Source: an uncultured Alphaproteobacteria bacterium
GTDB taxonomy: Bacteria > Pseudomonadota > Alphaproteobacteria > HIMB59 > GCA-002718135
DNA length: 50,440 nucleotides
Assembly (NCBI GenBank): GCA_902575815.1
Contig: CACGTA010000007.1
Coordinates: 1-50,440, forward strand
Direction of reading: 5' to 3'
The notes under the pieces are model-generated. The model did not search any database, had not been told where the DNA came from, and was given only the letters and a program-made list of their open reading frames with translations. Positions 1-50,440 of this stretch are shown here, piece by piece; the first letter of the stretch is position 1; every line of letters begins with the position of its first letter. The translations under genes and the position numbers were made by a program.

Positions 1-473
1 TATTTAACGAGAGTATATTTAATAATATTAAATATGGAAACCTTGAAGCAAGTGATGAAGAGATTAGTTTAGTTGCTAAAAATGCTGGAGTTAAAAGTTT
101 TTCTGAAGAATTGGATCAAAATCTACATACTGTTATTGGAGAAAACGGTATCAAATTATCAGGTGGGCAACGACAGAGAATTGCTATTGCCCGAGCCCTA
201 ATAAAAAATGCACCACTTTTAATTATGGATGAAGCTACATCTTCTCTTGATAATATTACTGAAAATAAGATTCATGAAACAATAAATAATCTTATGAATA
301 ATAAAACCAAATTAATAATTGCACATAGATTAAGCACAATAGAAGACGCAGACATAATCTACGTTTTGGATAAAGGCAAAATTGAAAGTCAAGGATCACA
401 TGAAGAGTTAATTTTAAATTCAGCTATTTATAAAAAATTACAGCTACGAGAACAGTTGGAAAATGAGTTTTAA
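1..473 (+). CDS. msbA: Lipid A export ABC transporter, C-terminal part (MsbA-like), cut by window start
   Basis: This is the C-terminal end of an ABC exporter nucleotide-binding domain. The frame is open from base 3, and the first visible residues (FNESIFNNIKYGN) match the segment after the Q-loop of MsbA-type exporters. Further on are the ABC signature LSGGQRQ, a Walker B region LLIMDEATSSLD and the H-loop AHRLST. The membrane domain and Walker A lie outside the window. It overlaps the next gene by 11 nt and heads a run of DUF374, waaA, lpxK and lpxL genes, so export of the lipid A core is the likely role; the assignment to MsbA rather than another exporter rests on this context. Confidence 0.85.
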   Translation, partial: FNESIFNNIKYGNLEASDEEISLVAKNAGVKSFSEELDQNLHTVIGENGIKLSGGQRQRIAIARALIKNAPLLIMDEATSSLDNITENKIHETINNLMNNKTKLIIAHRLSTIEDADIIYVLDKGKIESQGSHEELILNSAIYKKLQLREQLENEF

Positions 474-1134
474 AAAAAAAATTTTTAAATTTTCTGTATC
501 TCAAAAAATTTTGGCTTTTGTAGGTTACTTATATATCTTATTCGTATGTTACACTTCTAAAATACAGATTATAAACTCTGAGCTACCAGAAAAATTGTGG
601 AGAGAGAATAAACCTTTTATTTTAGCATTTTGGCATGGTCAATTGATGATGATAGGACATGTATGGAAAAGTAAAGCTGTGTTAAATATGTTAGCATCTA
701 GTCATAGTGATGGTCGATTTGGTGCATATATTGCAGGTCATTTTAATTTAAAAAATGTTTCTATAATGTCAAAAAATAAATCACCTTCATTAAGAAAAGT
801 ATTTAAAATTTTGAAAGATAGAAATTATATTGGTATTACTCCCGATGGGCCAAGAGGACCAAATAAGAAAGTCTCAGAAGGAATTATAAAAATTGCCATT
901 CATTCTCAAGTCCCAATTATACCACTTGGTTTTGCTTCAAATAAAAATTGTAAACTTAAATCTTGGGACTCATTTTTAATAACATATCCATTTTCAAAAT
1001 GTAGATTTGTCTGGGGTGAACCGATTACTATTCCTTCTTCTACTAAAGATGATGATTTAGACAAATATCAGAATTTCTTAGAAGAAAAAATTAATGATTG
1101 CATGGTATCAGCTGAAAAAAATCTAAATGCTTAG
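463..1134 (+). CDS. DUF374 lysophospholipid acyltransferase family protein
   Basis: A 223-residue protein of the DUF374 family, related to glycerolipid acyltransferases. A hydrophobic N-terminal segment (about residues 14 to 32) suggests membrane association. FWHGQL places a probable catalytic histidine at residue 58, and SSHSDGRF and the GITPDGPRGP block are typical of the family. DUF374 genes commonly lie beside waaA and lpxK in alphaproteobacteria, as here, so a role in lipid A or inner-membrane lipid acylation is likely, but the exact substrate is not known. It overlaps the preceding exporter gene by 11 nt and waaA by 8 nt, suggesting translational coupling. Confidence 0.85.
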   Translation: MSFKKKIFKFSVSQKILAFVGYLYILFVCYTSKIQIINSELPEKLWRENKPFILAFWHGQLMMIGHVWKSKAVLNMLASSHSDGRFGAYIAGHFNLKNVSIMSKNKSPSLRKVFKILKDRNYIGITPDGPRGPNKKVSEGIIKIAIHSQVPIIPLGFASNKNCKLKSWDSFLITYPFSKCRFVWGEPITIPSSTKDDDLDKYQNFLEEKINDCMVSAEKNLNA

Positions 1135-2347
1135 AATATATCAAATACTTAGTACTCTTCTCATACCTGTAATTATTTTTAATATATTTATTCGCATCTA
1201 TAGAAAAAAAGAGGACAGACTAAGATTTATTGAAAGGTTTGGAAAACCTACGGTAAAAAAAAATAGTGATAAAAAAATTTTATGGATACACGCAGCAAGT
1301 ATTGGCGAATTTAAATCGTCAGATTTAATTATAGAACGATATCATAAAGTATTTGATATCTTAGTGACTACAACAACAAAATCTTCTGCGGAATATATTA
1401 AGGAGTTTTATAAAAATAAAATTATCCATCAATACATCCCATTTGATGTGTCTCATTGGTGTTCAAGATTTTTGAACTTTTGGAAACCAAATCTGATTCT
1501 ATGGATAGAGTCAGATATTTGGCCAAATATGCTTAATAAAATTCGATTTAAAAATATCAATTGTTTATATTTAAATGCAAGGATTTCTCCAAATTCTTTT
1601 AAAAAATGGAAAAGTACAAAAAATTTCTATGGAAATTCATTAAAGAGTTTTAATAGAATTTTTGCACAAAGCAAAGATGACAAAAAAAGAATTCAAGAAT
1701 TAACGAACTTACAAATTGACTATATTGGAAATTTAAAATTAGCTAGGAATAAAAACAATTCTTCAGTAAATAAAGATCAATCAAATACAATCATGATTGC
1801 AAGTACTCATTCTAATGAAGAAAAAGAGATAATTAAATGGATTAAAAAAACAATTCATGAATTTAATTTAAAAATTTTTCTTGCACCAAGGCATCCAGAA
1901 AGAATTAGTACAATTAAGCAAGAATTAAATAAAGAAGGATTTAATATTTCTTTAGAATCTAAAAAAGAATGTAAAAAAAATGATATCATCATAATTGATA
2001 GTTTTGGAAAATTAGATCAATATTTTAAAATTAGTGATTTAGTTATTTTAGGTGGTTCTTTTATAAAAAATATTGGTGGACATAATCCTATAGAGCCTGC
2101 AAGTTATGGATGTGCTATTATTAGCGGTATTTATGTTGATAATTGGACTAATATTTATGAAGATATGGTAAAAGCAAATTCATGTATACTTGTAAATAAG
2201 TTTGAAGATATTGATATAAAGATGAGAGAATTACTAAATAATAATTTGGAAATTAAAAAAATCCAAGCAAATGCACTAGAGTTTTCAAATAGGTCTTTCT
2301 TTGAAAAAGAAAAACTTTTCCAAAATATTGAAAAGTATATTAATTAA
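1127..2347 (+). CDS. waaA: 3-deoxy-D-manno-octulosonic acid (Kdo) transferase
   Basis: Transfers Kdo from CMP-Kdo to lipid IVA on the cytoplasmic face of the inner membrane. The 406-residue length is usual. An N-terminal hydrophobic anchor (about residues 5 to 23) is followed by the first GT-B domain with HAASIGEF, in which Glu61 is the expected catalytic base, and NARIS. The second domain carries APRHPERI and the nucleotide-binding stretch LGGSFIKNIGGHNPIEPA. It sits in the lipid A block between DUF374 and lpxK. All expected motifs are intact. Confidence 0.95.
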   Translation: MLRIYQILSTLLIPVIIFNIFIRIYRKKEDRLRFIERFGKPTVKKNSDKKILWIHAASIGEFKSSDLIIERYHKVFDILVTTTTKSSAEYIKEFYKNKIIHQYIPFDVSHWCSRFLNFWKPNLILWIESDIWPNMLNKIRFKNINCLYLNARISPNSFKKWKSTKNFYGNSLKSFNRIFAQSKDDKKRIQELTNLQIDYIGNLKLARNKNNSSVNKDQSNTIMIASTHSNEEKEIIKWIKKTIHEFNLKIFLAPRHPERISTIKQELNKEGFNISLESKKECKKNDIIIIDSFGKLDQYFKISDLVILGGSFIKNIGGHNPIEPASYGCAIISGIYVDNWTNIYEDMVKANSCILVNKFEDIDIKMRELLNNNLEIKKIQANALEFSNRSFFEKEKLFQNIEKYIN

Positions 2348-2348
2348 A

Positions 2349-3347
2349 ATGCTTAAAGCCCCTAAATTTTGGTATAAAAAAAATGACACATACTTATCGA
2401 ATTCCTTATATCCACTCTCTTTGCTGTTTAGATTTGGAACAAAAATAAGAAATTTTATTAGTAGAAAAACATCTTCTGAAATTCCTGTAATTTGTATTGG
2501 CAATATAGTGGTAGGAGGTGCTGGTAAAACACCAGTAGCTTTAAAAATTGGAAATTTATTAAAACTTAATGGATATAGTCCTCATTTTGTTTCAAGAGGA
2601 TATGGTGGTGTTGAAACATCTAATGTTCTTGTTAAAGAATGGCACTCAGCAAAAAGTGTTGGTGACGAATCTTTATTACTAGCAGAAGTTGCGCCAACTT
2701 GGATTGGTCAAGATAGAAACAAATCTTTTATTTTAGCTAAAGAACAAGGTGCTGACTGTATAATTATGGATGATGGTTTTCAAAACCCAACTCTTCAAAA
2801 AGATTTTTCAATTATCGTAATTAATGGAGAACAAGGGTTTGGAAATAAACGAGTAATCCCATCTGGTCCTCTTAGGGAGAGTATATCAAGAGGCATTTCC
2901 AGAGCAAATCTAGTAATTGTAATTGGAGAAATATCTCAAGATGTTAAAGATAAAATTCCAAGTACTGTTCCTATTATTCATGCTAAATTTCAAATCAGTG
3001 CTGATAATAAAATATATAAAAATCAAAAAGTGACAGCTTTTGCAGGTATTGCTTATCCTGAAAAATTTTATAATTCACTTTCTGAACAAGGTGCTATTTT
3101 AGAAAAAAAAATCAGCTATCCAGATCATCATATTTTTGATGAAAATGATATGTTAAATTTGGCGGAAAATGCCAATCTTACAAAATCAATTTTAGTTACT
3201 ACAAAAAAAGACTTTGTTAGAATACCTAAATCATATCGCTCATTAGTAAGCACTTTGAATGGGGAAATTAAATTTGAAGATGAAAATCTACTTAAGGAAA
3301 TATTAGGTAATATTTTAGATAATAAAATAAATGATTTAGCATCATGA
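2349..3347 (+). CDS. lpxK: Tetraacyldisaccharide 4'-kinase
   Basis: Phosphorylates the 4' position of the tetraacyldisaccharide lipid A precursor at the inner membrane. The P-loop reads GNIVVGGAGKTP at about residues 51 to 62, followed by SRGYGG, VGDESLLLA and DDGFQN, all typical of LpxK. I chose the ATG at 2349 (332 residues), directly after the waaA stop, because the protein then begins MLKAPKFW, the usual LpxK N-terminus. An in-frame TTG at 2301 would add 16 residues and overlap waaA, which is less likely. The stop overlaps lpxL by 4 nt (ATGA). Confidence 0.94.
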   Translation: MLKAPKFWYKKNDTYLSNSLYPLSLLFRFGTKIRNFISRKTSSEIPVICIGNIVVGGAGKTPVALKIGNLLKLNGYSPHFVSRGYGGVETSNVLVKEWHSAKSVGDESLLLAEVAPTWIGQDRNKSFILAKEQGADCIIMDDGFQNPTLQKDFSIIVINGEQGFGNKRVIPSGPLRESISRGISRANLVIVIGEISQDVKDKIPSTVPIIHAKFQISADNKIYKNQKVTAFAGIAYPEKFYNSLSEQGAILEKKISYPDHHIFDENDMLNLAENANLTKSILVTTKKDFVRIPKSYRSLVSTLNGEIKFEDENLLKEILGNILDNKINDLAS

Positions 3348-4207
3348 AAAATATAATTTATTTTTTTGAATTTATTATAGTTTTTATAATATTTTTTTTA
3401 TTTAAACTTTTACCATTAAATTTATCAGCTAAATTTTCTTCTTTTATATTTAGTTTTTTTGGTGAATTATCTGGTGCGAACAAGACTGCAATTAAAAATT
3501 GCAAATATGTTTTTCCTAATATGAAAGAGGAAGAAGTGAAAAGTATAGTTAAAAAAAGTTGGGATAATCTAGGAAGGACAATTGCTGAACTCCCAAGTTT
3601 AAACTATTTATTTGATAAAAAAAAAATAAAGTACAATAAAATTGAAAATATCGAGAATTTAATTAAAAATAATTCCCAGGGAATATTTATATGTATTCAT
3701 CAGTCTAATTGGGAAGTTGTAGTACCTAGTTTAGATAGAATTGGTATAAATCTAGGTGCAGTATATAGACATATTAATAATCATTTTTTAGATAAATTAT
3801 TATTAAAAATTAGAACAAATTCGCTTGTATCATCTAAGAGTTTTTATACTCCAAAAGGAAAAAAAAGTGCAAAAGATATTACTGAAGCTATAAGAAACTC
3901 TTTATCAATGTTGGTTGTAATTGATCAAAAAGATTCTTCTGGTGAAGAGGTTTTATTTTTTAAACGTAAAGTTAAAACACAAACAGGTTTTTTAAAACTA
4001 GCCAGAAAATATAAATTACCAATAATCCCAATTAAAAATAAAAGAATTTATAATGGTAAAATTGAGCTAACCTTTCTTGAACCTTTTTATCACAATGATC
4101 TAAATATTAGTGATAATCAAATGATGGAAACGATACATCATAAAATAGAAGATTGGATTAGATCAGAACCCTCTCAATGGTTCTGGCAACACAAGAGATT
4201 TAGTTAA
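3344..4207 (+). CDS. lpxL: Kdo2-lipid A late acyltransferase (LpxL/HtrB family)
   Basis: Adds a secondary acyl chain to Kdo2-lipid IVA, using acyl-ACP at the inner membrane. One N-terminal hydrophobic segment (residues 4 to 24) anchors it. The catalytic H-x4-D/E motif is HQSNWE, with His119 and Glu124, and the C-terminus WFWQHKRF is the typical end of the family. It is the last gene of the lipid A block and overlaps lpxK through ATGA. Its 3' end overlaps the convergent xseA by 8 nt, leaving no room for a separate terminator. LpxL versus LpxM specificity cannot be read from the sequence. Confidence 0.9.
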   Translation: MKNIIYFFEFIIVFIIFFLFKLLPLNLSAKFSSFIFSFFGELSGANKTAIKNCKYVFPNMKEEEVKSIVKKSWDNLGRTIAELPSLNYLFDKKKIKYNKIENIENLIKNNSQGIFICIHQSNWEVVVPSLDRIGINLGAVYRHINNHFLDKLLLKIRTNSLVSSKSFYTPKGKKSAKDITEAIRNSLSMLVVIDQKDSSGEEVLFFKRKVKTQTGFLKLARKYKLPIIPIKNKRIYNGKIELTFLEPFYHNDLNISDNQMMETIHHKIEDWIRSEPSQWFWQHKRFS

Positions 4208-5531
4208 TTTTTTTTACCTTAATATCAATTGTGCCATCAATAAGCTTAACCGATAATTGATCATTAGTATTAATTTTTTTTGTAGTATTAACAATTTTTT
4301 TTTTATTCATCAAAATAGAGTATCCCTTTTTAAGATTTGAAGAGATAGAATTTGAATTAAGTAATCTGATGTTTGCTTTATATTTTTCAAGATTATCTTT
4401 GTAGTTATTAGCAATATTTAAATTTAGATTTTTTGAAAGATTATTTATCTTTGATTGTGTTAATCTTACTAAAGAATCTGGAGAAATTACAGATTTATAT
4501 AAATTTATGAGACTTAATTTAGATATGCTAAATTTGTTTTCAATTGATAATGTTAAATTTTTAAAATCATCTAAAAGCCTCTCCTTGTAATTATTAACTA
4601 TTGCGCTTGGTGATTTAAGAAACTTATTTAAGTATTCGAAATTTTCTCTTTTAGACTGGATTTGTGAATTAACTTTTGTGTTTAATCTAAGTTGTAAATT
4701 TTTAATTTTTTCTATTAATTCAAATCTAACTGGGGTAGCTTTTTCAGCTGCCGCAGTTGGTGTAGACGCTCTTAAATCTGATACCAAATCAATAATTGTT
4801 GTATCTGTTTCATGACCTATTGCTGAAATAATTGGTATTTTTGAATCAAAAACACTTGTTGCAAGATTTTCATCATTAAATGCCATTAAATCTTCTGTAC
4901 TTCCTCCACCTCTAGCAACAATAAGAATGTCTGGTTTGCCTAATTTAAGTTTATTGAAACCTTCGATAGCATTTATAATGCTTTCTGCTGCGTCAACACC
5001 TTGTACAGAAACAGGCCATATATCTAAAGGCATTGGAAAACGATCATTCACTCTATTAATTATGTCGTGTACTACAGAACCAGTGGGAGATGTAATTATA
5101 CCTAATCTCTCAGGCAAAAAAGGTAGTGGAATTTTTTTATCTTCATCAAAATAGCCTTTTTTTTGAAGTCTTTTTTTTCTTTCTTCAATGAGTTTTAAAA
5201 GTGCTCCCTCTCCTGCAATTTCAATTTTATCAATATCTATCTGGTAGGTAGTTTTATAGCGAGACCAAGTGGTGATTCTACCAGTTGCAATTATTTCTAG
5301 CCCTATTTCTGGATTTATATCTAAATATTTTTTTTTCTGGTCCCAAATAACTCCACTTAAAATTGAATCTTCGTCTTTAAGTGTTAGATAAATTTGCCCT
5401 CTTGTTGCGGTTTTTACCTCTGAAATTTCTCCTTTAATTCTTACATAATTAAAATTGGACTCAATTACTTCTTTAAATGCTTGATTAAATTCTGAAACTT
5501 CAAATTCTGGTATATTTATTTTATCTATCAT
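4200..5531 (-). CDS. xseA: Exodeoxyribonuclease VII large subunit
   Basis: Catalytic subunit of exonuclease VII, which degrades single-stranded DNA to acid-insoluble oligonucleotides. The 443-residue protein has an N-terminal OB-fold domain (about residues 1 to 100, with YVRIKGEISEVK), then the catalytic core with GIITSPTGSVVHDI and ARGGGSTEDLMAFNDE, then a helical, coiled-coil-rich region to the C-terminus. Length and order are normal. Its start overlaps the tadA stop by 11 nt. The small subunit xseB is not in the window. Confidence 0.95.
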   Translation of the reverse strand: MIDKINIPEFEVSEFNQAFKEVIESNFNYVRIKGEISEVKTATRGQIYLTLKDEDSILSGVIWDQKKKYLDINPEIGLEIIATGRITTWSRYKTTYQIDIDKIEIAGEGALLKLIEERKKRLQKKGYFDEDKKIPLPFLPERLGIITSPTGSVVHDIINRVNDRFPMPLDIWPVSVQGVDAAESIINAIEGFNKLKLGKPDILIVARGGGSTEDLMAFNDENLATSVFDSKIPIISAIGHETDTTIIDLVSDLRASTPTAAAEKATPVRFELIEKIKNLQLRLNTKVNSQIQSKRENFEYLNKFLKSPSAIVNNYKERLLDDFKNLTLSIENKFSISKLSLINLYKSVISPDSLVRLTQSKINNLSKNLNLNIANNYKDNLEKYKANIRLLNSNSISSNLKKGYSILMNKKKIVNTTKKINTNDQLSVKLIDGTIDIKVKKIN

Positions 5532-5976
5532 GCTTATTTTTAAAAAATTTTTTTAATAAATTACTACATTCTTTTTCCATAATGCCACCATAAATAGTTG
5601 GCATAAATATATTTTCTCTTTGAAAAGCAACTCGGAGTTTTTCAATTCCTCCATTTTTTTCATCATACGCTCCAAAATATAGATCTTTAATATGTACTTC
5701 ACTTATTGCGCTAGCACACATTGTGCATGGTTCCAGTGTAACAAATAATGTCATATTTTCTAAATATTTAAGTTTTAGTCTTTCGCAAGTCTCTTGAATA
5801 AGATTTAATTCACAATGTTTGATAGCATTTTTATTTTTATTTACTGTGTTGTAGCTTCTGGCGACAATCTTGTTCGTTGTATTATCAACAAGTATTCCTC
5901 CAACTGGAACCTCATTTAAATTATAAGCTTTGTCTGCTTCAATAATTGCTTCTTTCATAAAAAAATCAACGTTCAT
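5521..5976 (-). CDS. tadA: tRNA-specific adenosine deaminase
   Basis: Deaminates A34 to inosine in the tRNA-Arg(ACG) wobble position. The zinc site is His54 in HCELN with Glu56 as the proton shuttle, plus Cys84 and Cys87 in PCTMC; family members usually have HAE, so the Cys between His and Glu is a mild variant. I chose the ATG at 5976 (151 residues, beginning MNVDFFMKEAI) over a GTG four codons upstream. It is divergent from the amidotransferase gene at 6017 and overlaps xseA by 11 nt. Confidence 0.92.
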   Translation of the reverse strand: MNVDFFMKEAIIEADKAYNLNEVPVGGILVDNTTNKIVARSYNTVNKNKNAIKHCELNLIQETCERLKLKYLENMTLFVTLEPCTMCASAISEVHIKDLYFGAYDEKNGGIEKLRVAFQRENIFMPTIYGGIMEKECSNLLKKFFKNKHDR

Positions 5977-6016
5977 TCTGGAACACACTTATGTTGTACA
6001 TTATAATTGAATTATA

Positions 6017-6715
6017 ATGAAAAAACCAATTATTGGAATAACTCTTGATAGTGAAAAAAAGAAAACATACTCAAAATTTCCATGGTATGCATTGAGGGAA
6101 AATTACTTAACTTCCTTAACAAAATTTAATGCTATTCCATTTCCTTTGTTACACGAAAAAAAATATATTGATGATTTTTGTCATTTAATTGATGGTTTAA
6201 TTATTACTGGAGGAGATTTTGATATTCATCCAAAATTATATAAAACAAGTAATACTCAATCTAAAAATATTAAAAATAAGAGAACGAATTTTGAATTAAA
6301 TATTTTCAATAAATTTTTTAAATACAACAAACCGATATTAGGAATTTGTGGTGGCGCACAACTTATCAATGTTGCTTGTGGTGGAACATTAATACAAGAT
6401 TTAAATAGAGATCCGATAAACCATGAACAAGTAAATCCAAGAAATCAAACTAGTCATAGTGTTAATATTTTAAACAATACTCAACTACATAAAATATGTG
6501 GGTCTCAAAAAATTAAAGTTAATAGTGCACATCATCAGTCAGTAAAAAAAATTGGTAAAAACTTGAAAGTTTCATGTTTAGCCAATGATGGTGTTATTGA
6601 AGGAATAGAACACAAAAAACACAAATGGTGTATTGGCTTACAATGGCATCCTGAATTTTTAATTACAAAATATGATATAAAAATAATCAAAAATTTTATT
6701 AATGAAGCAAAGTGA
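6017..6715 (+). CDS. Gamma-glutamyl-gamma-aminobutyrate hydrolase family protein (peptidase C26, PuuD-like)
   Basis: Class I glutamine amidotransferase fold of the peptidase C26 family, which hydrolyses gamma-glutamyl bonds. Cys111 in LGICGGAQLINV is the nucleophile, and His211 and Glu213 in LQWHPEF complete the triad. GGDFDIHP near residue 66 is also typical. Its 232 residues are normal. The stop overlaps the next start (GTGA), so it is coupled to a pseudouridine synthase and rsmD. No putrescine-pathway genes are nearby, so its natural substrate is uncertain. Confidence 0.85.
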   Translation: MKKPIIGITLDSEKKKTYSKFPWYALRENYLTSLTKFNAIPFPLLHEKKYIDDFCHLIDGLIITGGDFDIHPKLYKTSNTQSKNIKNKRTNFELNIFNKFFKYNKPILGICGGAQLINVACGGTLIQDLNRDPINHEQVNPRNQTSHSVNILNNTQLHKICGSQKIKVNSAHHQSVKKIGKNLKVSCLANDGVIEGIEHKKHKWCIGLQWHPEFLITKYDIKIIKNFINEAK

Positions 6716-7404
6716 ATATTAGAATTTCAAAATATCTATCAAGTGCTGGAATTTGTTCACGAAGAGATGCAGAAAAATTAATAGTTGAAAAAAAAATTAA
6801 AATTAATAATCAAATATGTGTTCATCCAAGTCATAAAGTGAGTGATTTGGATGTTATTAAAGTTAATAATAAAATTGTTAAAAAAATAAATGAAGTTGAA
6901 GTGTGGAAGTTATACAAGCCAATTAAATATATTTGTAGTACAAAAGATAACTTAGGTAGAAAGAAAATTTTTGATTTATTACCTAAAAATATTGGTCAAT
7001 TGATTAGTGTTGGAAGATTGGATTATATGAGTGAAGGATTGATCTTACTAACTAATAATGGTGATTATTCAAGATATTTAGAACATCCATCTTCAAACAT
7101 TGAGCGGATTTATAGAGTTTGTATAAATAGCAATATACAAAATACTGATTTACAAAAAATAAATAAAGGTATTACAATTAAAGAAATAAATTATAAAAAA
7201 ATTAAAGTTGCCTTTGAAAAAAAATTAAAAAATCATAGTTGGTTAATTTTTAAACTTAAAGAAGGTAAAAATAGAGAAATTAGAAATATTTGTAATTATT
7301 TTTCATGGAAAATAGTTAAATTAATAAGAATTGGATATGGCCCTTATAAGCTCGGTAGACTCAAAGAAGGACAATTTCAAAAATTAAATTCAATTAGCAA
7401 ATGA
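6712..7404 (+). CDS. rluB: 23S rRNA pseudouridine synthase, RsuA/RluB/E/F family
   Basis: Isomerises uridine to pseudouridine in rRNA. An N-terminal S4 RNA-binding domain (residues 1 to about 60, MNIRISKYLSSAGICSRRDA) precedes the catalytic domain, whose Asp104 lies in GRLDYMSEGLILLTNNGD. KLKEGKNREIRNIC near the C-terminus is also characteristic. The start is GTG at 6712, inside the previous stop codon. At 230 residues it is a compact RluB-like protein; RluB, RluE and RluF cannot be separated firmly by eye. It overlaps rsmD by 4 nt. Confidence 0.88.
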   Translation: MNIRISKYLSSAGICSRRDAEKLIVEKKIKINNQICVHPSHKVSDLDVIKVNNKIVKKINEVEVWKLYKPIKYICSTKDNLGRKKIFDLLPKNIGQLISVGRLDYMSEGLILLTNNGDYSRYLEHPSSNIERIYRVCINSNIQNTDLQKINKGITIKEINYKKIKVAFEKKLKNHSWLIFKLKEGKNREIRNICNYFSWKIVKLIRIGYGPYKLGRLKEGQFQKLNSISK

Positions 7405-7961
7405 TACGTATTACAGGGGGAAAGTTTAAGCAAAAAAAATTAGCTAGCATTAATGATTTTGTAAGACCAACTTCTTCTCTAAAAAGAGAAGCTTTTTTTT
7501 CAATTATTGAAAGTTATGCAGTCAAAAATTCTATCGAATTATATAAAAATAAAATTTTTTTAGATCTTTTCGCAGGTATTGGCACAATGGGTTTAGAAGC
7601 AATTTCTAGAGGTATAAGTGAGGTAATTTTTTTTGAGAATAATATTGAGGTTATTAATATTTTAAAAAAAAATTGTTTAGATATTTGTAAAAATAATCAA
7701 TTTAAAATTTATGATGAAGACCTTATTAATTATAATTTAGAAATAGAATTTCAAAATATTTCAGTTGTTTATATTGATCCACCATATGCAAAATATAATT
7801 TAGCAAAACTTTTAGAAAATCTATCAAATAAAATTAAAGGTACTACTTTAATTGGTTTGGAAACTAGTGTGAAAGATAATATTATTGTACCAGAAAATTT
7901 AAATCTGCTTCAAAAAAAGACTTACGGTAAAACAATAATTTATTTTTTTAAATTATCTTAA
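7401..7961 (+). CDS. rsmD: 16S rRNA (guanine(966)-N(2))-methyltransferase
   Basis: Methylates N2 of G966 in 16S rRNA with S-adenosylmethionine. The N-terminus MIRITGGKFKQKKL with RPTSSLKREAFFSII is typical. The SAM-binding motif is FLDLFAGIGTMGLEA (residues 53 to 67) and the catalytic DPPY motif lies at 126 to 129. The 186-residue length is usual. It is the last gene of the puuD-rluB-rsmD operon and overlaps the convergent pgi gene by 9 nt. Confidence 0.93.
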   Translation: MIRITGGKFKQKKLASINDFVRPTSSLKREAFFSIIESYAVKNSIELYKNKIFLDLFAGIGTMGLEAISRGISEVIFFENNIEVINILKKNCLDICKNNQFKIYDEDLINYNLEIEFQNISVVYIDPPYAKYNLAKLLENLSNKIKGTTLIGLETSVKDNIIVPENLNLLQKKTYGKTIIYFFKLS

Positions 7962-9152
7962 ATAAGTTTTAGTTAGTTTTTTACCCTGTTCAACAGCAGG
8001 CTGATCAAAAGGATCAACATCTAAATATATACAGGAAGCAATTGTTTCTATTATACTAAACGATAATAATTTACCTAAGTTTTGCTCATCTATTTTAGGA
8101 ATATAGATTTCTCTAAAACTAAAATTATTTAATTTAAAAGTTTCAATGGTTGCACGCTGTTCAGCTTCCATTAAATCTCCCATTGTTTTATCTTTAAAAT
8201 AGTCAATAGCAGTACCTTCAAACATATCATTATTAATTTTTATGCCCTTATTTGAATGATCTGTAGTTATAAAGGTGAAATATTTATCTTTAGGTCCATC
8301 TAAATACAGTTGTAATTGACTATGCTGATCAGTAGTCCCTACTGAATGAATTGCTGTAATACCTTTATTATTTTTTCCTATACTTTCTGCCCAAAGTTGC
8401 AGATACCATTTTCCAAAAAAATAAAGTGAATCAGAATATGTCATTAAAACATTATTAGTAAATTTTACATTTTCTTTTTGAATTAAATATCTTCCAAGAT
8501 CGTACGGTTTGTAATTACCAATATTATTAATTACTTCAGATGCTCCACCAAAAAGTGCATCTATATTTAATCCAGAAATGATTGCAGGAACTATACCTAC
8601 ATTGGTAAATATAGAATATCTGCCTCCAACATCTTTATGATGCTCTAATAGTAAACAATTATTATCTTTTGCAATTTTATAAAGTGGTGATTCTTTAAAT
8701 TCAGTTATGATTAGAGTATTTGAAAAAAAATCTTCAACTTTGTTAGCTTCTATTGCTTTTTGATAGAGACATGAAAATTGCGATAATGTCTCTGGTGTAG
8801 TACCCGATTTTGAAATAACCAAGAAGCCAGTTAACTCAAAATTAATATTTTGAAAATTTTTTTCAAAATTAATAGGGTCAACATTATCATAAAATTCTAA
8901 GATAATTTTATTATTGGAAATAATATTATTTAATGCTCTAGCTCCTAAATTTGAACCTCCTGTACCAAATACAATTATTTTTTCTTTTTTCTCTTTAAAT
9001 TGATTTGAAATTTTTATGGTTTCTTCTAATAAATTTTTATCTGAAACAATATTCAGAGAAGGAAGTTTTTCTATTAAATTAGTTATACTTTGATCAGTAT
9101 CTTTATTTTGAATGATTTTGTCAAAATTTGAATTAAAGTATTTTATTTCCAT
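7953..9152 (-). CDS. pgi: Glucose-6-phosphate isomerase
   Basis: Interconverts glucose 6-phosphate and fructose 6-phosphate in the cytoplasm. SKSGTTPETLSQ is the phosphate-binding SIS motif, LWAESIGKNNKG is a PGI signature, and VDPFDQPAVEQGKKL ends the protein. At 399 residues it is much shorter than the 550-residue enterobacterial form and resembles the compact PGI of some bacteria; the core SIS folds appear complete. It is the last gene of a minus-strand block that begins at ribF. It is the only central glycolytic enzyme in the window. Confidence 0.93.
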   Translation of the reverse strand: MEIKYFNSNFDKIIQNKDTDQSITNLIEKLPSLNIVSDKNLLEETIKISNQFKEKKEKIIVFGTGGSNLGARALNNIISNNKIILEFYDNVDPINFEKNFQNINFELTGFLVISKSGTTPETLSQFSCLYQKAIEANKVEDFFSNTLIITEFKESPLYKIAKDNNCLLLEHHKDVGGRYSIFTNVGIVPAIISGLNIDALFGGASEVINNIGNYKPYDLGRYLIQKENVKFTNNVLMTYSDSLYFFGKWYLQLWAESIGKNNKGITAIHSVGTTDQHSQLQLYLDGPKDKYFTFITTDHSNKGIKINNDMFEGTAIDYFKDKTMGDLMEAEQRATIETFKLNNFSFREIYIPKIDEQNLGKLLSFSIIETIASCIYLDVDPFDQPAVEQGKKLTKTYLR

Positions 9153-9160
9153 TTATAAAA

Positions 9161-9661
9161 TTAAAAGAAGAAAAATCTTTTTTTCTTTTTAGGTTCACCT
9201 TCTTCGTAATCTTCATTTTCTTCTTTAGTGTTGAAAAAGAAAAATCTTTTCTTCTTTTTTGGCTCTTCTATATTTTCACTTTCAACATCTGTATTATCTT
9301 GGCTTATTTCATCCTCTGAGTTTCCATCAAGATCTTCCCTGATACTATTATCTACTTGATCTGCCTCAGTTTCTTTTAAAATATTGTCGATAACAGAATT
9401 TTCAGAAGGTGTGTCATCACTTTCTTCATCCAGACCAAAGAGAATTTCCTTTGCAAGTTCACTATCGGTATCATCAATATCTTTTGACTCAATTTGATCA
9501 GGTGGTAGTAAATTAAAATTTGGTGGAATTACTAATGGAGGATTTTCAACTACATTATATTCATCTATTACTTTTCTTTCTACACCAGCACTACTTCTAA
9601 TAGTATTACAAGAAGATAGAAAAATTGAGGAAATGATTGTTACAAAAATAACTTTTTTCAT
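9161..9661 (-). CDS. DUF3035-type lipoprotein with repeated KKKKRFFFF tail
   Basis: A 166-residue predicted lipoprotein. Residues 1 to 18 form a signal peptide ending in the lipobox LSSC with Cys18. The next stretch, with VVENPPLVIPPNFNLLPP, matches DUF3035, an alphaproteobacterial family usually placed beside lspA, as here. Residues about 60 to 130 are very acidic and low in complexity. The C-terminus carries two copies of PKKKKRFFFF (residues 134 to 143 and 157 to 166), the second at the extreme end. The function is unknown. It overlaps lspA by 4 nt, and LspA would be the peptidase that matures it. Confidence 0.8.
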   Translation of the reverse strand: MKKVIFVTIISSIFLSSCNTIRSSAGVERKVIDEYNVVENPPLVIPPNFNLLPPDQIESKDIDDTDSELAKEILFGLDEESDDTPSENSVIDNILKETEADQVDNSIREDLDGNSEDEISQDNTDVESENIEEPKKKKRFFFFNTKEENEDYEEGEPKKKKRFFFF

Positions 9662-10110
9662 TTTGCTGTTTTTGATTTTATAAAAAAACTTATTATTAAC
9701 ATGATAATTCCAATTGTAATATAGATATCTGCTAGATTAAATGCTGGCCAATAAAAATTTTCATAATGTAGTAAGATAAAGTCAACAACATAAGTATTTA
9801 TTAATCTATCAATAATATTTGATAAAGCCCCAATTATAACAAAGAAATAAGCTAGTTTTTCCAGTTGTTTATCTGATTTAATAAATAAATAAAAAATTAA
9901 TATAACAACTATTAATGCTATAAATATTAATATCCAATGTGAAACATACCCTGAAAATAAACCAAAAGAAACTCCAAAATTCTGAACATAAACTAAATCA
10001 AAATATTCATTGATTTTTATTGATTGATTTAAAAACAAATTATTTTGAATAAAAAATTTCGTCAGTAAATCTAATAATATTAAAAAAATAAATACTGCTG
10101 TTTTAATCAC
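9658..10110 (-). CDS. lspA: Lipoprotein signal peptidase (signal peptidase II)
   Basis: Cleaves the signal peptide of diacylglyceryl-modified prolipoproteins in the inner membrane. The 150-residue protein has four hydrophobic segments. Its two catalytic aspartates lie in NIIDR (Asp101) and FNLAD (Asp128), and YVQNFGVSFGLF is a further family motif near residue 45. It lies between ileS and the DUF3035 lipoprotein with 4 nt overlaps on both sides; ileS-lspA linkage is widespread in bacteria. Confidence 0.95.
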   Translation of the reverse strand: MIKTAVFIFLILLDLLTKFFIQNNLFLNQSIKINEYFDLVYVQNFGVSFGLFSGYVSHWILIFIALIVVILIFYLFIKSDKQLEKLAYFFVIIGALSNIIDRLINTYVVDFILLHYENFYWPAFNLADIYITIGIIMLIISFFIKSKTAK

Positions 10111-12884
10111 TTAAATATTACAGTATTACACCTGTTACAAACTTCATCATTTATTAACTTAGCTTCATATTTCCAACATCTTTGACACTTTTCTCCATTT
10201 ACCTTTGATGCTTTTACGATAACATCAGAAATATCTTCAATAGAGAAACCATGGGATTTTTCGTCAATAACAAACAAAGAAAATGATGAAGTAATTGCAA
10301 TTTCATCAAACATTACTTTCTCAAGTTTTTTATAACTTTCTGCAGAAACAAAAATATCTATGTGTGCTTCAAGACTTGAACGAATAGTTTTTTCTTCTCT
10401 AATTTTTTCAATGGCTCCAGTAGCAACTTTTCTAATATTTTTAATTATATTCCATTTTTCATTTAATTGATTATCTTCATATTCTTTTTTACATTTTAAA
10501 AAATCTTGTAGGTGTATACTTTCTCTATTTCCCATTGCTTTCCAAGCTTCTTCAGAAGTAAAGGAAATAGATGGAGCAAACCATCTTACTAAATGATTAA
10601 AAATTATATTTAATAAAGTTCTAGTAGATCTTCTTTTAACCGACTCTTTACTGTCACAATATATTGTATCTTTTCTAATATCAAAATAAAAAGCTGAGAG
10701 ATCACTTGAACAAAAGTTCAGTAGTGTAGTAAACATCAAGTGAAAGTTAAATGTTGATATACATTTTTGAACGACTTTATCAACTTCCCACAACCGATGT
10801 AGAAGATATCTTTCTAACTCTGGAAACTCACTCTCATCAATAGCTTCTTCTTCAGTAAAATCACTTAAATTCCCGATTAAAAAACGAAAGGTATTTCTTA
10901 TTCTTCTATAAGACTCAGCTTGTGATTGTAGAATAGCGTTATCAAGTTTAAGATCATCATAATAATCAGAAGCAACAACCCACAATCTTAAAATATCTAC
11001 TCCATATTTTTTTAATATATCATCTGGAGAAATAACGTTACCTAAAGATTTAGACATTTTACGTCCTCTTCCATCAACAACAAATCCATGTGTTAGAACA
11101 CTTTCGTAAGGTGCTTTACCTCTAGTACCCGAAGATTCTAAAAGAGATGAATGAAACCATCCTCTGTGTTGATCACTGCCTTCTAAGTACATTGATGCAG
11201 GCCATTTCAAATCTTCTCTTTGTTCTAGGCAAAAAGCATGTGTAGAGCCGCTGTCAAACCATACTTCAACTACATCTTTTACCTGTTCATAATCATCAAG
11301 TGAATATTCATCCCCTAAAAATCTTTGTGGATCTTCAGTAAACCAGGTATTGCTTCCTTCTTTTTCATAAATATCAGCTATTCTATTGATAATATTTTCA
11401 TCTCTTAAAGGTTGGCCTGTTTTTTTATTTACAAATAATGGCAAAGGTACTCCCCACACTCTTTGTCTAGATACACACCAATCTGGTCTAGTTTCAATCA
11501 TTGATCTAAGCCTTGTTTGGCCTTGAGGAGGATAGAAAATAGTTTCATCAATTGATTTGAGAGCAATATCTCTTAAATTATTTTTTTCCATGGAAATGAA
11601 CCATTGCGGGGTATTTCTATAAATAAGAGGAGCTTTAGACCTCCATGAATGTGGGTAGCTATGACGAAGTGTACCTTTAAATAATAATTTTGAAAATTCT
11701 TCTAATTTATCTGCAATTTTGTGATCTACTTTATAAATATGCTCGCCTTCAAAACCAACGGCATGTTGATTATATTTACCATCATCTTGAACTGTCTGAA
11801 TAATATCAACATTATTTTCTATACCTAAAACATAATCGTCATCTCCGTGTCCAGGAGCTATATGCACAACTCCTGTTCCCTGTTCTAAGTTTACAAAATC
11901 TCCATGAAATGGTTTTACAATAAAATCGTATCCCAATTGTTTAAACGGATGTTCACATTCACAAGAAGATAAATTATCTCCTTTAAATTTCTTTTTTATA
12001 CTAAATTTTTTTATTCCAATTTCTTTAGTTACATTTTCTAAAAGTTCTGAAGCAAATATTAATTTATCATTTATTTTGGCTAGACTATCTTCTTCTAATT
12101 CTTCAACAACAATAAGTGAATAATCTAATTCTTTACCATAAGCCAGAGCTCTGTTACCTGGAATAGTCCAAGGAGTTGTTGTCCAAATAACTATATTAGA
12201 CTCAATTAAATCTTTATCTGTAGAATTTTTAATTAAAAATTTAACATATATAGTGTTGGACGTATGATCTTCATATTCAACTTCAGCATCAGCTAAAGCT
12301 GTCTTTTCTACAACGGACCAGAGAACTGGTTTTGCTCCTTTATACAAGCTTTCATCAAGTAGAAATTTTCCAAGCTCTCGAACAATTTGCGCTTCTGCTT
12401 GATTTGACATTGTGAGGTAAGGATTTTTCCAATCTCCTTCAACACCAAGTCGTCTAAATTCTTTTTTTTGTATCTCGATCCATTTTTCTGCAAACTCTCG
12501 ACACTCATTTCTAAATTGAACAGTTGGAACATCATCCTTGTTCTTTCCTTTTTTTCTATATTCTTCTTCTATTTTCCATTCAATTGGTAAGCCGTGACAA
12601 TCCCAACCAGGAACATAGATAGAGTCTTTACCAGCCATTTGTTGTGTTCGCACAATGACGTCTTTTAAAATTTTATTAAGAGCAGTTCCCATATGAATAT
12701 GTCCATTTGCGTATGGCGGTCCATCATGAAGAACGAATTTTTCTCTACCTTTAGATTTATCTCTTAGCTTTTTAAAAATATTTTCTTTATCCCACTCCTC
12801 GATTATTACAGGCTCCTTTGATGGAAGGTTAGCTCTCATTTCAAAAGATGTTTTGGGAAGAAAAATTGTATCTTTATATTCCAT
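10107..12884 (-). CDS. ileS: Isoleucyl-tRNA synthetase
   Basis: Charges tRNA-Ile with isoleucine. The class I HIGH motif reads HIHM at residues 62 to 65 in DGPPYANGHIHMGTALN, and KMSKS lies at about 608 to 612 in GRKMSKSLGNVISP. The editing domain lies between them (TTPWTIPGNRAL, GTGVVHIAPGHGDDD). The C-terminus has a four-cysteine zinc finger (CQRCWK and CNRC). The length of 925 residues is normal. It shares one base with ribF and overlaps lspA by 4 nt. Confidence 0.97.
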   Translation of the reverse strand: MEYKDTIFLPKTSFEMRANLPSKEPVIIEEWDKENIFKKLRDKSKGREKFVLHDGPPYANGHIHMGTALNKILKDVIVRTQQMAGKDSIYVPGWDCHGLPIEWKIEEEYRKKGKNKDDVPTVQFRNECREFAEKWIEIQKKEFRRLGVEGDWKNPYLTMSNQAEAQIVRELGKFLLDESLYKGAKPVLWSVVEKTALADAEVEYEDHTSNTIYVKFLIKNSTDKDLIESNIVIWTTTPWTIPGNRALAYGKELDYSLIVVEELEEDSLAKINDKLIFASELLENVTKEIGIKKFSIKKKFKGDNLSSCECEHPFKQLGYDFIVKPFHGDFVNLEQGTGVVHIAPGHGDDDYVLGIENNVDIIQTVQDDGKYNQHAVGFEGEHIYKVDHKIADKLEEFSKLLFKGTLRHSYPHSWRSKAPLIYRNTPQWFISMEKNNLRDIALKSIDETIFYPPQGQTRLRSMIETRPDWCVSRQRVWGVPLPLFVNKKTGQPLRDENIINRIADIYEKEGSNTWFTEDPQRFLGDEYSLDDYEQVKDVVEVWFDSGSTHAFCLEQREDLKWPASMYLEGSDQHRGWFHSSLLESSGTRGKAPYESVLTHGFVVDGRGRKMSKSLGNVISPDDILKKYGVDILRLWVVASDYYDDLKLDNAILQSQAESYRRIRNTFRFLIGNLSDFTEEEAIDESEFPELERYLLHRLWEVDKVVQKCISTFNFHLMFTTLLNFCSSDLSAFYFDIRKDTIYCDSKESVKRRSTRTLLNIIFNHLVRWFAPSISFTSEEAWKAMGNRESIHLQDFLKCKKEYEDNQLNEKWNIIKNIRKVATGAIEKIREEKTIRSSLEAHIDIFVSAESYKKLEKVMFDEIAITSSFSLFVIDEKSHGFSIEDISDVIVKASKVNGEKCQRCWKYEAKLINDEVCNRCNTVIFK

Positions 12885-13813
12885 TATAGTTGATGATATT
12901 CTTTAGCTGTATTTATATCTTTGTTGATTTGCTTGGTTAATTCTTCAAAATTATTAAATTTTTGTTCAGACCTAATAAATGTAAGGAATTCAACAGTCAA
13001 TTCTTTACCATATATTTCTTCACTAAAATTAAACATATGTGTCTCTAAAAGGAGTTTGCTTCCATCGACTGTTGGTCTTAAACCAAAATTTGAAACACCT
13101 TTGTATTTTTTGTCTTCTAATAGCACCTCTACACAGTAAACACCTCTTTTTGGTAATATGTGTTGATCTGGTATCATATTAGCAGTCGGAAAATTGATTT
13201 CTCTAGCTCTTTTATCACCTTCAATTATTGTTCCATGCATATGCCAGGGCCTACCTAAAGACTCTGTAACATCTTCCACATAACCTTCTTTTATTTGTGA
13301 TCGAATTATCGAAGATGAATATTTATCAGATTTATCAGCAAGCATAATAGGTTCGATTAAATGAATATTAAAATTATTTTTTTCAGTGTACTTTTCTAAT
13401 GTTTTAAAATTACCTTTTCTGTCTTTTCCAAACTTAAAGTCAGTACCTATAACTAAGTATTTAATTTTTAATTTATCAATAAGAATTTTAGTTACAAAAT
13501 CATCAGCTGATAATACTGATAGATTATTATCAAAAGAAAAATCTATAAATATATCTAAACCCAATCTTTCAAGAAAATTTATTTTATCATTTTGAGTATA
13601 AATATTAAAAGGCTCATTAATTTGATTAAAGTAAATACGAGGATGAGGATTAAAACTCATTATAGATGATAATAAATTATTGTTTGATGCAATCTCCTTA
13701 ATTTTATTTATTATTTCTTGGTGCCCTTTATGTATTCCATCAAAATTACCTATTGCGAGACAAAGGTTTAATTTTTCAAAATCTGATGCTGTATCTAACT
13801 TATAAATTTTCAT
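12884..13813 (-). CDS. ribF: Bifunctional riboflavin kinase / FAD synthetase
   Basis: Converts riboflavin to FMN and then FAD. The N-terminal adenylyltransferase domain has GNFDGIHKGH (residues 23 to 32) and a later SSIIRSQIKEG stretch. The C-terminal flavokinase domain begins near GRPWHMHGTIIEGD, with the metal-binding PTAN motif soon after. The 309-residue length is normal. It heads the ribF-ileS-lspA-DUF3035-pgi block, and xylA ends 42 nt upstream of its start. Confidence 0.95.
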   Translation of the reverse strand: MKIYKLDTASDFEKLNLCLAIGNFDGIHKGHQEIINKIKEIASNNNLLSSIMSFNPHPRIYFNQINEPFNIYTQNDKINFLERLGLDIFIDFSFDNNLSVLSADDFVTKILIDKLKIKYLVIGTDFKFGKDRKGNFKTLEKYTEKNNFNIHLIEPIMLADKSDKYSSSIIRSQIKEGYVEDVTESLGRPWHMHGTIIEGDKRAREINFPTANMIPDQHILPKRGVYCVEVLLEDKKYKGVSNFGLRPTVDGSKLLLETHMFNFSEEIYGKELTVEFLTFIRSEQKFNNFEELTKQINKDINTAKEYHQL

Positions 13814-13855
13814 AATATTTATAAATCAATTAGTATAGAAACTTATGGTTAGTAA

Positions 13856-15169
13856 CTACAAATATTTATTTAAGATATTTTCCAGATATTCTTGTCTTCC
13901 TGAACGAGGTTCTGGCTCAATATTATCGTCGATTACTTTTTTATTTATAGTATCTAATCCAGTATCTTTATTATGAATAAACTGCCCCAAACTTTTATTC
14001 CAGTCTTCATATCTATCTTCAATAAACTTAGGAATAACATTATCATTCATTAATTTTTCAACAGCAATGAGCGTTTTTGCACATACATCCATACCCCCAA
14101 TGTGAGCATGAAATAAATCTTCAGCATCAATAGATTGTCTTCTGATTTTTGCATCAAAGTTCATGCCACCTTGGCCTAAACCGCCATTCTTAAAAATAAA
14201 ATAAAATGACATAATTAAGTCACCAGGATTATTTGGGAATTGATCCGTATCCCAACCTATTAAAGTATCACCTCTATTAATATCAATACTTCCTAAGGCG
14301 CTGTTTGAAATTGCATAAGCAATTTCATGTTCAAAATTATGACCAGATAAAGTTGCATGATTAACTTCAACATTTAATTTAATCTCATTTTCTAAACCTG
14401 CTTTTCGTAAAAACGCTAAGCAAGTTGCTGAATCAAAATCATATTGATGTTTAGTTGGTTCATGAGGTTTTGGTTCCAATAAAATTTGACCTTTAAATCC
14501 TATCTTGTGCTTATAATTAACAACTAATTCTAAAAATCTTTGAAGATTAGCTGTTTCCTTAGTCATGTCAGTATTAAGAATAGTTTCGTATCCTTCTCTT
14601 CCACCCCAAAGAACGTAGTTTTGACCGCCCAGTCTCATCGTTGCATCCATACAATCTTTTACTTGCGCAGCTTTATATGCAAAAACTTCTGGGTCTGGAT
14701 TAGTCGAAGCTCCACTCATATATCTTTTATGAGAAAAAGCATTTGCTGTTCCCCAAAGTAATTTCATTCCTGAGTCATTAATTTTTTGTTCCATTAAATC
14801 TATAATATGAAAGAAATTTTTTTGTGTCTCAGCATAATTTGAACCTTCAGGAGAAATATCTCTATCGTGAAAGCAGAAAAAAGGTGTTTTTATTTTAGTG
14901 AAAAAATCAAATGCAGCATCAAGTTTCATTTCAGCCATTTTCATTTCATCACCTGCTTGCATCCATGGTCTATCAAATGTTTGACCACCAAATGGATCAA
15001 GGCCAGGCCAAGTAAATGTATGCCAATAACAAGTAGCAAACCTTAAATGCTCTTTCATAGACTTGCCTAAAACTTTTTTATTTTCATCATAAAACTTAAA
15101 AGCAAATGGATTATTGCTTTCTTCACCTTCAAATTTGATCTCGGGTATTTTACTAAAATATTCTGTCAT
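13856..15169 (-). CDS. xylA: Xylose isomerase
   Basis: Interconverts D-xylose and D-xylulose with divalent metal ions. The 437 residues fit the longer class II enzymes. Catalytic His101 and Asp104 lie in CFHDRDIS, in the same numbering as the E. coli enzyme. WGGREGYE, the metal-ligand segment EPKPHEPTKHQYDFD and EVNHATLSGHNFEHE are all present. It has no xylulokinase or xylose importer directly attached. A perfect TATAAT hexamer on the minus strand at 15182 to 15187 lies only 12 nt before the start codon, so the leader may be very short. It marks the edge between core genes and the catabolic island. Confidence 0.95.
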   Translation of the reverse strand: MTEYFSKIPEIKFEGEESNNPFAFKFYDENKKVLGKSMKEHLRFATCYWHTFTWPGLDPFGGQTFDRPWMQAGDEMKMAEMKLDAAFDFFTKIKTPFFCFHDRDISPEGSNYAETQKNFFHIIDLMEQKINDSGMKLLWGTANAFSHKRYMSGASTNPDPEVFAYKAAQVKDCMDATMRLGGQNYVLWGGREGYETILNTDMTKETANLQRFLELVVNYKHKIGFKGQILLEPKPHEPTKHQYDFDSATCLAFLRKAGLENEIKLNVEVNHATLSGHNFEHEIAYAISNSALGSIDINRGDTLIGWDTDQFPNNPGDLIMSFYFIFKNGGLGQGGMNFDAKIRRQSIDAEDLFHAHIGGMDVCAKTLIAVEKLMNDNVIPKFIEDRYEDWNKSLGQFIHNKDTGLDTINKKVIDDNIEPEPRSGRQEYLENILNKYL

Positions 15170-15311
15170 AAGATTTTCTAAATTATACTACTCTATCTTG
15201 ATATCCAAAGTAAACCACCATTGTAAGATATTTGTAATTATACTTAAGTTTTATCACTATATAAAAAATTAATTGCAAAAAATTTATTATTAGTGTTAAT
15301 ATTTCATACAA

Positions 15312-15737
15312 ATGAAGTATTTACATACAATGGTGAGAGTAGAAAATATTGATACCTCACTGGACTTTTATTGTAACAAACTTGGTTTAAAAGAAGTTAG
15401 AAGAGTTGAAAATGAAAAAGGAAGATTTACACTAATTTTTTTAGCTGCTGATAATAGTGATGAAAAAACTGGTTTATTAGAATTAACGTATAATTGGGAT
15501 CCTGAAAAATATTCTGGTGGAAGAAACTTTGGTCATCTAGCTTACAGTGTGAATAATATTTATGAAGTATGCGAAAAATTAATGAAAAATGGTGTTACGA
15601 TAAATAGACCACCACGTGATGGACATATGGCATTTGTTCGTTCTCCTGATGGGATTTCAATAGAAATTTTACAAGAAGGTGAATCATTGCCTGAACAAGA
15701 ACCTTGGAAATCAATGGAGAATTCAGGATCTTGGTAA
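15312..15737 (+). CDS. gloA: Lactoylglutathione lyase (glyoxalase I)
   Basis: Converts the hemithioacetal of methylglyoxal and glutathione to S-lactoylglutathione. The 141-residue protein has the paired beta-alpha-beta-beta-beta modules of the glyoxalase fold. Candidate metal ligands are His5, Glu57, His75 and Glu118, at positions matching the metal ligands of E. coli GlxI. It is a single plus-strand gene between minus-strand genes, divergent from xylA across 142 bases and ending 2 bases from the convergent desaturase gene. Confidence 0.9.
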   Translation: MKYLHTMVRVENIDTSLDFYCNKLGLKEVRRVENEKGRFTLIFLAADNSDEKTGLLELTYNWDPEKYSGGRNFGHLAYSVNNIYEVCEKLMKNGVTINRPPRDGHMAFVRSPDGISIEILQEGESLPEQEPWKSMENSGSW

Positions 15738-15739
15738 AT

Positions 15740-16723
15740 TTAGTTATTTAATTTTACTTTAAAATATTTATTTTGGTCAGTTGCCAAAGCAATAACAGCT
15801 GGCAAAACTTTTCTATAAAAATCAAAAAGGCTAGTAAAGGGTTGTGGAAGTTCATTATCAATTTCTTTTCTTAATTTTTTTAAATTATAAGATGGTACCA
15901 TTGGGAACATGTGATGTTCTAAATGATATTCCATATGCCAATATAGAAAACTTAAAATTGGATTTATTCTCACCGAGTAAGTGCTTAAACGATGATCTTT
16001 TGTATCAACTTTTGCAGCTAAGTGTTGTGTAACATTGACAGCAAACCAAATTGGCTTTCCAATATAAGTTGGTAAAATAATGTAAATAATTGGTAAAAAA
16101 GAACCAATATAAAAAGCATAAGCAAATACCGATACCCAAATCAGGACATACAATCTAGAATTCCAAAGAATTTTTTTCTTTTCTTCTTTAGGTGCAGTTA
16201 TATTAATAACTGGAGTAAATTTTCCAAAAGCATGTTTTAGAACTTCAAACTTAATTAATTTATGTGGGTATAATAAATCTGTAAGAGGTATAAAGTTCAA
16301 AAAGAATGCAAATAATTCAATAGGTCTTGATACTTGTATTTCGTGATCATAATCATCTTCTGTTTGTAATGTTTTTGAATGATGAAAAGTATGACTCCAA
16401 CGCCATCTAAAACCTTCAAAGTCACACATGAAAGAACTGATATGGTAAAAAAATTCATTAATCCAACGTGTCTTAAAAGCTGTTCTGTGAACAGTTTCAT
16501 GCCAATTAGCGACACTAAATGCATAAATTGTACCATAAATAAAAAAGAACAAATATGTCCACCAAGTACCTAACGTTGCATATGCTAGATACCCTGAAAT
16601 AAATAAGAATAAAAAATAAATAAAAAAATGAATTATTCCTGGAAGATCACTTCTTTTACTTAAAGCTTTTAATTTTTTTCTATCGACTTGTGGTCTGTAC
16701 CAATCATCAAGATTAATTTCCAT
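15740..16723 (-). CDS. Fatty acid desaturase-fold membrane di-iron oxygenase 1 (MocD-like)
   Basis: A 327-residue integral membrane protein with the three histidine boxes of the desaturase/hydroxylase fold: HETVH (75 to 79), HTFHH (111 to 115) and a third box centred on His267, His270 and His271, with a further His at 234. Hydrophobic spans lie near residues 30 to 70 and 190 to 230. It closely resembles the second desaturase at 21756 in length and motif placement. It ends an operon after a sugar ABC importer and a PhyH oxygenase, which argues for a small imported substrate rather than a membrane lipid. MocD of rhizopine catabolism belongs to this type, as far as I recall. A lipid desaturase remains possible. 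Confidence 0.75.
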   Translation of the reverse strand: MEINLDDWYRPQVDRKKLKALSKRSDLPGIIHFFIYFLFLFISGYLAYATLGTWWTYLFFFIYGTIYAFSVANWHETVHRTAFKTRWINEFFYHISSFMCDFEGFRWRWSHTFHHSKTLQTEDDYDHEIQVSRPIELFAFFLNFIPLTDLLYPHKLIKFEVLKHAFGKFTPVINITAPKEEKKKILWNSRLYVLIWVSVFAYAFYIGSFLPIIYIILPTYIGKPIWFAVNVTQHLAAKVDTKDHRLSTYSVRINPILSFLYWHMEYHLEHHMFPMVPSYNLKKLRKEIDNELPQPFTSLFDFYRKVLPAVIALATDQNKYFKVKLNN

Positions 16724-16737
16724 ACTTGAAGATTAAA

Positions 16738-17673
16738 TTAATTATCCCAGCGCTCTAACCATGAACCATCAACATTAGAGTCAAATTGATCTTTTTTTGA
16801 TGTTCCCCTAAATTTAGTATGCTCTTCTTCCAAACCTTTGAACCATGAATCCCAATCAGCTGTGTAACTAGGATCATCAGATTTTCTCATAATAATTGGA
16901 TCAACCAAACCTGTATGAAATCCAGCTTCATCTTTTGGATTTTGGAACCTTAAATCGACACTCCATCTTACATCATCAGATAGATTTTCGAGAGATCGAT
17001 GAGGTACTAATTGATGTAAAAATAACACTGAACCTGCCTTCATTTCACAAGTAATAACTTTGTCTTCTGGAATATCTTTATCTTCTATAAATAAATACCA
17101 AGAGTCTTTTACAGAACCATCTTTCTTTTCTAATTTGTGATTCAAAACTCTTTCAGGTCTATGTCCACCAGAGACAACTTGCATACAACCATTATTTTTA
17201 TTTACATCTAAAAAAGGTATCCATGCAGCTGGCTGAGTAGTTTTTTCTGCTCCTTCTTTTAAATAAGCTGAATCTTGATGCCAAGGAACTGTCATTCTTG
17301 CAGTTTGTGGAGTTTTTGATCTGATATTCCAAACTGGATGACCAGAAATATCTTTTCCAACCCAATTTTCAACCATATCTAAAAGTTTTTTTGAACCCCA
17401 AAGATTTGCTAATGCTGGCTTTAACTCACCTCTATGATGAATTAAAACTGAAGAACCTTTAAAATCTCTTTCAAGAGCAGCTAATCTTTTAAAAACATCT
17501 TTATCGTCATGTTTATTTTTAATTTTTCCAGCCTGGAAGGCTTTTTCCGCAAAATCGTCAACAATTTCATCGAACTCGTTTAGTATTGGATTTAATTCAT
17601 TCATATTGAAGACATTTTCGACGATTGTGTAACCTTCTTCATTGTATTGTTTTATTTGTGCATCACTAATCAT
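16738..17673 (-). CDS. Phytanoyl-CoA dioxygenase (PhyH) family Fe(II)/2-oxoglutarate oxygenase
   Basis: A 311-residue double-stranded beta-helix oxygenase. His132 and Asp134 in VPWHQDSAY and distal His225 in QLVPHRSLEN form the expected iron facial triad, and an arginine soon after (about 237 or 242) would hold 2-oxoglutarate. Bacterial PhyH proteins hydroxylate many small molecules, so phytanoyl-CoA is not implied. I chose the ATG at 17673 because GGAGGA lies just upstream; an in-frame TTG at 17685 would put that site inside the gene. It lies between the importer ATPase and the desaturase in the same operon, 14 nt from each. Confidence 0.85.
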   Translation of the reverse strand: MISDAQIKQYNEEGYTIVENVFNMNELNPILNEFDEIVDDFAEKAFQAGKIKNKHDDKDVFKRLAALERDFKGSSVLIHHRGELKPALANLWGSKKLLDMVENWVGKDISGHPVWNIRSKTPQTARMTVPWHQDSAYLKEGAEKTTQPAAWIPFLDVNKNNGCMQVVSGGHRPERVLNHKLEKKDGSVKDSWYLFIEDKDIPEDKVITCEMKAGSVLFLHQLVPHRSLENLSDDVRWSVDLRFQNPKDEAGFHTGLVDPIIMRKSDDPSYTADWDSWFKGLEEEHTKFRGTSKKDQFDSNVDGSWLERWDN

Positions 17674-17676
17674 AAT

Positions 17677-17682
17677 TCCTCC
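17677..17682 (-). promoter_or_regulatory. Shine-Dalgarno that fixes the PhyH start
   Basis: GGAGGA on the minus strand, followed by ATT and then the ATG at 17673. It lies in the short gap after the ATPase stop codon and rules in favour of the ATG over the upstream TTG. Confidence 0.75.
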
Positions 17683-17687
17683 CAAAA

Positions 17688-18425
17688 TTATCCATTAACT
17701 AATAGATCAGTAAGATGATCTATTGTTGTATCTTTCTTTTCCATATCAGCAATTTTTTCGCCTCTAGCCATTACACATAAATGATCAGCAATTGGATACA
17801 CGTGGCTCAAGTTATGGGTAATAAAAATTGAGGTCACACCTTGGTTTTTTAATCCTTCTACGAATCGCAGTACTTTATTTGTTTCTTTCACAGACAAGTG
17901 GTTTGTAGGTTCATCTAATATTAAAACTTTTGATTTAAAATACATTGCTCTAGCAATAACAACACCTTGTCTTTCACCTCCAGATAACTGATTAACTGGT
18001 GTATCTGGAGATCGAAGATGCAATTCTACATCTGTTAATGCTTTCATAGCATCGTCCTGCATTGTTTTAGTTTTCATCAAACCAAAATTGCCAACATTAT
18101 ATTGAGTTTGTTCACGTCCAATAAAAATATTTCTTGCAATAGACATTTCAGGGATCAAAGCTGAATACTGATAAATTGTTTCAATACCTAAATTCATTGC
18201 TTCTTTTGTAGATTTAAATTTAACTTTATTACCTTCGAAATATATATGACCTGAATCAGGTTGATGTGCTCCAGATAAAATTTTAATTAATGTTGATTTA
18301 CCAGCACCATTGTCTCCAATAAGACCAACAACAGAGTCTTTTTTTATCTTTAAGCTTAAATCTTTTAAAGCATGAACTCCTGAATAGTATTTGTTTAAAC
18401 CCTCACAAACTATTATATCTTCCAT
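17688..18425 (-). CDS. CUT2-type sugar ABC transporter ATPase 1
   Basis: A single nucleotide-binding domain of 245 residues, related to one half of RbsA and similar in size to FrcA. Walker A is GDNGAGKST, the signature is LSGGERQ, Walker B is VLILDEP and the H-loop His lies in ITHNLSH. It powers import through the permease just upstream in the operon, from which it is separated by 2 nt. The gene is followed by the PhyH oxygenase. The sugar carried cannot be told from the ATPase. Confidence 0.92.
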   Translation of the reverse strand: MEDIIVCEGLNKYYSGVHALKDLSLKIKKDSVVGLIGDNGAGKSTLIKILSGAHQPDSGHIYFEGNKVKFKSTKEAMNLGIETIYQYSALIPEMSIARNIFIGREQTQYNVGNFGLMKTKTMQDDAMKALTDVELHLRSPDTPVNQLSGGERQGVVIARAMYFKSKVLILDEPTNHLSVKETNKVLRFVEGLKNQGVTSIFITHNLSHVYPIADHLCVMARGEKIADMEKKDTTIDHLTDLLVNG

Positions 18426-18427
18426 CT

Positions 18428-19408
18428 TTAATCCTTTGCCTTGTTTTGACCAATTCGTGTCGCTCTTCTACTTATATAAGTATTAAACACGACGGCTATA
18501 ATAATTAAAGAACCTAAACCTGCTCTAAACCATTCAGCATCTATTCTAGCCATAATGATTCCACTTTCTAAAAACCTGATCAGGATTGCGCCAATTACTG
18601 CACCAAAAACTGTTCCGATACCTCCAAATAAACTGACACCACCAATAACTGCTGCAGCAATTGACTCTAGTTCTAATAAGTATCCTTGAGATGGTAATGG
18701 TGCTTCCAATCTAAATGTTTGAATCATTCCAGCAAAGCCAGCTAAGAAACCACATAAGATGAAACAAAACATTTTAACGTTTCCAGTCTTTATTCCCATT
18801 GAAGATGCTGCATTTTGATCTCCGCCAGTTGCATAGATCCAGTTACCAACATTACTTCTGTGAAGCATAACACCTAAAACAATGGCAACTAAAAGAGCCC
18901 AGTACAAGGAAGCTCTAAATAACTCAAATTGATAAACGAATAACTCATTTGGTAAAATATGAGGAAATGGTGGTGGAAATCCTGCAGTAGCTACAGTTGT
19001 AAGACTTCTAGCAATATAGAGCATTCCAAGAGTTGCGATGAAAGAAGGAATTCCAAATCTTAAGGTAATAAATCCATTAACAAAACCAACAATAATACCA
19101 ATCATTAATCCTAGAAAAATAGCGAACCAAGGTGGTATCCCTTGATGCACCATTTGTACAATAGTCATCGGGACTAATGCAAAAACAGAGCCTACAGATA
19201 AATCAAATTCACCTGAGATCATTAATATTGCAATCCCAATAGCAACAATAATATATTCGGGTGTAATACCCATAACTATTCTTATATTTCTTGCGTCCAA
19301 AAATCTTTCATTAGCAATATAAAATCCAATCATTATTGCTAGAAACATTAAGAAGGTTGCTACTTCTGGTCTTACTAATAAACTTCTAAGACTAAAATTT
19401 TTACTCAT
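18428..19408 (-). CDS. CUT2-type sugar ABC transporter permease 1 (RbsC family)
   Basis: A 326-residue inner-membrane permease with about eight to ten hydrophobic segments. Conserved features of the RbsC family include SGEFDLSVGSVFAL near residue 65, the GNWIYATGGDQNAA loop, and AAAVIGGVSLFGG near the C-terminus. The start ATG at 19408 has no purine-rich Shine-Dalgarno: upstream is an A/T stretch that directly follows a terminator-like hairpin. Expression is therefore probably lower than that of the binding protein. It is the second gene of the SBP-permease-ATPase-PhyH-desaturase operon. Confidence 0.92.
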   Translation of the reverse strand: MSKNFSLRSLLVRPEVATFLMFLAIMIGFYIANERFLDARNIRIVMGITPEYIIVAIGIAILMISGEFDLSVGSVFALVPMTIVQMVHQGIPPWFAIFLGLMIGIIVGFVNGFITLRFGIPSFIATLGMLYIARSLTTVATAGFPPPFPHILPNELFVYQFELFRASLYWALLVAIVLGVMLHRSNVGNWIYATGGDQNAASSMGIKTGNVKMFCFILCGFLAGFAGMIQTFRLEAPLPSQGYLLELESIAAAVIGGVSLFGGIGTVFGAVIGAILIRFLESGIIMARIDAEWFRAGLGSLIIIAVVFNTYISRRATRIGQNKAKD

Positions 19409-19422
19409 ATTTTTTTTATTTT

Positions 19423-19457
19423 AAAAAAAACCAGGCTCTATTTAAAGAGCCTGGTTT
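19423..19457 (-). terminator. Intergenic hairpin with U-run between SBP 1 and permease 1
   Basis: On the minus strand an 11 bp stem (arms 19428 to 19438 and 19447 to 19457, loop of 8) is followed by eight T residues. It starts 7 nt after the binding-protein stop and precedes the permease start. It has the form of an intrinsic terminator and likely acts as a partial terminator or mRNA-stabilising hairpin, giving excess binding protein over permease. Confidence 0.85.
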
Positions 19458-19463
19458 AGATAT

Positions 19464-20429
19464 TTATCTAACTGACATTCCTTTGAATGATCTGATTGTT
19501 TCAACATCATCAGGACCAATCATAGCTTTACCAGTATTGATATCTAGTGCACTTAAACCATACTTGTTCATTAAGTATAATTGGTGAACTGACATGTAAC
19601 CTTGGTAGTATGGCTGTTGGTCAACTGTTAGTTGAACATAACCTTTATCCATTTCTTCGAAAACTACGTCAACTAAGTCGAAACCAGCAAGAAGAATTTC
19701 ACCAGGTCCATAACCTAAGTTTCTTACTGCAGCAGCTGCACCAGCTTCCCAGAAACCTACATCAAGATATGCAGTTGTATTTGGGTTAGCTTGAACATAA
19801 GCTGCCACTCTGTTTCCAACAGTTGAAAGGTCTAGACCTGACTCGATTTTCTCATAAGTTACTTTTCTATCAGGGTTAGCTGCTTTGTAGTCTTCCATGA
19901 AACGTGCAATACCATTTCCTCTAGTGTATGCCCATGATTGGTTCATGTCTGCAACACCGATTAGAACGTGAATATCTCCATCAGGAAACATTTCAGAAAG
20001 ATTAGCTGTTAATTCATAACCAGCTGCTTCTAAGTCTTGTCCAACATATGCTAGTCTGTTACTACCAGCAGCACCTTCTGGATCATCAGTATTAGCTGTA
20101 ATTACTGGAATACCAGCAGCTAATGCTTCATCAACTGCAGCATCAAAGATAGTTGGGTTAGTAATTGTAGTTACGATACCATCAACACCTTGAGCTATTG
20201 AAGACTCTAAGTTTTGTAATTGCTCTTGTTGATCTCCATCACCTGAAAGAGTTAACATTTGGCAATCAGCATTAATTTGTGCACAAGCATCTTTAAAACC
20301 TTTATGAACAGCTGCCCAGAAAGCATTGTTCGTATCACTGTGCATTACGAAGTTAAATTTGTATTCTGCCTTCGCTGAAGTAGCAAAAAGTGCTACAGAG
20401 GCAAGAATAATTAAAGCAATTTTTTTCAT
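19464..20429 (-). CDS. CUT2-type sugar ABC transporter periplasmic binding protein 1
   Basis: A 321-residue type I periplasmic binding protein of the RbsB family. Residues 1 to about 21 form a cleavable signal peptide ending in SAKA. The mature part has the VMHSDTNNAFWAAVHKGF opening, GVDGIVTTITNP, GIPVITANTDDP and a hinge-region GFDLVD. Two cysteines near residues 49 and 56 could form a disulphide. It is preceded by a perfect AGGAGG ribosome site and followed by a strong hairpin. The ligand is unknown; the linked oxygenases suggest a substituted sugar or polyol. Confidence 0.92.
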   Translation of the reverse strand: MKKIALIILASVALFATSAKAEYKFNFVMHSDTNNAFWAAVHKGFKDACAQINADCQMLTLSGDGDQQEQLQNLESSIAQGVDGIVTTITNPTIFDAAVDEALAAGIPVITANTDDPEGAAGSNRLAYVGQDLEAAGYELTANLSEMFPDGDIHVLIGVADMNQSWAYTRGNGIARFMEDYKAANPDRKVTYEKIESGLDLSTVGNRVAAYVQANPNTTAYLDVGFWEAGAAAAVRNLGYGPGEILLAGFDLVDVVFEEMDKGYVQLTVDQQPYYQGYMSVHQLYLMNKYGLSALDINTGKAMIGPDDVETIRSFKGMSVR

Positions 20430-20434
20430 GCATT

Positions 20435-20440
20435 CCTCCT
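20435..20440 (-). promoter_or_regulatory. Consensus Shine-Dalgarno of binding protein 1
   Basis: AGGAGG on the minus strand, 5 nt before the ATG at 20429. Most genes here have weak sites; the three sugar-binding-protein genes all have this perfect hexamer. Confidence 0.8.
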
Positions 20441-20540
20441 ATAAATAATTTTTTCCTAACAAGAATAGGTATGTAAAACAAGGAGAAATATTGGGAATTA
20501 GGTAGTAAAATTATCGCACTAATCAGTAGCTTAGTAAAAT

Positions 20541-21692
20541 TTATATTTTTTTAAGGATTTGCCTTATGAAATCATCATGCATGGGTTCAGGCTTCACACA
20601 TGAGGAGCGAAGTTCAACCTCCACTTTATAAATTGAAGAAATCATGGCACACTCGATGACATCCAAAACGTGAAGAGCAAGTTCTCCATTACATCTATGC
20701 ATTCTATTATTTTCTATTGCATCAATCATTTCAGCAAGGCCAATACCCCTATAGTTTGCTTGTTCTGGCGCTTCATTACTTCTACCGCTATGGTTAACTA
20801 TATTTGTTTTTCCAAGGGGTTTATCTTCGACACTGATATCTTTCCATTCAGATCCAAACTCGCCAGATATAGATACAGGACCACCAAACATATTTGGATC
20901 AGGGACTACTAATGAACCTTTCGTTCCATAAAGCTCCATGTGATTACGTTTATGATTTAAAACATCAAATGAAATGAAACCTTGAATGATAGCTTTATTT
21001 TGAAACTCAATATTAAACATATAAGAAGTTGGGATATCAACATTAAAGGTTTCTCCTTTTTTTGGACCAGCTTTGTATTCTCTTTTATCGAAGAATTTTG
21101 CCCCTCTTCCTCTTATGTTTTTAACAGGACCTAGAAGATTAACAAGTGTGGTAAAAAAATATGGACCCATGTCTATTACAGGCCCTCCTCCTTCTTGAAA
21201 CCAAGACTCAGGACTTGGATGAAAATCTTGAACGCCGGGAAAAGCGAAAATAAAGTTACCCGTTAGAACTTGTCCAATGTCATTATTATCAATTAAACTT
21301 CTAGTAAGCTGTCCTCCTCCTCCTAAAAAAGTATCAGGAGCATTACCAATATATAAGCTATTTTTTTTTGCTAAATTTAGTAATTCTTTTGCATCATCAA
21401 ATTTAACACTCATTGGTTTTTCACAATAAACATGTTTGTTTGCTTCAAGTGCTTTTTTCGATATTTCATAGTGCGCTTGAGGGATTGTAAGATTAAGAAT
21501 TATATCTACATTTTTATCATTAAATATTTCATCAACTGATAAGGCTGCAATATTATATTGTTCTGCTGTTTTTTTTGCTGCATCTAAATTTATATCAGCA
21601 CAAGCAACAAAATTTATATTATTAAAATAGTCTTGTGCCCTAAAATAAGTCTCTGCAATATTACCACAACCGATTAGTCCAATGTTTTTCAT
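20541..21692 (-). CDS. Gfo/Idh/MocA family oxidoreductase 1
   Basis: A 383-residue NAD(P)-dependent sugar or cyclitol dehydrogenase. The N-terminal Rossmann motif is GLIGCGNIAETY (residues 4 to 15). The catalytic lysine lies in CEKPMSV, followed by the C-terminal alpha/beta domain with GGGPVIDMGPYFFTTLVNLLG, a common variant of the D-x-G-x3-D/H region. The next gene on this strand is binding protein 1, 111 nt downstream, so the two may be co-regulated. Members oxidise glucose, inositols or related polyols; the substrate cannot be fixed here. Confidence 0.88.
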   Translation of the reverse strand: MKNIGLIGCGNIAETYFRAQDYFNNINFVACADINLDAAKKTAEQYNIAALSVDEIFNDKNVDIILNLTIPQAHYEISKKALEANKHVYCEKPMSVKFDDAKELLNLAKKNSLYIGNAPDTFLGGGGQLTRSLIDNNDIGQVLTGNFIFAFPGVQDFHPSPESWFQEGGGPVIDMGPYFFTTLVNLLGPVKNIRGRGAKFFDKREYKAGPKKGETFNVDIPTSYMFNIEFQNKAIIQGFISFDVLNHKRNHMELYGTKGSLVVPDPNMFGGPVSISGEFGSEWKDISVEDKPLGKTNIVNHSGRSNEAPEQANYRGIGLAEMIDAIENNRMHRCNGELALHVLDVIECAMISSIYKVEVELRSSCVKPEPMHDDFIRQILKKI

Positions 21693-21755
21693 TTTGTTAA
21701 CCGATACACATTACTACAAAATTTAAAATAACAAAAATTGAAATTTAGAATAGCG

Positions 21756-22784
21756 TTATACGTTAGGTATTTTTCTATCAGGCACGTAGTTTGGGTTAAA
21801 AGCCTGTTTAATTATTACTGGCACTATATCTCTATAGGCACTGATTAAGCCATTATTTGGCTTGGGTAATTGATCCTTTATAATATTATGTAGTTTAGGC
21901 AAATTATACCATGGCACTTGAGGATACATATGATGTTCAATATGGTATTCTAATTTTACATATAACCAGCTTAGTAATGGATTAAGTATTACTGTCCTAG
22001 TGTTAACTCTATGATCTTTAACATCAAATGCAAGACCTGCATGTTGAGTAAGGCCGCATAAATAAAATAGAGTGTTCCCATAAAATGTTGGTAGGAGAAA
22101 AAATAGTACGGGTAAAATTGTTTGAAAATATATTGAATACAGAATTATACTTAACCATATGAGCATATGTATTCTTGATGATAAAAAAACTTTCCATTGG
22201 TGTTCCTTAGGCACACAATCTTTAATTACTGGAGTCATTATTCCAAGAGAGTTTTTAAATGTTTCTGCTAAGTATGATTGATGTATCCATAATAGTGGTC
22301 CGAAGGGAATAAAACTTACAAAATATTTAAATAACTTACTTGGTCTATCTACTTGAATCTCAAAATCATGAGGTTCTTTTGTATGTAATGTATAACTATG
22401 ATGCAGTGTGTGAGTCCATCTCCATCTTATCGGCTCAAAATTTGTCATAAAAGAAAAAATGTATTGAAACAAATCATTTAGCCATCTTTCTTTGAAAAGT
22501 GTTCTGTGTCTACTTTCATGATCATATGCACCACTAAATGTATAAATAGTTCCATAAATCCAGAACCATAAAATTGTCCAATATGTACCCCAAGTATAAT
22601 AAGCTAGGTAACCTGAAATTGCTAAAGCTATAAAATAAAATGAGACATAAATGATTCCAGGTAAAGATCTCTTTACAGTAAGTTCCTTTAATACTTTTTT
22701 ATCTAAAACTGGTTTCCACCATATGTTTTTTCCAAGTTTAGCATCTAAATCAGCTGAAACATTTGTATCTCTAATGACAGTCAT
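21756..22784 (-). CDS. Fatty acid desaturase-fold membrane di-iron oxygenase 2 (MocD-like)
   Basis: A 342-residue paralogue of the protein at 15740, with the same order of elements. Histidine boxes are HESRH (89 to 93), HTLHH (125 to 129) and HIEHH (281 to 285), plus His248 in LTQHAG. Shared stretches such as LPGII, ISGYLAY and IYGTIY show common descent. Hydrophobic spans lie near 42 to 85 and 205 to 240. It sits between a Gfo/Idh/MocA gene on the same strand and a divergent PanB-like gene 44 nt away. The placement suggests oxidation of a small metabolite; lipid desaturation is the alternative. Confidence 0.75.
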   Translation of the reverse strand: MTVIRDTNVSADLDAKLGKNIWWKPVLDKKVLKELTVKRSLPGIIYVSFYFIALAISGYLAYYTWGTYWTILWFWIYGTIYTFSGAYDHESRHRTLFKERWLNDLFQYIFSFMTNFEPIRWRWTHTLHHSYTLHTKEPHDFEIQVDRPSKLFKYFVSFIPFGPLLWIHQSYLAETFKNSLGIMTPVIKDCVPKEHQWKVFLSSRIHMLIWLSIILYSIYFQTILPVLFFLLPTFYGNTLFYLCGLTQHAGLAFDVKDHRVNTRTVILNPLLSWLYVKLEYHIEHHMYPQVPWYNLPKLHNIIKDQLPKPNNGLISAYRDIVPVIIKQAFNPNYVPDRKIPNV

Positions 22785-22828
22785 TAAAAATATATATATA
22801 ATTTGAACAGTTAAAAATAAACAAAATT

Positions 22829-23653
22829 ATGAAAAAAAAATTAACAGTCTACGACCTATTAAATTTAAAAGGTGTAAAACAAATTCATGAAGTTTACGTT
22901 AATAATGTTGAAGAAGCAATTGCTGCAGAAGAGGCTGGAGTAGATATGATATGTACTGCGTATGATATGCCGCACCATGGAATTTTTGGAAAATTAGAAG
23001 ATGTAAAAAGAATTAGAGAGGCAGCTCCTAATACTCATTTAATGAGTGCTGCTCCTGAAAAATCTTATGCAACAGCTGATGAAGCGGTTAGAGCTGCCTA
23101 TAAATTATTATCAATTGGTTGTGACTCTTTTTATACAAATAATAGCTCAAGTATTATAAAAGATTTAAGAAAAGAAAAAGTTCCTGTGATTAGTCACATA
23201 GGTTTGATTCCAGGTCATATAAATTGGATTGGTGGTTTTAGAGCTATTGGCAAAAATGCTAAAGAAGCTATTGAAGTTTTAGAACACGCTTTAGAACTTG
23301 ATGATGCAGGTGCAATAGGTTTAGAAGTTGAAGTTGTCCCTCCAAAGGTTGCTGAAATAATAACAAAAAAAGTAAAACTACTAACTATTTCTATGGGAAG
23401 TGGTTCAGAGTGTGATGGTCAATATTTATTTTCTCAAGATATCCTTGGTTATAATACTGGTCATGTTCCAAGACACTCAAGAATTTATAGGAATTTCAAA
23501 AAAGAATTTGATAAATTACACATTGAACGAGTGAACGCATATAAAGAATTTGTAAAAGATACAGAAGATAAAAATTTTAATGATCCCAAAATTACAGTAG
23601 GAATCGAAGATAAAGAATACGAAAGTTTTTTAAAATTATCTGAAAAATATTAA
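22829..23653 (+). CDS. PanB-like (ketopantoate hydroxymethyltransferase superfamily) protein 1
   Basis: A 274-residue TIM-barrel protein resembling PanB, the 3-methyl-2-oxobutanoate hydroxymethyltransferase. SHIGLIPGHINWIGGFR (122 to 138) matches the PanB HLGLTPQ region, and LEVEVVP puts Glu168 at the catalytic glutamate (Glu181 of E. coli). An Asp (46) sits near the first metal ligand, but the second (Asp84 in E. coli) is Ala74 and the third (Glu114) aligns with Asn104. The GDSLGM-type loop is also about 11 residues shorter. True pantothenate synthesis is therefore doubtful. It is divergent from desaturase 2, and a homologue occurs at 42772. Confidence 0.7.
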   Translation: MKKKLTVYDLLNLKGVKQIHEVYVNNVEEAIAAEEAGVDMICTAYDMPHHGIFGKLEDVKRIREAAPNTHLMSAAPEKSYATADEAVRAAYKLLSIGCDSFYTNNSSSIIKDLRKEKVPVISHIGLIPGHINWIGGFRAIGKNAKEAIEVLEHALELDDAGAIGLEVEVVPPKVAEIITKKVKLLTISMGSGSECDGQYLFSQDILGYNTGHVPRHSRIYRNFKKEFDKLHIERVNAYKEFVKDTEDKNFNDPKITVGIEDKEYESFLKLSEKY

Positions 23654-23699
23654 TAAATTTATTTATAAATTTTAGCTGTAAATATATTTGATAATAAAT

Positions 23700-23721
23700 A
23701 AGCTTAGTAATTAAGCTTTTT
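23700..23721 (+). terminator. Possible weak terminator after PanB-like gene 1
   Basis: A 7 bp inverted repeat (23700 to 23706 with 23712 to 23718) followed by a short T-run on the plus strand. It lies 47 nt after the PanB-like stop and overlaps the last codons of the convergent ATPase gene. The stem is short and AT-rich, so the call is weak. Confidence 0.3.
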
Positions 23722-24451
23722 CAATAGCACCTGTAATTAATGCAGTGACTTCTTCTGGTGAACTTTCTTTAGCTAGTTTATTTGCAACTAACTGTCCTCT
23801 TCTCAGTACTGCAATTCTATCGCTGACAGCAAATACATCTGGCATTCTATGACTTATGATTACTACTGCAATACCTTGATTTTTTAGCTGTTTAATTAAT
23901 TCGAGTACTTCAGCAACCTGTCTAACACTAATAGCAGCTGTAGGTTCGTCAAGTAATACAACTTTAGCTTTTGATAATTTTGTTCTACCAATTGCAACAG
24001 CCTGTCTTTGACCACCAGACATCATTTTAACTTCTTCATCTGGTAATGTTTCAGATTTAAGCTCTTTAAATATATTCTTTGCTCTTTTAAACATCTCTGC
24101 AAAATTTATAATTTTTATTAATCCAAAATTTCTTTTAATTTCTCTAGTAAGAAAAATGTTTGAGGCAGCAGTTAAATTATCGCATAAAGCTAAATCTTGA
24201 TAAACAACTTCTATGCCCTTATCTCTAGCTTCCATTGGTTTTGAGAATTCAACTTTTTGATTTTCAAAGTTTATTGTTCCAGATGATTGCTTAAAGTTAC
24301 CTGCAATAATTTTAATTAAAGTAGATTTTCCCGCACCATTATCTCCCATTAATCCTAAAACTTCACCTGATCTCAAAGATAGTGAAACATTATCTAAAGC
24401 TTTGATAGCTCCAAAACTTTTAGAAATATTATTTAATTCTAAAATCTCCAT
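23711..24451 (-). CDS. CUT2-type sugar ABC transporter ATPase 2
   Basis: A 246-residue single nucleotide-binding domain. Walker A is GDNGAGKSTLIK, the signature is MSGGQRQ, Walker B is VVLLDEPTAA and the H-loop is ISHRM. I chose the ATG at 24451, which overlaps the permease stop as ATGA, over a TTG one codon upstream. It is the third gene of the binding protein-permease-ATPase operon that starts at 26437. No enzyme gene follows it on the same strand. Confidence 0.92.
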   Translation of the reverse strand: MEILELNNISKSFGAIKALDNVSLSLRSGEVLGLMGDNGAGKSTLIKIIAGNFKQSSGTINFENQKVEFSKPMEARDKGIEVVYQDLALCDNLTAASNIFLTREIKRNFGLIKIINFAEMFKRAKNIFKELKSETLPDEEVKMMSGGQRQAVAIGRTKLSKAKVVLLDEPTAAISVRQVAEVLELIKQLKNQGIAVVIISHRMPDVFAVSDRIAVLRRGQLVANKLAKESSPEEVTALITGAIEKA

Positions 24452-25443
24452 CAATCCTCTTTTGGTCCACCCGAATTTGATTTGAAAGTAACATTTGAAT
24501 TTATTACTACTGCTAAAAAAATAATTATGCCTTTTACAACTTTATTTAAATCTGGATCTATTCCCCAATGTATTAATCCATTACTTATCATTGATATAAA
24601 TACACATCCGAGTAATGTACCTGTCATTGTACCTACGGCACCTGCAAGTGCTGTTCCACCAACAACAACTGCAGCTATAACGTCAAACTCCATTCCATCT
24701 GCTAAATTTGCGTTGCCTGATGATACCCTAGCTACAAATAATATTCCAACTATAGCTGAGAAAAGACTAGTTCCTATTAAAGCTAAAATTTTTACTCTAT
24801 CGACATTAATTCCAATATTTCTTGCTGCTTTTGGATTACCACCAACTGCATAAAAATTTGTTCCAGTAACAGTATACTTACTAGCGAACCAAAATATTAA
24901 AAAAGCTCCCAACATTATCCATGTAACTGTAGGTAAACCTAAAATATCTCCTCCAAAAAAATACCTAAACTCTTTATTACTTATTGCTAATGGTCTTCCT
25001 TCAGTAACAAAAAGTGAATAACCTCTAAGAGCGCTCCACAATGCTAATGTAGTAATGAATGTAGGTATAAATAATTTAGTTCTCGCAATACCTATAAAAT
25101 AACCTAGTAAAATACCCCATAAAATTACAATAGTTGCTGATGTAAAGTAGCTAAAGTCATACCACTTAATTAAAATAACAAAAAATAGACCTGACCAAGC
25201 AACTGACGGCCCAACACTAATATCTATTTCTCTTGTTATGAGTACAAATGTCATAGGAAAAGCTATTAAGCCTACATAGGAAGCACTTCTTAAAATACTT
25301 GTGAAATTTCTTTGAGTAAAAAAATTTTCAGTTGTAAATGAAAACAATAACAACACCAATATCAATGCAATAAGTAGGCCTATCTCATGGAGATTACTTA
25401 TTTTTATTTTCTTTTTAGATTTTATTATTTCGTTTTCTGTCAT
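24451..25443 (-). CDS. CUT2-type sugar ABC transporter permease 2 (RbsC family)
   Basis: A 330-residue RbsC-type membrane permease with TREIDISVGPSVAWSG early, the YAVGGNPKAARNIGI loop, and AAVVVGGTALAGAVGT near the C-terminus. The ATG at 25443 (MTENEIIKS) is preferred; the frame stays open upstream through a hairpin to a TTG at 25518 inside the binding-protein gene, which would add 25 unlikely residues. The ATG lies only 3 nt beyond the U-run of that hairpin and has no separate Shine-Dalgarno. Its stop overlaps the ATPase start. Confidence 0.9.
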   Translation of the reverse strand: MTENEIIKSKKKIKISNLHEIGLLIALILVLLLFSFTTENFFTQRNFTSILRSASYVGLIAFPMTFVLITREIDISVGPSVAWSGLFFVILIKWYDFSYFTSATIVILWGILLGYFIGIARTKLFIPTFITTLALWSALRGYSLFVTEGRPLAISNKEFRYFFGGDILGLPTVTWIMLGAFLIFWFASKYTVTGTNFYAVGGNPKAARNIGINVDRVKILALIGTSLFSAIVGILFVARVSSGNANLADGMEFDVIAAVVVGGTALAGAVGTMTGTLLGCVFISMISNGLIHWGIDPDLNKVVKGIIIFLAVVINSNVTFKSNSGGPKED

Positions 25444-25446
25444 AAG

Positions 25447-25474
25447 AAAAAGGGGTATCACTAAGATACCCCTT
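25447..25474 (-). terminator. Intergenic hairpin with U-run between SBP 2 and permease 2
   Basis: A 10 bp inverted repeat (25450 to 25459 and 25465 to 25474, loop of 5) lies 9 nt after the binding-protein stop and ends in five T residues on the minus strand, immediately before the permease ATG. It repeats the arrangement seen in importer 1 with an unrelated stem sequence. Confidence 0.8.
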
Positions 25475-25483
25475 ATAATTTTA

Positions 25484-26437
25484 TTAATCGTATCCTCTTT
25501 CAGATAACCAAGTATCAATAGCTATCTTATCAATTGAAGTGAATACTTTTGTAGGTGTCAATTGAACATATTCATCAATTGCTTCACCTTTAACAGCTTT
25601 TAAAGCTGCTCTCATTGCTCCTGCTCCCATATCTCTTGGGAATTGTGAATTAACTGCTAATAAAATTTCGCCATCACTAACAAAATTCATTAATTCTGCA
25701 GTTGCATCGGTTCCCATAACATATGTTTTACCAATTTGACCGGCTGCAAGAACAGCATTAACAGCTCCAATTGTTCCACCCTCATTGGCTGCATACATTA
25801 AGTTGATTTCAGGATTTGCAATAAGCATATCCGTTCCAACTTGCGTTGCAACATCATTTGAAAATGCTTCTTGATTGTTAACAACTTCAAAGTTCACTCC
25901 TGTTGATTTTAATCCATCAATAAAGCCATCTTCTCTTTCCTGACAAGCTTCATATCTATTACAGTTATGAATTCCAATTTTAAGATCAATTCCTGCTTTA
26001 ATTGCCCAGTTACCAGCAATAATACCAACTGGATAACCTAATTCTCTCTGACTTGTAGTTACGAGTGCGTATGCAAGTCTTTTAGCATCTTCATCATTTA
26101 AGCAAGTATTATAGCAAACTACAGGAACTCCTGCTTCAGCTAGTCTTTCAACTGCGGCAACAGATGATTCTGTAGATACAGGTGACATTATTACAACATC
26201 AACACCGGTAGCAAGAAGTGTATCTATAAACTCAGCTTCCCTCGCAACATCACTTTGAGAGTTTGCGCCAGTAAGCTCAATACCTTCTTCTTCTCCAGCT
26301 TTTTCAATCCCATATTTAATTTCTCCAAAGAAACCTGCGGTATCAAGATATAAAGCACCTACTTTAAGTGCATTAGCTGAGAAAGAAAAAGTTATTAAAG
26401 AAATAGCCGAAGCTATTATTATAAAAAATTTTTTCAT
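25484..26437 (-). CDS. CUT2-type sugar ABC transporter periplasmic binding protein 2
   Basis: A 317-residue type I periplasmic binding protein. Residues 1 to about 23 are a signal peptide ending in SANA. The mature region opens LKVGALYLDTAGFFGEIKYG, contains GVDVVIMSPVSTESS and GVPVVCYNTC, and ends in a typical C-terminal lobe with VMGTDATAE. It has four cysteines (CYNTC and CNRYEAC), suggesting disulphides in the periplasm. It has a perfect AGGAGG ribosome site and a hairpin after its stop. The ligand is unknown and differs from that of binding proteins 1 and 3, judging by sequence. Confidence 0.9.
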   Translation of the reverse strand: MKKFFIIIASAISLITFSFSANALKVGALYLDTAGFFGEIKYGIEKAGEEEGIELTGANSQSDVAREAEFIDTLLATGVDVVIMSPVSTESSVAAVERLAEAGVPVVCYNTCLNDEDAKRLAYALVTTSQRELGYPVGIIAGNWAIKAGIDLKIGIHNCNRYEACQEREDGFIDGLKSTGVNFEVVNNQEAFSNDVATQVGTDMLIANPEINLMYAANEGGTIGAVNAVLAAGQIGKTYVMGTDATAELMNFVSDGEILLAVNSQFPRDMGAGAMRAALKAVKGEAIDEYVQLTPTKVFTSIDKIAIDTWLSERGYD

Positions 26438-26441
26438 TATT

Positions 26442-26447
26442 CCTCCT
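26442..26447 (-). promoter_or_regulatory. Consensus Shine-Dalgarno of binding protein 2
   Basis: AGGAGG on the minus strand, 4 nt before the ATG at 26437. It sits in a 124 bp gap that also holds the terminator of importer 3. Confidence 0.8.
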
Positions 26448-26511
26448 AATTAATAAATCTTAATTTAAGGAAAAAATAAAATATGTATATATAAAAGTTA
26501 AATTTAAATAT

Positions 26512-26541
26512 AAAAAAAGGCCGCAATCTGCGGCCTTTTTT
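26512..26541 (-). terminator. Intrinsic terminator of importer 3 operon
   Basis: A GC-rich stem (26518 to 26525 with 26529 to 26536, loop of 3) is flanked by A7 on one side and T6 on the other, so it could work in either direction. It lies about 20 nt after the stop of binding protein 3 on the minus strand and separates importer 3 from importer 2. Confidence 0.88.
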
Positions 26542-26561
26542 AATTTAGAAGTATTTGAATT

Positions 26562-27479
26562 CTACATAAAGTCAGCAGCGTTTTCCTTAGTAACTAATAC
26601 TGTTCCAGTATCAATATTGTCAGGAATACTTTCACCATTAGCTAATTTAAGTGCATTTTCTACACCCATATATCCCATATTATATGAGAATTGAGCTATA
26701 GTAGCTGACATTTCACCAGCCATTACACTTGCAGCAGCATCAGGGTTAGCATCAAATCCAACAACTACAACATCATCTAGCATATCAGCATTTTTTAATG
26801 CTTGGATAGCACCTAGACCCATATTATCGTTAGAAGCAAAGATTGCTTTTAGATTTGGGTTACCAGTGATGATATCTTCAGTTACTGACATACCTTGTGC
26901 AGTATCCCAGTTAGCTGGAAGTTCAGCAACAATGTTCATGCCACATGCTTCAAGACCTTTGTGTGATCCTTCAGCTCTGTGTTGACCAGTAGTTTGCGTG
27001 ATCATTCCTTGAAGGATTGCAACATCAGAACCACTTGGAACATTATCGCAAATGTATTGAGCAGCTAAAGCAGCGCCATTGATATTGTTTGTACCAATGA
27101 AAGTCACACCTTCATTAATTCCATTAGTATCAATGTATACAACTGGAACACCTGAAGCCATTGCATCATCAAGAATTGGTGCAACCGCGTTAGGGTCAGT
27201 TGGTGCAATCGCTATACCGTCTACACCTTTAGCAATTTGGTCTTCAATTTGTGCTACCTGAGCCATAACATCACTCTCTTGTGGTGGTGAAAGGATAATA
27301 AGGTTTACACCTAATTCTTCAGCAGCATCTTTAGCACCAGCTTCAACTGAAGCCCAAAAAGGGTTTCCAGCACCTGGTCCTTTAGTACTTAGCATTATTG
27401 TTTTTGCATGTGAGCCTGCTAAAAGACTACCTGAAAAAAACAATACAGAAGTAGTAATTATAGAAATAACAAATTTCAT
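26562..27479 (-). CDS. CUT2-type sugar ABC transporter periplasmic binding protein 3
   Basis: A 305-residue RbsB-like binding protein. The signal peptide covers about residues 1 to 22. The mature part opens TIMLSTKGPGAGNPFWASVE and has GVDGIAIAPTDPNAVAP, GVPVVYIDTNG, the IFASNDNMGLGAIQAL segment and VVGFDANPDA. These are strong ribose/inositol/rhizopine-type binding-protein features. Unlike importers 1 and 2, this gene is last in its operon, after ATPase and permease, and is followed by a strong terminator. An 87 bp gap before it could hold its own promoter. The upstream IolD-like gene suggests a cyclitol ligand, as inference. Confidence 0.92.
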   Translation of the reverse strand: MKFVISIITTSVLFFSGSLLAGSHAKTIMLSTKGPGAGNPFWASVEAGAKDAAEELGVNLIILSPPQESDVMAQVAQIEDQIAKGVDGIAIAPTDPNAVAPILDDAMASGVPVVYIDTNGINEGVTFIGTNNINGAALAAQYICDNVPSGSDVAILQGMITQTTGQHRAEGSHKGLEACGMNIVAELPANWDTAQGMSVTEDIITGNPNLKAIFASNDNMGLGAIQALKNADMLDDVVVVGFDANPDAAASVMAGEMSATIAQFSYNMGYMGVENALKLANGESIPDNIDTGTVLVTKENAADFM

Positions 27480-27483
27480 TTTT

Positions 27484-27489
27484 CCTCCT
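27484..27489 (-). promoter_or_regulatory. Consensus Shine-Dalgarno of binding protein 3
   Basis: AGGAGG on the minus strand, 4 nt before the ATG at 27479, as in the other two binding-protein genes. Confidence 0.8.
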
Positions 27490-27566
27490 AAAATTTTTTT
27501 TAAACATTAATCAAAAATGAAATCTAATCAAGTGACTGTTTGTCAGAAAGTAGTTATTTTTTAATA

Positions 27567-28574
27567 TTATGTTCTGGTCGCAAGTTGTCTTCTTAGAACA
27601 TCGATATAAACAGCCAAAATAATAATTGACCCAATAAGAACTTGTTGCCAGAAAACACTGACATTCATTAGATTTAGACCATTTCGGAGTATACCCATAA
27701 TCATGACTCCAGCAAATACACCTAAAACAGTTCCTCTACCCCCAAAGAAGCTTGCTCCACCTATAATGACTGCTGCAATTGCATCTAGCTCAGATTGTAA
27801 ACCAGCATTTGGATAAGCGGAATTTGTTCTTCCAGCTAAAATTAAACCTCCAATACCAGCCAAGAAACCACAAAGGGTGTAAACTATGATCAAAATTCGA
27901 TCTACGTTAATACCTGCTGCCCTAGCTGCTCCTGGGTTGCCTCCAATCGCATAAATCCATTTACCTATTCTTGTATGATTTAAAAATATCCAAAAGATAA
28001 AAAATATTACAATCATTAAAATTAAACTTGTGGGTATATACTCTCTAGCGCCTTCTCCAAAAATTACATCTAGTTTAATTTTACCATTTCCTATAACTCT
28101 AATCTGTTCAGCAAAACCTGTTATTGGCACTCCTCCAGAAATAAGGTTTCCAATTCCTCTAAATATGTACAGCGTTCCTAACGTCATAATAAACGGATGA
28201 GGCATTCGAAGTAAGGTAATGCCAATACCATTAAACATACCACACAAAAATCCAATTGCTGGTGCAACTAACATGACAACGTACCAAGGCATTCCTGCCT
28301 TCGAAGCAATAGCGAGTCCCATTAATGATAACATAATAATTGAACCGACTGATAGATCTATACCTGCAGTTACAATGACCATAAAGACACCAAGCGCTAA
28401 CATAGACTGCCAAGACACTTGTTTAAAAATATTTGTTACATTTCTCCATGATAAAAATACATCAGGTTGCAACAAATGTAGGACAGCAATCATTATTAGG
28501 ATCAGTAATAAGATTCCATATCTCTCAAAAAAAGGAATAAGTCTGACAAATAAAGATTCTTGATTCTTATCCAT
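27567..28574 (-). CDS. CUT2-type sugar ABC transporter permease 3 (RbsC family)
   Basis: A 335-residue RbsC-type permease with TAGIDLSVGSIIMLS, the GKWIYAIGGNPGAARAAGI loop and AAVIIGGASFFGGRGT near the C-terminus, with about eight to ten membrane spans. I chose the ATG at 28574, which shares one base with the ATPase stop (TAATG), over an ATG eight codons upstream inside the ATPase gene. It is the middle gene of ATPase-permease-binding protein, an order different from the other two importers. Confidence 0.9.
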   Translation of the reverse strand: MDKNQESLFVRLIPFFERYGILLLILIMIAVLHLLQPDVFLSWRNVTNIFKQVSWQSMLALGVFMVIVTAGIDLSVGSIIMLSLMGLAIASKAGMPWYVVMLVAPAIGFLCGMFNGIGITLLRMPHPFIMTLGTLYIFRGIGNLISGGVPITGFAEQIRVIGNGKIKLDVIFGEGAREYIPTSLILMIVIFFIFWIFLNHTRIGKWIYAIGGNPGAARAAGINVDRILIIVYTLCGFLAGIGGLILAGRTNSAYPNAGLQSELDAIAAVIIGGASFFGGRGTVLGVFAGVMIMGILRNGLNLMNVSVFWQQVLIGSIIILAVYIDVLRRQLATRT

Positions 28575-29320
28575 TAATCTTTTTTCCCCATGATCCATCC
28601 AATCACTTCGTCTCTTGAAGTATTTTTTAATTCTGACTCAGCAAAATTAGTTCCTTGAAACAATGCCATTACTCGATCACAAACAGTAAAAATATCGTCC
28701 ATTCGATGACTAATTACTATTACACTAACACCTAATTTTTTTAGATTTAAAATTAAATCAAGAACCTTTCCAACTTCTTTAACAGCAAGTGCTGCGGTTG
28801 GCTCATCCATTAATACAATTTTTGCATTAAAAGCTGTAGCTCTAGCAATTGCAACTGCTTGTCTTTGTCCACCTGATAATTCTTCAACCTTTTGATCAGC
28901 ACTCTTTACGTTTATTTTTAATTTTGCAAGATGCTCTTCGGTTAACTGTTTTCTTTTTTTATGATCTAAAAAATTAAAAGGACCAACTTTTCTTGTTGGT
29001 TCTCTTCCTAGAAAAATATTATCACCGATAGGTAGATTACCAGCTAGTGCTAAATCTTGATAGACCATTTCTAAGCCCAAATTTTGAGAGTCTCTGGGAC
29101 TATTTAAAGTTACTTTTTCTTTATCAAAAAAAAGAGATCCTTCACTTGGTTTATATAATCCTGATAAAACTTTCATTAATGTAGATTTACCAGCACCATT
29201 ATCACCGACGACACCAAGTACCTCGCCCTTATTTAAATGAAGATCTACATTTTGAAGGGCTGTAATAGTACCAAAAAATTTTGAGACTGATTTAGCTTCC
29301 AGTACTAAATTATCTGACAT
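28574..29320 (-). CDS. CUT2-type sugar ABC transporter ATPase 3
   Basis: A 248-residue single nucleotide-binding domain with Walker A GDNGAGKSTLMK, signature LSGGQRQ, Walker B IVLMDEPTAALAV and H-loop ISHRM. It is closest by eye to ATPase 2 of this window. It lies 21 nt after a D-2-hydroxyacid dehydrogenase gene and is coupled to its permease by TAATG, so the importer is probably transcribed with the IolD-like and dehydrogenase genes upstream. Confidence 0.92.
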   Translation of the reverse strand: MSDNLVLEAKSVSKFFGTITALQNVDLHLNKGEVLGVVGDNGAGKSTLMKVLSGLYKPSEGSLFFDKEKVTLNSPRDSQNLGLEMVYQDLALAGNLPIGDNIFLGREPTRKVGPFNFLDHKKRKQLTEEHLAKLKINVKSADQKVEELSGGQRQAVAIARATAFNAKIVLMDEPTAALAVKEVGKVLDLILNLKKLGVSVIVISHRMDDIFTVCDRVMALFQGTNFAESELKNTSRDEVIGWIMGKKD

Positions 29321-29341
29321 AAATGTGTTTTTAAATAAAAA

Positions 29342-30370
29342 TTAATTAATATCAACTGGTTTTGATCGTAAATATTTAACAGTTTCTCTCTCAGCTTTTT
29401 TACATAATTTAGGGGGCAGACCCTTCGAGATAAGTTTTAAATCTTGAATTACTAATTCGCCCATCTCTTTAAATGCGCTGTCTAATGCACCGGCTCTATG
29501 TGGAGAAAAAATTACATTTTTGAGTTTTCTTAATTTATGATTTTTAGGAAATGGTTCTTGTGGAAAAACATCAATAGCAGCAAACACATTTCTATTTTTT
29601 AAAAAATTAAAAAAATCATCAAAATTTATTATTGCTGCTCTACTCATTAATACAAACACTGATCCATCTTTTATTAATTTAAGCTTAGAAGAATTAATCA
29701 TGGATTCATTAGAAGAAGTAATTGATGCGAGTACATAAATGATGTCAGCATTTTTAAGTAACGAATTTAAATTAGTTGGCTTAACATCAAATTTTTCAAT
29801 TTCTTTATTTGGGATCCAGGGATCATAAGCCATAATATTATTAGAAAATGCTTTTAGTATAGGTGTAAGTGATTTAGCTAAATCACCAAATCCAATTAAA
29901 CCAAATGTTTTATTTTTTATTAAAAAATTGTTCTGACTTATTGCACCACCGTATTTTTCTTTTTTTAAAATAAAGTCTGAGTGAGCAATGTGAATACTTC
30001 TGGCTATCGATAAAGTAAGGCCCATTGCCATTTCAGCAACAGGTTGAGCAAACACAGGAGATGTTGCTAAAACATGTATTCCTTTTCTAAAACAATAATC
30101 GTAATCCATATTGTCCATAAAATTGCTCTCTACATTAAATATTGCTTTAAGTTTTGTAGATTTAGAAATCAAAGATGAAGGTAAATTTGGTTGCCCAAAA
30201 ATATAATCTGCCTTTAGTAAATTTTTTTCATAAAAATTATTTTTATTTTTATTTGGAGCAGTAATGAGATTAAAATTTTTTTTTAAATATTTTAAATTTT
30301 CTTTAGAAAAAAGTAGGTCCATTGTTCTTGGATATGGATCTACTAAAATTATTGGTTTGTTTTGATTCAT
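29342..30370 (-). CDS. D-isomer-specific 2-hydroxyacid dehydrogenase family protein 1
   Basis: A 342-residue NAD-dependent dehydrogenase of the D-2-hydroxyacid family. The Rossmann motif is GLIGFGDLAKS, where the third glycine is replaced. The catalytic Arg, Glu and His are most likely in LMSRAAI, FPQEPF and FSPHRAGA. It acts on 2-hydroxy or 2-keto acids in the cytoplasm. It lies 31 nt downstream of the IolD-like gene and 21 nt upstream of ATPase 3, so it probably serves the pathway of the sugar carried by importer 3. The exact substrate cannot be told. Confidence 0.85.
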   Translation of the reverse strand: MNQNKPIILVDPYPRTMDLLFSKENLKYLKKNFNLITAPNKNKNNFYEKNLLKADYIFGQPNLPSSLISKSTKLKAIFNVESNFMDNMDYDYCFRKGIHVLATSPVFAQPVAEMAMGLTLSIARSIHIAHSDFILKKEKYGGAISQNNFLIKNKTFGLIGFGDLAKSLTPILKAFSNNIMAYDPWIPNKEIEKFDVKPTNLNSLLKNADIIYVLASITSSNESMINSSKLKLIKDGSVFVLMSRAAIINFDDFFNFLKNRNVFAAIDVFPQEPFPKNHKLRKLKNVIFSPHRAGALDSAFKEMGELVIQDLKLISKGLPPKLCKKAERETVKYLRSKPVDIN

Positions 30371-30401
30371 ACAAATTTAATTATTAGGAAAAAATTTTAT
30401 T

Positions 30402-32246
30402 TTATACGCCTTTACGTTGTTTATTTTTTCCTTCTAAAAATTCATTAAGAGCTGATTTCTTTCCTTCGGTATTATCCACTTCAAGTGTTGGACTTTCCCA
30501 AAAAGCTGTACCCTCTAACCATTCATAACCATCTGTTTTCATAGAAATAACATACGTTTTGTTTGATTCTTTTGCTCTTTTAAAAGCGGCCTCTAACTCT
30601 GAAATAGATTTAACAGTCTCACCATTTGCCCCCATACTTTTTGCGTGAGCTTCAAAATCTACAAACTGTACATTTGTTGCTCTTGCAGCATTGAGATTGC
30701 AAAGATATTCATTCCCACCTTTAGCTAGTTGCAATCTATTAATAACCATATGACCACCATTATCACAAACAACTATAATTAATTTTTTATCATATAAAAC
30801 TGAACTGTAGATATCGCTATTTTGTAAGAGGTATGAACCATCGCCTACAAATACAATTACATCTTGTTCAGGTTTTGCCATTTTGATTCCAAGCGCACCT
30901 GATATTTCATAACTCATGCAACTAAATCCCCATTCAGTTTCAAAAGTATTAAGTTCTTTAGGTTTCCATATTTGAACTACCTCGCCAACTAACCCTCCAG
31001 CTGCAGTGACTACGATATCTGATGGGTCTGAGTTTCTATAAACTGCACCTACAGCATGAGCATAGGATGGTAATTCTTGATTTGTTGGTCCACTTTCTTT
31101 GGCAACATATTCATCCCATTTATTTCTTTCCTCAATTGAACGCTGGTACCAATTATCTGGCGCTTTCCAATCTCCTAATGCTTTTGATAATTCTTGAAGT
31201 CCAATTTTTGCATCGCTTACAACAGGAGTAGCGCGATGTTTTGTAGTATCAAATCGTGAAGTATTTATTGATACAAGTTGAAAATTTTCATTTTCAAAAT
31301 TGGTCCAAGAGCCGGTTGTAAAGTCTCCTAACTTTGTTCCCACAGCTAGTGCTAAATCTGTATCAGTAGCAAGGTTGTTAGATGAGCCCTCTCCTAAGCA
31401 TCCAATTGCACTTATATAATAGGGATCATCTTTATTCATACAACCAATACCCATTACAGTTGCAGTAACTGGAATATTATGTTTCTTTGCAAAAGCAGAA
31501 ATTTCCTCTTCTGCTTCTGAATATAAAACACCTCCTCCAGAGATAATAATAGGTTGTTTAGATTTTTTTAATTTATCAGCTGCCTTTTGTATTTGATTTG
31601 GATCGGGATAAATTCTTCTAATTTCATGAATTTTTTCTTCAAAAAAGATTTTAGGATAATCATAGGCTTCTCCTTGAACATCTTGAGACATAGAAATTAC
31701 TGCTGGGCCACAATCTGCAGGGTCAAGCATCACATTAATTGCTTGAGGTAAAGAAGTTAAAATTTGTTCAGGTCTGGTTATTCTATCAAAATATCTTGAT
31801 ACAGATTTAAATGAATCATTTTGAGTTTCTGATGGAGAGTTAAAATGTTCAACTTGCTGTAAAACTGGGTCTGGAAAGCGACTAGAAAATGTATCGCCAG
31901 GTAAAAGCAAAATTGGAAGTCTGTTGCTTAATGCAACTGCTGCTGCAGTAACCATGTTAGTTGCGCCTGGTCCAACTGAAGAAGTAGCAACAAATATTTG
32001 TTTTCTTCTTTTTGCACGAGCATACGCAATTCCAGTTAAGGCCATGTTTTGCTCATGATGGCCTCTGTATCCGGGAAGTTCATTTTGATATTCTTCCATA
32101 GCCTGTCCAATACAAGCCACATTTCCATGACCATAAATACCGAAAGCACCTGGAAAAAGTGGCTCTTTTTTTCCATTAATCAAAATTTTTTGCATTGTTA
32201 AATATTTAATTAATGCATGTGAACAAGACATTCTAACTGTTTTCAT
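30402..32246 (-). CDS. iolD: Thiamine-diphosphate hydrolase, IolD-like (3D-(3,5/4)-trihydroxycyclohexane-1,2-dione hydrolase)
   Basis: A 614-residue ThDP enzyme that lines up with IolD, which opens the ring of the diketo-inositol intermediate in inositol breakdown. Shared stretches include a GHGN segment near the N-terminus, SVGPGATNMV, LPGDTFSSRFPDPVLQQVE, RYFDRITRPEQ and SQDVQGEAYD. The ThDP/Mg motif is GDGSYLLQ with VCDNGG downstream, and a Glu in GHHEQNMA is the likely cofactor activator. I start at the ATG at 32246 because a GGA-containing site precedes it; a TTG at 32261 is the alternative. No iolB, iolC or iolE is present in the window, so the use may differ from canonical myo-inositol catabolism. 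Confidence 0.82.
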   Translation of the reverse strand: MKTVRMSCSHALIKYLTMQKILINGKKEPLFPGAFGIYGHGNVACIGQAMEEYQNELPGYRGHHEQNMALTGIAYARAKRRKQIFVATSSVGPGATNMVTAAAVALSNRLPILLLPGDTFSSRFPDPVLQQVEHFNSPSETQNDSFKSVSRYFDRITRPEQILTSLPQAINVMLDPADCGPAVISMSQDVQGEAYDYPKIFFEEKIHEIRRIYPDPNQIQKAADKLKKSKQPIIISGGGVLYSEAEEEISAFAKKHNIPVTATVMGIGCMNKDDPYYISAIGCLGEGSSNNLATDTDLALAVGTKLGDFTTGSWTNFENENFQLVSINTSRFDTTKHRATPVVSDAKIGLQELSKALGDWKAPDNWYQRSIEERNKWDEYVAKESGPTNQELPSYAHAVGAVYRNSDPSDIVVTAAGGLVGEVVQIWKPKELNTFETEWGFSCMSYEISGALGIKMAKPEQDVIVFVGDGSYLLQNSDIYSSVLYDKKLIIVVCDNGGHMVINRLQLAKGGNEYLCNLNAARATNVQFVDFEAHAKSMGANGETVKSISELEAAFKRAKESNKTYVISMKTDGYEWLEGTAFWESPTLEVDNTEGKKSALNEFLEGKNKQRKGV

Positions 32247-32327
32247 CTGTTCCTTTCCCAAAAAAAATTGATATTATTATAATAAAAAAATAATTTAAAG
32301 AGTTAATCAATTTATTTTTTTAATATT

Positions 32328-33311
32328 ATGGAATATAAATCATTTATGAAAGTTGGTGTTGTAGGAGAAATTCATACTTGTGGATATGAAATCTTTAATA
32401 ATAATAATATAGAATATTTTGTTACTAATAATAAAGAAGAAGATCAACTTACTAATGAATTATCTGATGTAGATGGAATTGTTGTTAGAACAGTCAAATT
32501 AAGTAAAAAAGTATTATCAAATGCAAAAAATTTAAAAGTTGTTGCAAGACATGGAGTTGGTTATGATAACGTCGATTACAATTTCTTAAATGAAAACAAA
32601 ATAGCTTTAGCTATAACAGGAACAGCTAATGCTGTAAGTGTTTCTGAGCATGTCATGACAATGATGCTTTGCTTAACTAAAAATATATATGAATCAGATA
32701 AATTGGTTAAACTTAATAAATTTAAAGAAAAAGCAAATCTTCCAAATTTTTTTGAATTATATCAAAAAAAAATTCTTATTTTAGGATTGGGTAGAATTGG
32801 AAAAGAATTAGCTAAGAGATGCACAGCTTTTGATATGGAAATTTATATTCATGATCCATTTATTTCAGATGATGAAATCCGTTCTATGAATTATATTCCT
32901 ACAAACAAAGAGAGTGGATTTAAAATTGCTGATTATATAAGTATTCATTTGCCTATTAACTCAGAAACAAAAAATTTGATTTCTTATGAACAATTTAAAT
33001 TATTTAAATCAAATTTAATTCTAATAAATACTGCACGCGGAGGTATTGTTAATGAAAATGCTTTATTTGATGCTTTAAAGAATAAGAAAATTCATGCTGC
33101 TGGATTAGATGTTTTCGAAACTGAACCGCCAATAAAAAATCACAGATTATTTTCTTTACAAAACACTTTGCTAACCCCTCATAATTCAGCACTTACACTA
33201 GAATGTAGAAAAAGAATGGCTGTTGAGTCTTGTGAAAATGTTTTTAATTTTTTAACTAAAAGTAAAAATTTAAATAAAAGTAATATAATAAATTTAAATA
33301 TTATAAGTTAA
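32328..33311 (+). CDS. D-isomer-specific 2-hydroxyacid dehydrogenase family protein 2 (SerA-like)
   Basis: A 327-residue NAD-dependent dehydrogenase resembling the catalytic part of 3-phosphoglycerate dehydrogenase, without ACT domain. ARHGVGYDNVD, the Rossmann motif ILGLGRIGKELAKR, NTARGGIVNE (catalytic Arg), DVFETEPP (Glu) and TPHNSALT (His) are all intact. It is divergent from iolD across 81 bases and its 3' end overlaps the convergent Rieske-like gene by 4 nt. An ATG at 32346 giving MKVGVVGEI is a plausible alternative start. Given its place among sugar-acid genes, a catabolic 2-hydroxyacid substrate is as likely as serine synthesis. Confidence 0.86.
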   Translation: MEYKSFMKVGVVGEIHTCGYEIFNNNNIEYFVTNNKEEDQLTNELSDVDGIVVRTVKLSKKVLSNAKNLKVVARHGVGYDNVDYNFLNENKIALAITGTANAVSVSEHVMTMMLCLTKNIYESDKLVKLNKFKEKANLPNFFELYQKKILILGLGRIGKELAKRCTAFDMEIYIHDPFISDDEIRSMNYIPTNKESGFKIADYISIHLPINSETKNLISYEQFKLFKSNLILINTARGGIVNENALFDALKNKKIHAAGLDVFETEPPIKNHRLFSLQNTLLTPHNSALTLECRKRMAVESCENVFNFLTKSKNLNKSNIINLNIIS

Positions 33312-33628
33312 ATATTTAAGTAAAGATTTCCATCTTCTTCTGTAACATCAAATATTTTTAATGGAATTTGTTCTAAATCAGATACAGAGTCTCCAGATAC
33401 AATACTAAATTTATTACCGCATGATGGGCACTCTAGTTCTTCACCTTCAATACTAGATTCACTTAATAAAGTTTTTTCAGCACAAGGGCAATTTCCTTCA
33501 GTTGCAAAAAAGCCTGATTCGAGTCTATAAATTGCATAATTTATATCTTCATATTCAAAATTTTCTACTGAACCAATGTCAATATCATCAACTTCACCTA
33601 TAAAGATTGGCTCTATTTCATCATTCAT
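33308..33628 (-). CDS. Rieske-fold ferredoxin, MocE-like, with four-cysteine ligand set
   Basis: A 106-residue protein that follows the Rieske ferredoxin pattern of MocE type: NYAIYRLESGFFATEGNCPC, an ECPSCGNKFSIVSGD second loop, and a C-terminal IFDVTEEDGNLYLNI strand. The two ligand loops normally read C-x-H and C-x-x-H; here they are Cys47-Pro-Cys49 and Cys67-Pro-Ser-Cys70, so both His are Cys at the usual spacing. A [2Fe-2S](Cys)4, mononuclear iron or zinc site are all possible. It lies 60 nt after the FMN oxidase gene and could feed electrons to the island's di-iron or Rieske-dependent enzymes. No ferredoxin reductase gene is in the window. Confidence 0.75.
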   Translation of the reverse strand: MNDEIEPIFIGEVDDIDIGSVENFEYEDINYAIYRLESGFFATEGNCPCAEKTLLSESSIEGEELECPSCGNKFSIVSGDSVSDLEQIPLKIFDVTEEDGNLYLNI

Positions 33629-33688
33629 ACAAAATTTGTAAAATAAAATTGAATTAGAATAAATATTTTTTTTAAGAAAATTGTTGAT

Positions 33689-34843
33689 TTATCTGAATTT
33701 TAGATTTTTTCTTGTTAATTCTTTTACGTTAGAAACTCCCATTAATTTCATATCTCTTTCAATTTCATTACGTAAGTTAGATAAGCTTTTTTCAACTCCT
33801 TTTTGACCTCCAGCAGCTAAAGCATACAAATACATGCGTCCTCCAGAACATGCTTTTGCACCAAGCGATAATGCTTTTAAAACATGAGTACCTCTTCTAA
33901 TGCCTCCTTCACATATTACATCTATTTTATCTCCAACAGCATCAACAATTTCAGCTAATTGATCAAAAGGTGATCTTGATCCATCTAACTGTCGTCCTCC
34001 ATGATTTGAAACCATTATAGCTGAAGCCCCAACATCAACTGCTTTTTTTGCATCTTCCACTGACATAACTCCTTTAATTGCAAATTGGCGGCCCCACTCC
34101 TTATTAATATTTTCAACATCTTTCCAACTCATCGAATTATCAAGCATCTTTGTGAAATAATCACCTATTGTAGTCATTACTTTTGTGCCTTCACTTATAT
34201 GGTCTTTTAAGTTGCTTAATTCCCATTTGGGTTTTGTAAAATAATCTACTGCCCACTTTGGATGTAACATAAAACTTAGAACGCTATTGAGTTTAAGTTT
34301 CATTGGAATGGTAAAACCAGTATATAAATCTCTTTCACGATTTCCTCCAACGGCTGTATCTACTGTAACTGCCATTGCTTCAAAATTTGATTCTTTACAT
34401 CTTTCTATAAGAGCTTTGTTTAATCCTTTGTCTTTATGAACATAAAGTTGAAAAAGTTTTGGTGTTTTAACTAAATTTGATATCTCCTCTATACTTGCTG
34501 TACCTAAGGAAGATATTCCAAACATTGTGCCAAATTTTTCAGCAGCTTTTGCGACTCCAATTTCACCCTCATGATGAAACAATCTTTGAAGAGCAGTTGG
34601 AGCACAATACAAAGGGATATCTAATTTTTGTCCCATCACAGTTGTTGACATATCTACTTTATCAACACCACTTAAGACATTTGGAACTAAATCACAGTCT
34701 TCGTAAGCATCAGTATTTCTTTTATAAGTAATTTCATCATCAGCAGCGCCATCAATATAATGAAAAATGGGACTAGGAAGCCTCCTCTTTGCCAATTTTC
34801 TAAAATCTTTTACATTATGACAATTATTAATACTGCCGTACAT
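33689..34843 (-). CDS. lldD: FMN-dependent alpha-hydroxyacid oxidase/dehydrogenase, L-lactate dehydrogenase-like
   Basis: A 384-residue TIM-barrel flavoprotein of the LldD/glycolate oxidase family. SNHGGRQLDGSRSPFDQL holds the catalytic His and FMN-binding residues, MAVTVDTAVGGNRERDL is another signature, and CEGGIRRGTHVLKAL binds the flavin phosphate. It is last in a run of fuconate-pathway genes, where oxidation of L-lactate to pyruvate would finish the route. It is coupled to the FAH-family gene through TAATG. L-lactate specificity is inference from the context; other L-2-hydroxyacids are possible. Confidence 0.88.
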   Translation of the reverse strand: MYGSINNCHNVKDFRKLAKRRLPSPIFHYIDGAADDEITYKRNTDAYEDCDLVPNVLSGVDKVDMSTTVMGQKLDIPLYCAPTALQRLFHHEGEIGVAKAAEKFGTMFGISSLGTASIEEISNLVKTPKLFQLYVHKDKGLNKALIERCKESNFEAMAVTVDTAVGGNRERDLYTGFTIPMKLKLNSVLSFMLHPKWAVDYFTKPKWELSNLKDHISEGTKVMTTIGDYFTKMLDNSMSWKDVENINKEWGRQFAIKGVMSVEDAKKAVDVGASAIMVSNHGGRQLDGSRSPFDQLAEIVDAVGDKIDVICEGGIRRGTHVLKALSLGAKACSGGRMYLYALAAGGQKGVEKSLSNLRNEIERDMKLMGVSNVKELTRKNLKFR

Positions 34844-35691
34844 TAAGCTTGAATTGTTTTTTGCGTTTGTTCTCCTAAACCTTCAATACCTAATTTCATC
34901 ACATCACCTGCTTTTAAAAATACTTGAGGTTTCATTCCCATTCCTACTCCTGGAGGTGTTCCGGTAGAAATAATATCACCTGGCTGTAATGACATAAACT
35001 GACTTAAATAACTTATAAGAAAATTTACACCGTAGACCATTGTACTTGTTGATCCATTTTGCATCATTTTGCCATTTACTTCTAACCACATTTTAAGATT
35101 TTGTGGATCTGGCACTTCATCAGTAGTTACCAAATATGGACCTATTGGACCAAAAGTATCACATGACTTCCCCTTTACCCACTGACCTGAGTGTTCTATC
35201 TGAAATTCTCTCTCACTAAGGTCGTTTATCACGCAGTATCCAGCTATATGTGATTGTGATTCACTTTCTGTAATATATTTTGCTTCCTTTCCAATAATTA
35301 CTCCTAATTCCACTTCCCAATCAGACTTTACTGATTTTTTTGGAATTTCTACATCATCATTTGGACCAATAACAGCACTTGTTGCTTTAGCAAAAATAAT
35401 TGGTTCAGGAGGAACTTTTTGTCCTGTTTCTTCTGCATGATCAGAATAATTCAATCCAATACAAATAATTTTACCAATGCTTTCTTTACAAACACAAGGT
35501 GCAATACCATCATGATTATCTACTAATGGAAGAGATCCCAAATCAACTTTTTTAACCTCATTAAGTTTATCGATTGTTACATTTTTATTATCCCAATCTT
35601 TTACCAAAGAGGAAGCATCACGAATTTTTCCATCTTGATCTAAAATTCCAGGTTTAACTTCTTTTCCAATTCTATATCTTAAAGTTTTCAT
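34843..35691 (-). CDS. FAH-family hydrolase, probable 2,4-diketo-3-deoxy-L-fuconate hydrolase
   Basis: A 282-residue fumarylacetoacetate hydrolase family enzyme. GLNYSDHAEETGQKVPPEP, IFAKATSAVIGPND, the metal-binding Glu residues in DWEVELGVIIG and Asp in INDLSERE are present, with STGTPPGVGMG near the C-terminus. In the non-phosphorylating L-fucose pathway this family cleaves the diketo acid to pyruvate and L-lactate; the surrounding genes match that pathway. I chose the ATG at 35691, overlapping the SDR stop as TAATG, over an upstream start four codons earlier. The next gene is again coupled by TAATG. Confidence 0.85.
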   Translation of the reverse strand: MKTLRYRIGKEVKPGILDQDGKIRDASSLVKDWDNKNVTIDKLNEVKKVDLGSLPLVDNHDGIAPCVCKESIGKIICIGLNYSDHAEETGQKVPPEPIIFAKATSAVIGPNDDVEIPKKSVKSDWEVELGVIIGKEAKYITESESQSHIAGYCVINDLSEREFQIEHSGQWVKGKSCDTFGPIGPYLVTTDEVPDPQNLKMWLEVNGKMMQNGSTSTMVYGVNFLISYLSQFMSLQPGDIISTGTPPGVGMGMKPQVFLKAGDVMKLGIEGLGEQTQKTIQA

Positions 35692-36428
35692 TATAAAGTC
35701 CATCCTCCATCAATTAAATTTAATGTTCCAGTTACAAAATCTGACTCATCACTAGCTAAATACGTTGCAAGTGAAGCAATTTCTTCTGCTTGTGCCAACC
35801 TACCCATTGGTTGTCTGGCAATAAAATCTTCTCGAGCTTTTTTTGGATTATCAGCCATATTTACTCTACCTTCCCAGGATGGTGTTTCCACAGTTCCTGG
35901 AAGTATAGCATTACAACGAATTCCTTTTTTTACATAATCAGCTGCAAGAGCTTTAACAAAACCATTTAGTGCTGCTTTTGTTGTTCCATAAATAAATCTA
36001 TTAGGAACACCTTTAACACTTGAGGCTGCAGAAGAAACAACAATAATATTACCCTTTCCTTTGTCTAACATTACAGGAAGTAGATTATAGCTCATAAGAT
36101 ATGCCGAATATATATTTACATTAATCGATCGATGAAATTCTTTGTCATCACAATCCAATAATGTCCCATTATGAACAAAACCTACAGCATGAAAAAGAAT
36201 ATCGATAGAATTAATTGTAGAACAAAATTCTTCAACTGAATTTTTATTTGTAGCATCTAACTTGTGAGTTCGTATTGAATCATTTTCTTTACTTAATTCG
36301 TTTAGTTTTTCTTCATTAATATCAGTTGCAATTACAGAAGCGCCCTCTTTTGCAAACATTAGTGCTGTTGCTCTTCCAATACCTTGCGCGGCAGCAGTTA
36401 CAATTATTTTTTTATTTTTTAGTCTCAT
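35691..36428 (-). CDS. Short-chain dehydrogenase, probable 2-keto-3-deoxy-L-fuconate dehydrogenase (BDH2/DHRS6-like)
   Basis: A 245-residue SDR with TAAAQGIGRA at the nucleotide site, VIATDINEEKL, SSAASSVKGVPNR and YGTTK (catalytic Tyr and Lys), and CNAILPGTVETPS. These match the human BDH2/DHRS6 and bacterial 2-keto-3-deoxyfuconate dehydrogenase subgroup, including the unusual TAAAQGIG loop and the IDGGW C-terminus. It oxidises the 4-hydroxyl of the 3-deoxy sugar acid. The start ATG at 36428 overlaps the fuconate dehydratase stop (ATGA); an upstream alternative would overlap more deeply. Confidence 0.87.
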   Translation of the reverse strand: MRLKNKKIIVTAAAQGIGRATALMFAKEGASVIATDINEEKLNELSKENDSIRTHKLDATNKNSVEEFCSTINSIDILFHAVGFVHNGTLLDCDDKEFHRSINVNIYSAYLMSYNLLPVMLDKGKGNIIVVSSAASSVKGVPNRFIYGTTKAALNGFVKALAADYVKKGIRCNAILPGTVETPSWEGRVNMADNPKKAREDFIARQPMGRLAQAEEIASLATYLASDESDFVTGTLNLIDGGWTL

Positions 36429-37726
36429 TTTATATTTTTCCAATACTCCCCGTTGGGAAAAGAAAACTCATTAACAGACTTTTCTTTCATTTCAATAGAA
36501 TATCCGTAATCAAGTGGTGGCATATAATTACCATTTTGTACTTTACATGGATATATAAAATGCTCATGTAAGCTATCCTGATATTCTACTACTTTCTCAT
36601 TTTTTGAACCATTAATTAAAACATAATCAATCATACAAAGATGTTGAACATATTCACATAGACCAACTCCACCTGCATGAGGAAAAACTGGTACATTAAA
36701 TTTATGTGCCATTAATAATACTGTTATTATTTCATTGATACTTCCCAATCTGCAACTATCGATTTGACAAATGTTCATTGCACCAGATTCAAGAAACTGT
36801 TTAAACATGATACGACCACCACAAGCTTCACCAGTTGCAAGCCTAACATCTCCTACTTCTTTTTTTATTTTAGCAAAGCCCATAACATCATCTGGGCTTG
36901 TAGGTTCTTCTACAAAAAAAAGATTAAATTTTTTATATGCATTAATATGTTTTATCGATTGCTTTACACTCCATTGTTGATTTGCATCAACCATAATAAA
37001 ACAGTCGTCACCAATTGTTTTTCTAATAAGCTCAAGCCTTTTAACATCAGCATCAAGATCTAAACCAACTTTTATTTTAAAATGTTTCCAGCCTTTTGCC
37101 ATATATTCTTTACATAATTGAATTGTTTTTTCATCTGAATAACCAAGCCAACCCGCTGCAGTTGTATAAGAAGGGTAACCTTCATTTAGAATAGTATCAA
37201 TACGTTCTTGTTTACTGTTTTGCATTTTTTGAAGAAGTTTTAATGCTTCATCTGGTGTTAAGACATCTTCAATATATTTAAATGTTAACCAACTAAGAAT
37301 GGTTTCAGGTTCACTTTCAACAACAAATTTCCAAAGTGGTTTTTTATTTTTTTTTGCAATTAAATCCCAGAGACAATTAAAAATAGCTGCAACAGCCATG
37401 TGGACTACTCCTTTTTCAGGTCCTAACCAACGAAGTTGACTGTGATCTACACACTTAAACCAAAGTTTTCCTATATTATTCTCTAAATCATCTAATTGCA
37501 TATTTTCAAAAATAGGAAAAAAATGTTTTATACACTCAGCTACAATGTCGTTACCTTTACCAATAGTAAAAGCAATACCAAAACCTTTTAAATTTTCATT
37601 ATCGGTATAGGCAGTTACATAAGTTGCTGAATAATCTGGATCAGTATGTATAGCGTCGGAGCCAGTTAAATCTTTCGATGTTGGAAACCTTATATCCTCA
37701 ACTGTGAACTTTAAAATTTTACTCAC
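36425..37726 (-). CDS. fucD: L-fuconate dehydratase (enolase superfamily)
   Basis: A 433-residue enolase-superfamily dehydratase that turns L-fuconate into 2-keto-3-deoxy-L-fuconate. I used the GTG at 37726, one base after the preceding stop; the N-terminus SKILKFTVEDIRFPTS then aligns without gap to known FucD starts, while the alternative TTG at 37756 overlaps the upstream gene. Lys217 and Lys219 (FKIKV), Asp247 (MVDAN), Glu274 (VEEPTSPDD), Glu300 (ATGE) and His350 (FPHAGGVGLCE) are the expected catalytic and metal residues, each one less than in the Xanthomonas enzyme. Full-length similarity makes the family assignment strong. Confidence 0.92.
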   Translation of the reverse strand: MSKILKFTVEDIRFPTSKDLTGSDAIHTDPDYSATYVTAYTDNENLKGFGIAFTIGKGNDIVAECIKHFFPIFENMQLDDLENNIGKLWFKCVDHSQLRWLGPEKGVVHMAVAAIFNCLWDLIAKKNKKPLWKFVVESEPETILSWLTFKYIEDVLTPDEALKLLQKMQNSKQERIDTILNEGYPSYTTAAGWLGYSDEKTIQLCKEYMAKGWKHFKIKVGLDLDADVKRLELIRKTIGDDCFIMVDANQQWSVKQSIKHINAYKKFNLFFVEEPTSPDDVMGFAKIKKEVGDVRLATGEACGGRIMFKQFLESGAMNICQIDSCRLGSINEIITVLLMAHKFNVPVFPHAGGVGLCEYVQHLCMIDYVLINGSKNEKVVEYQDSLHEHFIYPCKVQNGNYMPPLDYGYSIEMKEKSVNEFSFPNGEYWKNIK

Positions 37727-37727
37727 T

Positions 37728-38834
37728 TTAACATTTTTTAAATGTTGAATTATCAATTAAGTCCCAATCTAGTTCTAATCCAAGACCAGGATTTGTTGGA
37801 AGGTGTGCAAATCCATTTTCAACCTTAATTGACTCTTTTAAACCAAAATTAAAATACTCGTATGGAACTAGCACTTCAAAAAACTCAGAATTTTTAATTG
37901 CTGCACAACAATGTAAATTAACTAACTCCAAAGGATGATAAATTGCTGTATGAATTTCACATTGAACACCAAAACTTTCAGCTAGATGGGCTGTCTTCAT
38001 AGTCGCAGTTATACCACCGCTCCATGAAACATCGGCCCTAACCATATCAACTACTCTAGTTGATATGCACTCTGCAACGCTGTATGGATGCTTTGCTATT
38101 ACCTCAGTTCCAATAATAGGAATATCCAATATTCTAGTAAGTTCTCTAAGATTATGAAAATTTTCATCGTGCAAAGGTTCTTCATACCAATGATAATTTA
38201 ATTTTTCTAACTCTCTTCCAAGTCTTAGGGCTTGTTCAAAAGTATAGGGCGCAACTGGATCACTCATTAGCTTGAAGTCATTACCAACAGCTTGTCTAAC
38301 TGCTTTATGGACTTCTAAATCAATATCAAAATTTCCTGGTGGGTGTATTTTATATGCTTGAAATCCTCTTTTTTTGTATTCCTGAGCTTCATTAACATAT
38401 TCATCAGGATTTTTTAAAAAAAGAGAACTTCCATAAATAGGAACTTTATCACGGTATGCTCCTAAATACTTATATAAGGGTTGATTTGCTTGTAAAGCTG
38501 ACAATAGCCAGCAGTTTATATCAAAAGGTCCATAGCTGTATATTGGTGCATGATACCATTGACGATCCGCCATACGATATTCATGCCAGTGTTTTTCTCT
38601 ATACAGAGGATCTTTACCTAAAAAAAAAGGTTTAAAAATAGAGTTTGCTATTTCACCAGCCATTTCGGCACCACGGCCAGCAAAACCAAAAGTTGAAGCA
38701 CTTAAGCCTTCATCAGTATGAAATGTTATTACCAAAAATTCTAATTCTGATTTTTTTCCATCTCGCATCTCAGAATCCTTCATAGCTGGACTATTATGAC
38801 GACACATACGAATTTCTATATCTTTTATTTTCAC
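37728..38834 (-). CDS. Mandelate racemase/muconate lactonizing enzyme family protein (enolase superfamily)
   Basis: A 368-residue enolase-superfamily protein, distinct from the adjacent fuconate dehydratase. Candidate catalytic residues are Lys162 and His164 in YKIHPPG, the metal ligands Asp192 (MSDPV), Glu219 (YEEP) and Glu244 (GTEVI), and Asp268 and His295 (EIHTA) at the far side of the barrel. A Lys-x-His in place of the Lys-x-Lys pair indicates a different acid/base chemistry from FucD. It is probably a sugar-acid dehydratase or epimerase; the substrate is unknown. It overlaps the CoA transferase gene by 4 nt and ends 1 nt before fucD. Confidence 0.85.
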   Translation of the reverse strand: MKIKDIEIRMCRHNSPAMKDSEMRDGKKSELEFLVITFHTDEGLSASTFGFAGRGAEMAGEIANSIFKPFFLGKDPLYREKHWHEYRMADRQWYHAPIYSYGPFDINCWLLSALQANQPLYKYLGAYRDKVPIYGSSLFLKNPDEYVNEAQEYKKRGFQAYKIHPPGNFDIDLEVHKAVRQAVGNDFKLMSDPVAPYTFEQALRLGRELEKLNYHWYEEPLHDENFHNLRELTRILDIPIIGTEVIAKHPYSVAECISTRVVDMVRADVSWSGGITATMKTAHLAESFGVQCEIHTAIYHPLELVNLHCCAAIKNSEFFEVLVPYEYFNFGLKESIKVENGFAHLPTNPGLGLELDWDLIDNSTFKKC

Positions 38835-39982
38835 AGTTGATATTCCTTAATTATTTCTTCATTATGTTGTCCAACCAAAGGTGCAGCAATTTCAGATTTA
38901 AAAATTTCATTATTTATTCTAATAGGGCATCTTAAAGTCTCTATATCTAAACCATCAGATCTTTTAATTCTTTGAAACATATCTAAAACTTTAAATCCTT
39001 CATTTTCTATCATCTTATCCCATTCTAATACTTCTGCGCACCATATATCTGCTGGCTGAAGAATTCCTAACCAATGGTCTGTTGTATCATTAATTAACCA
39101 CTCACCGATTAATCTCTTAATATCATCTCTTTTTGTAAACCATTCTTTTTGATCAGTGAATTTAATAATAGTTTTTAATCCTAAAAGTTCACCTAATGCT
39201 GGCACTGGTGTCATGGCAATAGCGATGAAGCTATCTTTTGTTTTATAAATTCCGTAAGGCGCAGATAAATAAGCGTGAGCATTATTATAAGAACTTCTTA
39301 CAGGTTTTCTATTTCCATCATTTAAGTATGTAGTTAAAACTTCAAATTGAAAGTCTAAAAGTGCTTCCATTAAACTTGTTTCAACTAAACTACCTTCACC
39401 TGTCTTGAGAGATTTAATCAGTGCAGATAAAATTCCTTCAACCATATAATGTCCAGCTAACATGTCAGCAGCAGCTAGTCCCATAGGTGTAGGCGCTTCT
39501 CCACCATTACCATTTAACCAAACTAGTCCTGATCTTGATTGAGCTAATAAATCCTGTCCGGGCAAATCTTTCCAAGGCCCCGCATTTCCATAACCACTAA
39601 TACTGCCGTATACAATTTTTGGATTAATTTTTTTAACACTGTCGTAATCAAGTCCTATTCTTTCAATAACACCCGGTCTAAAATTTTGTGTAATTACATC
39701 TGATTTTTCTATTAGCTTTTTAATTTTTTCTAGATCATTTGGATCTTTTAAATTTGCTGAAAAACTTTTTTTATTTCTATTTATTGCATGAAATAGTGTG
39801 CTATCTCCACCTAGGTCTGTATCACTCAAATAGAGGGTTCTGCATAAATCTCCACTTCCCGGTCTCTCTATTTTTATTACTTTTGCCCCAAGATCAGATA
39901 ATCTAAGTCCAGCAGCAGGTCCTGATAAAAACTGACTGAATTCTAAAACAGTAATACCTTGAAGTGGTCTATTTGTTGACAC
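38831..39982 (-). CDS. Class III CoA transferase (CaiB/BaiF family)
   Basis: A 383-residue CaiB/BaiF-type enzyme, which moves CoA between acyl groups. LEFSQFLSGPAAGLRLSDLG, KVIKIERPGSGDLCR, NRNKKSF, VITQNFRPGVIERIGLDYD and YGSISGYGNAGPW are typical, and the Asp in AADMLAGHYMVEG is the likely catalytic residue. I chose the GTG at 39982 because AAGGAG lies 5 nt upstream; an in-frame TTG at 39997 would include that site. It overlaps the solute-binding-homologue gene by 14 nt. A CoA transferase implies a CoA-ester step in this operon that fuconate breakdown does not need. Confidence 0.88.
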   Translation of the reverse strand: MSTNRPLQGITVLEFSQFLSGPAAGLRLSDLGAKVIKIERPGSGDLCRTLYLSDTDLGGDSTLFHAINRNKKSFSANLKDPNDLEKIKKLIEKSDVITQNFRPGVIERIGLDYDSVKKINPKIVYGSISGYGNAGPWKDLPGQDLLAQSRSGLVWLNGNGGEAPTPMGLAAADMLAGHYMVEGILSALIKSLKTGEGSLVETSLMEALLDFQFEVLTTYLNDGNRKPVRSSYNNAHAYLSAPYGIYKTKDSFIAIAMTPVPALGELLGLKTIIKFTDQKEWFTKRDDIKRLIGEWLINDTTDHWLGILQPADIWCAEVLEWDKMIENEGFKVLDMFQRIKRSDGLDIETLRCPIRINNEIFKSEIAAPLVGQHNEEIIKEYQL

Positions 39983-41114
39983 TAAAACTCCTTTCAAATT
40001 CTGTTAAAAGACTATCAAGTGTTAGCTCTAAAGCTATTTCTTCTTTTAAAAAATTATTTATTAATGTACCAGCTTTATCTTGAAAATACATATATCCATC
40101 ATAACGAGGGCGAAGCCAGCTTTTTTGTAACGTATCAAGTGTATTAATAAAAAAATTTTTGCAATCATTATTTACAACTTCATTCTGCCAAGCTTTTAAA
40201 TGACCTGGCTGTCCTCCAGATTTATAAAACGTATCAATTTGACAAGTTTCTGAAGCTACCCAAAATGAATACTCAAGTGCGATATCTAAATTATTGGTAG
40301 ATTTAGAAATCGCAAGTCCTGTACCTCCTAATTGAGAACCTTTAGAATTGTTCTTATCATCATTAAATGAAATCATATTTCCAAAATTAATAATTGATTT
40401 CCTAAAACCTACCCTAGAATAATTTGAATAGCCATAAAGTTGCGGGCAAAAGTAAAAATCATCGGTATCTGACATTATGTCTAAGACATTTATTGGGTTC
40501 ATAGATAAACAATCTTTTGGGACTAATTTTGATAATTTTTTCATCATTTTTAAAATTTCAATTGCTAAACTATGATCAATAAATTTTTCAGGGACAACAT
40601 TGATTGGATTACCAAAATTTGCAGCTATGGAATTAAAACATGAAATTGAGTCAACGGGTTTAATTGGCCAAATAACTTTAGACTTTTCAGCAAGCTTTAT
40701 AGTTTCGTCAAATGTTATAGGAGGATTGTCAATTAAATCATCTCTAAATGCACTCACTGGTGCTGCAGCATCAATAGCTAAAGCATATTGATTACCATTA
40801 AAATTATAACTTTGATGAGATAATCCCACACTATTTTTTTCTAATAATAAAAGTTCATTTTCGTATTTTTTATTAAGATTTAATTCATAAATAAGATTTT
40901 TTCTTGATGCTTCTCCAACATGAGGATGATCAATAACCATTAAATCATAGTCAAAAGCCATTTCTTCTATTGGTCTATCAGCAAAAGCTTGCAATGGTCT
41001 TTTATCCCATTTTATTTCAATTTCTGGGTTCGTTTTTTGAAACAAGTTTGCAGTCTCCACCATTGGGTCAAAACCCCTAGGGTGATCCCAGGCAATCCCT
41101 TTAAGTTGTATCAT
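39969..41114 (-). CDS. Family 1 solute-binding-protein homologue without signal peptide
   Basis: A 381-residue protein with the look of an extracellular solute-binding protein family 1 member: an opening GIAWDHPRGFDPMVETANLFQ, a middle NGNQYALAIDAA, and GGTGLAISKSTNNLDIALEY, then a helical C-terminal lobe. It has no hydrophobic leader, starting MIQLKGIAWDHP. An in-frame TAA at 41124 to 41126 rules out an N-terminal extension. No permease or ATPase for such a CUT1 protein is in the window. It sits between MaoC and CoA transferase genes, 1 nt after the MaoC stop. It may bind a metabolite in the cytoplasm; a catalytic role cannot be excluded. Confidence 0.75.
   Translation of the reverse strand: MIQLKGIAWDHPRGFDPMVETANLFQKTNPEIEIKWDKRPLQAFADRPIEEMAFDYDLMVIDHPHVGEASRKNLIYELNLNKKYENELLLLEKNSVGLSHQSYNFNGNQYALAIDAAAPVSAFRDDLIDNPPITFDETIKLAEKSKVIWPIKPVDSISCFNSIAANFGNPINVVPEKFIDHSLAIEILKMMKKLSKLVPKDCLSMNPINVLDIMSDTDDFYFCPQLYGYSNYSRVGFRKSIINFGNMISFNDDKNNSKGSQLGGTGLAISKSTNNLDIALEYSFWVASETCQIDTFYKSGGQPGHLKAWQNEVVNNDCKNFFINTLDTLQKSWLRPRYDGYMYFQDKAGTLINNFLKEEIALELTLDSLLTEFERSFSVNK
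39988..39993 (-). promoter_or_regulatory. Shine-Dalgarno that fixes the CoA transferase GTG start
   Basis: AAGGAG on the minus strand with 5 nt to the GTG at 39982. It lies within the final codons of the upstream gene and favours GTG over the TTG at 39997. Confidence 0.7.
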
Positions 41115-41115
41115 A

Positions 41116-41682
41116 TTATTTTTTTACCTCAGCTTTATCTGCAAACTTTTCTGGATCTTTATATTTAACAGAATGTAAATGTTCACAGTATAAAGCTAGC
41201 TCTCCTTCACCCTTAAAGACTTCGTAGCTAGTTCTTACAAGACCCATTTTAAGATATTTTGGTCTTTTTTCCATATTAGTACGAATAGAATAAATAGTAT
41301 CCCCAATGAAAACAGGTTTTATAAATCTTAATTTATCATAACCATAGCTAAATGAATTGACACAATTTGTGGCAACTAAACCTAAGCCGTATGAGAAAAC
41401 CATTGCTCCAGCAACTAATCTTTTGTTAAAAATTCCCTCGGTACTTGCAAAATGTTCATCAGCAACATAAGGATGCATATCTAAAACCATCATATTAAAT
41501 TGCATAGCCTCACCTTCTGAAATTGTTCTTCTTAATGATCTAATTTTATGATCAATAATAACATCTTCATAAAACCAATTTTCAGAATTCCATACTGGAA
41601 TTTCTGAATGATCTTCAGGCATATCTTTAGGATTTGTAGTTTCAATTCCTACGGTTGGTTCATATTTAAATTCTTTCTTCAT
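41116..41682 (-). CDS. MaoC-like hot-dog hydratase/dehydratase 1
   Basis: A 188-residue hot-dog fold protein of MaoC type. [21 protein letters not shown] is the characteristic central strand and loop, followed by [11 protein letters not shown]. The catalytic D-x4-H dyad is not in its usual GDxNPxHxD form; the corresponding stretch reads [10 protein letters not shown], so catalytic residues are uncertain. Members act on enoyl-CoA or 3-hydroxyacyl-CoA. It is 1 nt upstream of the solute-binding homologue and in the same run as a CoA transferase, which fits a CoA-thioester step. It is homologous to the MaoC gene at 43703. Confidence 0.8.
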
Positions 41683-41707
41683 ATATAAATTGAAGAAGCT
41701 TAATACC

Positions 41708-41729
41708 TACATTGACTTATGGCAATGTA
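41708..41729. repeat. Short inverted repeat upstream of MaoC 1
   Basis: A 7 bp inverted repeat with 8 nt loop (arms 41708 to 41714 and 41723 to 41729) in the 59 bp gap between the hydroxylase stop and the MaoC start. It has no T-run on either strand, so it is not a clear terminator; it could be an operator or an mRNA processing hairpin. Confidence 0.35.
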
Positions 41730-41741
41730 AATTTAATTTAT

Positions 41742-42740
41742 TTATGCTGTTCTATTGGATTTAAATAACTTTTCGTGAGTTTTTTTTGTACCATCGTGGA
41801 AAGAACCAAACCATTTATCAAGCGGACTTGTTAATTCACCGTAATTACATTCAAAGTATTTATGATGTAAATAGTGAAAATATCCTGCTGAAGGAATAGA
41901 TTTTCCAGTTTTTGGATCAACAACTAATCTCTCATAGCCAGTATGACCTTTTTGAGCTCCTAAGCATGTGTGCAAACCTTGATAAACAAAATGTAAAGGT
42001 GTTGATGGAATAAAAAAATGAACAAGTATAGTACTTAGATATAAAAGGTGTTCAACTGGATGCATTGAAAGGCCTGACCAAGGACCAACATTAACATTTT
42101 TATGATGAAAAGAATGTATATGGTCGTAAAGTGGCTTCCAATGAATTAATCTATGAATGCAGTAGAAATGAACATGTTGAATAATTGGAATAAAAATAAA
42201 CAAAAGAACGCAATAGATTGCTACATAAGGGCTTGCTAACCAGTCTTTGATTGGAAATAACATATAATCATTAGCAAAGCACCATAACATTAAGGACTCA
42301 TAAGCACTCCAAATTGGCACAGCACTGAAGAGACTGAAAAACATATTTTCTCTTGTTTGTGTTCCAAAGAACCATTGTTTACCTTTACCAAGTGGTCTTA
42401 AATTGTATCTAAATTTATCACCTTGAGAATTATTTGTATGAAGGTGTAAATGCCACAAACCTGTATAGATAAAAAGGACTACAAAGTTTTTTATAAAGAT
42501 TATGGAAATCCAGCTTAGACTAAATGTTGATAATATCTCAAAAGAAGGGATTAAAAAGTAATAACATAAAAATGCAATTGCAAAATGGATTGCAGCCCAT
42601 GGAAAAATAAATCCATCAGGATAATTAAAGAGCCACTTCAAAAGTTCTATAGGCTTGGGTGGAAATGCAAAAAGAGGTTTATATTCTAGCTTACCTGGTG
42701 TCCAACCACCTCTAGCATCAACAAGTTCTTCTTTATCCAT
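41742..42740 (-). CDS. Sterol desaturase/fatty acid hydroxylase superfamily membrane protein
   Basis: A 332-residue membrane di-iron protein of the sterol desaturase/fatty acid hydroxylase superfamily, a different family from the two desaturases at 15.7 and 21.8 kb. Histidine clusters are HFYCIHRLIH (191 to 200), HIHSFHH (207 to 213), HPVEH (227 to 231) and HYLHH (289 to 293), with hydrophobic spans near 45 to 95 and 170 to 190. It inserts oxygen into an alkyl or sterol-like substrate in the membrane. It lies 31 nt after a PanB-like gene on the same strand; the other PanB-like gene also adjoins a membrane di-iron oxygenase. The substrate is unknown. Confidence 0.82.
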   Translation of the reverse strand: MDKEELVDARGGWTPGKLEYKPLFAFPPKPIELLKWLFNYPDGFIFPWAAIHFAIAFLCYYFLIPSFEILSTFSLSWISIIFIKNFVVLFIYTGLWHLHLHTNNSQGDKFRYNLRPLGKGKQWFFGTQTRENMFFSLFSAVPIWSAYESLMLWCFANDYMLFPIKDWLASPYVAIYCVLLFIFIPIIQHVHFYCIHRLIHWKPLYDHIHSFHHKNVNVGPWSGLSMHPVEHLLYLSTILVHFFIPSTPLHFVYQGLHTCLGAQKGHTGYERLVVDPKTGKSIPSAGYFHYLHHKYFECNYGELTSPLDKWFGSFHDGTKKTHEKLFKSNRTA

Positions 42741-42771
42741 AAGTATAGAAATAGCAATTTTTTTGCTAAAT

Positions 42772-43623
42772 TCAATTATCTTTTTTGTCTTGTAATAATT
42801 TTTTAAAATTCATTAATTCGTTTTTATCTACTCCAATTGAATGTTTTTTTCCTGGAAATATGCCTTTTTTTACTTCTGAATTAAATTTTTTAAATGCTTT
42901 AATTCTCTCTTTTTGGATTTGATTATTTAATTTATTAAAATCTGCGTACATTTTTGCATGCCTTGGTGTGTCAATTGAACTACAACCCAATATGTCTTCT
43001 GCAAATAAAAATTGTACATCACTTTTCTTCCCAGAACCTATTGATAAGGTTAATAATTTTGTTTGTTTTGTAATCTCTCCAAGTATATCTTCTGGAACAC
43101 ACTCAACTTCAACACCCCAAGCCCCAGTTTCTTCAATATCTTTAATATCCTTTAAAAGCTTTTGAGCCTCATTTATATTCTTACCATAAGCTCTAACACC
43201 GCCTATCCAAGTTGATCTTCTAGGCACAAGTCCGGCGTGACCTTGAAAAGGAATTTTAAATTCATTTAAATATTTCATAAAATTTAAATTCCATGATCCA
43301 CAATGTATGGAGTCAGCACCGTGCTCAACTAACTCAAGAGCTTTTTTGACAATATCTTCTTTTGATGAATATTTAATAAAAGGAATTGAAACTGTCATAA
43401 AAGTTTTAGGAGCAGCTTTTCTTATTAGAGGTACATTCTCATCTGGTTTTGCCAATATTAGATCAATACCAGCTTCCTCTGCTGCACTAGCCTCTAGTGC
43501 ATCAGAAACTAGAATCTGGGTTAGTTTTTTTTTACCTTTAATATCTTGTAAATCTTTAACAGTGTAATTTCTAAATCCCGGTTGAAGATTTATTGAAAAA
43601 ACTCTTTTGTATTTTTTATTCAT
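42772..43623 (-). CDS. PanB-like (ketopantoate hydroxymethyltransferase superfamily) protein 2
   Basis: A 283-residue homologue of the protein at 22829. GHAGLVPRRSTWIGGVRAYG (128 to 147) matches the PanB HLGLTPQ region, and VEVECVP places Glu174 at the catalytic glutamate. Asp61 lies near the first metal ligand, but the position of E. coli Asp84 falls in VSIPF and that of Glu114 in HCGSW, so two ligands appear lost. The loop after the first aspartate is short, as in homologue 1. Both share LLTLSIGSG/LLTISMGSG and the DTPRHAKMY/HVPRHSRIY end. It heads the minus-strand run toward the fuconate genes and is divergent from a MaoC gene 79 nt away. Confidence 0.7.
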   Translation of the reverse strand: MNKKYKRVFSINLQPGFRNYTVKDLQDIKGKKKLTQILVSDALEASAAEEAGIDLILAKPDENVPLIRKAAPKTFMTVSIPFIKYSSKEDIVKKALELVEHGADSIHCGSWNLNFMKYLNEFKIPFQGHAGLVPRRSTWIGGVRAYGKNINEAQKLLKDIKDIEETGAWGVEVECVPEDILGEITKQTKLLTLSIGSGKKSDVQFLFAEDILGCSSIDTPRHAKMYADFNKLNNQIQKERIKAFKKFNSEVKKGIFPGKKHSIGVDKNELMNFKKLLQDKKDN

Positions 43624-43702
43624 AAAATTATATTCACAATTAATATATCAATTTTAATTTAGAAAGATAGACAATAACATTCGGACTAATTAAAATATTT
43701 AT

Positions 43703-44152
43703 ATGCAAGAATTAAATCAATATTTTGAAGATTATAATGTTGGAGATAAACGCACTACTCCAGGTAGAACAATTACGGAAACAGATATTGTTATGCATGC
43801 AATGCACTCTGGTGATTTTTTTCCTCATCATGTAGATGCAGAATTTGCAAAAAAAGGTCCATTTGGAAAAAGGGTTGCTCAATTTAGCCTCACTCATTCT
43901 ATTGGCATAGGATTAACAGCTGGGCAGATAAATCATAAAGCATTTACATATGGATTTGATAGATTAAGATTTCCTAATCCAGTTTTTATAGGAGATACAA
44001 TAACTACAATTGTTACTATTAAAGAAAAAAAAGATGATCCTAAAAGACCAGAATTTGGAATTGTAGTTGAAGCCTGCGAAATTCAAAATCAAGAAGGCAA
44101 ATGTGTATGTTACTCAGAGCATGTACTTCTAGTTGAAAGAAAAAAAGTTTAA
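43703..44152 (+). CDS. MaoC-like hot-dog hydratase/dehydratase 2
   Basis: A 149-residue MaoC-type protein with the R-hydratase motif in SGDFFPHHVDAEF, giving Asp38 and His43 as the catalytic dyad. FGKRVAQFSLTHSIGIGL and [16 protein letters not shown] are the other family blocks, the latter nearly the same as in MaoC 1. It probably hydrates or dehydrates a short acyl-CoA. It is a single plus-strand gene, divergent from the PanB-like gene and ending 5 nt from the convergent RraA-like gene. Confidence 0.87.
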   Translation: MQELNQYFEDYNVGDKRTTPGRTITETDIVMHAMHSGDFFPHHVDAEFAKKGPFGKRVAQFSLTHSIGIGLTAGQINHKAFTYGFDRLRFPNPVFIGDTITTIVTIKEKKDDPKRPEFGIVVEACEIQNQEGKCVCYSEHVLLVERKKV

Positions 44153-44157
44153 ATATT

Positions 44158-44805
44158 TCAAAAAGCGCTGTATTTTTTATAAGCCTCTTGAGGATCAACA
44201 CCCTCCTTTATTGCTTTTCTAACTAAATTTTCTGAATTAATTTTTTCCTCAGATTTAGTTAGTATATTATCAATATTATTTTGAGGTATAATCACAACTC
44301 CATCAATATCAGCTAAAACATAATCATTGTTGTTGATTGTTACATCACCAATGCTAATTTGTTTTTCAAAATTTGTTGGTTTCCAATACTTAACTACATC
44401 TCGTGGTGTATAAAATTTACTCCATACTGGAAAATCAATTTTAAGAATAAAATCCATATCCCTAGATCCACCATCAACAATATAGCCTCGTATTCCTTTT
44501 AGTTGAAGTGTTTCAGCCGATAATTCTCCCATTAAAGCTACTTCATTTGTATTAGGTTGACATATAATCACTTTATCCTTTGGCGCTTTAGATAAAAAAC
44601 CTGTCCATGCTAGTAATGATTCATGATGTGATTGGTTTTTATCAACTGCGCCTTCTATCGTAAAAATTTGTCCTGCAAGAACATGGTTTTTTTTACATGG
44701 CTTTATCTCAGGTGGTAAGGTAAAATTTTTATACTCCATATCACGCATTATATCGTGAACTACTCCTGTATAACATTTCGATAATCTTTCTGTAAAATTT
44801 GACAT
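44158..44805 (-). CDS. RraA-like / 4-hydroxy-4-methyl-2-oxoglutarate aldolase family protein
   Basis: A 215-residue protein of the RraA/HMG aldolase fold. GELSAETLQLKGIRGYIVDGGSRD (about 92 to 115) is the family hallmark, with Arg and Asp that hold the metal and keto acid in the aldolases. Such enzymes cleave 4-hydroxy-2-oxo acids to pyruvate; the E. coli RNase regulator RraA is a related non-enzymatic member. In a catabolic cluster the aldolase role is more likely. It lies 2 nt after the IclR regulator on the same strand, so the two are co-transcribed. Confidence 0.82.
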   Translation of the reverse strand: MSNFTERLSKCYTGVVHDIMRDMEYKNFTLPPEIKPCKKNHVLAGQIFTIEGAVDKNQSHHESLLAWTGFLSKAPKDKVIICQPNTNEVALMGELSAETLQLKGIRGYIVDGGSRDMDFILKIDFPVWSKFYTPRDVVKYWKPTNFEKQISIGDVTINNNDYVLADIDGVVIIPQNNIDNILTKSEEKINSENLVRKAIKEGVDPQEAYKKYSAF

Positions 44806-44807
44806 GA

Positions 44808-45617
44808 TTAATTATTCTTTCCCTCATACCCTAATTCACTAGATAATTTTATTGAATATTTAGCCATTATTGAACTTGCTTTATTAATATTTACTTTGTT
44901 GCCATGCAGCCTGTTTAGGAAGGGTGATGTTAATGCAGCAATGGCATAACCAGAATAATCAAAAATTGGAAAAGAAATATTTGTAATTCCAGAAATTTGT
45001 AAACTTTTTACAATTTCACATCCATCTTTTTTAATTCGATGAATAGTTTGTTTTGAATATTTTTTTTCGAGTTCTTTTATCTTAACTTTAGGTAAATTTG
45101 ATTTTTTATCAAAGGATAAAAAAGTTTTTCTTCTAAGCAACCTTCTCTCTCTTTCTTTTTCAGACTGAAAAGTTAAAATTACCCTACCTGATGAAGTTTC
45201 TAGTAAATCAAATGTTGATCCGACAGTAACATGATAATTAAATTTTGAACCACTATCATTTTGTGCAATAACTAGTAATTTTCCAGCTGTATAAATAGAT
45301 AAATGTATTGATTGCCCTATAAGAGTTGTTATTTCTCGCATTATTGGATTAGCTTTTTGCAGTAATGTTTTTGTTGGGTTAAAAGAAGCAGATAAATTTA
45401 ACAGTTTATAGGAAAGTTTATAACTATCTGTTGAGCTATCAAATTCTAAATAGTTACGAACCTTTAATGTATTTAACATTCTATAAATTTCATTCACTGA
45501 TTTATTTAAGTGTTCTGCAATTTCGGCTTGAGTTAATCCAATAGATGAAACAGCTAAAAGTTCAAGAATGTCCAATCCTTTGTCAAGCGCAGGTGCACTA
45601 TAATTTTTTTTGTCCAT
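44808..45617 (-). CDS. IclR family transcriptional regulator
   Basis: A 269-residue IclR regulator. The N-terminal winged helix-turn-helix covers about residues 10 to 70 (LDKGLDILELLA, GLTQAEIAEHLNKS, YRMLNTL). The C-terminal effector domain includes LSIYTAGKLLVIAQ, GSTFDLLETSSGRVILTF and SGITNISFPIFDYSGYAIAAL. It is divergent from the UxuA-like gene, with a palindrome in the 62 bp gap, and cotranscribed with the RraA-like gene. It is the only transcription factor in the window and probably controls part of the sugar-acid gene set; its ligand is unknown. Confidence 0.92.
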   Translation of the reverse strand: MDKKNYSAPALDKGLDILELLAVSSIGLTQAEIAEHLNKSVNEIYRMLNTLKVRNYLEFDSSTDSYKLSYKLLNLSASFNPTKTLLQKANPIMREITTLIGQSIHLSIYTAGKLLVIAQNDSGSKFNYHVTVGSTFDLLETSSGRVILTFQSEKERERRLLRRKTFLSFDKKSNLPKVKIKELEKKYSKQTIHRIKKDGCEIVKSLQISGITNISFPIFDYSGYAIAALTSPFLNRLHGNKVNINKASSIMAKYSIKLSSELGYEGKNN

Positions 45618-45636
45618 AAATATTAATTTTCATATA

Positions 45637-45655
45637 TGAATAAATTGATTATTCA
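45637..45655. promoter_or_regulatory. Candidate IclR operator
   Basis: A 7-5-7 inverted repeat, TGAATAA-N5-TTATTCA, lies in the gap between the divergent IclR and UxuA genes. An overlapping 12 bp perfect palindrome (TTCATATATGAA) sits at 45629 to 45640. IclR proteins often bind short palindromes in such gaps. AT-rich sequence makes chance palindromes fairly common, so this is a candidate only. Confidence 0.4.
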
Positions 45656-45679
45656 AGAAGATGGTGTATTTGTTTGTTT

Positions 45680-46735
45680 ATGAAATTGGGTTTTGGTCTA
45701 TATAGAAATTCATTAAATACTGATAATTATAAATTTGTTAATCAAATAGGTGCTACTCATGTAGTAGCACATTTAACCAACTATTTTTCTGGCTCAAACC
45801 CTGAGATTTCATCAGGTGGAAATAATGGATGGGGAGTCTGTGATAATGAGCCAATATGGGACATAGAATTTCTAAGCGGTTTAAAAAAGGAAATGCAAGA
45901 TCACAATTTAGTTTTTGAAGCTATAGAAAATTTTAATCCTTTACACTGGCATGATATCTTACTTGATGGTCCTAAAAAAAATGAACAAATTGAAGATTTA
46001 AAACGTTTATTGCAAAATATGGGTAAAGTAGGAATTCCTATTATGGGATACTGTTTTAGTTTAGCCGGTGTTTGGGGATGGGAAAGAGGACAGTATGCAA
46101 GAGGAAAAGCTGACTCCGTGGCTTTAGTCGAAGGTAGTCGAGATTTTCAAGAACCAATTCCTGATGGAATGATTTGGAATATGCGATATAGAGAAGGAGA
46201 CGCCAACAAATTTGTTCCAGAAACAAAAGAAAAAGAAGTATGGGAAAGACTAGAATTTTTTCTTAATCAATTACTCCCAATTGCCGAAGAAAATAATGTA
46301 TCACTTGCCGCACATCCAAATGATCCGCCACTTCCTGTAATGAGAAGAACAGGAAGAATTTTAAAAAATCCTAGTGAGTACGATAGACTTATAAATATCA
46401 ATAAAAGTGATAAGAATAAAATTGAAATGTGTCTTGGATCAATTCAAGAAATGGAAGAAGATGGTCTTGAAGATTATTTAGATAAATACTCTAGAGATAA
46501 CCGTATTGGCTATATTCATTTTAGAAATGTAATTGGGAAAGTACCTAATTATATTGAGGCTTTTGTAGATGATGGAGATATAAATATGGTTAATATAATT
46601 AAAATATTGAAAAAGAATAATTACAATGGAGTTATTATTCCAGACCATACACCAGCTTTAAATTGTTCAGCTCCCTGGCACGCTGGCATGGCTTACGCTG
46701 TAGGTTATATAAAAGGATTAATCAATAGTTTGTAA
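45680..46735 (+). CDS. uxuA: Mannonate dehydratase family protein (UxuA-like)
   Basis: A 351-residue TIM-barrel enzyme of the UxuA family, which dehydrates D-mannonate to 2-keto-3-deoxygluconate. AAHPNDPPLPVMRRTGRIL, MCLGSIQEM, RIGYIHFRNV and IPDHTPAL hold the expected metal-binding Cys and His residues. I chose the ATG at 45680 (MKLGFGLYRNSL) over a TTG two codons earlier. It is divergent from the IclR regulator and abuts the convergent SDR gene. The identification as UxuA is good; the real substrate could be a related sugar acid. Confidence 0.86.
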   Translation: MKLGFGLYRNSLNTDNYKFVNQIGATHVVAHLTNYFSGSNPEISSGGNNGWGVCDNEPIWDIEFLSGLKKEMQDHNLVFEAIENFNPLHWHDILLDGPKKNEQIEDLKRLLQNMGKVGIPIMGYCFSLAGVWGWERGQYARGKADSVALVEGSRDFQEPIPDGMIWNMRYREGDANKFVPETKEKEVWERLEFFLNQLLPIAEENNVSLAAHPNDPPLPVMRRTGRILKNPSEYDRLININKSDKNKIEMCLGSIQEMEEDGLEDYLDKYSRDNRIGYIHFRNVIGKVPNYIEAFVDDGDINMVNIIKILKKNNYNGVIIPDHTPALNCSAPWHAGMAYAVGYIKGLINSL

Positions 46736-47485
46736 TTATTCTAATATCGGATCTTTGACTGGTATAATTGGTATACCACCTGGTGATTGCTCCGTAGGTA
46801 AAATTTCTATCAAACTAATATTTGTTTTCCATTTTGTGTTTAGGGCAAATAATAATGCATTTGATATATCTTCTGGGTCCAATACTTGAAAGCTATTAGT
46901 AAATTCTTTTTTCTTTTTATTTGAAGAAAATATCTTATTTGCAAATGATGTTCTTGTTCTTCCAGGAGTTATCTCTGTTAATTTAACTCTTGATCCGCTT
47001 AGTTCTATACGTAAGCTTTGTGCAATTTTATGAATAGCAGTCTTCTGACTGCTATATAATGCTGAGTCTGTTGGATATAGACCAGCAATTGATCCAATTA
47101 AAAAAATATGTCCATTTCTTTTTTTAACCATTTTGGGGACTAAAATTTTTAGGATATGTAAAATCGATTCATAATTTACTCTAGTCGATTTAAGAATGTC
47201 TCGTTTCGAAGACTTTAACAAGCCCTCTATTCCTTTACCTATACCAACATTATTAATAAGAATATCTACATCTAACTTTGATAATTTTGAATATAATAGG
47301 TCGATATTTGTAACATCAATATTTAAAGGAAAGGCTCCAGTTTCATTACAAATTGTTTTAAGCTTTCTTTTATCCTTATCTAGAGCATAAATTTTGAATT
47401 TATAATCTGAAAGTTTTTTTAAGATACTGGAACCAATTCCGTTAGCTGCTCCAGTTATAAGGGCAGTTTTATATCTTTTAATCAT
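46736..47485 (-). CDS. Short-chain dehydrogenase, YdfG-like
   Basis: A 249-residue SDR. The nucleotide motif is ITGAANGIGSSI, the NNVG motif follows near residue 80, Ser lies in LIGSIAGLYP, and YSSQK gives the Tyr-x3-Lys pair. The IEILPTEQSPGG end resembles YdfG-type 3-hydroxyacid or serine dehydrogenases, as does ITPGRTRTSF. It probably oxidises a hydroxyacid or sugar-derived alcohol. Its end abuts the convergent UxuA stop, and it starts 5 nt after a second SDR gene, with which it is probably cotranscribed. Confidence 0.83.
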   Translation of the reverse strand: MIKRYKTALITGAANGIGSSILKKLSDYKFKIYALDKDKRKLKTICNETGAFPLNIDVTNIDLLYSKLSKLDVDILINNVGIGKGIEGLLKSSKRDILKSTRVNYESILHILKILVPKMVKKRNGHIFLIGSIAGLYPTDSALYSSQKTAIHKIAQSLRIELSGSRVKLTEITPGRTRTSFANKIFSSNKKKKEFTNSFQVLDPEDISNALLFALNTKWKTNISLIEILPTEQSPGGIPIIPVKDPILE

Positions 47486-47490
47486 TAAAT

Positions 47491-48234
47491 CTAAAAACTG
47501 CTATGAAATCCTCCATCAACAGGTAGCGTTGTTCCTGTAATAAATTTAGCATCAGCTGAACAAAGAAATCCAACAACATTTGAAATATCTTCAACTTTTC
47601 CAAAACGATCCAAAGGAGTTCTTGATAAAATCTTTTTAAAACGATTGGGATCTTTTTTTCTTACTCTTTTGAAAATGTCGGTTTGGATAAATCCAGGACA
47701 AATACAATTCACATTTATTGAATATTTTCCAAGTTCAATAGCAAGTGTCCTAGCTAAACCCGATAAAGCAGTCTTTGAAGTAGCATAGGCTGTCACATCA
47801 GGAAGTCCCATTATAGTAGTAACTGATCCAACTAAAATAATATTTCCTTTTTTTCTTCGTATCATTTTTTTTGCACACTCTCTTGAAAGACTAAATACAG
47901 AATTTAGGTTAGTATCAATTACATTTTTCCATTCTTCATCAGTAGTTTCTAATGCAATTTTTCTTAGATGCATTCCAGCATTGTTGATTAAATAATTTAT
48001 AGGGCCTATTTTATTTTCAATATCAATTACTAATTTCGGAATTGAATCTAATTGAGAAATATCATGTTCAAGTATATGGCATCTTTTTTTTAATATTTTT
48101 TTTGCTTGTAATAATTTTTCTTTTCTACGGCCTGTTAAGACTACAGTTTTATTCATGGAATGTAATTTTTTAGCAATTGCAAAACCTATTCCAGTGCCAC
48201 CACCAGTGATTAATGCTACCTCTTTTTTAGTCAT
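47491..48234 (-). CDS. Short-chain dehydrogenase, gluconate 5-dehydrogenase-like
   Basis: A 247-residue classical SDR with ITGGGTGIGFAIA, INNAGMHL, LVGSVTTIMGLP, YATSK (Tyr-x3-Lys) and ICPGFIQTDIF, ending VDGGFHSSF. The pattern is close to gluconate 5-dehydrogenase and related sugar oxidoreductases. Within this cluster it could be the fucose-type dehydrogenase that makes the lactone, or an idonate-pathway enzyme beside the alcohol dehydrogenase at the right end. It lies 4 nt after the amidohydrolase gene on the same strand. Confidence 0.83.
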   Translation of the reverse strand: MTKKEVALITGGGTGIGFAIAKKLHSMNKTVVLTGRRKEKLLQAKKILKKRCHILEHDISQLDSIPKLVIDIENKIGPINYLINNAGMHLRKIALETTDEEWKNVIDTNLNSVFSLSRECAKKMIRRKKGNIILVGSVTTIMGLPDVTAYATSKTALSGLARTLAIELGKYSINVNCICPGFIQTDIFKRVRKKDPNRFKKILSRTPLDRFGKVEDISNVVGFLCSADAKFITGTTLPVDGGFHSSF

Positions 48235-48238
48235 TAAA

Positions 48239-49144
48239 CTAATTTATTTTATATAATTTGTTAGCGTTTAACTGAAATAGTTTTTTATTCTCTTCATCTG
48301 AGTACTGGCTAAGCACTTCTTTATAGGCATTATATATTTTGTCATAGCTTCCAAAAAGTTTATCTACTGGAAAATTACTAGCAACTATACACCTATCTAT
48401 ACCGAAACAATCAATTACGTAATCAAAAATTTCTTTTATACTTTCATTGGTCCAATTATGATCAGTCATAGTTACTCCAGAAAGTTTACAATTTACATTT
48501 TGATTTTCAGAAATAGTTTTAATTCCATTTTTCCATCTTTCATATTCCTCTTTCTCTCTCTTAATTGGTTGACCAACATGATTTAAGATCATAGAAACAT
48601 TAGGATTTTTTTTAGCAACATTTGCTCCATCTAAAAGTTGATTATAAAAACATCCAAGATCAAATGATAAGTTATATTTTTCTAGTAATTTAAAATTTTC
48701 TAACCACACATCAGACTGCATGTGATTTATATCAGAAAAAATAAAGTCTTTATCTTTATCATGATTAAATTGATTATGTCTTATTCCTACAAATAAATTT
48801 GAAGCCTCTAAATGTTTATTGATTACATGTTCCACATTATCGTTTGATAAATTTACATGCCCGACAATTGAGTTAGGAAAATTATGTTCTTTGTTTATTT
48901 CATGAAGCCATAGTGTTTCTCCCCATGCACCAGGTTCATCATTCCATTCTGCTTCAACATGAACACTTTTTGTAATGTTTTGATTTTTAATATCTTCAAA
49001 GTAATCATCAATTAAATAGTTATTTGCTAGCATTGTCCAATCACCAGTCCATGGATGACTGTCTATTTGTAACCAACCATGAGAGTACTTATATTTATAA
49101 TCCCAAAGATGTTGATGAGGATCTGTTATAGGCCCAGTATACAT
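48239..49144 (-). CDS. Amidohydrolase-2 family protein, probable sugar lactonase (L-fuconolactonase-like)
   Basis: A 301-residue TIM-barrel metal-dependent hydrolase. The first metal motif DPHQHLWD lies at about residues 8 to 15, GHVNLSN and LNHVGQP follow, and the C-terminal ASNFPVD carries the late active-site region. This family includes L-fuconolactonase and 2-pyrone-4,6-dicarboxylate hydrolase. I chose the ATG at 49144 (MYTGPITDPHQHLW), since the frame upstream encodes 27 residues without family match. Linkage with fuconate genes makes a lactonase the best guess. It is first in a minus-strand operon with two SDRs. Confidence 0.78.
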   Translation of the reverse strand: MYTGPITDPHQHLWDYKYKYSHGWLQIDSHPWTGDWTMLANNYLIDDYFEDIKNQNITKSVHVEAEWNDEPGAWGETLWLHEINKEHNFPNSIVGHVNLSNDNVEHVINKHLEASNLFVGIRHNQFNHDKDKDFIFSDINHMQSDVWLENFKLLEKYNLSFDLGCFYNQLLDGANVAKKNPNVSMILNHVGQPIKREKEEYERWKNGIKTISENQNVNCKLSGVTMTDHNWTNESIKEIFDYVIDCFGIDRCIVASNFPVDKLFGSYDKIYNAYKEVLSQYSDEENKKLFQLNANKLYKIN

Positions 49145-49271
49145 ATGAAATATCTTACACTCTTCCTTATACCTTTCAATATATTTGTAGATAAAATTGA
49201 AATTTATATACAAAAAACTGATCAATGATTGTTGAGATATTATTAATTTTATGTGAAAATAAATAAATTAT

Positions 49272-50321
49272 ATGAATGATTTTAAACTAAAAAATAAATG
49301 GGATGCACCCTCACAAACTCTGCCAATAATTTTTATAGGAGCAGGAGGAATTATACGGAATGCACATATACCTGCTTACAAAAAGTTAAATTTAAATATT
49401 GCTGGTGTTTATGATTTAAATCCTGAAACTGCCAAAACTCTTGCCAAAGATTTTAATATACCAGATGTTTATAATAATTTAGCAAATGCTCTTAATAATA
49501 AAGATGTGGTATTTGATATTGCAGTACCTGCTGATCAATTATTACCAATTGTTCAAAAACTACCATTGAATTCATATGCTCTTTTACAAAAACCTATGGG
49601 ATCAAATGTGCAAGAAGCAGAAGAAATACTAAAAACCTGCAGAGAGCGAAAAATAACAGCAGCGTTAAATTTTCAACTTCGTTTTAGTCCAATGATGCTT
49701 TGTCTCAAAGATGCAATTGATAAGAATCTTTTGGGAAAAATTGTTGATATTGATTTCCACTATTCTTATTATTTACCATGGCATCTTTGGCCATTTTTAG
49801 AAGAGATAGATAGAGTTGAAATACCATACAATTCTATACATTTATTTGACTTAATAAGATCTTTATTTGGAATGCCTGAAGGGGTATTTGCGTACTCTAA
49901 CACACATCCAAAATATCCTAATCTTTCTGATACCAAAACAACCGCAATACTTAAATACAGAAAAGATCTTCGTTGTGCATTGTCTCTTAATCATTGTTAC
50001 CAATTTGGTGATAAAAATCAAAATGCTAATTTAAAAGTTGAGGGTACTGATGGTGTAGCCTTTATTACACTTGGCTCGACAGTTAACTATCCTCATTTTG
50101 AAAAAGATAAATTTGAGATTAAGACTAAAGATAGTGATTGGACAGAAATAGAGCTTGGGGGAAACTGGTTTCCTGAAGCTTTTGAAGGAACTATGTCAAA
50201 TTTGCAAAGATATATTTTTAAAGAAGATGAGACATTAGAAACATCTGTTGAGGACACAATTAACACGATGAGATTAATTAATGCTTTAATGAAATCTCAA
50301 GAAAACTTTTTTAAATTATAA
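49272..50321 (+). CDS. Gfo/Idh/MocA family oxidoreductase 2
   Basis: A 349-residue NAD(P)-dependent oxidoreductase. The Rossmann motif is FIGAGGIIRNAHIPAY (about 21 to 36), and the usual EKP motif appears as LQKPMGS, keeping the lysine but replacing Glu by Gln. NFQLRFSPMM and VEIPYNSIHLFDLIRSLFG form the C-terminal substrate domain with a candidate catalytic His. It is a separate subfamily from the enzyme at 20541. It is divergent from the lactonase gene across 127 bases and faces an alcohol dehydrogenase gene at its 3' end. The substrate is unknown. Confidence 0.87.
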   Translation: MNDFKLKNKWDAPSQTLPIIFIGAGGIIRNAHIPAYKKLNLNIAGVYDLNPETAKTLAKDFNIPDVYNNLANALNNKDVVFDIAVPADQLLPIVQKLPLNSYALLQKPMGSNVQEAEEILKTCRERKITAALNFQLRFSPMMLCLKDAIDKNLLGKIVDIDFHYSYYLPWHLWPFLEEIDRVEIPYNSIHLFDLIRSLFGMPEGVFAYSNTHPKYPNLSDTKTTAILKYRKDLRCALSLNHCYQFGDKNQNANLKVEGTDGVAFITLGSTVNYPHFEKDKFEIKTKDSDWTEIELGGNWFPEAFEGTMSNLQRYIFKEDETLETSVEDTINTMRLINALMKSQENFFKL

Positions 50322-50322
50322 A

Positions 50323-50440
50323 CTAATTAAATACCTGAACTTTAATTGATTTGTTTTTATCACTTGCAATTTTCATTGCTTCGTCACAATCTTCTAGTTT
50401 AAATTTATGAGTTAGAATATCTTTAAAATTAAATTCCTTA
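50323..50440 (-). CDS. Zinc-dependent alcohol dehydrogenase, C-terminal end (L-idonate 5-dehydrogenase-like), cut by window end
   Basis: The last 38 codons of a minus-strand gene, reading in the only frame open to the window edge. The residues DILTHKFKLEDCDEAMKIAS followed by DKNKSIKVQVFN match the C-terminal helix and strand of medium-chain alcohol dehydrogenases of the sorbitol/L-idonate dehydrogenase group (family pattern THxFPLEDAxEAFxxA...SIKVQ). The catalytic and cofactor domains lie outside the window. The stop is 1 base from the convergent Gfo/Idh/MocA stop. Confidence 0.7.
   Translation of the reverse strand, partial: KEFNFKDILTHKFKLEDCDEAMKIASDKNKSIKVQVFN

Follow-up and report, generated by a model that had tools for sequence, protein, structure and literature searches.

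The last gene of a non-phosphorylative L-fucose operon encodes a new variant of the Rieske fold, in which both ligand histidines are replaced by cysteine and which, by its ligands, is not a Rieske protein. It belongs to a conserved clade of Cys4 Rieske-fold proteins, and the best explanation that we can offer is that these serve as metal-binding electron carriers for the fucose operon, a reading to which we assign a probability of roughly 45%. The gene lies in the window (the whole stretch of DNA that was analysed, 50,440 nucleotides), which is contig C7 of a 1.07 Mb genome estimated to be 58% complete. Its product has the sequence MNDEIEPIFIGEVDDIDIGSVENFEYEDINYAIYRLESGFFATEGNCPCAEKTLLSESSIEGEELECPSCGNKFSIVSGDSVSDLEQIPLKIFDVTEEDGNLYLNI, with a pI of 4.05. 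The original prediction had placed the double His to Cys replacement here, and the replacement was confirmed together with the position, strand, length and motif of the gene.

The ligand pattern is C47-P-C49, 17 residues, then C67-P-S-C70. In the HMMER alignment Cys47 and Cys67 occupy the positions of the Rieske cysteines, while Cys49 and Cys70 fall on both histidines of CarAc and BphA3. The distance between the loops had been described as exactly that of Rieske proteins. This holds for the Rieske class, since BphA3 also has 17 residues there and aligns without a gap, but not for MocE itself, as MocE-type proteins, like CarAc, have 16. A shifted histidine acting as a hidden ligand was ruled out, because the window protein contains none.

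The AlphaFold2 model, calculated from a 27-row alignment (AlphaFold does not place metals), has a pLDDT of 90 and a pTM of 0.78 and is that of a complete Rieske ferredoxin over residues 4–106. Rieske ferredoxins ranked at the top throughout the Foldseek search, with a TM score of 0.87 to CarAc, and also in VIA-align 2, with Z scores of 17–18 and an rmsd of ~1.5 Å over ~100 residues. The predicted fold is thus Rieske along the whole chain, as had been proposed, and no other fold came out. CarAc (1vck) and BphA3 (2e4p), likewise small and soluble, resemble the Cys4 protein in the whole fold and in the positions of the loops (Z ~17–18, 20–27% identity). What sets it apart from the Rieske-type ferredoxins, MocE included, is the presence of cysteine at both histidine ligands and a gene that adjoins neither an oxygenase nor a ferredoxin reductase.

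The family models place the protein inside the fold and outside the named families. Its score against the Rieske domain PF00355 (24.4 bits) is above the gathering cut-off of 20.3; the ligand pattern of that domain, C-x-H-x15-17-C-x2-H, is replaced by C-x-C-x17-C-x2-C in 92/92 orthologous loci. The two C-x2-C knuckles of rubredoxins and zinc ribbons are also not what is found, the first loop being C-x-C in all of these loci. Against TIGR02377 (MocE) three orthologues score 33.6–35.6 bits, the window protein itself 35.6, where the cut-off is 136.15. The best NCBIfam match is TIGR02378, the NirD small subunit, at 40.9 bits, below its cut-off of 74.65. Membership of the MocE family was dismissed on this score and on context: the neighbours of the Cys4 gene encode an SDR, an FAH-family hydrolase and LldD, whereas MocD- and MocF-like genes flank a paralogue elsewhere in the genome. 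The alignment with MocE-type proteins that had been noted earlier therefore stands as homology, with a weak resemblance, but not as family membership.

The same 92 loci (60 orthologues from a scan of one genome per species and 32 loci from the genomes of the family, a few of them the same genome entered twice) comprise 61 distinct sequences with identities down to ~60%. Nine different residues occur between Cys47 and Cys49, and seven variants of the pair between Cys67 and Cys70, and Gly71 is Ser or Ala in three orthologues. Variable residues between invariant cysteines indicate that the motif is held by selection on the cysteines. All four cysteine codons are found as both TGT and TGC across the orthologues, and dN/dS values of ~0.02–0.17 point to purifying selection on the gene. 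Chance or sequencing error as the origin of the motif is excluded by the number of loci and by the codon variation. That the pattern might be an artefact of sequencing, assembly or reading frame has a negligible probability: the genomes are single-cell and metagenome assemblies, some of them chimeric (L070), yet nothing was found in support of an artefact, and the identical motif recurs in independent assemblies, with both Cys codons in use and a low dN/dS. We agree that each His to Cys change requires two base changes per codon, although the conserved clade makes the point moot. The expectation that an error was unlikely was thus borne out, and CxC/CxxC is kept without exception throughout a clade whose members in the same context do not carry C-x-H/C-x2-H.

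Upstream of the Cys4 gene on the same strand lie genes for LldD, the FAH-family hydrolase, the SDR and two members of the enolase superfamily, one of which has an L-fuconate dehydratase as its nearest solved relative (Table 1). The FAH-family protein, whose best PDB relative is an L-2,4-diketo-3-deoxyrhamnonate hydrolase, scores 382 bits against NCBIfam NF053535, below the cut-off of 500, and hydrolases of its type yield pyruvate and L-lactate. The SDR has DHRS6 and bacterial SDRs as its nearest solved relatives. The PDB relatives of LldD are lactate and glycolate oxidases and flavocytochrome b2. Judging by these assignments, the operon would convert L-fuconate to 2-keto-3-deoxy-fuconate, then to 2,4-diketo-3-deoxy-fuconate and finally to pyruvate and L-lactate, and LldD would convert the lactate back to pyruvate. 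A non-phosphorylative fucose operon has been described in one AEGEAN169 clade (PMC11366302), and the family studied here may be part of the AEGEAN-169/HIMB59 lineage. The order SDR-FAH-LldD-Cys4 is kept in nearly all loci, and in nearly all of them the Cys4 gene starts 45–77 bp past the LldD stop codon on the same strand.

Table 1. Positions of the Cys4 gene, its ligand loops, the neighbouring operon genes and the PanB-like/MocD-like gene pairs (window coordinates unless a locus is given).
Feature	Position	Strand	Remarks
Cys4 Rieske-fold protein gene	33308..33628	(-)	106 aa, net charge -22, His-free
First ligand loop, codons C47-P48-C49	33482..33490	(-)	C-x-C; C-x-H in Rieske proteins; aligned with CarAc and BphA3
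Second ligand loop, codons C67-P68-S69-C70	33419..33430	(-)	C-x2-C; C-x2-H in Rieske proteins; aligned with CarAc and BphA3
LldD-type FMN-dependent L-lactate (2-hydroxy-acid) dehydrogenase	33689..34843	(-)	FMN_dh 433 bits; LldD models
FAH-family hydrolase, 2,4-diketo-3-deoxy-L-rhamnonate/fuconate hydrolase type	34843..35703	(-)	8gsr, E 2e-86
SDR	35691..36443	(-)	PDB relatives 2ag5 (DHRS6), 8y11/8xwk
L-fuconate dehydratase (enolase superfamily)	36425..37756	(-)	PDB 1yey, E 2e-137; human ENOSF1 4a35, E 6e-146
PanB-like/MocD-like pairings	21756-23653; 41742-43623; L002 1-1806		

The surroundings of the operon are rich in related genes. Over positions 17688–32261 and 45674–50321, an IolD-type hydrolase gene adjoins it, more sugar-acid genes lie downstream, and several ribose-type ABC transporters are encoded; the window is densely packed with genes for the catabolism of sugars and inositol. 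In locus L070 (2–2233) IolD and FAH are fused in frame, probably a chimera of single-cell amplification, and the IolD region of L081 is also rearranged.

LldD is the only redox enzyme of the fucose module that would be expected to use a one-electron carrier. We tentatively propose that the Cys4 protein, which is small, soluble and very acidic, carries single electrons away from the FMN of this neighbouring dehydrogenase. Cleavage of 2,4-diketo-3-deoxy-L-fuconate would supply L-lactate, LldD would oxidise it, the electrons of its FMN would pass to the Cys4 protein, and the latter would hand them on to the respiratory chain or to another reductase. The charges of the two proteins are complementary (-22 for the Cys4 protein; +6, with a pI of 8.8, for LldD), and the acidic carrier may dock on the basic flavoprotein. 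Flavocytochrome b2 offers a precedent for such a pairing, combining an FMN L-lactate dehydrogenase with a small one-electron acceptor, the cytochrome b5 domain; here, in contrast, the putative acceptor has the Rieske fold and forms a chain of its own. The stronger statement, that an all-cysteine Rieske-fold protein is the dedicated electron acceptor of a flavin L-lactate dehydrogenase in a clade of genome-reduced marine bacteria, we regard as rather unlikely. If true, it would mean that a ligand-switched Rieske lineage has taken up a redox role that has nothing to do with oxygenases or with bc complexes.

Among 110 genomes of the family, 84 have both LldD and the Cys4 gene and 22 have neither (Fisher p ~1e-18, uncorrected for shared ancestry). 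The four discordant genomes include two, G008 and G107, that are explained by contig ends, and two real exceptions: G109 has LldD without FAH and without the Cys4 gene, and G103, a MAG, has SDR-FAH-Cys4 but lacks LldD. FAH is absent from the tested genomes that lack the Cys4 gene, except G010 and G107, where contigs end beside FAH. The Cys4 gene is thus tied to the whole fucose module, and its occurrence matches that of the FAH module no less closely than that of LldD. As a separate observation, the LldD gene of G043 is split by a frameshift (L111, 1398–2553) and the adjoining Cys4 gene is intact.

The case of G103 speaks against LldD as the partner, as does LldD itself, which shows no sign of adaptation to a carrier. 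When enzymes with and without an adjoining Cys4 gene were compared, nothing convincing was found in loop or charge; LldD from G110, a genome of a sister family (80% identical), and from G109 (69%), both of which lack the Cys4 gene, does not differ in the type of loop and is about as basic. No Rieske neighbour was found beside relatives of LldD outside the family, even at 80% identity. Such a carrier might instead have its partner among the other enzymes of the sugar module, or in an oxygenase whose gene lies elsewhere. LldD does occur without the Cys4 gene, the Cys4 gene once occurs without LldD, and a MocF-like ferredoxin reductase is encoded in the genome (L002). We nevertheless consider a different partner improbable: the canonical MocD-MocE-MocF-like set of the genome clusters elsewhere, no conserved oxygenase gene was found beside the Cys4 gene across the loci, unlike the situation of ordinary Rieske ferredoxins, and the chemistry of the SDR and the FAH-family hydrolase needs no one-electron carrier.

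The two histidines make a Rieske centre high-potential and proton-coupled. Their replacement under strong selection provides a natural test of the fold's choice among [2Fe-2S], mononuclear iron and zinc, a range of candidate cofactors that the original prediction had rightly named. Very likely a metal centre of some kind is bound by the four cysteines, which lie at the tip of the fold. Rieske folds of the NirD type that have no ligands exist, and the Cys4 protein, with NirD as its best NCBIfam match, likewise has no normal ligand set; a decayed Rieske protein that has lost its metal is nonetheless very improbable, since a decayed site would lose its cysteines, whereas all four ligand positions here are invariant Cys with variable flanks.

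We put the chance of a [2Fe-2S](Cys)4 cluster at even, slightly favoured over a mononuclear site; a rubredoxin-like Fe(Cys)4 or Zn(Cys)4 site is given somewhat less than even odds. The C-x-C loop would suit a binuclear cluster better, and a CxxC plus CxC set binds [2Fe-2S] in anamorsin, CX8CX2CXC (PMC8251831). The closest engineered counterparts are variants of Sulfolobus solfataricus ARF (PMC2946596). In its H64C variant three cysteines and a single histidine hold a low-potential cluster; H44C by itself failed, and the H44C/H64C double mutant, whose C-x-C/C-x2-C pattern equals that of the Cys4 protein, was largely impaired in cluster assembly, which counts against the electron-carrier reading that we favour. 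In the Cys4 lineage, however, the pattern arose in nature and a whole clade has it fixed. By this analogy, the natural protein may either have solved what the ARF scaffold could not, or hold zinc.

The four cysteines may also bind one zinc or iron in a subunit that supports the SDR-FAH-LldD enzymes structurally or as a scaffold and carries no electrons, an alternative that we doubt but take seriously. The loops of the Rieske cluster are akin to those of rubredoxins and zinc ribbons, and ARF could be converted, as H44I/K45C/H64C, into a rubredoxin-like mononuclear Fe(Cys)4 protein; this variant, however, required C-x2-C on both sides, the first loop having been shifted to that spacing (PMC2946596), while the first loop here is C-x-C. 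Rubredoxin and the zinc ribbons LysW and Trm112 likewise place four Cys on two loops, the second being C-x2-C-G, and the C67-x2-C70-G71 half resembles a zinc knuckle. Weak matches to LysW (26.6 bits, cut-off 75) and Trm112 start at Cys47 and span both loops. These scores are far under the cut-off, the N-terminal 46 residues are left uncovered, and the fold matches are Rieske. That the gene tracks the FAH module and not LldD alone is consistent with a non-carrier subunit.

The lactate/pyruvate couple lies at about -190 mV, rubredoxin sites at about 0 mV, and all-Cys [2Fe-2S] clusters often at -250 mV or lower. On these values mononuclear iron would suit the job of a lactate acceptor better. Whichever metal is bound, the natural Cys4 lineage can be compared directly with the double mutant of ARF, in which assembly was largely unsuccessful, and appears to keep a metal site where protein engineers found assembly hard. 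The lineage also hints that the oxidation of L-fucose and L-lactate by marine bacterioplankton, in an iron-scarce setting, has a component so far overlooked.

Among the sampled genomes the Cys4 form seems to be restricted to the window's family, a group of ocean bacteria with small genomes, and rare cases elsewhere are possible. Profile searches of 385 alphaproteobacteria (E<=1e-18) and of 398 Pseudomonadota (E<=1e-9) found none outside the family. A DNA search of 319 genomes for the pattern G-x-C-x-C-x17/16-C-x2-C-G with Glu before the third Cys, slightly too strict given the Ser or Ala at position 71 of three orthologues, returned only the window and one unrelated match. In the literature, as covered by open-licence papers, no Rieske protein with only Cys ligands turned up that occurs in nature. 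All 34 canonical relatives that were read (21 MocE genes of the same order, with the paralogue of the window's genome counted among the 34, and 13 genes of other members of the phylum) have C-x-H-x16-C-x2-H, and no intermediate, C-x-C with C-x2-H or the reverse, was found among them. A tree built from 61 proteins places all Cys4 forms on one side of a branch of length 2.6 with support of 100/96; the tree rests on 107 columns and is rooted at the midpoint only, so that the Cys4 clade is not rooted and may or may not derive from the MocE of this order.

On a different contig of the genome that carries the window lies a canonical Rieske gene (CTH...CPMH), with desaturase-like and ferredoxin-reductase genes nearby. 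Its product scores 137.8 bits against TIGR02377, above the MocE cut-off. Together, the desaturase, the canonical Rieske ferredoxin and the ferredoxin reductase form a MocD-MocE-MocF-like set (L002 1–3288; G000:C5:64204-67491), which suggests that a methylated sugar or inositol is demethylated oxidatively. Genes of the ketopantoate hydroxymethyltransferase family (PanB-like, PF02548) lie beside MocD-like desaturase/fatty-acid hydroxylase genes three times in this genome.
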